Shown here in pieces: positions 1 through 64,000 of a DNA stretch of 64,000 nt. This DNA is from Mauremys mutica (Eukaryota > Chordata > Testudines > Geoemydidae). The notes beneath the pieces were generated by a model. That model worked only from the letters and a program-made list of their open reading frames with translations, did no database searches and was not told the DNA's origin. Positions within the stretch are counted from its first letter, which is position 1; each line of letters begins with the position of its first letter. The stretch lies in contig NC_059084.1 in assembly GCF_020497125.1 (NCBI RefSeq), positions 33,696,203 through 33,760,202 on the forward strand, in the 5' to 3' direction. A program made the position numbers and the translations under genes.

Positions 1-56
1 TCAATTTATCCATGTGTGCATGTGTGTGTGCATGCACGTAAGTATGTGTGCATCAT
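1..56. repeat. TG/TGTGCATG-rich low-complexity tract, left part
   Basis: Alternating purine-pyrimidine sequence built from TG and TGTGCATG words. It continues at 604-967 on the other side of a CR1 insertion, so the two pieces were one tract. Confidence 0.8.
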
Positions 57-603
57 GTCATAGAATCATAGAATCATAGAATCTCAGGGTTGGAAGGGAC
101 CTCAGGAGGTCATCTAGTCCAATCCCCTGCTCAAAGCAGGACCAAACCCAACTAAATCATCCCAGCCAGGGCTTTGTCAAGCCTGACCTTAGAAACCTCT
201 AAGGAAGGAGATTCCACCACCCATTCCAGTTCTTCACCACCCTACTAGTGAAAAAGTTTTTCCTAATCTCCAACCTAAACCTCCCCCTCTGCAACTTGAG
301 ACCATTACTCCTTGTTCTGTCATCTTCTACCACTGAGAACAGTCTAGATCCATCCTCTTTGGAACCCCCTTTCAGGTAGTTGAAAGCAGCTATCAAATCC
401 CCCCTCATTCTTCTCTTCTGCAGACTAAACAATCCCAGTTCCCTCAGCCTCTCCTCATAAGTCATGTGCTCCAGCCCCCTAATCATTTTTGTTGCCCTCC
501 GCTGGACTCTCTCCAATTTATCCACATCCTTCTTGTAGTGTGGGGCCCAAAACTGGACACAGTACTCCAGATGAGGCCTCACCAGTGCTGAATAGAGGGG
601 AAT
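57..603 (-). mobile_element. CR1 LINE, 3' end of ORF2 plus 3' UTR
   Basis: The left end carries repeated TCATAGAATCATAGAATC words, which are the reverse complement of the CR1 3' terminus. On the minus strand the segment encodes the C-terminal part of the CR1 reverse transcriptase ORF. Readable stretches are [45 protein letters not shown] and [21 protein letters not shown]. The frame is broken near the end (NGWWNLLP). This is a 5'-truncated, dead copy inserted into the TG-rich tract. Family assignment is secure; subfamily is not. Confidence 0.93.
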
Positions 604-967
604 GATGTGTGTGTATGTGTGCATGTGCATACATATATGTGTGTGTGTGTGTGCGTGTGTGCTTTTTTTGCATATGGGTGCGAGTTGGTATGCGTATCTT
701 GTCCACGCGTATGCATGTGTGTGTGTGTGCATCCATGTTTGCATGTGTGTGTGTGCACATGTGTACGTGTGTCTGGGTAAGTGTGCCTGTGCATATGTGT
801 GAATGTACCTATGCATGTGTGCATGTATGTATGCATGTATGTGTGTATGTATATGTGAGTGTATATGTGTGCATGTGTGTGTGCCTGCATGTGTGTGTAT
901 GTGTGTGTTTGCATATGCGTGCATGTGCATACGTGTGTGTGTATAAATGTATGTGTGTGTGTGTATC
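604..967. repeat. TG/TGTGCATG-rich minisatellite-like tract, right part
   Basis: About 360 bp of TG, TGTGCATG and TGTATG words. Long open frames run through it on both strands (His/Thr-rich or Cys/Val-rich), but they only reflect base composition and are not genes. A similar expanded tract occupies 28374-28945 at the same position of another tandem unit. The equivalent points near 12822 and 41370 have only short GT runs. Confidence 0.9.
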
Positions 968-1191
968 TAGAAGTCTCTCACCCTACAATAAATGGATACC
1001 CAGTGTTCCAGCTGAGTCCATTTTGCCTGCCCCCTCTCACTAAGCACAATCGCAGGTCTTTGTCTCAACTCTGAGCAGCCACAAGTTCAAGTCTCCCACC
1101 AGCCCAGTGATACCCACCTGTGGAATCTGATACAGGCCCTAAAAAGACTGTGGTCCCAGGTTTTGAGAGGTCTTTCCCAGGGCTGTCAGAG
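968..1191. repeat. Left end of tandem OR unit 1
   Basis: Begins TCTAGAAGTCTCTCACCCTA. It is paralogous to 12831-13130, 28946-29149 and 41381-41600. It precedes each OR 3' end by about 0.4-0.9 kb and has no coding signal. It resembles the copy at 28946 (GGAATCTGATAC version) more than those at 12831 and 41381 (GGCATCTTATATAGG version). Confidence 0.8.
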
Positions 1192-1599
1192 CAGTGGTTC
1201 TCAACCAGGGGCACGTGTAGCCTGGGTGTACGCAGGGGTTTTCCAGGGGGTACATCAGCTCATCTAGGGATTTGCCTCGTTTTACAACAGGTTACAGAAA
1301 AAGCACAAGCAAAATTCATACAAACTAAAATTTCATGCAATGACTTGTATATTCTGATCTATAGACTATGCACAGAAATGTAAGTACAATCTTTATATAC
1401 CAATTGATTTATTTCATAATTATATGGTAAAAATGAGAAAATCTGCAGTTTCCCAGTAGCAATGCGCTGTGACAGTTTGGTATTTTTATGTCTGATTTTG
1501 TGATCAAGTAGTTTTTAAGTGAGGTGAAACTTGGGGATACGCAAGACAAATCAGACTCCTGAAAGGGGTACAGTACTCTGGAAAGGTTGAGTGACACTG
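1192..1599 (+). mobile_element. hAT-type non-autonomous element (CAGTGGTTCTCAACC termini)
   Basis: Starts CAGTGGTTCTCAACC and ends with a decayed inverted version (GGTTGAGTGACACTG). There is no coding capacity. The same element sits at the same place in the third unit (29333-29744) and is absent from the equivalent place in the second and fourth units. A related 3' piece is at 52735-52895. The hAT assignment rests on the terminal sequence. Confidence 0.65.
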
Positions 1600-1718
1600 T
1601 GTAAAAGCAGGACATGAAGCCCAGTGAAGCTCAGGGAAACACAACCTGGGACTATAGCAGGCTTTGGTTCAGTCTCTACTCCAACCCATGTTATATCTAT
1701 TTTAACCCAAAGAAATTG

Positions 1719-2665
1719 ACATGGTCCAAGCATGAATTTCCTGAAAGCTTTCATCAGGGCCTCCTGGACCTCTTTGTTTTTCAGGCTGTAGATGAGGGGA
1801 TTGACCGAGGAGTCAGGACGGTGTAGGCGACAGAGAGAACTTTCTTGAAGTCACTCAGGATGTCGGTGGTTGGGAACATGTAGACAATCAGCAGAGTTGT
1901 GTAATAAATGCTCACCACTATGAGGTGGGAGGAGCAGGTGGAAAAGGTGTTTTCCCTTCCGGTGGTGGACGGGATTCTCAGGATGGTGGCGATGATGCAA
2001 ATGTAGGACACTATGATAAGTAGGAATGGGACCAGTGAGAAAAGGAAACTGAGTGTGAAAGCCAGCGTTTCCATCAAGTGTGGGTCATTGCAGGAGAGAT
2101 TTACAAGGGGTATAAAATCGCAAAAGAAATGATCAATAACGTTGGGGCCACAGAATGTTAATTGTGATATTGGCAATGTTAATATGCCACTGCATTGGAA
2201 GCCACCTATCCAAGAGCCATCTGAAAGCTGGAGACAGGCCCTGCCACTCATACGGGCTGCATAGTGCAGTGGATTGCATATCGCTAAATACCGATCATAG
2301 GACATCGCTGACAGGAGAAGGCATTCTGTAACCACCATAGAAGCAAAGAAATAATATTGTGTGACACACCCATTGAATGAAATAGTCCTGTCCCCAGTCA
2401 GGAGACTGGATAGCACCCTTGGCAGGACGGTGGAGGTGTAGCAGGTTTCCAAGCAGGACAAGTTCTCCAGGAAGAAGTACATGGGCGTGTGAAGGTACTG
2501 ATCCACCACAACTAGCACAAAGATCAGGACGTTCCCGGCCACGGTTGAAATGTAGATGACGAGAAACAGCAGGAAGAGAAGAGTTTGTAGCTCAGGGAGA
2601 TTCCCAAATCCTGCCAGGATGAATTCCGTGAGAACTGTTTGATTCCCCCGCTCTGGGTTCGCCAT
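1719..2665 (-). pseudogene. OR1: class II olfactory receptor pseudogene
   Basis: Odorant GPCR of the sensory neuron plasma membrane. From the ATG at 2665 the frame gives MANPERGNQTVLTEF, TM1 with GNVLIFVLVV, LHTPMYFFLENLS, MSYDRYLAIC after TM3, FCGP...DHFFCDF in extracellular loop 2, FSTCSSHLIVV in TM6 and then VLTP. At about 1803-1817 one base is missing relative to OR2, so the TM7 motif PLVNPLIY is lost and the frame stops at 1781. The true C-terminus (QEALMKAFRKFMLGPC) is still readable in the next frame. A second lesion of about 8 bp at about 1717 removed the ancestral stop. A TTG nine bases upstream of the ATG is in frame but lies at the splice acceptor, so ATG 2665 is the start. The repertoire looks OR11A1-like or closely related, which is tentative. 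Confidence 0.88.
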
Positions 2666-2674
2666 GAGGTCCAA

Positions 2675-2695
2675 CTAGGGGAAAGAAACCAACAT
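2675..2695 (-). promoter_or_regulatory. Probable 3' splice site upstream of OR1 ATG
   Basis: On the minus strand a pyrimidine run (GGTTTCTTTCCCCTAG) ends nine bases before the ATG. Its position matches the acceptors of OR2, OR3 and OR5. Confidence 0.5.
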
Positions 2696-3204
2696 TTACA
2701 ATGGAATCTGAAGAGGATACATTTTCATCATGCTTTAGCATCAATTTAGTTGCATAAATATTCCATAAGGCCCCTCATCCTGTGGGACAGTGAAGAACCA
2801 AGACTCTGGAGGCAAATTTCCTATTTAGATCTTTAAGATTCCATTATCACCTCCCTCCAGTCAGTTAAGAGATCGATGCAGACAGAAAACCACACACACC
2901 GCTGTGCATATTTATGTCAAAACTGGCAAAGCTGTTTTGCATTAGTCGTTTGTAACTTCGACAAGTGGCCCCCATGGCTCACCAGGGTGGACTGTGACTT
3001 CTTGCACTGCAAACATATTATCAGTTCAGCTAATGGCCAGCAGGCTCTAGTGGACTCAACCAAGAGCGGGGACAGCGACCAACATGGTATCAAAGCAGGT
3101 TACGTTAGTCTCCATGAGACAAGGTCCAGCCCTTTCCGGCTTTTATTCTTTTTCCATTTTTTGACATTCTCCTGGACCTCTCCAGAGAGAGAGGGAGAGA
3201 GACA
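2696..3204. other. OR1 5' flank, no gene seen
   Basis: No convincing coding sequence. The first 200 bases are related to the 5' flanks of the other OR units (14260-14480, 30840-31050, 42720-42920). The rest has no paralogue that I can see in this window. Confidence 0.4.
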
Positions 3205-3652
3205 TGTGTGGTGTTTAGATGTTGCTTGTAATTATTAGAACTGGGAGCACTGACTGTTGGGAGTCTGAAAGGACAGGAAACAGGAAGGATGTGGGAGGAG
3301 TTGAGGAGGCTGAGTGAGAGTTACAGAGGGCTCAGCTGCAGCTTGGTAAAGAAGTTTCCACTGTAAAAATAAAGTCCTTTGAAGTTTGTTAGTACCTTGC
3401 CTGGTTGATATAACATTTTGGCGATGAGGATGGATCTTCTGCCTCTGAACCCACCTACACCCTTTCTGCAAAGCCCAGGTGAGTCTCCAATTGCTTTTAC
3501 TGTCTGGATCCATATATTTGAGACTTATCGGCTTGCAGAGATTTCTGAAGTAAGAAAGCATGCTTTGCTAATCCACTGCATTGGAGCAGAAGGGCAGTGA
3601 ATATTTTACACTTTTCCCTTTGCAGATGATAAATATGAGACTGCACTCTAGT
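3205..3652 (+). mobile_element. Gypsy-type LTR retrotransposon fragment (LTR end plus start of gag)
   Basis: About 210 bp of LTR-like sequence with an AATAAA signal near 3368 ends in CA at 3415. It is followed by a primer-site-like TTTTGGCGATGAGG and an ATG at 3430. The downstream frame reads MDLLPLNPPTPFLQSPG, FTVWIHIFETY and HALLIHCIGAEGQ, then a stop. The same frame resumes as IFYTFPFADDKYETAL until CR1 sequence takes over near 3653. The pattern (aromatic IF-ETY core, then a C-MG-like box) matches the N-terminal gag of Gypsy elements. It is a truncated, broken remnant. Confidence 0.6.
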
Positions 3653-4430
3653 CACTGTACCTTTAAATTTCTGTTTAACTAACCTCCTCATTTTTGCATA
3701 GTTCCCCTTTCTGAAGTTAAATGCCACAGTGTTGGGCTGTTGAGGTGTTCTTCCCACCACAGGGATGTTAAATGTTATTATATTATGGTCACTATTTCCA
3801 AGCGGTCCTGTTATAGTTACCTCTAGGACCAGATCCTGCACTCCACTCAGGACTAAATTGAGAATTACCTTTCCCCCTGTGGGTTCCCGTACCAGCTGCT
3901 CCAAGAAGCAGTCATTTAAAGTATCAGGAAATTTTGTCTCTGCATTTCGTCCTGAGGTGACATGTTCCCAGTCAATATGGGGATAATTAAATCCCCCACT
4001 ATTATTGAGTTCTTTATTTTGATAGCTTCTCTAATCTCCCTTAGCATTTCATCATCACTATCACTGTCCTGGTCAGGTGGTCGGTAATAGATCCCTATTG
4101 TTATATTCTTATTAGAACGTGGAATTACTATCCATAGAGATTCTATGGAACATGTGGATTCATTTAAGATTTTAACTTCATTTGATTTTACATTTCTTTC
4201 ACATATAGTGCCACTCCCCCCGCCCTCACACGACCTGCTCTGTCCTTCCGATATATTTTGTACCCTGGAATGATTGTGTCTCATTGATTATCCTCACTCC
4301 ACCAGGTTTCTGTGATGCCTATTATATCAATATCCTCCTTTATCACGAGGCACTCTTGTTCACCCATCTTATTATTTAGACTTCTAGCATTTGTGTACAA
4401 GCACTATAAAAACTTGTCACTGTTTATTTG
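3653..4430 (-). mobile_element. CR1 LINE, endonuclease region of ORF2 (part 1, split by a solo LTR)
   Basis: The minus strand encodes pieces of an APE-type endonuclease: GIYYRPPDQD, IIVGDL, LVREPTGGK, then GPLGNSDHNIITFNIPV with the SDHN motif, and KGNYAKMRRLVKQ. Several stops and frame breaks are present. The element continues at 5258-5610 beyond the inserted LTR. The same region of a related copy on the plus strand is at 34855-35130. No 3' end is present, so this is an internal or 5' fragment. Confidence 0.85.
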
Positions 4431-5252
4431 TGTCATAAACAGATAGTTAAGGGTTAAGGTCTCTTTTACTTGTAAAGGGTTAACAAGCTCAGTAACCTGA
4501 CGAACACCTGACCAGAGGACCAATCAAGGGACAAGATAATTTCAAATCTATGGGAGGGAAGTCTTTGTCTGTGTTCTTTGTTGGGTCTTTGTTCTCTCTT
4601 TGGATCTAAGAAAGGCCAGACGCATTTCCAGGCTATCCAAGTTTCCTGAAGTATTTTCTTCTATTCAGTATAGTCAGTATTAGAAAGGCGGATTAGTGTA
4701 ATAATTAATTTCTACATTTGCAGTTGTGAATTTGCTGGAGAAATATCTTTATTTCTGTTTGCTGTTACTTTGATTATTCTGAGAAAGGGGGGGGGGGAAG
4801 CCTCTCCAGGTTTATAAGCTAGACCCTGTATATTTTTCATCCTGGTGTTACAGAGCTAGTGTACTTTCTTTCTTTCTTTTAATAAAATCCTTTGCTTTTT
4901 AGAAACTGATTGATTTCTTCCCTTGTTTGGATTTTCAGGGGAAGGGGAGGGGGGAAAAGTGAATCCCTCTTTGTTTTGATTCAAGGAGTTTGAATCAAGG
5001 TATCTCTCCCAACGACTAGGGGAGGGGGAGGAAGGTGGGGGAATGGTTTAATTCCCTTTGTGTTGTGATTCAAGGAGTTTGGATCCGTGTTCCCAGGGAA
5101 AGTTTTGGGGGAACAGGGAGTGTACTAGACACTGGAATCTCTAGTTGGTGGCAGCTTTACCAGATCTAAACTAGGATTTTAGTTTAGAGGAGTCCATGCA
5201 GGTCCCCATCTTGTGGACGCTAAAGTTCAAAGTGGGGAATAAACCTATGACA
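4431..5252 (+). mobile_element. Solo LTR of a Gypsy family related to the 22890-28361 element
   Basis: Begins TGTCATAAACAGATAGTTAA and ends AAACCTATGACA. It is about 822 bp and flanked by the 5-bp direct repeat ATTTG (4426-4430 and 5253-5257). It aligns along its whole length with the 827-bp LTRs at 22890 and 27535 but with many differences, so it is an older or sister family. It interrupts a CR1 element, which gives the order of insertion. A solo LTR implies LTR-LTR recombination after insertion. Confidence 0.93.
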
Positions 5253-5257
5253 ATTTG

Positions 5258-5610
5258 TCTGCCCTTTTCTGATGTGTCAGATTCTTTTTTATGTGAATGT
5301 TTCTTGTCTGATCTGGCCCATACTTTATCCTCTTCCATCCTCTCCTCCTGACTAAAACCTAGAGAATCTCTATCAATAAACTCTCCTCTAAGAGAAGTCT
5401 CTGTCTGATCGAGGTGCTCCTCTGCAGCAGTCGGCTTTCCACCATCTCTTAGTTTAAAAACTGCTCTGCAACCTTTTAATGTTGCAGTTTGGTTCCACTT
5501 TGGTTTAGGTGGAGCCCATCCCTCCTGTATAGGGTCCCCCATCCCAAAAGTTTCCCCAGTATCTAATAAATCTAAACCCCTCCTCTCCACACCATCATCT
5601 CATCCACACA
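5258..5610 (-). mobile_element. CR1 LINE, part 2, upstream of the endonuclease
   Basis: The minus strand reads LDTGETFGMGDPIQEGW, FKLRDGGKPTAAEEHLD and DKKHSHKKESDTSEKGRQI. This is low-complexity, charged sequence directly upstream of the endonuclease piece at 3653-4430. The two parts are collinear once the LTR and its target duplication are removed. Confidence 0.7.
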
Positions 5611-5946
5611 TTGAGACTCTGAAGCTCTGCCTGCCTACCTGGCCCTGTGCGTGGAACTGGAAGCATTTCTGAGAAATGCTCAGTACTAAAGATGGAAAGC
5701 CCTCAGCAATGTTCTCATTCTTATCACTGAGAGTTTTCCATCACCAAAATGCTTTACAACATGAATTCTTTCCATGGCCTGGGGAAAAGACTTGGCATCA
5801 TCGAAAAGGAAATGATGCCTTTGTGTAGGTGATGGATACGGTGACATTTTCTTCCCTGTCCTCAATGATCTATTTTTTATGAAGATGAGGTGACAGGTTT
5901 GTGTAAAGGCCAAAAATTAATTAATAAAGGTTTAAAAAAATCTTAA
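5611..5946. other. Intergenic segment paralogous to the region beyond OR5
   Basis: No gene seen. From about 5680 (GATGGAAAGCCCTCAGCAATG) it aligns with 59395-59620, so part of this flank is shared with the OR5 side of the cluster. Confidence 0.55.
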
Positions 5947-7240
5947 TGTATGTTAGCTAATTTAGCAAAAGTTAGGATGTGACCCTGCATGCTGTAAAAT
6001 AATGTAGTACAAAGTAAATTGTGTAAAAAGTCATTACGACCTTGTGAAATGCAGTCTTGTTTTTGTTCTAGTATTAAAGACAAATAAAATAGCAAATAGG
6101 CTTATGTATAAACAAATGCAAATGTTTATCTTCAATGTCTCCAAAATTACTAACCATTGTCTGTTACAAAGGTATAAATGATTGTTATGAATTGCTTACT
6201 AATTGAGAGAGATCCGTCCAGGACAAGGGGCAACCCAGTTCCTATAACACTCTCTCCCTCTTGTAATCACTAAAAAAAGTAATAAAGTATTTAATTTTGC
6301 TGTACCCAAACAAAAAGCAAAAACTTAGTTTTTCTTCAACAATTTGGGGGCTCGTCCGGGATGGCAACGCCCACGGACACACAGACGGCTACTACGGATC
6401 GTTCCCCTTCAAACCCCATGGCGCCACAATAGAGGTAAAAGACCTTTTGAAATCTCTATTGGGGTGTCGAAGGACTGTCTGTAAAGGACGTCTGTCTCTG
6501 TTGGGCTCACGCCATCTGAACTTATTGACTGTGCAGCAGAATCAAATGCAGAGTGGTATTGGGAAAAGGCCCCAATAAGGTTAGTTTATAGCAGTACTAA
6601 AAACTGCTGAGTTGGCCAACAGGTAAATGCATAAGGTAATGCATAGGTAAATGCATTAAAATGCACCGGTGCTAAGGGGTTTTTACTGCCTCAAGAGGGG
6701 TTGTCATACCGCCTCATGGTATTGGTCCAGACCAGGTAACAATGCATCTTAGTTAAAAAAAAAAAAAAGGCCTTGTTGTGTGTGTGTGTGTGTGTGTACA
6801 CCAGTGTGACTGATCGTTATCGGAAGACGCCCAAAGTACCCTGTAAAGCGAAAGCTAATGATCAGGACTACTCTAACGCAAGCCCGATAACTAGTGGATC
6901 TTTAGGAGATCCGACCCACGGTGGGCTGACTCAGCTTGGCATAGTCCGGCGAGAAAGCTGCCTGGGTCTAGGAGTGTGTAAACCCATCTTCCCTCCCCTT
7001 TCCCTTCTGTGTGGGCTACTAACAATCTGATCGTCTCACTGGATGCAATTAAAGTATGCGGCTTCATCTCCCAGAGACTAGCCAACGCTCTTTGCTAAAA
7101 GAAGGTGTAAGAGGGTCGTAGTTTTCCTTGTGAGTCTCTCCTGTATGTAAGTACCCTGTAGGGAGGGATTCTTAGATTCTGATCCGCTAGCGCGGACAAG
7201 GACCCCCTCAGTTGGTGTGACTGAAAAATGGGGGGGGAAC
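5947..7240 (+). mobile_element. Partial endogenous retrovirus: 5' LTR, tRNA-Pro primer site, leader
   Basis: An LTR-like stretch runs from TGTATGTTAGC (5947) to CA at about 6341, with a TATAAA-like box near 6172 and AATAAAG near 6284. It is followed by TGGGGGCTCGTCCGGGAT (6345-6362), an exact match to the 18-nt tRNA-Pro primer binding site used by gammaretrovirus-like (ERV1) elements. About 880 bp of leader or internal sequence follows with no intact gag, pol or env. It ends in a purine-rich run (GAAAAATGGGGGGG) near 7223-7239 without a visible 3' LTR. The paralogous region at 59600-59640 lacks the whole block, which supports a single insertion later reduced by deletion. Confidence 0.75.
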
Positions 7241-7528
7241 ATTTGTTTACCTTCAAGCTGGCATAGAAGAAGCTGGAATCTGTAACGTGACCTATTCATT
7301 TGGTGTTTGAGAGAGCAGGATACATCTCCGATCTGCACCCCCTTCACCTATTTTAGTTGTCTCAAGGTACATGTACCCTGCACACCACTGGCGGAGGCAT
7401 GTAGGGTCTGTACAGCAACACACCACAGAGCAGAGCAGTAACGAGACCTGCATGTTCCTGGCTGGACACCGTAGTTGTGCTGAGACCCTTGGTTTGCTTT
7501 GCCTTGTATCTCTCACCAGAAAATAAAT
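7241..7528. other. Intergenic segment paralogous to 59620-59914
   Basis: Non-coding. It aligns with 59620-59914 (for example GGCATAGAAGAAGCTGGAAT and ATGTTCCTGGCTGGACAC). No gene supported. Confidence 0.6.
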
Positions 7529-7645
7529 AGGAGTACTTGTGGCACCTTAAAGACTAACAAATTTATTTTAGCATGATCTAAGGTGCCACAAGTACTCCTG
7601 TTTTATTTTTTGCGGATACAGACTAACACGGCTGCTACTCTGAAA
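7529..7645. mobile_element. Short palindromic Penelope-like insertion
   Basis: The left arm AGGAGTACTTGTGGCACCTT is mirrored by AAGGTGCCACAAGTACTCCT, followed by a one-sided tail (GCGGATACAGACTAACACGG). It is flanked by 13- to 14-bp direct repeats CCAGAAAATAAAT (7516-7528 and 7646-7658). The paralogous empty site is intact at 59901-59914. The terminal words are the same as those of the Penelope-like insertion at 43012-44210, hence the family call. Confidence 0.8.
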
Positions 7646-9733
7646 CCAGAAAATAAATGTCTCTCCTGAGTCATTGTTTACCCTGCAAACACAACAGGTG
7701 AATTTTCCCTTGAGACTTTGCTAATGGGCACATTAAATTACCGGGAAGGAAAAGTGAACAGCATGTTTTGTTTAGGTTTTTGAGGTTGACAGTATGTTAA
7801 TAGACTCAAACTTCTTCCGGCCACTCAGAGAATGGACCAGAGAAGCTAAAGCTTCAGAACTAAAAAGTCTTTATTATTTGAAGCTGGAGATAAGGTCCAG
7901 GGCCCCTCTGTGCTTGGTGCTGTACAAACAGAGAACAAAGAGATGGTCCCTGCCCCAGGCCTCTCTCACTCCGTCCTGTTCAAGGTGTGTGTGAAATATT
8001 TAGATATTGATTGGGCCAAAGAGACAAACTGAGAATTACGCTGCAGCCCACTGGTTGGGGCACTTGCGTAGGAGCTGGGAGACCCAAGCTCCAGTCCCCT
8101 TGCTGCAATGAAAAGTTAGATATTTCATACGTCTCCTTCATGTCCTGTCTGTGCCCTAGACCTGTCCTGTGCCCTGGCACCCGAGTGCGCTGCCAAGGCA
8201 GAGTGAGCGTGTGTGGATTATGGCAAGTTGGGTCATTGCTCAAGGAGTGCAGAGTTACGGTAGCATTGGCATGTACTTTTGATCCGCACCTCCTCATTAA
8301 GAAGAAAGTCCAGGGTGCCAGGAGACAGTGGGGGTGGGAGCCCACACTGGTGAAGTTTGCATCTTCCACTTCTCTTGTCCTTTGGTCAGCCAGCGTGGTG
8401 ATGGCCAACTCTCAAAGTCTCTTTCTCTGAGAACCCCAAAGGGAGTGATGGGGCAATAGCCCATCCTCTCACTATCTTGTCCGTCAATTAGCTCTAATTT
8501 CCCACACACCAGTTTGGTTCATTGACTTGTGCTCTCACGCTGTTCTTGTTTACCGGGCATGACCATAAGACTGTCCTTGAGTTCTAGCAAAAACTTTTTG
8601 TTTGGACTAATTCAGTGTTTTGTCTCTTCTTTTTTCCATCCCTATTTGTTGTTCTTCATCACAGTGACGCTCTATGACCTTTCACTCACTTCTCCCAGTT
8701 GAGCTCGCACTGAGGGTAAGTAAGTTTGTAGGCCAATTATCACAGACCCTTTATAAATCCAGCCCTGGGTGGGACTTTTAAAAGCAGTGAAGTTGAAAAC
8801 ACCCTTTGAAAACAACGAGTTTGAGGAGCCTAAGTGCTTTGGAAAAACCCACTAGTCACCTAAATACCTTTAAAAATATGTCTGTATGTGTCCTTGAGAT
8901 AACTTAAAAACCCATCACAAGTAACTGGCATAACTAAAGCGCCAATCTCTCCCCTCTTCCATCAGTGTTAAAAACACAAATCCGTTGTTTTAGGTCCCTG
9001 TCACCAACACTATGGACCAAATTGTGCCAGAGGTAGGTCCCAGAACTGAGCTTGATGGGCAGGTGTTCTTGATGGAGACATGAGTATGGCAGAACAGAGG
9101 TCTAAAATCACGGTTGTTCAGTTTTCTCCGGACGCTGATGGCATATACACAGACAAGTGGGTACGGCACTACATACACACTTCTGTCCTTCTCTTTAACC
9201 AGGTTTCCTTATTCCACAGTAGGGGTCACTACATACAGAGACCAGCCAGGGGTGCATCTTATGCCAAAAGTAACGAAGTTTGAAAATCTCCCAGGGGTAG
9301 AAACAGTATTACTGGTCACACAACTGTCCTGTCTTCATTAAAAACATAAACCAAAAAAGCTGCAAATATTTTAGCTGGAAATTTACCCACTTAGGGATGA
9401 ATACATTCTGTATCAAATTTGTGGTGATGATTTTCTCATTATTAGAGCCATTCAGGACTAGAATTTTCATTTCATGGGAAATTCCATGAGTTCTGACTTT
9501 CTTTATTTTAAATTTTATTTTGAGATTTTGTTATTATATTTTGTCATTTATTTTATTTTCTATTCTATTCTACTGTTTCCTTTTTATGTTATATTTAATT
9601 GTGAACTATTTTATACAATTATTGTTTTTTAGAAATTTCCCCTGGAACATTGGGATCTTGACAATTTAGCATTTTCTGATGATAAAAACCTTCCATCAGA
9701 AAATTATCGATCTTCATTAGCACATATTAGAGA
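7646..9733. other. Intergenic block paralogous to 59915-61640, no gene
   Basis: About 2 kb of non-coding sequence aligning with 59915-61640. Open frames of 60-140 codons on both strands are not conserved in reading frame between the two copies. The last 350 bp (9360-9720) is AT-rich (runs of TTTTATTTTATTTT) and is shared with 14880-15300, 31490-31890 and 44560-44960. Confidence 0.6.
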
Positions 9734-10104
9734 CAGGGGCGGCTCCAGGCCCCAGCACACCAAGTGCGTGCTTGGGGCGGCATGCCACGGGGGGGCACTC
9801 TGCCGGTCTCCGGGAGGGCGGCAGGCAGGCAGCCTTTGGCGGCATGACTGCGGAGGGTCCGCTGGTCCGGCGGCTCCGGTGGACCTCCTGCAGGCGTGCC
9901 TACGGAGGGTCCGCTGGTCCCATGGTTCCGGTGGAGCATCCGCAGGCACGCCTGTGGGAGGTCCACTGGAGCCGCGGGACCAGTGGACCCTCCGCAGGCA
10001 CGCCTGCGTGAGGTCCACCTGAGCCGCAGGATCGGCGACCGGCAGAGCGCCCCCCGCGGCATGCTGCCGTTCTTGGGGTGGTGAAATGTCAAGAGCCGCC
10101 CCTG
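9734..10104. mobile_element. GC-rich hAT-type MITE with perfect 12-bp inverted ends
   Basis: Starts CAGGGGCGGCTC and ends GAGCCGCCCCTG, a perfect 12-bp inverted repeat. It is flanked by the exact 8-bp duplication ATTAGAGA (9726-9733, 10105-10112), as expected for hAT. The 371-bp interior is CpG-rich and contains repeated, partly inverted units (GGTCCGCTGGTCC, CGCAGGCACGCCTG). Open frames on both strands arise from this composition and are not genes. Confidence 0.9.
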
Positions 10105-10112
10105 ATTAGAGA

Positions 10113-10585
10113 ATCCTGTACCAGAACTATAGGCCCCTTGTTGGTCTACTGGAGTGCATGAAAACCATCAGAATGTGTGTTCCAGCATTTACAGAGGAAC
10201 ACAGATATCCAGTTATTTCTCATTGCAAAATAAACTAGACCATTTTTATTCCCAGTCCTTTCCTAGCATAATGTGCTCTCTAATCATGCAGTAAGGTCTC
10301 ATCCAATTTATCACCAGAGTGAACAATTTTCTGTCACCAAAGCTTTGTGGCTCATAGTGCCCAAATGTTGACTATATGTGGTTTACACAACTGTACTTTG
10401 GAAAAAAGAGTTTTTTTTTAAATTAATCTCTGGCAAAAATATTGCAGACAGGGATGAAATCCCATTCCTTAAATCTTCGAAGAATGCACATCTAATCTGA
10501 AACAGGCTAGAATACAGACACAGATCAGAATCTTGTCAGACCATGGCTTAAATTTTAAATTCCAAGTTGTTTGACTCCATAATTG
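10113..10585. other. Intergenic block shared among OR units
   Basis: No gene seen. 10160-10440 aligns with 18390-18460 and 37430-37710. 10430-10580 aligns with 61650-61790. Confidence 0.5.
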
Positions 10586-10854
10586 ACAGAACAAGGAGGA
10601 GTGGTCTCAAGTTGCAGTGGGGGAGGTTTAAGTCAGATATTAGGAAAAACTTTTTCACTAGGAGGGTGGTGAAGCACTGGAATGGGTCACCTAGGAAGGT
10701 GGTGGAATCTCCTTCCTTAGAGGTTTTTAAGGTCAGGCTTGACAAAGCCCTGGCTGGGATGATTTAGTTGGTGATTGGTCCTGCTTTGAGCAGGGGGTTG
10801 GACTAGATGACCACCTGAGGTCCCTTCCAATCTTGATATTCTATGATTCTATAA
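10586..10854 (+). mobile_element. CR1 LINE 3' end
   Basis: The plus strand encodes DRTRRSGLKLQWGRF, RKNFFTRRVVKHWNGSP and VFKVRLDKALAGMI followed by a stop. It then reads through the CR1 3' UTR to the terminal ATTCTATGATTCTATAAT. The copy is truncated at its 5' side. The paralogue at 61770-61790 lacks it (CTCCATAACATAAGGAAT), which confirms insertion. Confidence 0.92.
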
Positions 10855-12826
10855 TAATTTAAGGAATATTTTTAAACTAAAATCAGGGGCTTAATAATTA
10901 TTACTGGCTATTTACCATTCACTGTGATCAGCTGACATGTAGAGATCAATAGGAAGGATACAGAAAGCATTGTCCATATTACCCTTGGCTTCCTCTTAAT
11001 GCCCATTGTACACCCTGGCCTCGCCTTTACCAAACTTCACCTTCTACTCTTCCTAGTCTCCATGATACAGTACGACTGCCCTTTTCTCATCTCTGCAGCC
11101 CCCAATGCCCCTTGGCCCTGGGTACATTCTTGCTTGTGCAGCCGGTGCTGAAGCTGGTACCGTGGTTTCTATTTTTAGTGAGCTAGCTAGAGTACAGCTA
11201 GAGCGGCTACAGGAGATTCCATTCACACCCCTGGCTGCAGTGTAGACGCACCCCACATATGTAAACTGAATTATTGAGTCAGGCCTCTTTCCATCAGTCG
11301 GCTGTTTTTGACTTGGCAAATTAGCGTAAATATCGAGGTCCCTTGGACTGGTATAGCTTATCCCCCTTTGGAATGAACTATCCTAATACAAGCAGCTTTA
11401 TATCAGTGTAGTTGCATCCAGTCACATTAGATGAGTGTCCCCCTCACGGCTCCCACTGGAGGCCTCAGGGCAGCCCAGAACGCAGCCCTTCACCTCAGTT
11501 TCCCTTGTTCGTTCCACAAATAAAATTCACATGCATTTTTTTCCAGTCCAATAGCAACAGATCCCCATTTAGGTTTCATTTATTAACTTAACATTCAAAA
11601 CTAAAGGACAGATGACACCTTCCCACCAGTTACCTACACCCCAAACTCCCCCTGTCCGGCCTGAGTTCTGCCCGCCTTAGCAGGCCACTCCCAGCTCTTC
11701 CTAGCTGGAGCAATTCCCCCAGTCTCAGGGTTTTCCCTCATTCACTCTCTGAACTTTCACTTCAGCCTCCTGAGTTTTCCTCTTCCCCCATCCCCGTTCT
11801 GCCCTTTATTGGAAATGACCTGAGTCCCCTCAGGTGTGGACCCTTCTCTAACTAGGCCCTGTCACAGGCAGAGATAGGCAAATATAGTTTAAATGGTGCC
11901 ATTTCTATGTGTAGACAAGTCTTGACACATTTATTCCTCACACTGGACACGAAGGGGAGAGATAAGGGGAGGTCTGACAAGAGAGACGACAGAAAGAGAA
12001 GACTCAGTTTAGTTCTTCTATTGCACGATGCTTTTTGTGACACAGACACAGTTATTAGGGTCACTAAGAAAATTGAGAAAAATGAGAAGGAACTGGTGGA
12101 AAACATCCTCTGGGAGTGAAAGTATTCTCAGGACAGAGATTTGGCTGTAAATGTACAGGCTGGGTTTTCCCATAAAAGGCCGATGTTAGGCAACCAAATC
12201 CTATGGGCAGTGAATGGGAGTTGGGCACCTCGCACCCTTTTGTCTCATTTGGAAATGGTGGAGCAGATAGGGCAGTGGACTGAGACTCTGGATAGTTGGT
12301 TTCCTGGTATGAGCACAGTGAATGATTCCGCCCCTCTGGGATTCACCAACCCAGCTTGGCTGATGGCAAACCCTGCAGGCACCCAAGTGTTTGCAGAAAA
12401 TAGGCTGCAGGTGCTACTGGCCATGCCCTGTGGAGCCTCACACCAGGCACCCGGATGCCAAGTCCCCAGAGTGACGCACAAACCTGGGGAAGTTGCACGT
12501 TCCCCTGCCTGAGTCTCTTCCAGGGCAGGTCAGGTGCCCAGGGGCTTTGAAAAATTCCACTCGGACTCCAACTACCTGGAAAAAACTGGCCCAAAATTGT
12601 TGTTGAAAATGGGCAAATAAGAGGCCTGTGCTGGTGTCCTGTGTTCTGGGGCACAGGTCAAAGGGTTTCCTTTGGCTTTTCTCTTCCTTTGAATGATGCC
12701 TGGGGATGAAATACACTCCATGAAAGGAAAGTTAATTATTCAATTTTCTAATGCTGGATTTTCATGCTGATATTGCAACACAGTAATTTTAGAATGCAGG
12801 TGTCTGATTTTTCAGGGGTTTGTGTG
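10855..12826. other. Right part of unit 1, intergenic
   Basis: About 2 kb without a supported gene. 10855-11400 aligns with 61785-62760, and 11460-12826 with 21500-22889 and 40040-41370. About 11510-11720 is extra sequence absent from those copies. Several 60-120 codon frames here are not conserved as frames among the paralogues. Confidence 0.55.
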
Positions 12827-13287
12827 TATATCTAGATGTCTCTCACCCTACCCGGAATAGATACCCAGTGTTCCAGCTGAGTTCATTTCGCCTGCAGCCT
12901 CTCACTGAGTACAATCTCCCCTCATTCTCTGAACTTTGAGGAGGCACAAGTTCACGTCTCCCACAAGCCCAGTGATACCCACCTGTGGCATCTTATATAG
13001 GTCCTATAAGTCTCTACCCAAGTCTCCTTCTCTTCCTGCTGTAGTAGTACCAGCCCAGTAGTACCCACCTGTGGCATCTTATATAGGTCCTAAAAAGGCT
13101 GGGTCACAGGTTTGAAGAGGTCTTTCCATCTCCACTTTCTCCTCTCTGTAACAGCCGTGACTTTGTAAGACCATGACTACAAGACCAGTGAAGTTCAGGG
13201 AAACACGACCTGGGACTACAGCAGACTTTGGTGCAGGCCCTACCCCAGCCCATGTTATAGCTATTTTAAACCAAAGAAATTGACCAA
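12827..13287. repeat. Left end of tandem OR unit 2
   Basis: Paralogous to 968-1191, 28946-29149 and 41376-41750. It has only a short GT run where units 1 and 3 have expanded TG tracts, and lacks their hAT insertion. It contains a partial local repeat of GTACCCACCTGTGGCATCTT. Non-coding. Confidence 0.75.
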
Positions 13288-14238
13288 TTAGCATGCTCCA
13301 AACTTGAATTTCCTGCAAGCTTTCCTCAAGGCCTCCTGGACCACTTTGTTTCTCAGGCTGTAGATGAGGGGATTGACCAGGGGAGTCAGGACTGTGTAGA
13401 CGACAGAGAGAACTTTCTTGAAGTCACTCAGGATGTCTGTCGTTGGGAACATATAAACAATCAGCAGGGTTGCATAATAAATGCTCACCACAATCAGGTG
13501 GGAGGAGCAGGTGGGAAAGGCCTTTTGCCTCCCAGTAGTGGACGGGATTCTCAGGATGGTGGTGATGATGCAGATGTAGGACATCAAGGTAAGCAGGAAT
13601 GGGACCAGTAAGAAAATCAAGCTGAGTGTGAAAGCCAATGTTTCCATCAGGTGAGGGTCATTGCAGGAGAGTTTTACAAGGGGGATAAAATCACAAAAAA
13701 AATGGTCAATACTATTGGGGCCACAGAACGTTAACTGTGATATCAACAATGTTGTTATGTTACTACCTAAGAAGCCACCTAGCCAAGAGCCACCCACGAG
13801 CTGCAGGTAAGACCTGTGACTCATACGGGCTGCATAGTGCATTGGATCGCATATGGCTAAATATCGATCATAAGACATCACTGACAGGAGAAGGCATTCT
13901 GTACCAACCAGAGAACCAAAGAAATAATATTGTGTGACACACCCATTAAATGAAATAGTCCTGTCCCCAGTCAGGAGACCAGCCAGCATCCTGGGCAGGA
14001 TGGTGGAGCTGTAGCAGGTCTCCAAGCAGGACAAGTTCCCCAGGAAGAAGTACATGGGGGTGTGAAGGTGCTGATCAGCCACAACTAGCACAATGATGAG
14101 AACGTTCCCAGCCACAGTCATGATGTAGATCACTAGGAACAGCAGGAAGAGAAGGATCTGCAGTTCTGGGAGGTCCCCGAATCCCAGGAGGATAAAATCT
14201 GTGACAGATGTTCCATTTCCCTGTTCTGGGTTCGCCAT
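13288..14238 (-). CDS. OR2: intact class II olfactory receptor
   Basis: Single-exon odorant GPCR of 316 residues, expected in the plasma membrane of olfactory neurons and coupled to G-olf by family knowledge. Start ATG at 14238, with a splice acceptor 12 bases upstream. N8-G-T is a glycosylation site. TM1 has AGNVLIIVLVV, then LHTPMYFFLGNLS (59-70). C100 and the loop-2 cysteines (172, 182, 192) are present. MSYDRYLAIC is at 121-130, KAFPTCSSHLIVV at 239-251 and PLVNPLIYSLRN at 286-297. FPTC replaces the usual FSTC. The length and all hallmark motifs are normal, so it is probably functional. The closest repertoire is OR11A1-like, inferred from motif resemblance only. Confidence 0.93.
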   Translation of the reverse strand: MANPEQGNGTSVTDFILLGFGDLPELQILLFLLFLVIYIMTVAGNVLIIVLVVADQHLHTPMYFFLGNLSCLETCYSSTILPRMLAGLLTGDRTISFNGCVTQYYFFGSLVGTECLLLSVMSYDRYLAICDPMHYAARMSHRSYLQLVGGSWLGGFLGSNITTLLISQLTFCGPNSIDHFFCDFIPLVKLSCNDPHLMETLAFTLSLIFLLVPFLLTLMSYICIITTILRIPSTTGRQKAFPTCSSHLIVVSIYYATLLIVYMFPTTDILSDFKKVLSVVYTVLTPLVNPLIYSLRNKVVQEALRKACRKFKFGAC

Positions 14239-14250
14239 GGGGTGTGTCTA

Positions 14251-14270
14251 CTGGAAAGAAATGAAATCTG
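14251..14270 (-). promoter_or_regulatory. Probable 3' splice site upstream of OR2 ATG
   Basis: The minus strand reads TTTCATTTCTTTCCAG, ending 12 bases before the ATG. It is a strong pyrimidine tract with AG, consistent with a non-coding 5' exon further upstream. Confidence 0.6.
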
Positions 14271-17200
14271 CCACATAAATGAAGAACATTCACTCAATAA
14301 AATGTCAGCACTATTTTCATTGTCCCCCTCTGCTGGCTACTGGAATGATGGGTTATTGGAGAATTGAGACCAGGGGAGGGGTAATGACATCTCATGATCC
14401 CTGGGGCAGATTTCGTATCTGAGGAGGCTGCAGCTTCAACAAAACATTAATCTCTCTGGAAACTCATGTAGTAACTTGACAGGTGGCACGAAGCACTCAA
14501 ATATTAAGGTGATGGGGCTTAGGTACCACAGTACAAAAACATGTTGGTTGAAATAGTCACGTGTTTCACTGCCTGTTGTATCAAAGCAGAACAGTGTCCT
14601 TTATAGATTGGAGATCCATGGGAGAAACGGGCCAGGATTTGATATTTGAAATGAAGCCGCAACAGATAAACAAACCAAACAATTAAGGCTGGGATTTGCA
14701 GTGTGTGGGCAGCCAACTCCAAGTGAATTGCAGTGGAAATATGGCGCCTAAGTCTATCAGAGCTATTTGAAATTTTTTCTTATCAGACCAATGCCTCTCC
14801 TTTAATTGTCCTGTGGTCAGACTCTCTACATATAGAAATCGGACCATCATTACAATACAAAACCAAAACAACTCTTGCAAGAAAGCACCACATTAGCTGG
14901 AAATTGATCCTCTCTTGTAAGATAAAATTCTGTATAAAATTTGAAATTTGTAAGAAATGTGCAATTTTCATATTATGAGAGTGGTGTAGAACCCAAATTT
15001 CCATTTCATCTGCAAATCCATGATTTCAAATGCTGGCTTTCATTCCAATTTTACTTTTTAAAAAATATTTACCTATTTTAAATTCATTTCTAGGATATTT
15101 TTATGTTATATTACATTGTGTTTCATAGTTATTTACATTTCTTTCTATATTATTTAATTTAATTTTATATTATATAATTAAGCTCTACAGTAATTATTTT
15201 CCTAAATAAAAGTATGTAGAAATTGATCTGTTCCCCTGGAACATTTTGATCTCTATCAAGAAAACATTTTTCCATCAAAAATGCCAATCAGAAATTATCA
15301 GCTCTACATTTTCTTCCTTATCTTTGGTTAAAAGTAACAGTAACCCTCTTTCTCTCACGCTCTCTCTCTCTCTAGTCTGCCACTACTGTCTTTCTCCCCA
15401 TTACTGACCCTTAAAGAAAGTGGGTGGGTGTGGTCATTTCTTTTCCTGGACTGACTTACTAATCTTTATTAACTGTTCAGTAAGGCCCTGATCATGCACA
15501 GAGTGATGCACAAGGTTAATTTTACACCCCGGGAATAATTCTGTTCCATCCAAGACTTCCATGCTGACATCTAAGATAAAATTTCCACTGACTTCAAGGA
15601 TGGAGCCCCTCTGATTTCAATGGGATTTGGACAGCGAACGCCTTGAGCTTTCATTAAACGTACAGCTCAGCTGGATTTGATTTCCATCGACAGACACTGG
15701 TAAAGGTCGATATCAGCTGATACAACCAAACCAACAACAGAAACTATCAGGAAGAGTGGGCCTCTCCCAGCACCTTGCACCTGCAGGGATGGTGTCACTG
15801 GCCCCATGACTGTGCAGGGAGCCCTCTGCACCCATCTGTCCTGGGAGTCAATGAGTGGGGCTGGGACAGCAGAGCTGCAGAGGGCTCTCGGCATGGCTGC
15901 ATGGCTGGCAACACCCATCCCTGCAGGCGCAAGGTGCGGGGAAGGCTGCGGCCATGGTGGGCCTGGGCTGTGAGGAGGAGGGTGAGTCTCTGGCGGTGGG
16001 GGAGGCCACCCCCCTGCCAAATGGTTTCTGCCCATCGATGGAGCAGTTCAACAATGAGGTGACCACTCTCGTGTCTGGGGGCTCCCCGCCATCCTCCTCC
16101 TGCTCCCAGCCCCGGCCATGGATCTCTGCTCCACTGGGCCAGAGCAGCCGCCTTCCTTGCCCCTTGTGCCCTGGTGTCTTGGATCCCTCGGCCGGTTGGG
16201 AGCCCCTCACATCCTGCTGGCAGCGCTGCCCTCGCCATGACCCACAACTTAACCCCCACTGAGCTTCCTGAGACTGTAAAAATTAATACTTAAAAGTTAG
16301 GAGAAAAATAATCCAATATTAACCCTCTAAGGGGAGAAACAAAACTGATTTGTGCCAAGTCTACATATAGCCAGTGCCTGCCCCCGGAGCACCGAGCGCA
16401 GCAGCCACAGCAGCTCTGCTTTCCCCCTGGCACTTTATTAAAGCTCTCAACACCCCATTAGGTAGGGGTCAGGAGGGGAGGGTAGAGAGGAAGGAAGGCT
16501 GCTCCGGTGTTTGAAGTGCTAGCCTTGGACTTCACAGAGGTTGGTTCATTTCCCTGCTTTTTCACCAGCTCCTTGTGTGACTTTCAGGCCAGATTTCCAA
16601 ATGCTGGAAGGTACCTAACAATGCACCCAGGTGCCTGAGTAGGGGCCATACTTAATGCCCATCAATTTCCCATCTCACTGGGGAGGCTGTGTGTTGAGGT
16701 TCCAAAATACCTTTATATATCTGCCCCTCTGTGCACCAGGTCCTGTCTGTAATGCAGGGGTAATAGCATGGCATAGGGCTGCTGGGAGGATAGATATATT
16801 CAAGGCAGCAGGATGCCCAGATACTAGGGTGATGGGGGCCAGGTAAGCACCTAAAATAGATGTGACTTGAGAGTCTTTTCTTTTTCCAAATTCTGTCATT
16901 TTCCTTTGGGTGAGGAGTTTAAGAGAGATCAGTGCCCAAATCCCCTTGGATTCTCATGGTGTTAATCACCAAACAAACCTACGTTGCTTCAAATTCCTCA
17001 AGATTCATGGAGCAGAGAGGGAGGAAAAGGATGATTTACCTCTAAGGCTGGTCTCTCAGCAGCTGGAGTCTCTGTTGTCTTCTCCTCACGCAGCATTTCT
17101 GGCACCGGGATCCAGGTTATTCAGTCCATTTTCTCCCCCAACTGTATTCACCTACTTCCACATACCCAGTAACTAGAATGACAACCTATAAAAGCTACTG

Positions 17201-18459
17201 AGTCTCCATTCCATGTCTCGTAATGTGACCTCATACCCTCTGTCAAATGGAGAACGTCTTTTCTGGTTCATTATATATCCTTCTGCAGGGAGAGGCAGTC
17301 TCCTGAGGCACGTCTGCTGTGAGGAACGCAACAGGCAAGGGCAACTTGGTATTTACTGATATTCTCTAAAACTAAACCAGAGTCAAGCTTCTAATCTCAG
17401 AGGGAGAGTTCTGGAGAGGGAAGAAATTTATAATCCTGAACAAATCTCTCTCTTTATTGCATGAACGCCATAGTGACTGTCAAGAAATAACGCACTAATT
17501 CTAGATTTTACTGCTGCCGCAGTGATTTAGGCACTGAGCTCCCATCCAATTCCTTTAGAAAGGTTGGAAAATGTCAGCAGTTAGCTGATCTTACATTTTC
17601 TCTAACCAGTCCTCCTGTTGCCCTCCATAGCAAGTGCCCATGTACCCAGTTCTAGTGCAATGAACTCACTCAATTAGTTCAGGTAACATTTTAAAAAAAG
17701 TCTAAGTGATTTAAAAGCCTAAATCCCATTTTCAAACGTTTCTCAATTACTCAGGCTTAGCAACCTAAATCTCACTGAAAGGCAATGGGATTTAGCCTCC
17801 TATGTTACTTTTGAAGTTTGCTTAAGTGTTTTTGAAAATGTTACCCTTAGCTCAATGCCTGCTGGTCTTTTCTGAAATGAAAAAGTGCAGCCTGCTGCTC
17901 AGATAAAATGCAGTTGTAACAGGGTGCTTTATACATTTAGGTTGGGAATTTCAAAGGGGGTTAATGTACGGAATAAGGACCCAATAAGGACCCAACTTCC
18001 AACTTGCTATGAGAATTTGGCACCTAACTCCCACAGGGTTCTTGGGAAGGCCCATACCATGGCAGCATGGAAGTCAGAGACTTGCGATTATAAAGTACAA
18101 ATAATTTCTTCCCATTCCCAGAAAAGTTTCAGGGTCACACGCTAATAATACAAATTATGTATCTTGTTCCAGAACTGGTGTGTTAGAGTTTGAGAACCAA
18201 AGAATAGCACTGAGTCCATCCTGTAACGGACTGTGTTCTACATTCACACTAGCCAGTTTGTGGGCCAGTTCGGGTACAGTCAATATAATCTTTTCAGATG
18301 TGTGTATTGCAGTATATTCTACAACTTGACTCCAACACTGTCCTTTTTCAGTGTGAAGTTTTTGACCTACTGTCGCTTTTTGCCCTAAAGGGAAGGTTTC
18401 TTCCAGTATTTGCAGAAGGATACAAATATCCACTTATATCTGAATGAAAAACCAACTAT
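14271..18459. other. Intergenic block of unit 2, no gene
   Basis: About 4.2 kb aligning almost continuously with 30870-37465 of unit 3 (minus its hAT insertion). It includes an OR 5' flank, an AT-rich stretch (15050-15200), a short CT tract (about 15350-15375) and a GC-rich stretch (15770-16260; also at 32340-32880 and, shortened, at 45410-45590). The GC-rich part has open frames on both strands. None is conserved as a frame across copies, so I do not call a gene. Confidence 0.55.
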
Positions 18460-18484
18460 GGGCTTGTCTACACTACAAAATTAT

Positions 18485-18697
18485 CAGAGGGGTAGCCGTG
18501 TTAGTCTGGTTTTGTAGAAGCAGCAAAGAATCCTGTGGCACCTTATAGACTAACAGACGTTTTGCAGGAGCTTTTGTGGGTGAATACCCACTTCTTCGGA
18601 TGCAAGCTTGCATCCGAAGAAGTGGGTATTCACCCACGAAAGCTCCTGCAAAACGTCTGTTAGTCTATAAGGTGCCACAGGATTCTCTGCTGCTTCT
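18485..18697. mobile_element. Palindromic Penelope-like insertion inside the Harbinger element
   Basis: Two arms of about 88 bp meet at TGCAAGCTTGCA (18601-18612) and are nearly perfect reverse complements (CCTTATAGACTAACAGACGT against ACGTCTGTTAGTCTATAAGG). A one-sided 31-bp tail (18485-18515, GGGTAGCCGTGTTAGTCTG) has no partner. Flanking 10-bp duplications ACAAAATTAT lie at 18475-18484 and 18698-18707. The architecture matches 7529-7645 and 43012-44210. Confidence 0.85.
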
Positions 18698-19335
18698 ACA
18701 AAATTATGTGATTTTTATCTTATTTGACCTTGAGCCCCTGTATTAATGAAGTCGATTGTGTGTGGCCACACCATGCTTGCTGTCTCGATGGATTGCATCC
18801 TCACTAGCAGCCCCTGCATCAATGCACAAAGCAGTGCATTGTTGGTAGCTATCCCAAAGTGCAACTTGGCACATTGTGCTTTGGGAAGTTTGTGCAGTGC
18901 CTCATGGGACCAAAACATTCTTGCAGGGGAGAATGAGAACATTGTGTTGACATCCCATGATGCACTGTGCTCCCTCCCTGACATAAATGGCAAACAGTGC
19001 AGTGGTTTTTGCACCTTTAAACCTCCACATGTACGCCACAACCCCAGAAGCATGGAGCCTGCTCAGCTGTGCTCTCTTGCTGTGAGCATCTCAAACACCT
19101 CGCACTTTCTCCTGCAGTATTTCCAGAGCTGAAGTAGGGTCCTTTGCATGGAACATAGCGATGTCCTGCCAGCAGCCCTGCTGCAAACCATTGAAAAAAA
19201 CACTTCAGTTACTAAGGGCAGTCACAGACCAGCTGCACATTGCTTGTGAGGGTGCTGGTAGGGTCACTCTCAAGAATCGCATGCAGCTCATTGTAGAACC
19301 GGCATGTGTGGGGTTCAGCCCCAGAACGCCTGTTC

Positions 19336-20294
19336 GCCTCCCTCGAGCGCCATTTCTGGTCCTGTGAAACAAGCGTTGACTGGTGGAAATGCATCTTTTT
19401 GCAGGTATGGGATGATGATCAGTGGCTCCAGAACTTTTGAATGCAGAAAGCCAACTTCCGGGACCTTTGTGCAGAGGTTTCCCCTGCCCTGCAGTTCAGC
19501 AACACAAAAATGAGAGCTGCTCTGACAGTGGAGAAGCAAGTGGTGATTGATATTTGGAAGCTTGCAACACCAGACAGTTACCGGTCAGTGGGGAATCAAT
19601 TCGGAGTAGGTAAACCAACCGTGGGAGCTGCTGTGCTCCAAGTGTGCAGGGCCATTAATCGACTTCTGCTACGAAGGGTAGCGAGTCTGGGAAATGTGCA
19701 GGACATAGTGGATGGTTTTGCCACGATGGGATTCCCTAACTGCGGTGGGGTGACAGATGGCTTACATATCTCTATCGTGGCACCAGATCACCTTGCCAAA
19801 GAGTACATAAACCGAAAGGGATACTTTTCAATGGTGTTGCAAGCGCTGGTGGATCATAAGGGGGCATTTCACCGACATCAACGTAGGATGGTCGGGAAAG
19901 TTTTATGATGCGCATCTTTAGGAACTTGGGTCTATTAAAAAAGCTGCAGTCCAGGAGTTTCTTTCCAGACCACAAAATTAACATTGATAACATTGAGATG
20001 CCTACAGTTATCCTGGGGGACCCAGCCTACCCCTGGCTCCCAGGGCTCATGAAGCCATACATGGGCTGTCTGGAAAACCGTAAGGAACGGTTCGACTATA
20101 GGCTCAGCAAGTACAGAATGGTGGTTGGATGTGCCTTTGGTCTCTTGAAAGGGCACTGGAGAAGTTTCCTAACAAGATTGGACCTTAGTGAGGAGAACAT
20201 CACTATGGTTATAGCTGTCTGCTCTGTGTTCCATAATATCTGTGGAAAAAAGGGGGGAAATTTTCCTCCAGGGTGGGCAGTTGAGACTGATTGA
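19336..20294 (+). pseudogene. PIF/Harbinger (HARBI1-like) transposase pseudogene
   Basis: DDE transposase that would cut and rejoin Harbinger ends. The readable order is DWWKCIFLQVWDDDQWL, then MQKANFRDLCAEVSPALQF, a helix-turn-helix-like stretch (YRSVGNQFGVGKPTVG), the first catalytic segment GVTDGLHISI, ALVDHKGAF, the second catalytic segment GDPAYPWLPGLMKPY, and the third segment YRMVVGCAFGLLKGHWRSF. A stop separates the first pieces. One or two frameshifts at about 19870-19920 split the catalytic domain. The third catalytic position, normally glutamate before the CAFG-LKG box, reads glycine. The gene is therefore broken in frame and in its active site. Confidence 0.88.
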
Positions 20295-20753
20295 ATGGTA
20301 GCCATTGAGACTGATTGCATGGTAGCCATTTTTGAGCAGCCAGATACCGGAGCAAGAAGACGAGCACAGCAAGGGGCGCGGCATATCTCCAAGGCTTTGA
20401 AAACCCATTTCAGTATTGAGTCACAGTAATGTGAGTTGCTTGTCTGCATTGTGCTTTCCCAAACCTTCCCCTGGCTTGTATCACTGTCCCTGTAAAGCCA
20501 ACCCTCCACCTAAGCCCACTGCGTCTACTCAATAAAGAACATTTATTTCTTGAATCCATTTACTTTATTTAACAAACATAAGTAAAGAGGGAAAACAGAA
20601 AGAAAAGGTGACCTTGTGGATAAGGGGTTGTAAAGTTGGAACAGGTGAATCATTTTCAGCTGTGTAACATAACAGCGCATTCCAGACCTTCAAAGGTCTG
20701 TGGATGGGCACCTTCTGTTCCTTGTATCCTCCCGCCCTGAGTTAAGTGAAAGG

Positions 20754-20980
20754 TGTCAAGGTTCCTTCCCCACTCTGAACTCTAGGGTACAGATGTGGGG
20801 ACCTGCATGAGAACCTCTAAGCTTAACTACCAGCTTAGATCTGGTTTTGCTGCCACCACCCAAATTATTTATGTCATTTGGGAAACTCTGTCTACCTCCC
20901 GCCCAGAATATCTCCCTCTCAAGTACTATAATCCTTCCCTGGGTAGCCTTGAGAGACTTCTCCACCAAGTTCCTGGTCTA
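20754..20980 (+). mobile_element. LTR fragment of another Gypsy-type family
   Basis: Starts TGTCAAGGTTCCTTCCCCAC and runs about 220 bp to near 20975, where CR1 sequence begins. The TG start and style match a common sauropsid LTR. No partner LTR is seen. The family name is inferred. Confidence 0.45.
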
Positions 20981-21240
20981 GAAAACATGACCTATGAGGA
21001 AAGATTGAAAAAAACGATTTTGTTTAGTCTGGAGAAGAGAAGACTGGGAGGGGACATGATAAGAGTTTTCAGGTACATAATAGACTGTTATAAGAAGGAG
21101 AGTGAAAAGTTGTTCTCCTTAACCTCTTAGGATAGGACAAGAAGCAATAGTCTTAAATTACGGCAAGGGCACTACAGCTTGGACATTAGGAAAAACTTCC
21201 TAAATGCCAATGTGGTTAAGCACTGCAAGAAATGGCTTTT
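20981..21240 (+). mobile_element. CR1 LINE internal fragment near the ORF2 C-terminus
   Basis: The plus strand encodes LENMTYEERLKKTILFSLEK, RRLGGDMIRVFRYI and, in another frame, RNSLDIRKNFL-like residues. It is truncated on both sides and broken by a stop. A closely related copy is at 38730-39156 in unit 3. Confidence 0.88.
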
Positions 21241-22889
21241 GCATTTTCCTTGGATTGTCGGAGTTTATTTCAAAGCCAGGAACGTAGGCAGGTATTTTCA
21301 CTGGGAGTCACACGAGGTCTCCACCCAGATTTTGCACCAGGATAACTATTTTGGTTAGTGGTACGAATGTGTTATGGAACTAGCTGCAGTGCTACACCGT
21401 CTCATGTGGACATGGTTTACCAATAGATCACTTATTCCCCTTCCCATGTGGGAATGAACTATCCCACCAGAAGCACTGTCACATCAGTATCATTGCATTT
21501 ACTTGGTGTACACAAGTGGACACCTCCTGGCGCCCCTTAGAGGACTCAGGGCAGCCCAGAATGCAGCCCCTCACCTCATAGCCCCTCGCCTCTTCATTCC
21601 CCATATAATGGAGAACTTTCCCCGGGCTCAGGGTTTTCCCTGCAGGAGCCTCTCTCACTCTCTGAAGTCTCACTCCAGCCTCCTGAGTTTGCGTCTTTCT
21701 CTGGCCTCCTTCTACCCTTTATTGGAAATGGCCTGATTCCCCTCAGGTGGGGGCCCTTCTCTAACCAGGGCTGGCTCGGCCTTGGCTCTCCAGCCCAAGG
21801 GCACACGGCCTGTCACAGGCAGGGTTAGGCAGATATAGGTAACATGATGCAACATTTATGTGTAGACAATCCTTGACGCATTTATTCCTCACACTGGAGA
21901 CGAAGGGGACAGATAATGGGAGGTCTGACAACAGAGACGACATAAAGAAAAGACTTAGTTTAGTTCTTTTTTTACACGATGCTTTTGGTGCAACACACAC
22001 AGTTATTAAGGTCGCCTAGAAAAAGGTAAAACAGGAGAAGTAACTGGTGGAAAACATCCCCTGGGAGTCGAAGTAATTCTCACGCTAGTGGTTTGACTCT
22101 AAATGTACAGGCTGGGCTTTCCCATAAGGGGCGATGTTAGGCTCCCAAATCCTATGGGCCGTGAAAGGGAGATGGGCATCTAATACCCTTCGGTCCCATT
22201 ATTAATTACAACTGGATGTGGTGGAGCAGACAGGGCACTGGACTGGGACTCTGGAGAGTTGGTTTTCTGCCACGAGCCTGCTGAGTAACTCTGGGCAGGT
22301 AATGTCACCTCGTTCTGCCTGACTTTCCCCAGCTATAACATGAGGACAAGGGTGTGGAGCTAGGGCTAGAATCACAAAACTCCCACTTTAGGCACCCGAA
22401 TCCCAGAATCAGAATCCCCCCGGGATTCACAAAGCCAGCTCGGCTGCTGGCAAAACCTGCAGGCACCCAAGTGTTTGCAGTAAATAGGCTGTAGGTGCCC
22501 CTGGACATATCCTCTGCAGCCCCACACCAGGCATCCAGATGCTGAGGCTCTGGAGTGATGCACAAACCTGGGGAAAGTGCACGTTCCTCTGCCTGACTCT
22601 CCTCCAGGGCCGCATCCCACAGGGCAGGTGCCCAGAGGCTTTGGAAAATCCCACTAGGCCCCCAAGTATCTAGAAACAACTGGCCCTAAATCATTGCTGA
22701 AAAGTGGGGAAATACAAATTCTGTGCTGGTGTCCTGTGGCCAAGGCCAGAGGGTTTCCTTTGGCTTTTCTCTTCCTTTCGAAAACAGCCTGGGGATGAAA
22801 TAGATACTAGGAAACAAAGGTTAACTGTATAATCGCCTAACACTGGAGTTCCAGGCGGACGTTGCAAGCCTATGTTTTTATAATGCAGG
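21241..22889. other. Right end of unit 2, intergenic
   Basis: Aligns with 39782-41345 and 11460-12826. Non-coding. Its last bases, TAATGCAGG, are the Gypsy insertion site. The paralogous empty sites read AGAATGCAGGTG (about 12797) and AGAATGCAGGCA (about 41345). Confidence 0.6.
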
Positions 22890-23716
22890 TGTCATAAACA
22901 GTTAGTTAAGGGTTAAGGTCTCTTTTACCTGTACTGGGTTAACAAGCAGTACCTGATGACCACCTGACCAGAGGACCAATCAGGGACAAGATATTTTCAA
23001 ATCTCTGTGGAGGGAAGTTTTTTTCTGTGTTCTTTGTTTTGAGTTGAGTCTCTCTTGGGAGTTAAGGGAGTCCAGACATCTTAATCAAGTCCTCCCAGGT
23101 TTCTGCAGTATTGTTCTTCTATTCAGTCTAGTGAGTATTAGAAAGGCGAACTAGTATTTTTTTTACTTTTATTTCTGCATTGGCAATTGTGTGTTTTGCT
23201 GAAGTAATCTCTTTATTTCTATTGCTGTACTTTGCTTTTACTGAGAAAGAAAGGGGGAGGGGGAGTTCTCTCCAGGTTTATAATTTAGACTCTGGGTATT
23301 GTTCCATCCTGGTATGACAGAGATAGTGTACTTTCTTTTTTTGTTCTTTTTAATAAATTCTTTTCTTTTCTTTGGCCTTGGTTAATTCCTTCTCTTGTGG
23401 AGATTCAAGGGAAGGGGAGGGGGAAGAGTGAGTTCCTCCTGAGGTTGATTCACAGAGTTGAATCGGTGTGTATCTCTCCAGAGTGGCTAGGAGAGAGGGA
23501 GGGGGGAAGTGGGCTGCTTCCCTGTGTGTAGAGAGTCAGGGAGATTGAATCTGTGTTCCCCAGGGAAAGTTGGGGGAACAGGCAGTGTGTCAGACACTTA
23601 GAAAACTGACTGGTGGCAGCGTATCAGATCTAAACTAGGATTTTAGTTTAGGGGAGTCCATGCAGGTCCCCATCTTGTGAACCCAAAAGCTCCAAGTGGG
23701 GGAGAAACCTATGACA
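22890..23716 (+). repeat. 5' LTR of the Gypsy element
   Basis: Starts TGTCATAAACAG and ends CTATGACA, with short inverted TGTCATA/TATGACA termini. A candidate polyadenylation or TATA-like AT-rich zone is near 23350 (TTTTAATAAATTC). Confidence 0.95.
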
Positions 23717-23933
23717 TGGTGAGCAGCGGTGACTTGAACCAGAGAGCCATTGAGAGCTATTCTCTTCTCCTAAAGCAGGAATGCAGGTTAGGAGGGAGAA
23801 ATACCCCGAAGGCAAACAAACAAAGTTTTCTAACAAGGTATTGTTAGAAGGAGTTTTTTTCAGCTGGGCTAACCTGAAAAGAGCTATTCTCTTCTTCTAG
23901 AGCAGGAAAGCAACCTGAGAGAAGAGGGGGAGA
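23717..23933 (+). other. Leader of the Gypsy element; gag deleted
   Basis: The interval between LTR and protease is too short for gag. It contains an imperfect direct repeat (GAGCTATTCTCTTCT at about 23754 and 23881, each followed by an AGCAGGAA word) that may mark the deletion breakpoints. The bases after the LTR, TGGTGAGCAGCGG, are the presumptive primer site; I cannot name the tRNA. Confidence 0.6.
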
Positions 23934-25967
23934 GTGGGCGGGAAGAAGATTACGGCGTGGAGAGACACCGCAGCGAGCGTGTCAGTTATCCACCAGTCCT
24001 TAGTGGACCCGAAATTCATCAACCCAGAGGTCAAAATCACAATTTCTCCATTCATGTCAAAATCGGTAAGCTTACCCACAGCTGAATTGCCTGTCCAGTA
24101 CAAGGGCTGGTCAGGAACGTGGACTTTTGCTGTCTATGACAATTATTCCATCCCCATGCTACTGGGGGAAGACTTGGCCAACCATGTGCAGCTGGCCAAG
24201 AGGGGGAGAGTGGTCACCCGCAGCCAGGCCAAACAAGCAGGCACTCCCATCCCTGTTCCTGAGCCATCCACCAGGACCCCGTCTGTGTTACCAGAGACCC
24301 AGACAGAGGTGGTGGAACCGGATCCCATGCCAACAACTACAGCAGCCATAGTACATCCAGTCCCAGGACCGGAACTGGAAGAGCAACCAGCGGCAGAACC
24401 TGCGCCAGGGGGCGCCAACGGGCCTGAACTGGCAGAAGCAGCAGACAACCCTACCCAAGAGGCTCAGCCAGAGCCTGAAATAACACCTAGTGCACCAGCA
24501 GAGAGCGGTCCACAGTCAACGGAAACAACCTCATCACCTACATCGCATCCAGAGGGATCAAGCCCAAGTCCACAGTCTACGGAGAAACTGGTGTCTCCAG
24601 CCTCAAGGGAACAGTTCCAGACTGAGCAGGAAGCCGATGACAGCCTTAAAAAAGCATGGGCGGCGGCACGGAGCGACCCACCGCCTCTCAGTTCTGCGAA
24701 CCGATCCCGGTTCGTTGTAGAACAAGAACTTTTATATAAAGAGCTTCTTTCTGGTGGACACCAGGAAGGCTGGCATCCTCAAAAACGGTTGGTGGTTCCA
24801 ACTAAGTACCGGGAAAAGCTCTTAAGCTTAGCCCATGATCATCCCAGTGGCCATTCTGGGGTGAACAGAAGCAAGGACAGGTTGGGAAGGTCCTTCGACT
24901 GGGAGGGGATGGGCAAGGCCATTGCCAATTATGTCCGGTCTTGTGAGGTATGCCAAAAGGTAGGAAAACCCCAAGACTAGGTCAAGGCTCCTTTCCAGCC
25001 ACTTCCCATAATTGAGGTCCCATTTCAGCGAGTAGCTGTGGATATTATGGGTCCTTTCCCAAAGAAGACCCCCAGAGGAAAGCAGTACATACTGACTTTT
25101 GTGGACTTTGCTACCAGATGTCCGGAAGCAGTAGCTCTAGGCAACACCAGGGCTAAAACTGTGTGCCAGGCCTTAACTGACATTTTTACCAGGGTAGGTT
25201 GGCCCTCCGACATTCTTACAGATTCTGGAACAAATTTCCTGTCAGGGACCATGAAAGACCTGTGGGAAGCTCATGGGGTGCATCACTTGGTTGCCACCCC
25301 GTATCACCACCAAACTAATGGCCTGGTGGAGAGGTTTAATGGAACTTTGGGAGCCATGATCCATAAATTCGTGAATGAACACTCCAATAATTGGGATCTA
25401 GTGTTGCAGCAGTTGTTGTTTGCCTACAGGGCTGTACCACATCCCAGTTTAGGATTCTCACCATTCGAGCTTGTGTATGGCCATGAGGTTAAGGGGCCAT
25501 TACAGTTGGTGAAGCAACAATGGGAGGGGTTTACGCCTTCTCCAGGAACTAACATTCTGGACTTTTTAAGCAACCTACAAAACACCCTCCGATACTCTTT
25601 GGCCCTTGCTAAAGAGAACCTAAAGGATGCTCAAGCAGAGCAAAAGGTCTGGTATGATAGACATACCAGAGAGCGTTCCTTCAAGGTAGGAGACCAGGTC
25701 ATGGTCTTGAAGGCGCTACAGGCCCATAAGATGGAAGCGTCATGGGAAGGACCATTCACGGTCCAGGAGCGCCTGGGAGCTGTTAACTACCTCATAGCAT
25801 TTCCTAATCCCTCCTTAAAGCCTAAAGTGTACCATGTTAACTCTCTCAAGCCCTTTTATCCCAGAGAATTACAGGTCTGTCAGTTTACAGCCCAGGAGGA
25901 GATGACGCTGAGTGGCCTGAAGGTGTCTACTACGAAGGACAAAGAAATGGTGGTGTGGAAGAGGTGA
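23934..25967 (+). pseudogene. Gypsy pol, protease-integrase frame, one internal TAG
   Basis: One reading frame, broken only by TAG at 24978-24980. The N-terminal part carries a retropepsin-like segment (KKITAWRDTAASVSVIH) in which the usual DTG reads DTA. It continues through MLLGEDLANHV to a Pro/Glu/Thr-rich linker of about 150 residues. The integrase HHCC zinc finger follows (HDHPSGHSGV, CEVCQK near residues 337-341). After the stop comes the integrase core with D (VDIMGPF), D (LTDSGTNF) and E (HHQTNGLVERFNG), then a GPY/F-type C-terminus (SWEGPFTV) and HVNSLKPFY. The GTG at 23934 is only the first in-frame start-like codon. The natural start would lie upstream in the missing gag-pol. Without readthrough the integrase is not made. 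Confidence 0.9.
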
Positions 25968-27385
25968 CCCTCTCCACAACCCTGGAACGTCTACAGCGGC
26001 AACAGATCAAGGAGCTGTGCACTCACTTCGGCCCTTTGTTCTCAGCCAACCCAGGACGGACTGAGCAAACGTACCACACCATTGACACAGGTAATGCTCA
26101 CCCGATTAGAACCCCATCCTACCGGGTGTCACCTCATGCCCAAGTTGCTATTAAACGGGAGATTGAAAACATGCTGGAGATGGGTATCATCCGCCCCTCT
26201 ACCAGTGCATGGGCATCTCCAGTGGTTCTAGTTCCCAAACCAGATGGGGAAATACGCTTTTGCGTGGACTACCGAAAGCTTAATGCTGTAACTCGCCCCG
26301 ACAACTACCCAATGCCACGCACCGATGAGCTATTGGAGAAACTGGGACGTGCCCAGTTCATCTCTACATTGGATTTAACCAAGGGGTACTGGCAAGTACC
26401 ACTAGATGAACCCGCCAAAGAAAGGTCAGCCTTCATTACCCACGCAGGGGTGTATGAATTTAATGTACCGGTACTTCCGTTCGGACTGCAGAATGCACCC
26501 GCCACCTTCCAAAGGCTAGTAGATGGTCTACTAGCAGGATTGGGAGAATGTGCAGTTGCCTACCTCGATGATGTGGCCATTTTTTCTGATTCATGGCCCG
26601 AACACCTAGAACATCTGGAAACGGTCTTTGAGCGCATCAGGCAGGCAGGACTAACTGTTAAGGCCAAAAAGTGTCAAATAGGCCAAAACAGAGTGACCTA
26701 CCTAGGGCACCAGGTGGGTCGAGGAACCATTAACCCCCTACAGGCCAAGGTGGAGGCTATCCAAAACTGGCCTGTCCCACAGTCAAAGAAACAGGTCCAA
26801 TCTTTCTTAGGCTTGGCCGGATATTACAGGCGATTTGTACCACACTACAGCCAAATCGCTGCCCCACTAACTGATCTAACCAGAAAAACACAGCCAAATG
26901 CAGTTAAGTGGACTGAGGAGTGTCAGAAAGCCTTTAACCAGCTTAAGGCGACGCTCATGTCTGACCCTGTGTTAAGGGCCCCGGACTTTGACAAACCCTT
27001 CCTAGTGACCACAGATGCATCTGAATGTGGGGTAGGAGCAGTTCTCATGCAGGAAGGATCGGATGATAACTTCCATCTTGTCATGTTTCTCAGCAAGAAA
27101 CTGTCTGAGAGGGAAAGCCACTGGTCCATCAGTGAAAAAGAATGTTACGCCATTGTGTATGCCCTGGAAAAGCTATGCCCATACGTTTGGGGATGGCGGT
27201 TCCAGCTACAAACCGACCATGCTGCGCTAAAGTGGCTTCACACTAACAAGAGAAATAACAAGAAACTTCTCCGATGGAGTTTAGCTCTCCAAGATTTTGA
27301 TTTTGAAATTCACCACATTTCAGGAGCTTCCAACAAGGTTGCTGATGCACTCTCTCGTGAAAGTTTCCCAGAATCAAATGGTTAA
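25955..27385 (+). CDS. Gypsy reverse transcriptase-RNase H frame
   Basis: Polymerase and RNase H of the retrotransposon, 476 codons uninterrupted. RT motifs are KREIENMLEMGIIRPSTS, ASPVVLVPKPDG, FCVDYRKLN, LDLTKGYWQVPL (catalytic D140), LPFGLQNAPATFQRLVD and YLDD at 203-206. The connection has FLGLAGYYRRFVPHYS. RNase H shows D354 (TTDASECGVGAVL), E396, D421 (QTDHAALKWL) and D464 (KVADALSR), so its acidic residues are all present. The frame stays open for at least 100 nt upstream of 25955, overlapping the integrase frame (DAEWPEGVYYEGQ). It was probably fused to integrase in the parent and separated by a 1-nt indel near 25895-25905. The start given is only a GTG in the overlap. Confidence 0.9.
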   Translation: MEEVTLSTTLERLQRQQIKELCTHFGPLFSANPGRTEQTYHTIDTGNAHPIRTPSYRVSPHAQVAIKREIENMLEMGIIRPSTSAWASPVVLVPKPDGEIRFCVDYRKLNAVTRPDNYPMPRTDELLEKLGRAQFISTLDLTKGYWQVPLDEPAKERSAFITHAGVYEFNVPVLPFGLQNAPATFQRLVDGLLAGLGECAVAYLDDVAIFSDSWPEHLEHLETVFERIRQAGLTVKAKKCQIGQNRVTYLGHQVGRGTINPLQAKVEAIQNWPVPQSKKQVQSFLGLAGYYRRFVPHYSQIAAPLTDLTRKTQPNAVKWTEECQKAFNQLKATLMSDPVLRAPDFDKPFLVTTDASECGVGAVLMQEGSDDNFHLVMFLSKKLSERESHWSISEKECYAIVYALEKLCPYVWGWRFQLQTDHAALKWLHTNKRNNKKLLRWSLALQDFDFEIHHISGASNKVADALSRESFPESNG

Positions 27386-27534
27386 CAACTGTTCTTGAAA
27401 CGTGAAAAATCTCGTTGGTTACATACATAATAGTATCTGTAATAGTACATGTGTTTTTTAATCTGTTTATTTTAAAGTTCTAGGAGGAAATCACCGCCAG
27501 TGTGGGTCCCCCACTGTCTGTGATTTGGGGGGCG

Positions 27535-28361
27535 TGTCATAAACAGTTAGTTAAGGGTTAAGGTCTCTTTTACCTGTACTGGGTTAACAAGCAGTACCTG
27601 ATGACCACCTGGCCAGAGGACCAATCAGGGACAAGATATTTTCAAATCTCTGTGGAGGGAAGTTTTTTTCTGTGTTCTTTGTTTTGAGTTGAGTCTCTCT
27701 TGGGAGTTAAGGGAGTCCAGACATCTTAATCAAGTCCTCCCAGGTTTCTGCAGTATTGTTCTTCTATTCAGTCTAGTGAGTATTAGAAAGGCGAACTAGT
27801 ATTTTTTTTACTTTTATTTCTGCATTGGCAATTGTGTGTTTTGCTGAAGTAATCTCTTTATTTCTATTGCTGTACTTTGCTTTTACTGAGAAAGAAAGGG
27901 GGAGGGGGAGTTCTCTCCAGGTTTATAATTTAGACTCTGGGTATTGTTCCATCCTGGTATGACAGAGATAGTGTACTTTCTTTTTTTGTTCTTTTTAATA
28001 AATTCTTTTCTTTTCTTTGGCCTTGGTTAATTCCTTCTCTTGTGGAGATTCAAGGGAAGGGGAGGGGGAAGAGTGAGTTCCTCCTGAGGTTGATTCACAG
28101 AGTTGAATCGGTGTGTATCTCTCCAGAGTGGCTAGGAGAGAGGGAGGGGGGAAGTGGGCTGCTTCCCTGTGTGTAGAGAGTCAGGGAGATTGAATCTGTG
28201 TTCCCCAGGGAAAGTTGGGGGAACAGGCAGTGTGTCAGACACTTAGAAAACTGACTGGTGGCAGCGTATCAGATCTAAACTAGGATTTTAGTTTAGGGGA
28301 GTCCATGCAGGTCCCCATCTTGTGAACCCAAAAGCTCCAAGTGGGGGAGAAACCTATGACA
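27535..28361 (+). repeat. 3' LTR of the Gypsy element
   Basis: Same 827-bp length and termini as the 5' LTR. By eye only one substitution separates them (near 27612). It is followed by the target duplication GCAGG. Confidence 0.95.
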
Positions 28362-28373
28362 GCAGGTATCATA

Positions 28374-28945
28374 TATTTTTGTGTAAGGGTGCATATGCAT
28401 ATGTGTGTGTGGGTACGTATGTGTGCGCGTACATGTGCTTGTGCATGTGTATGTGGCTATGTGTACATATATGTGCATGTGCGTATGTGTGCTTGTGCCT
28501 ATATATGCCTGTGCGTATGTGTGTGCATGCGTGTATGTGTGTGTGTGCCTGTATGTGTGTGCATATTAGTGTGTTTTTGTGTGTGTGTGTGTCCATGTGA
28601 GCTTGTGTGTGCGCATGCGTATTTGCGTCTCTGTGTGTTTGCATATACATGTGCGTATATATGTTTTTGTGTGTGTGTGTGTACATCTGCATGGTTGTGC
28701 ATGTGTGTGTGTGCAGATGTGTATATGTGCTTGCATTTGTGTATGTGTGCATTTGGGTGTGCGAATATCTGCCTGTGCATATGCCTGCGTATGTTCATAC
28801 ATGCGTGCGTGTGTATGGGTGTGTCTGTGTAAGTGTGCATGTGCATAAGCGTTTGTGTGTATGCATGTGTGCACATATGTGTGTGTGTGTATATATGGGT
28901 GCATGTATGTGTGCATGCCTGCGTATGTGTGTGTGTGTATCTAGA
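28374..28945. repeat. Expanded TG/TGTGCATG tract at the head of unit 3
   Basis: About 570 bp of alternating purine-pyrimidine sequence (TGTGTGCATGTG, TGCGTATGTG words). Long frames on both strands are compositional. It is positionally equivalent to 604-967, and the tract is not expanded at units 2 and 4. Confidence 0.9.
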
Positions 28946-29149
28946 AGTCTCTCACCCTACAATGAATGTATACTCAGCGTTCCAGTTGAGTCCATTTTGC
29001 CTGCACCCTCTCACTGAGCACAATTGCCCGTCATTGTCTGAACTCTGAGCCGCCACTAGTTCAAATCTCCCACCAGCCCAGTAAAACCCACCTGTGGAAT
29101 CTGATACCGGCCCTAACAAGACTGGGATCCCAGGTTTCAAGAGGTCTCT
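28946..29149. repeat. Left end of tandem OR unit 3
   Basis: Begins TCTAGAAGTCTCTCACCCTA and is closest to 968-1191. Non-coding. Confidence 0.75.
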
Positions 29150-29324
29150 ACGGTCTGGGCTACCATAGCGGGCGGGGGTTGAACTAAGATACACAACTGA
29201 AGTTGAAGTATCTTAGTTCGACTTACCTGGCCGTCCTCAAGGCGATGAGTCGACCGCCGCGGCTCCCCCGCCCACTCCACTTACTCCTCCTGCCGAGGTG
29301 GAGTATGGGCGTCAATCAGCGAGC
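29150..29324. mobile_element. GC-rich insertion, probably a Harbinger-type MITE fragment
   Basis: Present only in unit 3. It contains TACTTCAACT/AGTTGAAGTA-like inverted words (ACTGAAGTTGAAGTATCTTA) and a CG-rich half. It interrupts sequence that is continuous at 1160-1190. The class is inferred from style only. Confidence 0.4.
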
Positions 29325-29332
29325 TGTCAGAG

Positions 29333-29744
29333 CAGTGGCTCTCAGCCAGGGGCAAACATAGCCTGGGGGTACACATAGGTTTTCCCGGGGGCACATCAAC
29401 TCATCTAGAGATTTGCCTAATTTTACAACAGGTTACATAAAAAACACAAGCAAAGTCTGTACAAACTAAAATTTCATACAGACAATGACTTGTGTACACT
29501 ACTCTATAGACTATACACTGAAACATAAGAACAATATTTGTATTCTAATTTATTTCTTTCATAATTATATGCTAAAAATGAGAAAGTCAGCAATTTTTCA
29601 GTAGTAGGGCGCTGTGCTAGTTTTGTCTTTTTATGGCTGATTTTGTGAGCAAATAGTTTTTAAGTGAGGTGAAACTTTGGGATACGCAAGACAAATCAGA
29701 CTCCTGAAAGGGGTACAGTAGTCTGGAAAGCTTGAGTGACACTG
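29333..29744 (+). mobile_element. hAT-type non-autonomous element, copy in unit 3
   Basis: Same element and insertion point as 1192-1599 (CAGTGGCTCTCAGCC start, CTTGAGTGACACTG end). Shared insertion shows that the left ends of units 1 and 3 descend from a common copy. Confidence 0.65.
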
Positions 29745-29868
29745 TGTAAGAGCAGGACACAAAGCCCAGTGGAGCTCAGGGAAACACGACCTGGGACTAC
29801 AACAGACTTTGGTTCAGGCCCTAACTCAGGCAATGTTATATCTATTTTAACCAAAGGAAACTGACCGG

Positions 29869-30818
29869 TTAGCATGGTCCAAACATCAATTTCCTGCAAG
29901 CTTTCCTCAGGGCCTCCTGGACCACTTTGTTTCTCAGGCTGTAGATGAGGGGATTGACCAGGGGAGTCAGGACTGTGTAGACGACAGAGAGAACTTTCTT
30001 GAAGTCGCTCAGGATGTCGGTGGTAGGGAACATGTAGACAATCAGCAGAGTTGCATAATAAATGCTCACCACAATGAGGTGGGAGGAGCAGGTGGAAAAG
30101 GCCTTTTGCCTCCCGATGGTGGATGGGATTCTCAGGATTGTGGTGATGATGCAGATGTAGGACATCAAGGTAAGCATGAATGGGACCAGTGAGAAAAGCA
30201 AGGTGAGTGTAAAAGTCACCATTTCCATGAGGTGAGGGTCATTGCAGGAGAGTTTTACAAGGGGGATGAGATCACAAAAAAATGGTCAATACCATTGGGG
30301 CCACAGAACGTTAACTGTGATATTGAGAACATATTTATGGTATTACCTAGGAAGCCACCTATCCAACAGCCACCCGCGAGCTTCAGGTAAGACCTGTGAC
30401 TCATACGGGCTGCATAGTGCAGTGGATTGCATATTGCTAAATACCGATCATAAGACATCACCGATAAGAGAAGACATTCTGTAGCAACCAGAGAACCAAC
30501 AAAATAAAATTGTGTGACACATTCATTGAATGAAATAGTCCTGTCCCCTGTCAGGAGACCGACCAGCATCCTGGGCAGGATGGTGGAGGTGTAGCAGGTC
30601 TCCAAACAGGACAAGTTCCCCAGGAAGAAGTACATGGGGGTGCGAAGGTGCTGATCAGTCACAACTAGCACAATGATGAGGACGTTCCCTGCCACGGTCA
30701 TGATGTAGATCACTAGGAACAGCAGGAAGAGAAGGAGCTGCAGTTCCTGGAGATCTCCAAATCCCAGGAGGACAAATTCTGTGATGGACGTTTGGTTTCC
30801 CTGCTCTGGGTTCACCAT
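29869..30818 (-). pseudogene. OR3: olfactory receptor with a single 1-nt homopolymer deletion
   Basis: ATG at 30818 (MVNPEQGNQTSITEF), with a good splice acceptor eight bases upstream. TM1, LRTPMYFFLGNLS, MSYDRYLAIC and FCGPNGIDHFF are normal. The A run at 30276-30282 (T run on the coding strand) has 7 bases instead of the 8 in OR2, which turns HFFCDF into HFFVISSPL and a stop at 30255. The other frame then continues correctly: MEMVTFTLTLLFSLVPF, LMSYICII, KAFSTCSSHLIVV, PLVNPLIYSLRNK and CRKLMFGPC. No other lesion is visible. It may be a very young pseudogene or an intact gene with a homopolymer sequencing error. Class II, same subfamily as OR2. Confidence 0.85.
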
Positions 30819-30826
30819 GGGTTTGT

Positions 30827-30845
30827 CTGTGGGAAAGAAATGAAA
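30827..30845 (-). promoter_or_regulatory. Probable 3' splice site upstream of OR3 ATG
   Basis: The minus strand has TTTCATTTCTTTCCCACAG ending eight bases before the ATG, aligned with the OR2 acceptor. Confidence 0.55.
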
Positions 30846-31920
30846 TCTACCACATAAATGAAGAACATTCACTCAATAAAACATAACCTTTTATTTCATT
30901 GTCTCCCTCTGCTGGCTACTGGAACGATGGGTGAGTGGAGAATGGAGGTCAGGGGAAGGGAAATGCCATCTCGTGATCCCTGGGGCAGGTTTCATATCTG
31001 AGCATCCTGCAGGTTCAACAAAACTTTAAACTTTAATCTCTTGAAACTCATGTAGACTGGTGGCACCAACCACTCTAACACTATGGTGATGGTACAACAG
31101 TTCAAAAACATACCGCTTGAAATAGTCACACATTTCACTGCCTGGTGTATGAAAGCAGAACAATGTCCTTTCTAGATTCGAGATCCATGGGCCAAACAGG
31201 ACGCAATTTGATATTTTAGTGGATGCCGTAACAAAGAAAGAAACCAAGCAACTAAGGGTTGGATTTGCAGTGTGTGGGCAGCCAACTCCAAGTGAATTGC
31301 AGTGGAAATGGGCTGTCTAACTCTACCAGAGCCATTTGAAAGTTTTTATCATCAGACAAATGCCTCTCCTTCCCTAGGACAATATGTCATTGTCCTGCCG
31401 TCGGACACTACATATAGAGATGGGACCTTCATTAAAAACCAAAACAAAGAAACAAAAAATCCTGCTAGAAATGACTGCGGTAGCTAGAAATTGATCCTCT
31501 CTTGCAAGAAAAAATTCTGGATAAAATTTATAAGAAATTTGCAGTTTTCGTATGATGAGAGTTGTGTAGAATCCGAATTTCCATTTAATCTGCAAATCCA
31601 TGATTTCAAATGTTGAATTTCATTCCACTTTATTTTTAAAAATGTATTTACCCATTTTTAATTTAATTTCTATAATATTTTTATTTTATATTATATTGAG
31701 TTTTATACTTATTTACATTTATTTCTATGTATTTTGATATAATTTTATTTCATAATGCTCTCTACAGTAACTCTTTTCCTAAACAAAATTGCATAGAAAT
31801 TGATATGTTCCCTGGAAACATTTTGAGGTCTATCAAGAAAAATTTTTTCATCAGAAATGCCAATCAGAAATTTTTGTCAGCTGTATGTTTTCTTCTTTAT
31901 GTTTGGTTAAAAGTCATAGT

Positions 31921-31963
<43 letters not shown>

Positions 31964-34773
31964 GCTACTTCTCTCTCTCTCTCTCTCTCCCCATTAATGA
32001 TCCTTAAAGAGAGAGGGTGGGTGAGGTCATATCTTTTCCCAGACTGATTTACTAATATTTATTAACTGCTCAGTAAGGCCCTGATCCTGCACAGAGTGAT
32101 GCAGAAGGTTAATTTTACACCCCGGGTATAATTCTGTTCCATCTGAGACATCGCCTCTGACAGCTAAGATAAAAGTTCTACTGAATTCAAGGATGGGCTC
32201 CTTTGATTTGAGTGGGATTTGGCCAGTGAACGCCTTGAGCTTTGTTTAAACGTACAGCTCAACTGGATTAAATTTCCATCGACAGACATTGGTAAAGGTC
32301 AATATCAGCTGGTACATCCAAACAACAACAGAAACTATCGGGAAGAGTGGGCGTTAGTGCGGCCTCACCTTGCGCCTGCACCTCCAGGGATGGTGTCACC
32401 GGCTCTGCGGCTGTGCAGGGAGCCCTCTGCACCCAGCTGTCACAGGAGTTAATGAGCGGGGCTGGGACAGCAGAGCTGCAGAGGGCTCTTTGCATGGTCG
32501 CATGGCTGGCGACACCCATCCCTGCAGGCGCAAGGTGTGGGGAAGGCTGCGGCCATGGTGGGCCTGGGCTGTGAGGAGGAGGAGGGTGAGTCCCTGGCTG
32601 TGGGGGAGGCCACCCTGCTGCCGAATGGTTTCTGCCCACCTACGGTGCAGCTCAACTATGAGGTGGCCACTCCAGTGGCCGGGGACTCGCCGCCATCCTC
32701 TTTCTGCTCTCAGCCCTGGCCATGGATCTTTGTTCCACTGGGCCAGAGCAGCCGCCTTCACTGCTACTTACACCCTGGATCCCTCGGCCGGTCGAGAGCC
32801 CCCCACCCCGACTCCACTGGCAGCGCTGCCCTTGCCCTGACCTGCACCTTAACCACCACTGAGATTCCTGTGACTGTAAAAATTAATAGTTAAAATTGGG
32901 CGGGGGGGAAATCATAAAGAAAAAATAATCCCAATATTAACCCTCTTAGGGGAGAAACAAAACCGATTTGTGACAAGTCTACTTATAGCCAGTGTCCGAA
33001 CAGCAGTTCTGCTCCCCCCTGGGTAGTTCACTCAGTGCCCCATGATGGGGAAGCTGCCATGGAAGGGGTCAGGATGGGAGGTTAGAGAGGAACGAAGGCT
33101 GCTCCTATGTATGAAGTGCCTGCCTTGGACTCGGGAGATGTTGGTTTGTTTCCCTGCTTCTTCAGCTCTTTGTGTGACTTTCAGGGCAGATTTCCAAAGG
33201 CTGCTAGGTATCAAACAATGCCCACTGGTGCCTGAGTAGGGGCCGTACCTAACGCCCATCGATTTCCAATCCCACTGGGGGGTCTGGGTCTTGAGGCGCC
33301 AATAAACCTCCATAAATCCACCCCTCTGTGCACCAGGTCCCATCTGTAAAGCAGGGGTAATAGCACAATATAGGGGTGCTGGGAGGATAGACTTATTCAA
33401 GATAGTGAGGTGCCCAGATACTAGGGTGATGGAGGCCAGGTAAGGACCTATGATAGATGTGACCTGACAGATCTTTCCTTTTTCCAAATTCAGTCATTTT
33501 GCTTTGGGTTGGGAGCTTGAGAGAGATCAGTGCCCAGTTCCCCAAAGATTCCTGTGGGGTTAGTAACCTAGGAAACCTACATTGCTTCAAACTCCTCAAG
33601 ATTCAAGGAGCAGGGAGGAAAAGGGTGATTTACCTCTAAGCCGGATCTGTGAGCAGCTGGAGTCTCTGTTGTCACCTTCTTACACAACATTTCAGGGACC
33701 AGGATCCAGGTTGTTCAGTCCATTTTCTCTCCTCACTGCATTCACCTACTTCCACGTGCCCAGTAACTAGAACAACAACCTAGAAAAGCTACCGAGGCTG
33801 GTAACGTGACCCCGTGCCTCATACCCTCTGTCAAATGGGGAACATCTTGTCTAACTCATTATATATCCTTCTGCGGGGAGAGGTGGTCTCCCGAGGCCCG
33901 TCTGCTGTGGGGAAAGCAACAGGCAAGGGCAAGTTGGTATTTACTGACATTCTCTAAAACTAAACCAGCGTCAATTTTCTAATCTCAAAGGGTGAGTCCT
34001 GGAGAGGGAAGAAACTTCTAATCCTGAAACAAATCTCTCTATTGCATGAACTCTATGGTAATTGTCAAGAAATAATGCACTAATTCTTGATTTTACCGCT
34101 GCCTCAGTGATTTAGACACTGAGTTCCCATCCAATTCCCTTAGAAAGATTTGAAAATATCAGCAGGTAGCTGATCTTACATTTTCTCCAATTAACCCCTC
34201 TGTTGTCCTTTGTAGCAAGTGCACATGTACCCAGTCACCATCCAATGAGCTCACTCAATTAGTTCAGGTAAAGTACTTAAAAGAGTCTAGGTGATTTAGA
34301 AGCCTAAGTCCCATTTTCAAAGTTTCTCACTTACTGAGGCTTAGCAACCTAAGTCTAACTGAAAGGCAATGGGGCTTAGCCTACTATGTCACTTTTGAAG
34401 TTTGCTGAAGTGTTTTTGAAAATGTTACCTTTAGCTCAATGCCGCCTGGCCAGTCTTTTCTGAAATGAGGAAGTGCAGCCTGCTGCTCAGATAAAAGGCA
34501 GGTGCAACAGGGTGCTTTACATATTTAGGCTGGGAACTTCAAAGGGGGTTAATGTACCAAATAAAGACCCAACTCCCATGACATTGCTATGAGAATTTGG
34601 CAACTAACTCTCTGAGGCTTCTTGCAATGGCCCATACCACGAAAGCATGGAAGACAGAGACCTGAGATTATAAAGTACAAATAATTTCTTCCCATTCCCA
34701 GAAAAGTTTTAGGCTCACATGCACCTTCAGTGCCACAGCACATAATACAAATTATGTAATCTTGTTGCAGAAC
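30846..34773. other. Intergenic block of unit 3, no gene
   Basis: Paralogous to 14271-18150. It includes an AT-rich part (31620-31780), a CT microsatellite and the GC-rich segment 32340-32880. No frame is preserved against the unit 2 copy. Confidence 0.55.
31925..31990. repeat. (CT)n microsatellite, interrupted
   Basis: About 32 bp of CT repeats, a GTCTGCTACTT interruption, then more CT. The paralogous site in unit 2 (about 15350-15375) is shorter. Confidence 0.9.
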
Positions 34774-34854
34774 CAGGGTGGGATTAAGTCTTCTGTGGGC
34801 CTGGGGCTATTAGATTTTGCGGGGCCCCTGTATACAAGTATTTTTCCTAATTTG

Positions 34855-36448
34855 CTTCTTGGAGCAGCTGATCCTGGAACCCACCAGAGGAGAGGCAATT
34901 CTTGATTTAGTCCTAAGTGGAGCATAGGATCTGGTCCAAGAGGTGAATATAGCTGGACCGCTTGGTAATAGTGACCATAATATAATTAAATTTAATATCC
35001 CTGTGGCAGGAAAAACACCACAGTGGCCCAACACTGTAGCATTTAATTTCAGAAAGGGGAACTACACAAAAAGGAGAAGGTTAGTTAAACAGGAATTAAA
35101 GGGCAGGGAGCCAAAAGTGAAATTGCTGCAAGCTGCATGAAAACTTTTCAAAGACACCATAATAAAGGCTCAACTCAAATGTATACCCCAAATTAAAGAA
35201 CATAGTAAGAGAATCAAAAAAGAGCCACCGTGGCTAAACAACAAAGTGAAAGAAGCAGTGAGAGGCAAAAAGGCATCCTTTAAAAAGTGGAAGTTAAATG
35301 CTTGTGAGGAAAATAGAAAGGAGCCTAAACACTGACAAATGAAGTGCAAATATACACTTAGGAAGGCCAAAAATAATTTGAGGAACAGTTAGCCAAAGAC
35401 CCAAAAAGTAATAGCAAAAATTGTTTAAAGTACATCAGAAGGAGGAAGCCTGCTAAACAACCAGTTGGGCCACTGGACGATCGAGGTGCTAAAGGAACAC
35501 TCAAGGACGATAAGGCCATTGTGGAGAAACTAAATGAATTCTTTGCATCGGTCTTCATGGCTGAGGATGTGAGGGATATTCCTAAACTTAAGCCATTCTT
35601 TTTAGGTGACAGATCTGAGGAACTGTCCCAGATTGAGGTATCATTAGAGGAGGTTTGGAACAAATTGATAAATTAAATAGCAATAAGTCACCAGGACCAG
35701 ATGGTAGTTACCCAAGAGTTCTGAAGGAACTCCAATGTGAAATTGAGAACGACTAACTGTAGTCAGTAACCTGTCATTTAAATCAGCTTCTGTATCAGAT
35801 GACTGGAGGATAACTAATGTGATGCCAATTTTTAAAAAGGGCTCCATAGTTGATCCCTGCAACTACAGGCCTGTAAGCCTGACTTCAGTACTGGGCAAAC
35901 TAGTTGAAACTATAATAAAGAATTATATTGTCAGACACATAGATGAACATAATTTGTTGAGGAAGAGTCAACATGGTTTTTGTAAAGGGAAATCATGCCT
36001 CACCAATCTACTTGAATTCTTTGAAGGGTTCAACAAGCATGTGGACAAGGGAGATCCAGTGGATATAATATACTTAGATTTTCAGAAAGTCTTTGACAAG
36101 GTCCCTCACCAAAGGCTCTTACACAAAGTAAGCTGCCACGGGATAAGAGGGAAGGTGCTCTCATGAACTCCTTGCCAGATGATGTTGTGAATGCCAAGAC
36201 CATAACAGGGTTCAAAAAAGAACTAGATAAATTCATGGAGGATACGTCCATCAGTGCCTATCAGCCATGATGAGCAGGAATGGTGACCCTAGCCTCTGTT
36301 TGCCACAAGCTGGGAATGAGCGACAGGGGATGGATCACTTGATGATCACCTGTTCTGTTCACCTGGCACTGGCCACTGTTGGAAGACTGAATACTGGGCT
36401 AGATGGACCCTTGTTCTGATCCAGTAGGGCCATTCTTATGTTCTTAAT
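34855..36448 (+). mobile_element. CR1-type LINE with internal deletions
   Basis: The plus strand encodes an endonuclease end (LGNSDHNIIKFNIPVAG, FRKGNYTKRRRLVKQ), a linker, then the RT core (VMPIFKKGSIVDPCNYRPVS, LTSVLGKLVETII, QHGFCKGKSCLTNLL, DIIYLDFQKVFDKVPH). The catalytic YADD region is deleted. Sequence jumps near 36160 to a 3' UTR ending GGCCATTCTTATGTTCTTA. Several stops are present. The 3' end differs from the ATTCTATGATTCTATG type, so it is a different CR1 subfamily from the copy at 57-603. Confidence 0.88.
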
Positions 36449-36629
36449 TTAAAAGAAAAGGATCACATTTATGGCATCGAGGCTATTAACACTACACTAA
36501 ACTTGACTTTTAATTAACATAAAGCTGTTCTGTGGTTACATTTCTGTCTTAAAACATGTAGAATATGGTTAAGTTAATTCAAAATAGCCTATTTCTTGCC
36601 TTGGAACCACTGTTATATTAGTTTCTTTC

Positions 36630-37090
36630 TGGGGGGGAGTTTGGGTGTCGGAGGGGGCTCCAGGCTGGGGGAGAGTGTTGGGGTGTAGGAGAGGGTGAAG
36701 GGTGCAGGCTCTGGGAGGGAGTTTGATGCAGAAGGGGATTCTGATCTGGGGCAGGGCGTTGGGGTGCAGGAGGAGGTGCGGGGTACGTTAGGGAGTTTGG
36801 GTACAGGAGGGGATTCTGACCTGGGGCAGTTCCCAGCCAATGGGACCTGCGGGAACGGTGCTGGGGGAGGGAGCAGCGCATGGGGCTTCATCTTGCGCTC
36901 CCTGCCAGGGGCTGCAGGGATGTGCCAGCAGCCGGCCACTTCCGGGAGCAATGTGATGCCATGGCATGCAGGCAGCCTGCCTGAGCCCTGCTGTGCCGCT
37001 GCACTTTTAGTGGCCCAGAGATCATGATCGACTGGCAGAGGCTGCAGGATCAACCAGTCAATCGCAATCAATGGGTTGGTGACCACTGAA
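36630..37090. mobile_element. GC-rich interspersed repeat inside the hAT element
   Basis: Starts with G-rich GGGGGGAGTTTGGGTGTC words that recur (GAGTTTGGGTACAGGAGGGG). It ends in GATCGACTGGCAGAGGCTGC...GGTTGGTGACCACTG, which looks like a hAT-type terminus. Open frames on both strands are compositional. Family uncertain. Confidence 0.4.
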
Positions 37091-37191
37091 TTGTATATAA
37101 TTATGGATTTATTTTTGTGGGGTCCCCCTTAGCTCGAGGCGCGGGGCTGCCTCCCCTAAAGTCCCTGCATTAACCCAGCCTTGTCCAGAAC

Positions 37192-37712
37192 TGTAGGTCT
37201 GAAATTGGTCCTTTAGAGTTTGAGAACCAAAGAATAGCACTGAGTCCATCCCGTAAAGGAGAGTGTTCTACATTCACACTATCCAGTTCGTGGACCAGTC
37301 TGGGTACAGTCAATACAATCATGTCAGGTGTGTGTCTTGCAATATATTCTACAACTTGACTCCAACACTGTCCTTTTTCAGCCTGAAGCTTTTGACCTAT
37401 TGTCACTTCTTCCCCTGAAGAGAAGGTTTCTTCCAGAGTTTACAGAAGGATACAAATATCCACTTATTTCTGAATACAAAACTAACTAGGAGATAATTAT
37501 AACTCCCAGTCCTCTCCTACCATAATTTGCCCCCATCCATGCAGCAAGGTCTTAATCCAATTTATCCCCAGTGTGAATAATTTTGTGTCTAAACATTGTT
37601 GTTCATAATGTCCAGACATTGAATATTTGTGTTTAGCATAATTGTATTTTTGCAAAAGGGGTTTCTTCCTTTCTTTGTTTTTTTAAATTGATCTCTGGCA
37701 AAAACCTTGCTG
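37192..37712. other. Intergenic, continues unit 3
   Basis: Aligns with 18170-18460 (up to about 37465) and with 10180-10440 in unit 1. No gene. Confidence 0.5.
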
Positions 37713-38178
37713 TCAGGCCTGGGATGAGGGTATCATAGGCTGGGGGAGGCTAAACCTCCCCAAACAGCCCAGCATGGCCCTACCCACACTCCTCCCCAAG
37801 ACCCCCTCCTGCTTGCAACTTTCCCTTGGCTCCCTGAGCCCTGGAAGGCTGCGCCTCTTCCGGGAAGTGTACCAGGGTTGGGCTAGGTCTAGAGCCTGCT
37901 TCCGGGACTCGAGGCAGCTGGGGCTACCTAGTGCTGGGGCCCCCGGGCAGTGGGGCCACGCCACCCTGTGTTTGGGAGGGCTTAGGGCACTGGAGCGGGG
38001 CAGGCCTGGCTGGGGCGGTGGGGCCAGCAGATGCAGGGAGAAGAGAAGGGCTCAGGGCTCCAGCAGGGTAGTGGGGAAGAAGTGGTGGAGGAAGGGGCAG
38101 AGGTGGTCAGTTCCTCAGGCAGATGGGACAAGGCTGAGGGCTTGGCTCCCCCAAGGAGTGTCTCACGCATCACCCATG
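37713..38178. mobile_element. GC-rich insertion present only in unit 3
   Basis: Unit 1 is continuous across this point (10432-10460), whereas unit 3 has about 465 bp of G+C-rich sequence. It is flanked by TGCTGTCA and TGCCGACA, a possible imperfect 8-bp duplication. No coding signal survives. Class uncertain, possibly a non-autonomous hAT. Confidence 0.4.
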
Positions 38179-38729
38179 CCGACAGGGGTGAAATCCCATT
38201 GCTTAACTCTTCAAGGGAAACACGTCTAATCTGCACGTTGGCTGGAATACAAGGCGAGAGCTGAATCTTCCGACACTGCAGCTTAATTTTTATATTCCAA
38301 GTTGATTGACTCTTCATCACTTTAAGAAATATTAATCGTGTGATTTCAGTTAAAAATAATTATTTTATTTGGTCATTCACTGTGATCAGCTGCCATGTAG
38401 AGATCATTAGGAAGGTTACATAAAACACTGGCCAGATTAACCTTTGCTTCCCCCGATGCCCAATGCACAGTATAGCTGCCCCTTTCCCAGCCTTCCTCCT
38501 CTGCTATCCCTAGTGCTCCCATGATATAGTCGAGCTGCCCCTTTCCCATTCCTCCCCATTTGCTCCCCCAATGCCCCTTTGCCCCAGATACATTATGCAT
38601 GTGCACCTGGCACTGTACAAAAACAGGATGTACAACAGTTCACTGTTGGAAACAAACCAGCCAACCCTGAACACCATTCTGCGATGTATTAGCAGGAGTG
38701 TTGTAAGCAATATAGAGATCAAATTCTTT

Positions 38730-39156
38730 CACTCGATACCATGCTGATAAGGCCGCAGCTGAAGTATTGTGTCCTGTTCAGGAAAGATGGGGACAAATTA
38801 GAAAAGGTCCAGAGAAGAGCAACAAAAATGATTAATGGTCCAGAAAACATGATCTATGAGGGAAGATTGAAAAAAATGGGTTTGTTTAATCTGGAGAAGA
38901 GAAGACTGAGAGGGGAAATGATAAGAGTTTTCAAGTACATAAAAGGTTGCTACAAAAGCAGGGAGAAAAGTTATTCCCCTTAACCTCTTAGGACAGGACA
39001 AAATGCAATGGGCTTACAGTGCAGCAAGGGTTCTGTAGATTGGACATTAGGAAAAAAATTCTGGGACCTCCACCACTGAAAGTTTTTCCTCTGTGAGGAA
39101 TGGTCTGGTAATGACATAGTCCTGCCTTGAGTTCAGAGGGACTGGACTAGATCATA
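38730..39156 (+). mobile_element. CR1 LINE fragment, ORF2 C-terminus
   Basis: The plus strand reads [30 protein letters not shown] and GLFNLEKRRLRGEMIRVFKY. Frame breaks follow, then GQNAMGLQCSKG-like residues and a partial 3' UTR. It is paralogous to 20981-21240. Confidence 0.88.
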
Positions 39157-39779
39157 TAATCACAGAACATTAGGGTTGGAAGATACCTCAGGAGGTCATC
39201 TAATCCAGCCTCTGCTCAAAGCAGGGCCAACACTGACAAAATTGTTCCAGCCAGTGCTTTGTCAAGCCGGGCTTAAAAACCCTCTAAGGATGGAGATTGC
39301 ACCACCTCCCTAGGTAACCCATTCCAGTACTTCATTAGGAAATAGTATTTCCTAATATCCAACATAGACCTTCCTCACTGCAACTTGAGACCATTGCTTC
39401 TTGTTCTGTCATCCGCCACCTCTGAGAACAGCCTAGCTCCATCCTCTTTGGAACCCCTCTTCAGGTAGCTATCAAATCCCCGCTCACTCTTCTCTTCCGC
39501 AGACCAAACAAGCCTAGTTACCTCAGCTTCTCCTCGCAAGTCCTGTGCTCCAGCCTCCTAATCATTTTCATTGCCTTGCACTGGACTGTCTCCAATGTGT
39601 CCACATTCTTTCTGTAGTGGATGCAAAACTGGACACAATACTCTATATGTGGCCTCACCAGTGTTGAATAGAGGGGAATAATCACTTCCCTCGATCAGCT
39701 GGCAATGCTCCTATTAATACAGCCCAATATGCTGTTAGTCTTCTTGACAACAAGGACACACTGCTGATTTATATCCAGT
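39157..39779 (-). mobile_element. CR1 LINE 3' end, opposite orientation
   Basis: Reads ATAATCACAGAACATTAGGGTTGGAAG and continues as the antisense of the CR1 3' region (TCATCTAATCCAGCC, GTCAAGCCGGGCTTAAAAACC, GTACTTCATTAGG) through sense-equivalent RT C-terminal codons. It lies head to head with the plus-strand CR1 at 38730-39156 and is absent from unit 2. Confidence 0.9.
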
Positions 39780-41375
39780 TTCTATGGATTATCTGAGTTT
39801 GTTTCAAAGCCAGGAACGTACGGATGTATTTTCACTGGGACTCACATGAGGTCTCCACACAGATTTTGCGCTAGGATAACTATTCTGGTTAGTGGTGTGA
39901 ATGTGTTATGGAAATAGTTATACCGCTACACCCTCTCATGAGGACACAGTTTACCAGTTGATCACTTATTTCCCTTCCCATGTGGGAAGGAACTATCCTG
40001 CCAGAAGCATCATCAAATCAATATCATTGCAACTACTTGGTGTAGACGAGTGGACTCCTCATGTTGCCCCCCTGGAGGACTCAGGGAAGCCAAGAACACA
40101 GCCCCTCATCTCAGTTTCCCTTCTTCATTCGCCGTATAATGGCAGAATTTTGCTGGTCTCAGGGTTTTCCCTGCACTCTCTCACTCTCTGAAGTCTCACT
40201 CCAGCCTCCTGAGTTTGCCTTTTTCCCTAGCCCCCTTCTGCTCTTTATTGGAAATGGCCTGATTCCCCTCAGGTGCGGACCCTTCTCTAACCAGGGCTGG
40301 CTTGGCCTTGGCTCTCCAGCCCCAGGGCACACAGCCCTGTCACAGGCAGAGATGGGCAGATATAGGTAACATGGTGCACCTTCTACGGGTAGACAAACCT
40401 TGCACTTTTATTCCCCACATCAGACAAGAAGGGGACAGATAACGAGAGTTCTGACAGCAGAGATGACAGAAAGAGAAGACTTAGTTTATTGCACAGTGCT
40501 TTTGGTGTAAGACCCACAACAATTAGGGGCTCCTAGAAAAGGTAAAACATGAGAAGCAAATTGGTTTGGCTGTAAAAGTACAGTCTGGGTTTTCTGATAA
40601 GAGGCCAATGTTAGGCAGTAAGATCCTATGGAAAATGAACAGAGGTTGGGCACCTAACACCCTTCGGTCTCAATGTCAATTACAACTGGACATGGTGGAG
40701 CAGACAGAGCACTGGACTGGGACTCTGGAGAGTTGGTTTCCTGCCGTGAGCCTGCTGAGTGACTCTGGGCAGGTAATGTCACCTCGTGCTGCCTGAGTTT
40801 CCCCAGCTATAAAATGAGGACAAGGGTGTGGAGCTAGGCCTAGAATCACAAAGCTCCCAATTTAGGCACCCGAATCCCAGAATCTGGCCCCCGGCATTCA
40901 CAAACCCAGCTCAGCTGCTGGCAAACCCTGCAGGCACCCAAGTGTTTGCAGCAAACGGGCTGTAGGTGACCATGGACGTGTCCTCTGCAGCCCCACACCA
41001 GGTATCCAGAGGCTGAGGCTCTGGAGTGATGTACAAATATGTGCAAGGTGGGCGATCCCCTACCTGACTCACCTGCAGGGCCCCATCCCGGAGGCCAGGT
41101 GCTCAGATGCATTGGAGAATCCCACTGGGCCCCCAATTATCTGGAAACAACTGGCCTAAAATCATTGCAGAAAAATGGGCAAATACGAGGCCTGTGCTGG
41201 TATCCTGTGTTCTGGGGTTTCCTTTGGCTTATCTCTTCCTTTGAAGGGAGCCTGTGGATGACATACACTCTGAGAAACAAAAGTTAATTATTTAATTTTC
41301 TAATGTTGGAGTTCCATGCTGACATTGTAACCCTATATAATTAGAATGCAGGCATGTTATATTTTTTAGGGTGTG
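39780..41375. other. Right end of unit 3, intergenic
   Basis: Aligns with 21255-22889 and 11460-12826. No gene supported. Confidence 0.55.
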
Positions 41376-41750
41376 TGTGTATCTGGTAGTGTCTCACCCT
41401 ACCTGGAATAGATGCCCAGTGTTCCAGCTGAGTTCATTTTGCCTGCACTCTCTCGCTGAGCACAATCTCCCCTCATTCTCTGAACTTTGAGTAGCCACAA
41501 GTTCAAGTCTCCCACCAGCCCAGTTGGACCCACCTGTGGCATCTTATATAGGTCCTAAAAAGACAGGGGTCACAGGTTTTAAGGGGTCTTTCCATCTCCA
41601 CTTTATCCCAGTTGTGAATCTGTAAGAGCAGGACTCGAAGACCAATGAAGCTCAGGGAAACACGACCTGGGACTACAGCAGGCTTCGCATCAGGACCTAA
41701 GCAGACCATGTTATATCTACTTTTTTTTTTAACCCAAGGAAATTGACCAG
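41376..41750. repeat. Left end of tandem OR unit 4
   Basis: Paralogous to 12827-13287 (GGCATCTTATATAGGTCCTA version). Short GT run only, no hAT insertion. Non-coding. Confidence 0.75.
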
Positions 41751-42699
41751 TTAGCATGGTCCAAACATGAATTTCCTGCAAGCTTTCCTCAGGGCCTCCT
41801 GGACTTCTTTTTTTCTCAGGCTGTAGATGAGGGGATTGACCAGCGGAGTCAGGACTGTGTAGACGACAGAGAGAACTTTCTTGAAGTCGCTCAGGACGTC
41901 GGTGGTAGGGAACATATAGACAATCAGCAGAATTGCATAATAAATGCTCACCACAATGAGGTGGGAGGAGCAGGTGGAAAAGGCCTTTTGCCTCCTGGTG
42001 GTGGACGAGATTCTCAGGATGGTGATGATGATGCAGATGTAGGACATCAAGGTAAGGAGGAATGGGGCCAGTGAGAAAAGGAAGCTCACTGTGAAAGCCA
42101 ACGTTTCCATCAGGAGAGGGTTGTTGCAGGAGAGTTTTACAAGGGGGATGAAATCACAAAAAAATGGTCAATACCATTGGGGCCACAGAATGTTAACTGT
42201 GATATAAACAATGTTGTTATGCTACTAAGAAGGGAGCCACCTATCCAAGAGCTACCTGCAAGCTGTAGGCAAGACCTGTCACTCATACGGGCTGCATAGT
42301 GCAGTGGATTGCATATCGCTAAATACTGATCATAAGACATCATCGACAGGAGAAGACATTCAGTAGCAAGCATAGAAGCAAAGAAATAATATTGTGTAAT
42401 ACACCCATTAAATGAAATAGTCCTGTCCCTAGTCAGGAGACCAGACAGAACCCTGGGCAGGATGGTGGAGCTGTAGCAGGTCTCCAAGCAGGACAAGTTC
42501 CCCAGGAAGAAGTACATGGGGGTGTGAAGGTGCTGATCAGTCACAACTAGCACCATGATGAGGAAGTTCCCGGCCACGGTCGCAATGTAGATCACTAGGA
42601 ACAGCAGGAAGAGAAGGAGCTGCAGTTCAGGGAGATCCCCGAATCCCAGGAGGATGAATTCTGTGTTAGACGTTTGATTGCCTTTTCTGGATTTGCCAT
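41751..42699 (-). pseudogene. OR4: olfactory receptor pseudogene with several lesions
   Basis: Same subfamily as OR2. The ancestral ATG at 42699 is out of frame because one base is missing about seven codons in (GNQTSNTEF follows in another frame). The splice acceptor AG seen in the paralogues reads AC here. The DRY motif is DQY (MSYDQYLAIC). The A run at 42158-42164 has 7 bases, giving the same HFFVISSPL frameshift as OR3. The C-terminal half continues in the other frame with METLAFTVSFLFSLAPF, KAFSTCSSHLIVV, PLVNPLIYSLRKK and CRKFMFGPC. It is clearly older or less constrained than OR3. Confidence 0.9.
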
Positions 42700-43011
42700 T
42701 GGGTTTGTGTATGAGAAAGAAATTAACTGCAACATAAATGAAAAGCAATGTTCACTCAATAAATCATCAGCACTGTTTTCATTGTCCCCCTCTGCTGGCT
42801 ACTTGAACGATGGGTAAGTGGAGAATGGAGGCAGGGGAGGGGAAATGCCATCTCGTGATCCCTGGGGCAGGTTTCATATCTGAGCATCCTGCAGGTTCAA
42901 CAAAACTTTAATCTCTCGAAACTCATGTAGTTACTTGACCGGTGGCACCAACCACTCTCACACTATGGTGATGGGGCTTAGCTACAACCGTACAAAAACA
43001 TATTGCTTGAA
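42700..43011. other. OR4 5' flank
   Basis: Non-coding; aligns with 14260-14560 and 30830-31110. Confidence 0.5.
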
Positions 43012-44210
43012 AAAAGAACAGGAGTACTTGTGGCACCTTAGAGACTGACAAATTTATTTCAGGATAAGCTTTCGTAAGCTACAGCTCACTTCTTCGGATG
43101 CCTAGAATGGAACACATAGACAGGAGATATTTATACATACAGAGAACATGAAAAGGTGGAAGTATGCATACCAACAGGAAGAGTCTAATCAATTGAGATG
43201 AGCTATCATCAGCAGGAGAAAAAAAACTTTTGAAGTGAGAATTGAGATGACCCATACAAGGTATGAGGAGAACTTAACATAGGGAAATAGATTCAATTAG
43301 TGTAATGACCCAACCATTCCCAGTCTCTGTTTAAACCTAAGTTAATTGAATCTAATTTGCATATTAATTCCAGTTCAGCAGTCTCTCTTTGGAGTCTGTT
43401 TTTGAAGTCTTTTTGTCGCAAAATTGCCACTTTCAAGTCTGTCACTGAGTGGTTAGAAAGGTTGAAGTGTTCTCCCACTGGTTTTTTGTCCATTTATTCT
43501 TTTGCGTAGAGATTGTCCGGTTTGACCAATGTACATGGCAGAAGGGCATTGCTGGCACATGATGGCATATATCACATTGGTAGATGTGCAGGTGAATGAG
43601 CCCCTGATGGTGTGGCTGATGTGATTAGGTCCTATGATGGTGTCACTTGAATAGATATGTGCAGAGAGCTGGCATCGGGCTTTGTGAAGCAAATACTCAC
43701 CAGCAACCGCACACCATACAACATAAACACTAACCCAGGAACCTATCCTTGCAACGAAGCCCGATGCCAGCTCTGTCATATCTATTCAAGTGACACCATC
43801 ATAGGACCTAATCACATCAGCCACGCCATCAGGGGCTCGTTCACCTGCACATCAACCTCTCTAACCACTCAGTGACAGACTTGAAGGTGGCAATTTTGCA
43901 ACAAAAAAACTTCAAAAACAGACTCCAAAGAGAGACTGCTGAACTCAAATTTTTTTTCTCCTGCTGATGACAGCTGATCTCAATTGATTAGACTCCTGTT
44001 GGTATGCATATTTCCACCTTTTCACCTTTTCATGTTCTCTGTATGTATAAATATCTCCTGTCTGTGTATTCCATTCTATGCATCCGAAGAAGTGAGCTGT
44101 AGCTCATGAAAGCTTATGCTGAAATAAATTTGTTAGTCTCTAAGGTGACACAAATACTCCTGTTCTTTTTGCGGATACAGACTAACACAGCTGCTATTCT
44201 GAAACCTGTC
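43012..44210. mobile_element. Inverted (head-to-head) Penelope-like element
   Basis: The left arm (43012-43680) is antisense and the right arm (43681-44210) is sense to the same element, so the ends mirror each other (GGAGTACTTGTGGCACCTTA at 43021; GTGACACAAATACTCCTG near 44145). The right side alone has the terminal GCGGATACAGACTAACACAG tail. Flanks ATTGCTTGAA (43002-43011, 44211-44220) are the target duplication. Units 2 and 3 show the unoccupied locus (for example CATACCGCTTGAAATAGTCA near 31110). The left arm contains a GIY-YIG endonuclease fragment. Confidence 0.85.
43453..43700 (-). pseudogene. Penelope-like GIY-YIG endonuclease fragment
   Basis: The minus strand encodes IYSSDTIIGPNHISHTIRG, then NVIYAIMCQQCPSAMYIGQT and GQSLRKRINGQK. 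VIYAI...MYIGQT spaced by a C-x2-C-type insert (CQQCP) is the GIY-YIG core arrangement of Penelope-like retroelements, with R in LRKRING. The reverse transcriptase domain is absent. The sense arm at 43681-43880 repeats the upstream part (SSDTIIGPNHISHAIRGSFT) but breaks before the catalytic motif. It is a fragment, not a functional gene. Confidence 0.8.
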
Positions 44211-44220
44211 ATTGCTTGAA

Positions 44221-45600
44221 AAGTCACACATGGTGTATGAAAGCAGAACAATGTTCAATATAGATTGGAGATCCATGGGCCAAACAGGTCAAGATTTGAC
44301 ATTTTAGAGCAAGCTGTAACAAAGAAACAAACCAAGCAACTACGGGTTGGATTTGTAGTGTGTGGGCAGCCAACTCCAAGTGAATTGCAGTGGAAATGGG
44401 CCATCTAACTGTAAGAGAGCCATTTGAAAGTTTTCATCCTCAGACAAATGCCTCTCCTTCCCTGGGCCAAGATTTCATTGTCCTGCAGTCGGACACTCTA
44501 CAGATAGAGACGCAATCTTCATTAAAAACAAACAAACAAAACAACAACACCATGTTAGCTAGAAATGGATTCTCTCTTGCAAGAAAAAAATTCTGGATAA
44601 AATTTGAAATTTATAAGAAATGTGCTATTTTCTTATTGTCACAGGGATGAAGAACCCAAACTTCCATTTCATTGTCAATTCTGTGATTTCAAATGTTGGT
44701 TTTCATTCCAGTTTTCACTTTTTAAAAAATTATTTATCTATTTTTAATTGCATTTCTGGGTTATTTTTTATTTTATATTACACATTGTATTTTATAGTTA
44801 TTTAAATTTATTTATATCATGTCATTTTTATATTATTTCATAAGGCTCTATACAATAACTTCCTGAACAACGTTTTCTAGAAATTGATATTTTCCCGGGA
44901 AACAGTTTGATCTTGATTGACACATTTTCCATCAGAAGTTTTTATCAACTCTACATTTTCTCCTTTATCTTTGGTTAAAACAAAATTAATTCTTTCTCTG
45001 TTTGTGGCTGTCTTGGCTGCCATGGCCTTCTCTCTTGTCATTGCTGATCCTTAGAGAGAATAGGTGGGTGAGGTCATATCTTTAATTAGACTGATTTACT
45101 AATCCTTATTAACTGCTCAGTAAGGCCCTGATCCTGCACAGAGTTATGCACAAGGTTATTTTGACGCCCCGGGAATAATTCTGTTCTGTCAAAGCCTTCT
45201 CCCATTGAAGTCAGAGATCAAATTTCCACTGACTTCAAGGATGGAGCCCTTTGATTGCAATGCGATTTGGACAGCTAATGCCTTTAGCCTTCTTTGAAAC
45301 TTATAGCTCAGCTCAGCAGGATTTGATTTCCACTGATGGACGTTGGTAAACGTCGATATCAGCCGACACCCTGAAACCAACAAGAAACTATATCAGCAAC
45401 AGTCGGTGTTAGTGCAGCCTTCCCCGCACCTTGCGCCTGCAGAGATGGTGTCACCAGCCCAGTGGTCGGGCACGGAGCCTTCGGAACCCAGCTGTCCTGG
45501 GAGTGAGCAAGCGGGGCTGGGACAGCAGAGCTGCTGAGGCCTCCCTGCATGGCCATGGGGCCAGTGGCACCCATCCCTGCAGCAACAATAATCTACATGG
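44221..45600. other. Intergenic remainder of unit 4
   Basis: Aligns with 14570-16000 and 31130-32560 and ends in the shared GC-rich stretch. Homology to the other units stops near 45590. No gene. Confidence 0.55.
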
Positions 45601-45611
45601 TCATATTTTAA

Positions 45612-46055
45612 TCAGGTAATGTCACATCGCCCACGCAAAATTAATGCTGGAAGGGGTGTCCCAGACATTGCTGAATGCATCATAGGAACTTCCCATTCTT
45701 GTTTCTGTATTACTACAGCTTCAAAAACAATATTAGAAGTATCAGTGTATAACAGAAATGGTTTATCAAAATTATGTTTGATCAAAAGAGGCTTTATCTT
45801 TGTAAGGTTCATTATGGAAGTAATAATATCATTTAATCCCTTTATAAACCAAAGGTCAAACTTGGTTAGACCAATGGTGGATTGGATTGCCTGTTGCAGC
45901 ATAATTCCTGTACCTCTCATGCAAACTTGCCATGAGCTAATGAAAATAGCTGTTTTATCCATCCAAGCACTGACAAATGTTTGGAACCCAATTAACAGCA
46001 AGTCAATGTAGATATTAATGTTCTTTATAATGTAGGAATTTTGGCATTTAACCAT
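45612..46055 (-). pseudogene. Possible RT/RNase H remnant of an LTR retroelement
   Basis: One open minus-strand frame of 147 codons. Residues LWFIKGLNDIITSIMNLTKI followed by FDKPFLLYTDTSNIVFEAVV resemble the junction of reverse transcriptase and RNase H in LTR elements (connection motif, then PF-L-TDAS-G-GAV). The RNase H glycines are lost. Nothing intact surrounds it. The neighbouring minus-strand frame 46208-46471 has one hydrophobic, membrane-like segment and may or may not belong to the same remnant. The similarity is weak. Confidence 0.4.
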
Positions 46056-46541
46056 GAAAGCAAGATGGTAGTGTGCCTCAGTTTCCCTTTTTCATACAGC
46101 ACATTAGCTGGGTAATTTCTTTTCTCCAGTGTACAGTTTCAACACTGGTTACAGGCACTAACTGTGTAACATCAGTATCACAAGGCCTTTTAATGTGAAG
46201 TGTGTGGTCATGAAATGAAACAGTATAATCCTAAAGGCTTATAGCACAATAGTGAGTTCTTATGTCTCACTCCCAACATGTTCAAGGGTTTTTCCAAAAG
46301 CTCATGCATATTGTACATTTTTACAGATTTTGGTATTAGCAACAAACTAGTCACAAGAGTTAACATTAACATGAATATTAACATCACATTGATGACAATT
46401 GTACATTTACGCACATTTTGATCATGCCAAGCCTCTTGTTTAGATAGACCATTTTTAGTTAGCTTGTTCAATATCCCTTTCGAACCTTTGTAGCTTTTTC
46501 TTTACCTCAGGGTTTTCCTTAACATAGGCTTTTAGTTAGGA

Positions 46542-46560
46542 TTAGGGTTAGGGTTAGGGT
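46542..46560. repeat. Short interstitial telomere-like repeat (TTAGGG)3
   Basis: Three perfect TTAGGG units plus one base, preceded by a degenerate TTAGGA unit. Confidence 0.85.
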
Positions 46561-49127
46561 CTGGCTATGTTCTTATTGCTAGCAGCTATGGGCAACTTTG
46601 TTCCTCCCTTGCCAGCTAGCTAGTTTGCATAGACACCACGCCTTAAAGAGACACAACCAGTGGTGCAAGTAGAAATCATTTCTTGCCGTGTAGCCTAAAG
46701 GATTAATCTGCTTGCTTGCATAGATATATCTTTTCTTATAAGTTTAAGTATTTGATGTATTGTAATAGTTTATAGATTTATATTAAAAATCAGTTTGGCT
46801 GTAATGCAAGAGACCTACAGGCCCAAAACCTGCATGTTAAGCTAAGGCAATGTTAGTATATCTATATTAACACCTTTTACCCAGAAAGTAAAGTTGAATT
46901 TCATATTGTTACCTAAATAGATAAGTACCCACACCTACGTCTAAGACCTTTTACCTAGACCAATAGGCAATGGAGAATGGCATAGGGGTTTTTTCAAAGT
47001 TGTTCCCACAGACTTAACAAGTACACCACAAGAAATTTATGTGCGTATGTACATGTCATGAATATGTACATACTAGCCTATGGGGTAAGTGTACCCTAAC
47101 ATTTCTGTGGGTGAGGAATGAAATTTGGGCATAAGAGGAAGGATTTTTGGCACTTGTGCCCTATAAAAGAGGTAACCCACCCAACACTATCTTATCTTCA
47201 TCTTCAACTAACTATCTATGCTATCCATCCATGATGGCTATTAACTATTAATAAGCCGTACTTATTTTCTTTTCAAACTTTAAGTTCCAAGGGGACTAGG
47301 CTAAGCTTGGTTTCCCTAAACTTTTGTTCTTAGTTTTGTTTATTAGGTTTTAATTTTAAGTTAAGTTACATAAGTAAACTCTAAGGCAGCTTTGCCAGCT
47401 CTTCCCATTAGTTTCCTCGGCACACCTCTGTAAGAGGTAAGAAACTGGAACCGCCAGAGGCGAGGTCCTTTGCCTTTCAACACCAGGTTATCAAGACGGG
47501 GTGAGTATATTAACCAAAGTTTTGCAGCACATAGTATTGTATTACCATATGTATTTTTTGAATAACCATAATACAATTGTAACTTTGTAACTCTGACTAT
47601 TTTACCATTTACTTACTGTTTCATTGATTTGAATAAAAAGTGTTTATGACTATATCTGTCTCAGTGTGATTTTCCTGTCATCCCCCCGAGGGTCCTTTGT
47701 AAATTCTGTGAAGTCTGATTTGGGAGAAGAACTTTTATCTTCTGATCAAACAGATTGGCGAATCTAAACCCCATACTATTTAATATGAATAATTAATCAT
47801 TATTAATATTATTAATTCATTACAATTAAATAAGATAAACTTAAAGTGGTAAATTAAATCAATATTATTTTAATACACCCTAGATCAGTCTACAGCTAGT
47901 ACCGCACTGTTAAACAGATGCAATTGTAAAATGATGCTTTGGGCCCCTGGTTCCACCTGTACTTCCAGGTGTCATTGAGGATCCAGCAGCACCCCAAACT
48001 GAAAACTTCTTAAATGAAAGAAGAATAGGAAGGCCAATCGTCCCACTTTCCCTTAACACACTATTAGTGCCTCCCTTATGGCCAAACTAAGCTTCTGCCA
48101 GCTTGCCTTTATCTAGGTATTGCTCTCTGCCAGGCACTAGGAAAGCAAAGATGCTGCATCACCTGGGTTTGATGGAAAAGAGGCTTAGAACTGTGTGTGC
48201 CATGCCCATCTTGATAGAACTGCAGCCCAAATTGTTTTATTATTTTCCCCAGCATGACATACAGGAGGGGCAATGAAAATCAGTCTCTGGACAGATAACC
48301 AATTGATCAAAATCACATTCTCTGATCTCTTGGGGCAAATCCTGTTCCCATTGAGATAAAAAGGAGTTTTGCTATTGAGTTCAATGGGATCAGGCTTTGA
48401 CAATTGAAGAGGAAAGAACAAAACCACTCAAGCAAGGGCTATGTTGCTTATACCACAGGTATGAAAGGCTGCTGGCTCATGTGAGAAAGTCAGCAGACAT
48501 CTGATCTTTGTCCATTGCAAGGGAAAACTCAGCAACCAATGAGGCTAGAACAGTCTCTGTACCATAGCCAACTCATAACTCCATCTGCAAAGGATCAAGG
48601 AAATATGAAGGCTCCAGATTTCCTTAAAGTCCTCAGTCAATTGGTTAGAATGCTCCCATTAGTATATGTTCATAGTCCAGGGCTGGAGCAGGAAAGAGGC
48701 AAAATGGAGATGTTTCCAGACCAGGGTCCTTTAACTTCTGCCATTGTGAGCTAAGTGTTTCTTAATGGGCCATTCAACTTGACTTGTCCCTTCATGTGCT
48801 GGCTAAATACCTTGTGGGCGTTACCGAAGGAGAAAACGTGTAGTGAGCAGAGCTGATATTCATAACCTGAGAGACCAAGATGATCCATGCATAGAAATAG
48901 CTGAATCATATGTACCAGCTATTTCGCACACATGACTATTCCCAAAAGAGATTCAGAAAAATCACACACCACATAACTAAGCCCTTGTGTCAGCACCAAG
49001 CCCCACTGGAGTTTTTATTATTTGTTATGTAATAACAGAGATGGAGCCAGTGACATGACTCCGTTTATCCTAAAAGGGCCAGGTTAATTTTCAGCTGTGC
49101 AGCTGTGACTGCACCTTTAGTCAGTGA
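46561..49127. other. AT-rich intergenic, possible old LTR
   Basis: No gene seen. About 47161 has CCCTATAAAAGAGG and about 47630 has GAATAAAAAG, which could be the promoter and polyadenylation signals of an old LTR. I find neither a matching partner nor clear ends. The remainder (47.9-49.1 kb) is unrecognised. Confidence 0.3.
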
Positions 49128-50191
49128 GGGTATCCTGGCTGACACACATTCAGGTTAACGGGCTTCAGTGTTCCCTTGCAGTTAACTTTTTACTATTCAT
49201 AAACCTGGTATGTGCTGAGGTGGTTTAAAGCATAACACAGGTTTTTAGGTTTGCAAATCTGTGAACCTCTCTCTCTCTGAGATTTTTAAAAATTAATTAA
49301 TTATTATTATTATTATTATTTGCTGGTCATAATGTGGGAGAGTATCTTTGCCGCCCTCTGCTCATGAGGTTATGTATGTGTCGTGTTGCACTCTTCTGAA
49401 CACTAGTTAGAAGGAATTTTTTTTTCCAGTAAGTGTGGACTGATTCTTTTTTCTCAGAAGGCATGTAATTTTTTTCAGGTTCACACTGATTAACACAGAA
49501 AACAACATGCAGGTTACCAGGCTCAACATACACAGGTTTAGGGACCATTCCCTCCTTGTTACAAGTTTCCACACTGTCAGTGGGTAACAGAGTTAAATCA
49601 CCTTCATGCTCTCCTTGTGCCTGGTCATGCTATCAATCTGGTTAAACAGAGTTGTCATAACCTTACTCAGCAACACACTAGCAACAGGCAAAATAGAAGT
49701 ACCAGAGGTTCTTGGAACTTTGCTATGACAGTAACTGGATGCAACCTAGTTACAATGCCAGTGTCCCTAGCAGACACAAACTTAGGGACTTTTCCTTCCT
49801 GGGCTTTTGTTAAATCCAGAACCAACTCTGGTACAACTGATAAACTTTCAAGTAGCATAAACTGAGAAGCACTTTATGCCTGCTCCACAGACAAAGAGCT
49901 ACACACACACACAAACACTTTTGCAGCAGACACACTGCTGTTCTTAACAAACAATTGGAGGTATCCTTTCCTTTGTCCCAGCATCCATGGCTGATTTCAG
50001 ACATATACTTGGAAAGTGGGCGGCAGCTTTCTTAACAGGCAAGTTGTCACTCCCAATGGATAAATTGCTACTCTTCACAGATAGTGTCTCATCTCACTGA
50101 GCTGCTTTAAGCAAATCACGTCTACCTTGTTCAGGCTCACTTTCACAAGTTTCACTTGCCAACAATCCATTACACTGCTCTACAGCCAAAA
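49128..50191 (-). repeat. Long direct repeat, copy 1 (left of OR5)
   Basis: About 1.06 kb sharing high similarity with 55844-59070 once the Harbinger insertion there is removed. The minus strand still reads in pieces (METCNKEGMVPKPVYVEPGN, PELVLDLTKAQEGKVPKF, SARDTGIVTRLHPVTVIAK), suggesting descent from a coding repeat, perhaps the protease-integrase linker of an LTR element. I cannot identify it. A (TTA)n run lies at 49299-49320. Confidence 0.6.
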
Positions 50192-52696
50192 TGCTTCTGA
50201 AATAAATGCAGTCAAAATTTACTAATTCTGGGTCACTGAGAACGAAAATGATACTTAAAATTGTTGATTGGCTCTAGTTTTCAAGATATGCTATTGGGTC
50301 AGTAGATACGACCCTTGACTTGGGAATGGCGGAGGATAAGTGAGTTATAAAGGGAAGGGATCTCAATTTAAACCAGAAATGACTAAAATACATCTTTGAC
50401 TGGATCTATGAATAAATCTATGACTGGGTTTGGACAGTACTTGCTTTTTAGGCAAAACAATGAATGATGCAATCTGAAGCTGGTATTGCATCATACATGA
50501 TGTGAATTGCATCATGTTATTCCTAGAAGTCATGGATGATGCAATCATAACGAAGCTTACATCACTCTGCTGAACAAATTGCCCTATATCAGCTCTAGAA
50601 ATCATACAGTGTCGTGTTCTCTTATTTGTCAGTGTTTGATTTTGCAAAGGGACACATTTCTGTTTAGCCAAAATGAGCAGAGATGCCTGGTACTTGTGTG
50701 AGCAGTGCAGATAACTTCTGCTATGTTTGTGGTGAAGTGACTTTTGCATCACAAAAGCGCAGTATAACCACTATGGTTAAGAAAGCCTATCACCTTTATT
50801 TTGGCTGCAAAATTGGAGATCAGGACAAGAGGTGGGCCCCATACATATGCTGCAACACTTGTGCAACAAATCTTCTCCAGTGGTTGAACAGGAAAAAGAA
50901 ATCTATGCCTTTTGCAGTGCCAATGATTTGGAGAGAGCCAACAGATCATACCAGCAATTGTAACAATTCTGCATGATGCCTCCAGTTGGGAAAGGTGTGT
51001 CAAAGAAGAAAAAGTGGACTGTGCATTATCCAAACATTCCATCAGCTATACCCCCAGTACCCCACAGAGAAGGACTGCTGGTTCCTGATGCACCAGAATC
51101 ATTCTCACTTGAGTCAGACGAGGAAGAGGAAGAGGATGAAACTTCTGGTCCTGAACCATCAATGTCACAGGACCCACATTTTCTCCCATCTTCCTCCTCT
51201 GAACCACACCTCATAACACAAGGTGAACTGAATGACCTTGTCAGGGATTTGGAACTACCCAAGAGTAAGGCAGAGCTGTTCGGCTCCAGACTACAGCAGT
51301 GGAATCTCCTTGCAGGTGATGTTAGGGTTTCCATGTTCCGTGACCGTCAAAAGGATCTTGTCCCATTCTTCTTCACGGAAGGTGATCTTGTAGCCTGCAA
51401 CAACATCGATGGTGTGATGACAGCCCTCAACATCGTTCACGATCCAGATGAGTGGAGACTGTTCATTGATTCATCGAAGACGAGTCTTAAAGCTGTTTTA
51501 CTGCATAATGGCAATGTTTTGCCATCAATTCCAGTTGGTCATGCAGTCCATATGAAGGAAACCTATGACAACATGAAACAACTTTTGAGGTGCATAAACT
51601 ATGACCAACATCAGTGGCAGCTTTGTGGCAATTTGAAGGTTGTTGCTCTCTTGCTTGGTCTGCAGACTGGATACACAAAGTACTGCTGTTTTCTCTGCGA
51701 ATGGGATAGTCGTACAACAGATTCCCACTACATCAAGAAAGATTGGCCACTCCGACAGTCGTTGGAGCCTGGGAGGAAAAGTGTTCAGCATCCACCACTT
51801 CTTGAATCAAAGAAGATTTTGTTACCACCCTTACACATCAAGCTGGGTCTGATGAAGAACTTTGTCAAGGCCATTGACAAAACACAAGCAGCTTTCAAGT
51901 ACCTCCGTGGAAAATTTCCAAGATTAAGTGAAGCTAAGATAAAGGAAGGTGTCTTTGTTGGTCCTCAGATTCGTGAACTTCTTCGAGATGATGCATTTGA
52001 CCATTCAGTACGTGGCAAGGAAAAGACGGCACGGAAAGCCTTCCAGTTAGTGGCAATAAATTTTCTCGGAAACAACAAGGCAGACAACTACAGGTTGTTG
52101 GTGAAAAACCTCCTGAAGGCATACAAAAGCCTTGGTTGCAACATGTCACTAAAAGATACATTTTTTGCACTCTCATCTAGATTTTTTTCCACCGAACTGC
52201 GGAGCAGTGAGCGACGAGCACGGCGAGCGATTTCACCAGGACATTGCAACAATGGAGAAACGCTATCAGGGCAAATGGAGCCCATCAATGCTTGCAGACT
52301 ATTGCTGGACAGTGACAAGAGATGCTCCATTTAATGAATACAAGAGACAAGCCAAGAAGTGCCGAGTAGACACTGAATAGGACTAAACTATGTACATAAT
52401 AGTTTTTTGCCTTTTGTTTCATAATAAATTTTAGTTAGATAACCCATTTGCTGATTTTTAATGTGTTACATAAACAGGGCAGGTGAAATATTATCATGTA
52501 AAGCAACCATAAACACATGAAAAGACCTAGGTTTACAATTTATGATTAAAACTCTACTATCTACACAATATACATAGACATAAAATGTAAAAACTTAAAT
52601 AACTTAGAAACAATAGCCAATCAGTTGTTTTAATTGTCATATTTGTATTCAGCACATCAAAATACATAATAAATAGCACATTTTATCTCTGAAGCA
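50192..52696 (+). mobile_element. DNA transposon with about 100-bp inverted ends, superfamily not assigned
   Basis: The left end (about 50192-50300: CTTCTGAAATAAATG, then CTGAGAACGAAAATGATACT and GTTGATTGGCTCTAGTTTTC) is mirrored by the reverse complement of the right end (CTTCAGAGATAAAATG, CTGAATACAAATATGACAAT, CTGATTGGCTATTGTTTC). Similarity runs over about 100 bp, though divergent. Copy 2 of the surrounding repeat (near 59060) lacks the element and places the left boundary. It carries a broken transposase-like gene at 50674-52380. Confidence 0.7.
50674..52380 (+). pseudogene. Zinc-finger/DDE-like transposase pseudogene of a widespread animal repeat family
   Basis: Ancestral protein of about 570 residues in three frames. 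Part 1 (to 50976) has a Cys-rich N-terminus (FCYVCGE, FGCKIGDQDKRWAPYICCNT, then C) that looks like a zinc finger. Part 2 (50973-52150) has KYPNIPSAI-like YPNIPSAIPPVPH, an acidic stretch, FIDSSKTSLKAVLLHNGN (D166 counted from 50973), LCGNLKVVALLLGLQTGYTK, CCFLCEWDSR, PPLHIKLGLMKNFVKA and VFVGPQIRELL. Part 3 (about 52155-52380) has HSHLDFFPPNCGAVSDEHGE and RYQGKWSPSMLADYCW. The invariant-looking CGD is CGN here (residue 220). Frameshifts lie near 50965 and 52153. From memory, relatives occur as repeated genes in arthropods and cnidarians. The DDE assignment is my inference from acidic residue spacing. Confidence 0.7.
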
Positions 52697-52734
52697 GACG
52701 ACTTCTCAAATATTGTAGACCAGTGAAATCAGAA

Positions 52735-52895
52735 AGTAAAGATTTTTTTAGTAAGAGAGTGCTGTGACACTTTTGTATTTTTATGTCTGATTTTTGCAAG
52801 CAAGTATTTTTTGAGTGAGGTTAAAATAGGGGGTTTGTGAGACAAATCAGACTCTTGAAAGGGGTACAATAGTCTGGACAGGTTGAGAGCCACTG
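52735..52895 (+). mobile_element. hAT-type element, 3' fragment
   Basis: Matches the right half of 1192-1599 (GAGACAAATCAGACTCTTGA, GGGGTACAATAGTCTGGACA) and ends GGTTGAGAGCCACTG, a better preserved terminus than in units 1 and 3. Confidence 0.6.
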
Positions 52896-53725
52896 ATCTA
52901 ACCAACAGGATAAATGTTAGAGAGAACACCGCCTCCTTCAGCTGTTTTGTGAATGGTGCCTAAGTCCCTTTTTGAATCCAGACTGGAGAAAACAAAAACA
53001 AAAAAACAAACACATCTGGGGCTGAAACTACTCAGTGAATTCACTTCATATTCATGACGAGTTTTAGCCTGAACAAAACCAGACAATAATTATTGAATGA
53101 CTCTAAAAAATGAGACTGAAAAAGTTAAAGCTTCATAACTGCTAAAACACAAATTGTCTCCAGCACATGGAAAAACACACAAAGTAAATAGCCTTAAATC
53201 AAACTCTACTATGTTCTCAATCTGCATTTTTCTTTCTTTGCCGGTCTATAGCTTTCTATAATTTTCTATGGAAATATTTTTTCGACAGTTTGAGTGTGCA
53301 CGGTGAAATCAACATGTACTGATATTTACAGATTAAAATCTAATGCTTTCAAGCCTATTTGTACCGTGCATAACAATTGTTATATAAAGTGGGTACAATG
53401 GGTAAATTACATTTGAATGGTGTTGCATTATGGGGTACAGCATCACAGGTGTGTTATTTTACTAGGTGAAACCCTGCTCCATTAAAATCAAAGGAAGTTT
53501 TGCCATTCATTTCAGCAGGGTCAGGCTATCACTCATTTTTTTTGACCCTGGAGAAGTCTTGATTATTTAGTTAGTAACTTCATTCTTCTTTGCCACAAGT
53601 CATCACTAGCTATTCTGAAGAAATAACCGCACAACACCAAACAGAAAGATCTGTTTCCCACATTCAGTAAATCTCCTCAGTTTATTGCCATTTCATTGAC
53701 AGCTAAAACAGTGACCTAACTGTCT
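52896..53725. other. OR5 3' flank, no gene
   Basis: No repeat or coding signal that I can name. It differs from the 3' flanks of OR1-OR4. Confidence 0.4.
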
Positions 53726-54676
53726 CTAAATTCTTGCAAAAGCCATAAATTTACTGACTGCTTTTTTTAGGGCCTTTTTTACCTCTTTGTTCCTCAGGCT
53801 GTAGATGAGTGGATTGACAAGGGGCGTCAGGATGGTGTAGAAGACGGAGAACACTTTGTTCAGGTCTCGCAGTATCTTAGTTTTGGGGAGGAGATAAACA
53901 ATGATCAGGGTCCCATAGAAAGTTGTAACCACAATGAGGTGAGAGGAGCAGGTGGAAAAGGCCTTTTGCCGCCCGGTGGTGGAAGGCATTCTCAGGATGG
54001 AGGTGATGATACAAATATAAGATGTTACAGTTAGTAGAGATGGGGGCAGTGAACATACACCCGACAGGACAACACCCAAAAGTTCTAACAAGCGGATGTC
54101 GCTGCAGGAGAGGTCTATCACTGGGGTGAAGTCACAAAAGAAGTGATCAATCTTGCCAGGGCCACAGAAAGGCAGTTGTGACATCAAAGATGTTGTTATG
54201 GTAGTAGGCAAAAACCCATTTATCCAAGACCCTGCGGCCAGCAGGACACAGAATCTGCCATTCATACGGGCTCCATAGTACAGTGGTTTGCATATTGCTA
54301 AATACCGATCATAAGACATTGCAGCTAAGAGATAACATTCTGTGGCTCCAAATAAACCAAACAAATAATACTGTGTAAGGCAGCCCTGCACAGAAATGGT
54401 TCTGTCCCCTGTCAGGAGACTGGCCAGCAGCCTGGGCAGGATGGTGCAGGTGTAGCAGGTCTCCAAGCAGGACAAGTTCCCCAGGAAGAAGTACATGGGG
54501 GTGTGCAGGTGCTGATCAGTTACAATAAGTGTAATGATTAGGATGTTCCCTACCATGGTCACAATGTAGATCACTGAAAAAAGAAGAAAGAGAAGAATTT
54601 GCAGCTCAGGGAGATCCCCAAATCCCAGTAGGATGAATTCTGTAGCTGTTTTATTGCGCCAGTCTGCACTGGCCAT
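53726..54676 (-). CDS. OR5: intact class II olfactory receptor
   Basis: 316 residues from MASADWRNKT at 54676. The frame is open 25 codons further upstream, but a splice acceptor (TTCTCTTTCAG) falls 16 bases before this ATG, so the upstream methionines are intronic. N8-K-T is a glycosylation site. It has VGNILIITLIV in TM1, LHTPMYFFLGNLS, MSYDRYLAIC, LPFCGPGKIDHFFCDF, SYICIITSILR in TM5, KAFSTCSSHLIVV in TM6 and PLVNPLIYSLRNKEV in TM7. It differs from OR2 in many loop positions (TPVIDLSCSD, LLPKTKILRDLNK), so it is a separate subfamily member and the oldest branch here. All hallmark residues are present. Probably functional; odorant unknown. Confidence 0.93.
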   Translation of the reverse strand: MASADWRNKTATEFILLGFGDLPELQILLFLLFSVIYIVTMVGNILIITLIVTDQHLHTPMYFFLGNLSCLETCYTCTILPRLLASLLTGDRTISVQGCLTQYYLFGLFGATECYLLAAMSYDRYLAICKPLYYGARMNGRFCVLLAAGSWINGFLPTTITTSLMSQLPFCGPGKIDHFFCDFTPVIDLSCSDIRLLELLGVVLSGVCSLPPSLLTVTSYICIITSILRMPSTTGRQKAFSTCSSHLIVVTTFYGTLIIVYLLPKTKILRDLNKVFSVFYTILTPLVNPLIYSLRNKEVKKALKKAVSKFMAFARI

Positions 54677-54692
54677 AGGTAGTGGCTCTCTC

Positions 54693-54715
54693 CTGAAAGA
54701 GAACATAACAATATA
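54693..54715 (-). promoter_or_regulatory. Probable 3' splice site upstream of OR5 ATG
   Basis: The minus strand has TTATGTTCTCTTTCAG ending 16 bases before the ATG. This decides the start codon. Confidence 0.6.
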
Positions 54716-55843
54716 TTTCAAGATTAATACACCATCAGCAAATAATGCCATAAGTTTCTTTTTTTAGTGTCTTCTGCTGGTCACTAGAGGAATGCAACCC
54801 AAGCTGTAAACTGACAGACAAGTCAATCTCTGTAACAGATTTTTGATCTCCACTAACAGCAGTGTAAAGACACTGTTGTTCTATATGGACACTGAATTTA
54901 TGACATGAAATATCAGGCTAGGTATTCATATGGTATAGACATACAGGTTATATCAGTGTTGAGAACTGCATGGAAAGCACTGGAAGTCCTCTGCAATGCA
55001 CAACAACAATCTTTTATTTTATTTTTGTGTTGGCTTAAAAAAATTGGAGCTGCATAAAGTTGCATGAATTTGTCATGTTCTAGAACAAGGGTCCTCAAAC
55101 TGGGGGTCGTGGCCCCTCAAGGGGTCACAAGGGTATTATGTGAGCGATTGCGAGCTGTCAGCCTCCACCCCCAAACTCTGCTTTGCCTCCAACATTTATA
55201 ATAGTGTTAATTTTTTTTTAAATATGATTTTAATTTATAAGGGGGATTGCACTCAGAGGCTTGCTGTGTGAAAGGGCTCACCAATACAAACATTTGAGAA
55301 CCAGAACATTAAAATATTTGGAAAGCCCATTCAATGTATTCTCTGCAAGGGCGTTTTGTTTGATCCCACCCCATGCTGCCCTGGTCTGCGGAAGGCAAGC
55401 CATGAGCAGCAAACCGTGATTTTAAAGGACCGAGCATTTACATGGTGAACTGGAATGGCCAGAGTTACATTATCAAGAACTCAAAAACAAACCAAAGATA
55501 AAAATTCAGAGGTTTGAAAAGGAAAATTCCCCCGCCTTAGCATACAGGACAATTTAATAGCTAATTAAATGAGTGGGTTAAAAGAAAGCAGCGTGTGCAT
55601 ATAATAGTTGGAGATAGGATACTGCACTGGGTAGATCAATGATCTCATCTGATCTAGCCATCCCTATGGTTCCAAACTATATTCTTCAGGTTGAGATTTC
55701 CAAAAGTGCCTTGGGGAGTGGGGTGCACAGTAAAGAGGCTATGCAAAGCTCAGCCTATACTGATAACCATTGTTAACATCTATCTAGCACTACATTTCCC
55801 AACAGCTCAAGGAGGCAGATCCCTTCTGAAAGGTAAAAAGTGA
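54716..55843. other. OR5 5' flank with a short hAT-like fragment
   Basis: Mostly unrecognised. 55089-55300 begins AGGGTCCTCAAACTGGGGGT and resembles the terminus of a hAT-type interspersed repeat, without a visible second end. No gene. Confidence 0.35.
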
Positions 55844-58800
55844 GGGCATCCTGGCTGGCACACATTCAGGTTAACGGGCTTCAGTGTTCCCTTGCAGTTA
55901 CCTTTTTAATGTTCATAAACCTGGTATGTGCTGAGGTGGTTTAAAGCATAACACAGGTTCTTAGGTTTGCAAATCTGTGAACCCCTCTCTCTCTCTTAGA
56001 TTTTCTAAATTAATTAATTATTATTATTATTATTTGCTGGTCATAATGTGGGAGGGTATCCTCGCCGCCCTCTGCTCATGAGGTTATGTATGTGTCGTGT
56101 AGCACTCTTCTGAACACCAGTTGGAAGGAATTTTTTTTTCTCAGAAGGCATGTAATTTTTTTCAGGTTCACGCTGATTAACACAGAAAACAACATGCAGG
56201 TTACCAGGCTCCACACACACAGATTTAGGGACCATTCCCTCCTTGTTACAAGTTTCCACACTGTCAGTGGGTAACAGAGTTAAATCACCTTCATGCTCTC
56301 CTTGTGCCTGGTCATGCTATCAACCTGGTTAAACAGAGTTGTCATAACCTTACTCAGCAACACACTAGCAACAGGCAAAATAGAAGCACCAGAATCGCCT
56401 GGTCCCTGGGACTTTGCTATGACAGTAACTGGATGCAACCTAGTTACAATGCCAGTGTCCCTAGCAGACACAAACTTAGGGACTTTTCCTTCCTGGGCTT
56501 TTGTTAAATCCAGAACCAACTCTGGTACAACTGAGGGTACGTCTACATTATGGGATTATTCCGAATTTACATAAACCGGTTTCGCAAAACAGATTGTATA
56601 AAATCGAGTGCGCGTGGCCACACTAAACACATTAAATCGGTGGTGTGCGTCCACGGTCCGATGCTAGCGTCGATTTCTGGAGCGTTGCACTGTGGGTAGC
56701 TATTCCGTAGCTATCCCATAGTTCCCGCAGCCTCCCCCGCCCCTTGGAATTTCCGGGTTGAGATCCCAGTGCCTGATGGGGCAAAAATCATTGTCGTGGG
56801 TGGTTCTGGGTAAATGTCGTCAGTCACTCCTTCCTCTGGGAAAGCAACGGCAGACAAGCATTTCGCGCATTTTTTCCCTGGATTGCCCTGGCAGATGCCA
56901 TAGCATGGCAATCATGGAGCCTGTTTTGCCTTTTGTGACTGTCACCGTATGTGTACTAGATGCCGCTGACAGAGGCGATTCAGCAGCGCTACACAGCAGC
57001 ATGCTTTTGCTTTTGCATGACAGCAGAGATGGTTATCAGCCATACTGTACCATCTACCATACCATAAATTGGTAATAAGATGATCATAGTTACCAGTCCT
57101 TTTGCACTGCACCATTTGCTGCTGTCATAAGTGCCCCTAGCTGAGATCAGCCAGGGGCGCAAAAGCCAAAAATGGGTATGACTCCCTGAGTCAATCCCTC
57201 CTTTTTGGTATCTAAAAATAGAATCAGTCCTGCCTAGAATATGGGCAAGTGTACTAGAGAACCACTGTATCATAGAACCAGAGAGCACAGCTGCTCTGTG
57301 TCAGATCCCGCAGAAATTATGAGCTGTATGCTATTCACAGGGGGTGCTCCTGCAACAACCCCACCTGTTGATTCCGTTCTTCCCCCAGCCTTCCTGGGCT
57401 ACCGTAGCATTGTCCCCCCACTTGTGTGATGAAGTAATAAAGAATGCAGGAATAAGACACAATGACTTGTTAGTGAGAAATGAGTGGAAGGCAGCCTCCA
57501 GCTGCTATGATAGTCCAGACAGGACATTAAGCAGTGTGGAGGAGAGGAGCCCAGCATCCCACTGCTAGTCCAGAGGCAATTGAATCTTTGCTTTACACAT
57601 GAAGGGTGGGGACTGATGGAGCTCAGCCCCCTGTTATTATGATGAAGAAGGTTACCAGCCATACTGCACCATCTACCAGGAAAAATTAGGAGCAGGCGCC
57701 CTTGATTGACCTCACTGATGCTAGTCGGCATGGTTACCAGTCCTTTTGCACTGCCCCATGTGCCAATAGGCTGATGATGATGATGGATATCAGCCATATT
57801 GCACCATCAGCCACCCATGGCAGCGGGGGAGCAAGGATGTTGGTGTTGAGTGCGGCAGCATCGCATCTATCTGCAGCATTCATTAAAGATAGGGTGACAT
57901 GTAAAAGAGTCAAGAGAGGATTATTTTCCCTTTCACTTCTGGGGGGGGGGGTTGCGTAAATTGCAGAGCTATGCCCTGAGCCACCGCGGACACTGTGTTT
58001 GACCTAGAAGCATTTGGAGCTCAGCCAATAATGCAAATGATTTTCGGAGACTGCAGGAACTGTGGGATAGCTTGCGTCCTCCAGTCCATGAGCGTCCATT
58101 TGATTCTTTGGCTTTCCGTTACGCTTGTCACGCAGCAGTGCGCTGAGTCCCTGCTATGGGGTCTGTCTGGAGATTTTTTAAAAATGATTTTGAATTTCGT
58201 CTTCTGTAACGGAGCACTGATAGAACAGATTTGCCTGCCCTTACTGCGATCACATCCGCATGGTCCATGCTGGAGCTCTTTCTTTATTTTGATTTTTAAT
58301 TGCATTGCCACACGTGCTGATTGGAGCTCCACGCTGGGCAAACAGGAAATATTCAAAAGTTCGCGGGGCTTTTCCTGTCTACCTGGCCACTGCATCCGAG
58401 TTCAGATTGCTGTCCAGAGCGGTCAGTGGTGCACTGTGGGATACCACCCGGAGGCCAATACCGTCGATCTGCGGCCACACTAACCCTAATCCGATATGGT
58501 AATTCCGATACTAGCGCTACTCCTCTCGTTAGGGAGGAGTACAGAAACCGGTTTAAAGAGCCCTTTATATCGATATAAAGGGCCTCTCAGTGTGGACGGG
58601 TGTGGCGTTAAATCGGTTTTACGCTCCTAAAACCGGTTTAAACGCTTAGTGTAGACCAGGCCTGATAAACTTTCAAGTAATATAAACTGAGAAGCACTTT
58701 ACATCTGCTCCACAGACAAAGAGCTACACACACACACACTTTTGCAGCAGACACACTGCCATTCTTAACAAACAATTGGAGGTATCCTTTCCTTTGTCCC

Positions 58801-59250
58801 AGCATCCATGGCTGATTTCAGACATATACTTGGAAAGTGGGCGACAGCTTTCTTAACAGGCAAGTTGTCACTCCCAACAGATAAATTGCTACTCTCCACA
58901 GATAGTGTCTCATTGCACTGAGCTGCTTTAAGCAAATTACTTCTACCTTATTCAGGCTCATTTTCACAAGCTTCACTTGCCAACAATCTGCTACCTATCA
59001 AAAACCTACCCTTTTCTTCCTCAATTAAAGCTTTAATCTGACTATCACCTTTAATCTGCTCTACAGAAACATGCTCCTGATTAAGAGTTCTCTCTGTGTT
59101 TTATCTAATTCCAGATTCACTTCTGAGATATTAGCCAGACATTCAGAAACTTCATTCACATACAAAGCACTTTTTTGCACAGACAAACAACTATTTTCCT
59201 CAACAGTATCAGTCACAACACTATATTAATGATTATGGGAATTATTATGA
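55844..59250 (-). repeat. Long direct repeat, copy 2 (right of OR5), split by a Harbinger element
   Basis: Matches 49128-50191 and runs on for about 200 bp beyond the point where the other copy is interrupted by the zinc-finger transposon. The minus strand reads MDAGTKERIPPIVC, SARDTGIVTRLHPVTVIAK and METCNKEGMVPKSVCVEPGN. Stops and frame breaks are frequent. A (TTA)n run lies at 56012-56034. Confidence 0.6.
56535..58662. mobile_element. Non-autonomous PIF/Harbinger-type element, 2.1 kb
   Basis: Starts GGGTACGTCTACATTA and ends TAGTGTAGACCAGGCC. The inverted cores GTCTACATTA/GTCTACACTA match, with further inverted AAACCGGTTT words near both ends. The 3-bp duplication TGA (56532-56534, 58663-58665) is the Harbinger signature length. 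Copy 1 of the host repeat has the single TGA at 49838-49840 with no insertion. Its many 60-160 codon frames show no transposase motif. Confidence 0.88.
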
Positions 59251-62069
59251 GTCAATTCTTGATAGAGATTATTATTGATTATTAATATTGCAATGGTCCC
59301 TAGGAGACCTACTCATGGACCAAGACCCATTGCGCTCGGAGCTGTACAAACCCAGAATTGCATGTGGTAAAGTATTGGTAACATTATTCAGTATTGAAGA
59401 TGGAAAGTCCTCAGAAATGTTCTCATTCTTATCACTGAGAGTTTTCCATCACCAAAATTCTTTACAGCATGAACCCATTAATTCTGTCCATGGCCCGGGG
59501 AAAAGACTTGGTGTCATCCAAAAGGAAATGATGCCTTTGTGCAGGTGATGGATGCAGTGACATTTTCTTCCCTGTCCTCAATTATCTATTTTTAACAAAG
59601 ATGAGTATGAAAGGTTTGTTTACCTTAAAGTTGGCATAGAAGAAGCTGGAATCTGTAACTTGACCTCTTCACTTGGAATTTCAGAGAGCAGGATACTGGT
59701 TCTGCCGCCCATCTCTGATCTGCACCCTCTTCACCTATTTTAGTTGTCTCAAGGTACATCTACCCTGCACAGTATTGGCAGAGGCTTGTAGGGTCTGAGT
59801 AGGTACAAGCACAGTGAAGCGCAGTAACGAAACCTGCATGTTCCTGGCTGGACACAGTAGTTGTGCTGAGACCCTAGGTTTGCTTTGCCTTGTATCTCTC
59901 ACCAGAAAATAAATGTCTCTCCTGAGTCATTGTTTACCCTGCAAACACAACAGGTGAATTTTCCCTTGAGACTTGTTTAGATTCTTGAGGTAGACAGTAT
60001 GTAAATAGACTCAAACTTCTTTTGGCCACTCAGGGAATGGACCAGAGAAGGAAAAGCTTCAGAACTAAAAAATCTTTATTATATGAAGTCCGAGACACAG
60101 ACCACGGCCCCACTCTGCTTGGTGCCGTACAAACACAGAAGAAAGAGATGGTCCCTGCCCCAGGCCTCTCTCACTCCGTCCTGTTGAAGGTGGGTGTGAA
60201 ATACTTAGATATTCATTGGACCAAAGAGACAGACTGAGAATTGCGCTCCAGCCCACTGGTTGGGGCACTCGCGTAGGAGCTTGGAGACCCAAGCGCCAGT
60301 CTCCTTGCTGCAATGAATAGTTAGCTATTTCATACTTGTCCGTCACGGCCCGTCTGTGCCCTAAAGCTGTTCTGTGCTCTAGTGCCTGAGCGTACTGCCA
60401 AGGCAGGGTGAGCGTGTGTGGATTATGGCAGGTTGGGTCATTGCTCACGGAGCGCAGAGTTACAGTAGCATTGGCATGTAGCTTTACCCAGCACCTCCTC
60501 ATTAGGAAGAAAGTCCAGGGTGCCAGGAGACAGTGGGAGTGGGAGTCCAGGCTGGTGAAGTTTGCACCTTCCCCTCCTCTTGTCCTTTGGTCAACCAGTG
60601 TGGCAATGACCAACTTTCCTCTCAAAGTCTCTTTCTCTGAGAACCCCAAAGGGAGCGATGGGGCAATAGCCCATCCCCTTACTATCTTGTCTGTCAATTA
60701 GCTCAAATTTCCCACACACCAGTTTTGGTTCATTGACTTGTGCTCTCACGCCGCTCTCATTTACTAGGCACGACCATAACACCGTCCTTGAGTTCTAGCA
60801 AAAGCTTTTGTCTGGACTAATTCAGTCTTTTGTCTCTTCTTTGCATCTTTTTTCCATCCCCAGTTGTTGTTCTTGGTCACCATGATGCTGTATGAACTGT
60901 CACTCACTTCTCCCAGTTGAGCTCACACTGAGGGTAAGTTTGTAGGCCAATTATCACAGACCCTTTGTGAATCCAGCCCTGGGTGGGACTTTTAAAAGCA
61001 TTGAAGTTGCGAACACCTTTTGCAATCAGTGAGTTTGAGGAGCCTCGGTGCTTTGGAAAAACCCACTAGGCATAATCTGTCTGTAAGTGCCCTTGAAATA
61101 ACCTTTGAAATAACTCAAGTGCAGGATTCCCCATTAGGTCCAGGTCCCTGGCACCAACACTTTGGACAAAATTGTGCCAGAAGTAGGTCCCAGAACTGAG
61201 CTCGATGGGCAGGTGCTTTTGGGTACAGCAGAACTGATGCCTAAAATAATTTGTTGTCCAGTTTCCTCCAAGCGCTCATGGCATAACCACAGAGAAGTGG
61301 GTACGGCACTACATAAACACTTCTGTCCTTCTCTTTAACCAGGTTTCCTTACTCCACAGTAGGCCTCACTACATAAAGAGACCCAGCCAGGGGAGCATCT
61401 TACACCAAAAGTAAAAAAGTTTGAAAATCCCTGTGGTTAGCTCCCAGGGGTAGAAAGAGTATTACTGGTCACACAATTATCCCACCTTCATTCAAAACAC
61501 AAACCAAAAAAGCTGCAAATATTATTTTAGCTGGAAATTTACTCCGTTAGGCAGAAATAAATTCTGTGTGAAATTTCTAAGAAATGTGGTGGTGATTTTC
61601 TCATTATTAGAGCTATGCAGGATCAGAATTTTCATTTCATATTGCAGTCAGGGATGAAATCCCAGTGCTTAACTCTTCGAAGGATGCACATAAAATCTAA
61701 AACTGGCTAGAATACAGAGACAGACCAAAATCTTCTTGGACCATGTCTTAAATTTTAAATTCCAAGTTGATTGACTCCATAACATAAGGAATATTTTGTA
61801 ACTGAAATCAGGGGTTTAATCATTATTACTGGCTCTTTACGATTCACTGTGATCTGCCGCCATGTAGAGATCAATAGGAAGGATACAGAAAACATTGTCC
61901 ATATCACCCTTGGCTTCCTCCTAATGCTCATTGTACAAAATGGCCACGCCTTTACCAAACTTTACCCTCTGCTCTCCCTAGCCTCCATGATACAGTATGA
62001 CTGCCCCTTTCCCATCTCTGCAGCCCGCAATGACCCTTGGCCCTGGGTACATTTTTGCTTGTGCAGTCA
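59251..62069. other. Intergenic region paralogous to the OR1 5' flank
   Basis: 59395-62069 aligns with 5680-11140 of unit 1 minus the ERV, palindrome, MITE and CR1 insertions found there. It supplies the empty sites for those insertions. No frame is conserved between the two copies, so no gene is called (including the 210-codon frame at 60065-60697). Confidence 0.6.
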
Positions 62070-62612
62070 GCGCTGTTATAAGGGCTCAGAGAGGAACTGG
62101 GTCAGTCTTTCTCTAGCAGTGGAGAGAGAAGGACCTAGCAGCCTGGGAGAAGGGTACCAGAGGTGGAGCAGTGCTGGGAAAGGGCAAAGGGAGCTGGGGA
62201 ACTCCAGCCTGGTAATCCCCCAGGCTTCAGGCCTTGCTGAAGGCCTCGGAAAGGTACTGTGGCTGCAGAGGGGCAGCCCAGGGATAGGCAAAGGCAGCAG
62301 GTCCTACCCCCTTGCCAATGATGTGTGGCCAGTACAGACTTCAGTCTCCCACAGTGAGCGGGGCTAGATAATAACCACTGAGGCAAAGTGGGGATAGAGG
62401 GTTGAGGGTTCCCCTGGGAAGGGAGACCCAGGCTGTGGATAACTGCTGGGGGCAGAACCCCAAAGTAAAGGGGAACCGGCATCCGGGAGGGACATGGGGG
62501 CCAGAGGTAGACGAGACCCCGGCCTGCAGAGGGCGCTCTGGGCTGGAGAAGAGCTAAGTCCCAAGACGACCAGCAGGAGGTGCCGCACAGGTGAATCTCG
62601 ACCTTGCTACAC
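62070..62612 (+). mobile_element. GC-rich LTR-like interspersed repeat
   Basis: Starts TGTTATAAGGGCTCAG and ends GGTGAATCTCGACC...TACA. It is absent at the paralogous point of unit 1 (about 11145). Its style (TATAAGGGCTC near the start, TG...CA ends) suggests an LTR. No partner and no clear target duplication are seen. Confidence 0.4.
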
Positions 62613-63154
62613 ATGGGAATCGTTCTACCAGTACAACCTCTAACGTGTTCACAGCGAACCAATATCAAGCTCCCTTGGACTGGTATAGCTTCTTCCCCTT
62701 CGGAATGAACTATCCCAATACAGGCAGCTTTACAGCAGTGTTCTCAGTGGTACCCAATGACAGAACATTGCAAGAGAAGACCAGAGCTCTCACTTCAGAT
62801 GCCAGGCAGAAGCCCCGAGCCCAGGCACCCAGAGTGCCGGCAGGAGTTGGGAGGGGCATGAAAGTCCTGAGCCCAGTGCCCCAGCACTGGTTGCAGCCAC
62901 AGGGAGCCAGAAGCTCTGAGTCCGGGCACCCAGAGACGTGACTGGAGCAGAAGCTGCCAAGGCCAAAGCCCTGAGCCCAACACCGAGCTGATGCAGCACA
63001 CTCACTTCTGCATTGCCTCTGCAGGTGCGTCTGATATCCCCACGGAGAGGAAGTCCTGTCCCCAGCCGGGCAGAGAAACAGCTAGGAGGCCCCTACTGGG
63101 TTCTCCTGGCTGGGGGGTCCAGCAGGACGGGGAGATCGGATTTCACGGGGCAGG
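62613..63154. other. Intergenic, no gene
   Basis: 62655-62760 aligns with 11330-11410. The remainder is moderately GC-rich with no recognised feature. Confidence 0.4.
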
Positions 63155-63480
63155 GCTAATTCGATCTAGCCAAAAAAGGCACAACAAGAACCGAGAGCTG
63201 TCAGCTGAAGCCAGAGAAATTCAATTGAGACGTAGGCACACATTTTTGACAGTGAGGGAAACTAGCCACTGGAACAAATTACCCAGGGGAGAGGTGGAGT
63301 CTCTGTTTCCTGGTGTCCTCACGTCACAACTGCCTGTCATTCTGGAAAGTGCCTTTTAGTGACTTACAAGCAATTGGGCTTCATATGGTGCAAAGTGTGT
63401 GAAATTTCATAGCCTGTGAAATAGAGGCCCGATTAGGAGATGGAATTGTTTCATAACCTCTATGAAAAGCTCAGTGTGGG
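63155..63480 (+). mobile_element. CR1/L3-like LINE 3' remnant
   Basis: The plus strand encodes SAEAREIQLRRRHTFLTVRE and TSHWNKLPRGEVESLFPGVL, which resembles the C-terminal W-x-LP-x-V-x-S motif of CR1/L3-type RT ORFs. A non-coding tail follows. Old and short. Confidence 0.5.
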
Positions 63481-63964
63481 GTGCGGAACAGACTCTGCTG
63501 TTTTAATGGGTGGTCTGCTTGCTCCCCAGAATCAATAATGAGCAAGTGGGGTGATCCGGGCTGCAGCTTAAACATCCAGCTGGGCTGGCCCGGGCAGACA
63601 TCAGGCCTGCCAGGGAAAGGTGGGTGTGGCAGTGACTTCACAAAGGCCTTTGGCAGGAACTCAGCCTATTGGGCAAAGATGATGAGGCGTCTGTGACCTC
63701 ACAGAGCTCCCTTGCCAACAGCCGGGCAGGACAGGGATGCGGGGCAGGAAGAACCTCGGAGAGCCCTGCAGCCTTGCTGCAGCAAGCCTTCATCTCGCGG
63801 TCTCTCACTGAGGACCAAGAGACAGTTGCTGTAGAGGAGATTCTGTGCGTGTGTTTTTCATTTCGATGTGGATTTGTTTCAAAGATATTGTCATCTGTGT
63901 AGAAGGTAAGGAAAAAATAGGCTCTAAGTACAAGATAGAGGACTCTATCCTAGCAGATTCAAAG
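63481..63964. other. Intergenic, no gene
   Basis: Two short frames (71 and 77 codons) show no recognisable motif. Confidence 0.35.
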
Positions 63965-64000
63965 GCATCACCACCCTCCTAGTGAAAAAGTTTTTGCTAA
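63965..64000 (-). mobile_element. CR1 LINE fragment running off the window
   Basis: CACCACCCTCCTAGTGAAAA is the same antisense CR1 text as 232-256, so a minus-strand CR1 begins here and continues outside the window. Confidence 0.75.

What the first reader, a model, noticed from the sequence alone, without database searches (positions are those of the whole stretch)
22890..28361. Gypsy element with Copia-like gene order and nearly identical LTRs
The sequence shows protease, integrase zinc finger, integrase D-D-E core, RT (YLDD) and RNase H in that order, whereas Ty3/Gypsy normally has integrase last. The known exception is the Gmr1 group. The two 827-bp LTRs differ at one base by my reading and are flanked by GCAGG, so this is one of the youngest insertions in the window and may still be polymorphic.
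Basis: partly seen in the sequence, partly recalled or inferred. Interest (0 to 1): 0.8.

Follow-up and report, generated by a model that had tools for sequence, protein, structure and literature searches.

The report
Broken Gmr1-like retrotransposon in a turtle
This is a damaged copy of a turtle family of jumping genes whose integrase sits before the reverse transcriptase; the unusual order is real but was described long ago, and the fresher point is that a copy with no gag gene and a broken pol gene carries two almost identical ends.

Summary
At 22890-28361 lies an LTR element with 827-bp LTRs differing at one base, a GCAGG target duplication and the order protease, integrase (H2C2, D-D35-E), reverse transcriptase (YLDD), RNase H. 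Two paralogous empty sites in the window confirm the duplication. RT and RNase H are Ty3/Gypsy type; in Ty3 the same test puts integrase last. The order is family-wide: of 141 listed relatives with both domains, 140 are integrase-first and none integrase-last; 32 of 84 scored matches in the window's own genome lie in an open frame of at least 1,500 aa. It is a new turtle member of the known Gmr1-like group, reported source of the SCAN domain; turtle relatives carry SCAN-like gags. By the LTR clock about 94% (at least two thirds) of its private pol substitutions predate insertion, so it was most likely mobilised in trans from a decayed source, though no source is in the assembly; LTR gene conversion is the main rival. 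A bolder lead: 59 turtle gene models skip all of integrase at one GT-AG-compatible junction.

The parts
22885..22889 (+). target site duplication GCAGG, 5' copy
   Evidence: single copy at paralogous empty sites 12796-12800 and 41348-41352
22890..23716 (+). 5' LTR, 827 bp, TG...CA
23717..23733 (+). primer binding site region (TGGTGAGCAGCGGTGAC), directly after the LTR
   Evidence: the 13 copies shown start TGG here in 12 cases and TAG in one; tRNA-Leu as primer is recalled, not tested
23717..23929 (+). 5' leader, then deletion junction where gag is missing
   Evidence: 99% identical to the leader of L032, which has 1,543 bp between leader end and protease start; junction found only once in the genome within 3 mismatches
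23930..24794 (+). protease (motif D-T-A-A, as in L029-L031) and linker
24795..24965 (+). integrase H2C2 zinc-binding domain
   Evidence: Pfam PF17921, E 1.5e-16
24978..24980 (+). in-frame TAG stop
   Evidence: absent from the 20 fetched copies that hold the site; one other genomic place has a TAG here
25020..25307 (+). integrase catalytic core (D-D35-E)
   Evidence: Pfam PF00665, E 1.2e-11; spacing
25749..25853 (+). integrase C-terminal domain
   Evidence: Pfam PF22938, E 2.5e-7
24710..25864 (+). candidate GT-AG segment (1,155 nt, in frame) that turtle gene models skip; holds all of integrase
   Evidence: no RNA evidence
25889..25897 (+). frame break between integrase and RT
26231..26716 (+). 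reverse transcriptase, YLDD, with a 6-bp insertion near 26466
   Evidence: Pfam PF00078, E 7e-34; insertion in 0 of 26 fetched loci and found once in the genome within 3 mismatches
26984..27298 (+). RNase H
   Evidence: Pfam PF17917, E 4.3e-36
27522..27534 (+). polypurine tract region GATTTGGGGGGCG
   Evidence: same or similar in the 13 copies shown
27535..28361 (+). 3' LTR, 827 bp, one difference from the 5' LTR
28362..28366 (+). target site duplication GCAGG, 3' copy

Best explanation
A non-autonomous copy of a Gmr1-like Ty3/Gypsy LTR retrotransposon family of turtles. Intact members encode one polyprotein of about 1,510 aa: gag (SCAN-like part and, in sea turtle relatives, a CCHC knuckle), protease, integrase, RT, RNase H. 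They move by ordinary LTR retrotransposition: tRNA-primed reverse transcription from the site after the 5' LTR, plus strand from the polypurine tract, integration with a 5-bp duplication (inferred from anatomy). This copy kept the cis signals but has no gag and a broken pol. Most likely its RNA came from an already decayed source copy and was packaged, copied and integrated by proteins of intact relatives; the gag deletion may have arisen by template switching in that same cycle. Shown: anatomy, order, defects, intact relatives, near-identical LTRs. Inferred: trans-mobilisation and its timing.
For: Order and domains; Ty3 control with RT-RH at 595-1011 before IN at 1159-1447. RT and IN trees. 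32 of 84 scored RT matches in the genome lie in an open frame of at least 1,500 aa (84 of 18,121 candidates scored); L031 has 0/784 and L029 1/863 LTR substitutions. Window LTRs 1/827, yet 34 private substitutions in 3,375 pol sites where the LTR clock expects about 2, at most about 11. Gag junction and RT insertion found nowhere else. Other copies lost gag and more by different deletions: L009 and L033 with a full 5' LTR, L011, L020, L023 and L026 with a partial one.
Against: No source copy with the same defects is in the assembly; nearest matches are 97% (pol pieces) and 98% (LTR) identical. The LTRs of the intact copies L029-L031 are only about 67-82% identical to the window LTR, so that their proteins serve this copy is assumed. 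LTR homogenisation would mimic recency. 'Private' counts rest on six subfamily members (window, L009-L013). The window is not an outlier for changes at conserved protein columns, and N:S counts (19:12 plus one stop, against 18:21 for L029-L031 together) do not show relaxed constraint convincingly.
Confidence: 0.7

Rival explanations
1. An older Gmr1-like insertion that decayed in place; gene conversion between its two LTRs later made them look young. The gag deletion, stop, frameshift and RT insertion are ordinary decay.
For: No near-identical source in the assembly; each defect searched is found here alone or at one other, diverged or unfetched place; pol branch length 0.014, like other copies of the subfamily; LTR divergence is lower than pol divergence suggests in L009 and L012 too.
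Against: If all 34 private pol changes postdated insertion, about 17 LTR differences would be expected and 1 is seen; conversion would have to cover nearly all 827 bp.
Confidence: 0.27
2. The order is a private rearrangement or chimera of an ordinary integrase-last Gypsy element.
For: None found.
Against: The 25 fetched loci with integrase, and 140 of 141 listed relatives with both domains, are integrase-first; the remaining one (P0139) has integrase on both sides.
Confidence: 0.01
3. A Ty1/Copia element, which has this order by default.
For: Gene order only.
Against: RT matches RVT_1 and RT_RNaseH, with no Copia-type RT hit; the two best solved matches are an RT/RNase H chain (4ol8) and Ty3 Gag-Pol (7q5b, E 1.6e-91).
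Confidence: 0.01

Closest known systems
Gmr1-like Ty3/Gypsy elements (Gmr1 of Atlantic cod; Gmr1-4 of Tetraodontiformes; Gmr1-like of frogs, crustaceans, annelids)
   Same: Ty3/Gypsy RT with integrase upstream of RT (passages in PMC3587641, PMC8220671, PMC2774666); gag-pol as one ORF of 1,506-1,634 aa and consensus of 6.1-6.5 kb in pufferfish (PMC11117352 table passage) against open frames mostly of 1,510 or 1,521 aa and 6.9-7.0 kb for L029-L031
   Different: Turtle host; LTRs 751-863 bp in the 13 copies against 337-518 bp in that table; this copy lacks gag
Gmr1-like gag reported as the origin of the SCAN domain
   Same: Turtle relatives carry a SCAN-like segment before protease; a PMC3424704 passage names a Gmr1-like element as source
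   Different: The window copy has lost this region
Gag-less non-autonomous LTR elements moved in trans (plant examples, recalled)
   Same: Cis signals kept, gag missing, young LTRs
   Different: Here a single copy, not an amplified gag-less family
Ty1/Copia
   Same: PR-IN-RT-RH order (recalled)
   Different: RT lineage is Ty3/Gypsy

Membership tests
Gmr1-like Ty3/Gypsy | Integrase upstream of RT | tested here: met
Gmr1-like Ty3/Gypsy | Ty3/Gypsy-type RT and RNase H | tested here: met
Gmr1-like Ty3/Gypsy | RT and IN phylogeny with named Gmr1 sequences | tested here: inconclusive
   Groups with integrase-first relatives, Ty3 outside, but no row bears the name Gmr1 and Ty3 is the only integrase-last row, on a long branch
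Gmr1-like Ty3/Gypsy | SCAN-like gag | tested here: inconclusive
   Nine relatives scanned: PF02023 above cut-off in P0306 and P0240, below it in P0309, P0298, P0251, P0315 and spider P0198, no hit in P0088 and P0323 (both start downstream of gag). Fetched copies match the P0309 gag piece but were not scanned. Absent from the window copy
Ty1/Copia | Copia-type RT | tested here: not met
Autonomous LTR retrotransposon | Intact gag and pol | tested here: not met
Recent insertion | Near-identical LTRs and intact TSD | tested here: met
Recent insertion | Empty allele in other individuals | not testable with these tools
   one genome only; paralogous empty sites found

The most novel reading that the evidence does not exclude
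In this family integrase behaves as an optional in-frame intron: a GT-AG segment of 1,155 nt (24710-25864 in the window) that holds the whole integrase can be spliced out, giving a Gag-PR-RT-RNase H protein without integrase. Because integrase sits between protease and RT, the integrase-first order would allow this, and could be kept for it. Fifty-nine of 325 listed proteins, from five sea turtle species and Gopherus, show this junction; on the RT tree they are mixed with integrase-containing models, many at distances under 1%; the corresponding joined DNA is not in the window's genome above the level of the reversed-pattern control.
Probability: 0.15. Interest if true: 0.65.

Novelty: new member of a known kind. 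Interest (0 to 1): 0.33.

Why it matters
It shows a family with many intact and some very young Gmr1-like copies in a turtle genome, related to the lineage held to have given vertebrates the SCAN domain, and gives a case of a gag-less, pol-broken copy with near-identical LTRs. If integrase skipping were confirmed by RNA, the question of what the integrase-first order is for would become testable.

Tried and rejected
Protease D-T-A-A as a defect: rejected, because L029-L031, open through gag, protease, integrase and RT, have D-T-A-A too. Frame break as a programmed frameshift between IN and RT: rejected, because L029-L031 and many turtle proteins read through in one frame. Frame break as a shared ancestral defect: one other place in the genome has it, L034, but that relic is 15.6% diverged, so recurrence in a G run is likelier. 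TAG: one other place, C1:325073030, also has it; not fetched, so kinship there is open. Spider '297' proteins as integrase-last control: failed, they are integrase-first. Distant relatives in viral contigs: 29 pattern matches, none confirmed. Relaxed constraint in the window copy: changes at columns invariant in relatives put it second of 9 (protease-linker), fifth of 7 (IN) and fourth of 15 (RT) representatives, so not an outlier; N:S counts not decisive. Splice strength: with recalled matrices the donor ranks 29 of 201 GTs and the acceptor 16 of 315 AGs, neither strong nor absent. No tRNA or Rfam family in the window. The integrase-skip count is biased: the searches that gave it cap protein length at about 899 and 1,375 aa, below the full 1,510 aa, and one annotation can be copied to many loci by homology. 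Confidence in the best explanation went from 0.72 to 0.70, and the conversion rival from 0.25 to 0.27, after one search showed how unlike the intact copies' LTRs are.

Full report
Anatomy. The element spans 22890-28361 exactly as reported. LTRs are 827 bp and differ at one base; GCAGG flanks both sides. The window holds duplicated units; the one unit I scanned has an olfactory receptor frame. Two paralogous stretches without the element hold one GCAGG, at 12796-12800 and 41348-41352, followed by homologous sequence. The insertion is thus younger than those duplications (flank identity 77-84%).

Order. Pfam scans of the three open frames give H2C2, rve and the integrase C-terminus before RVT_1 and RNase H. 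As a control, the same IN and RT queries hit Ty3 Gag-Pol at 1159-1447 and 595-1011, integrase last. Of the 325 proteins listed by three searches, 141 match both window IN and window RT over more than 80 residues; 140 are integrase-first, none is integrase-last, one has integrase on both sides. The searches list only the best 120 of thousands of hits (two of the three), so integrase-last elements further off were not sampled.

The window's genome. It is held as G000, 2.48 Gb, unnamed. The RT search scored 84 of 18,121 candidates; by my count of that table 32 of the 84 lie in an open frame of at least 1,500 aa with no stop in the match. I fetched 26 loci. Twenty-five hold integrase, in each case 5' of RT; L033 is a deletion copy without it. 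L025, L029, L030 and L031 have gag, protease, integrase and RT in one frame. LTR substitutions are 4/797, 1/863, 3/856 and 0/784, with 5-bp duplications, that of L029 being a run of C. So the family has intact members, some very young. The LTRs of L029-L031 are only about 67-82% identical to the window LTR, while those of its own subfamily (L009-L013, L032, L033) are 91-98% identical.

Relatives and tree. The RT tree (101 rows, quick method) puts the window with Gopherus P0314 (99), inside a turtle clade (100), next to a second turtle family (95) and then newt rows (91); the IN tree (43 rows, careful) agrees on the turtle clade (100/100) and its tie to P0088 (96/84). Most deep forks are open, and Ty3 is a single long branch, so monophyly of integrase-first elements was not tested. 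Gags of several relatives have a SCAN-like segment, most below Pfam's cut-off, and most a CCHC knuckle.

Literature seen. Passages only: Gmr1-like elements are described as Gypsy elements with integrase upstream of RT in PMC3587641 and PMC8220671, and with Copia-like integrase order in PMC2774666; the Silurana frog genome has about 200 Gmr1-like copies (PMC4131045); pufferfish Gmr1-4 are in PMC11117352; SCAN is said to derive from Gmr1-like gag in PMC3424704; some zebrafish elements encode SCAN between LTR and pol (PMC8672886). Goodwin and Poulter 2002 and Emerson and Thomas 2011 were seen only in reference lists; neither is held. In this library no paper holds Gmr1, turtle and Gypsy together; the two with SCAN domain, turtle and retrotransposon and the four with Gmr1, integrase and spliced did not look on point from the listing, apart from PMC11011659, whose passages I saw and which leaves SCAN aside. 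That is not proof of absence from print.

Defects. Compared with L032, 1,543 bp holding gag are missing near 23930, with about one base of shared sequence at the junction; that junction occurs once in the genome within 3 mismatches. TAG at 24978-24980 is absent from the 20 fetched copies that hold the site but present at one other place. The frame break is also in the old relic L034. The 6-bp RT insertion beside the LPFG motif is in none of the 26 fetched loci and found once in the genome. A linker shortened by up to 33 bases lies in a length-variable stretch, partly shared by L010 and L032, and is not counted as a defect. The tool warns that its genome searches may miss repeats, so uniqueness is as far as it sees.

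Timing. One LTR difference predicts about 2 changes in 3,375 pol sites since insertion (upper 95% bound about 11); 34 private substitutions are seen against L009-L013. If all 34 were later than insertion, about 17 LTR differences would be expected. Hence most private change, and probably most defects, predate the last copying event, which points to trans-mobilisation of a decayed source, unless the LTRs were converted. Age at recalled rates of 0.5-2e-9 per site per year is 0.3-1.2 My, with upper bounds of 1.7-6.7 My. The source is not in the assembly as far as searched: nearest matches are 97% for pol pieces and 98% for the LTR.

Integrase skipping. Fifty-nine of 325 proteins (58 by pattern plus P0314 by eye) join the protease linker to RT at one point, SSSNRSR|E/D-L or close variants, leaving out all of integrase; P0243 shares the left end only. 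In the window this equals a GT-AG segment, 24710-25864, 1,155 nt, a multiple of three. GT is present in the 20 fetched copies, and AG in the 25, that hold those sites; both lie in coding sequence, so this is weak evidence. Integrase-skipping and integrase-containing models are mixed on the RT tree: 8 changes of label, at least 2 forced by well-supported branches. Joined DNA was not found in G000 above the control: 2 matches at 3 mismatches against 6 for the reversed pattern. This fits splicing or annotation habit better than a deletion subfamily, but several single models use other left ends to the same right end, there is no RNA, and annotation may propagate one model. It stays a lead.

Verdict. 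Observation right, classification right as far as tested, order already known. New here are the turtle family (not found in the searches named above), the defects of this copy and the timing argument.

Noticed in passing
4431-5252: Related solo LTR, 78% identical to the window LTR, with ATTTG on both sides.
   Followed up: partly
13160-18175, 29741-34773, 41621-45582: Duplicated units 75-87% identical; the first holds an olfactory receptor frame at 13288-14247 on the minus strand.
   Followed up: partly
L029, L030, L031 (protease): Copies open through pol carry D-T-A in place of the usual D-T-G protease motif, while 83 of 86 aligned listed proteins read D-T-G.
   Followed up: partly
23611 and 28256: A second primer-site-like motif TGGTGGCAGCG lies inside both LTRs, starting 106 bp before their 3' ends.
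   Followed up: no
L016/L017 and L021/L022: Pairs with the same 5-bp target duplication, probably segmental copies of one insertion.
   Followed up: no
P0084, P0121-P0239: Spider proteins named transposon 297 or 17.6 are integrase-first wherever both domains could be placed, except P0139 with integrase on both sides, so those names mislead on order.
   Followed up: partly
L009 after its 5' LTR: A 26-base primer site that looks like a tRNA-Leu 3' end (recalled).
   Followed up: no
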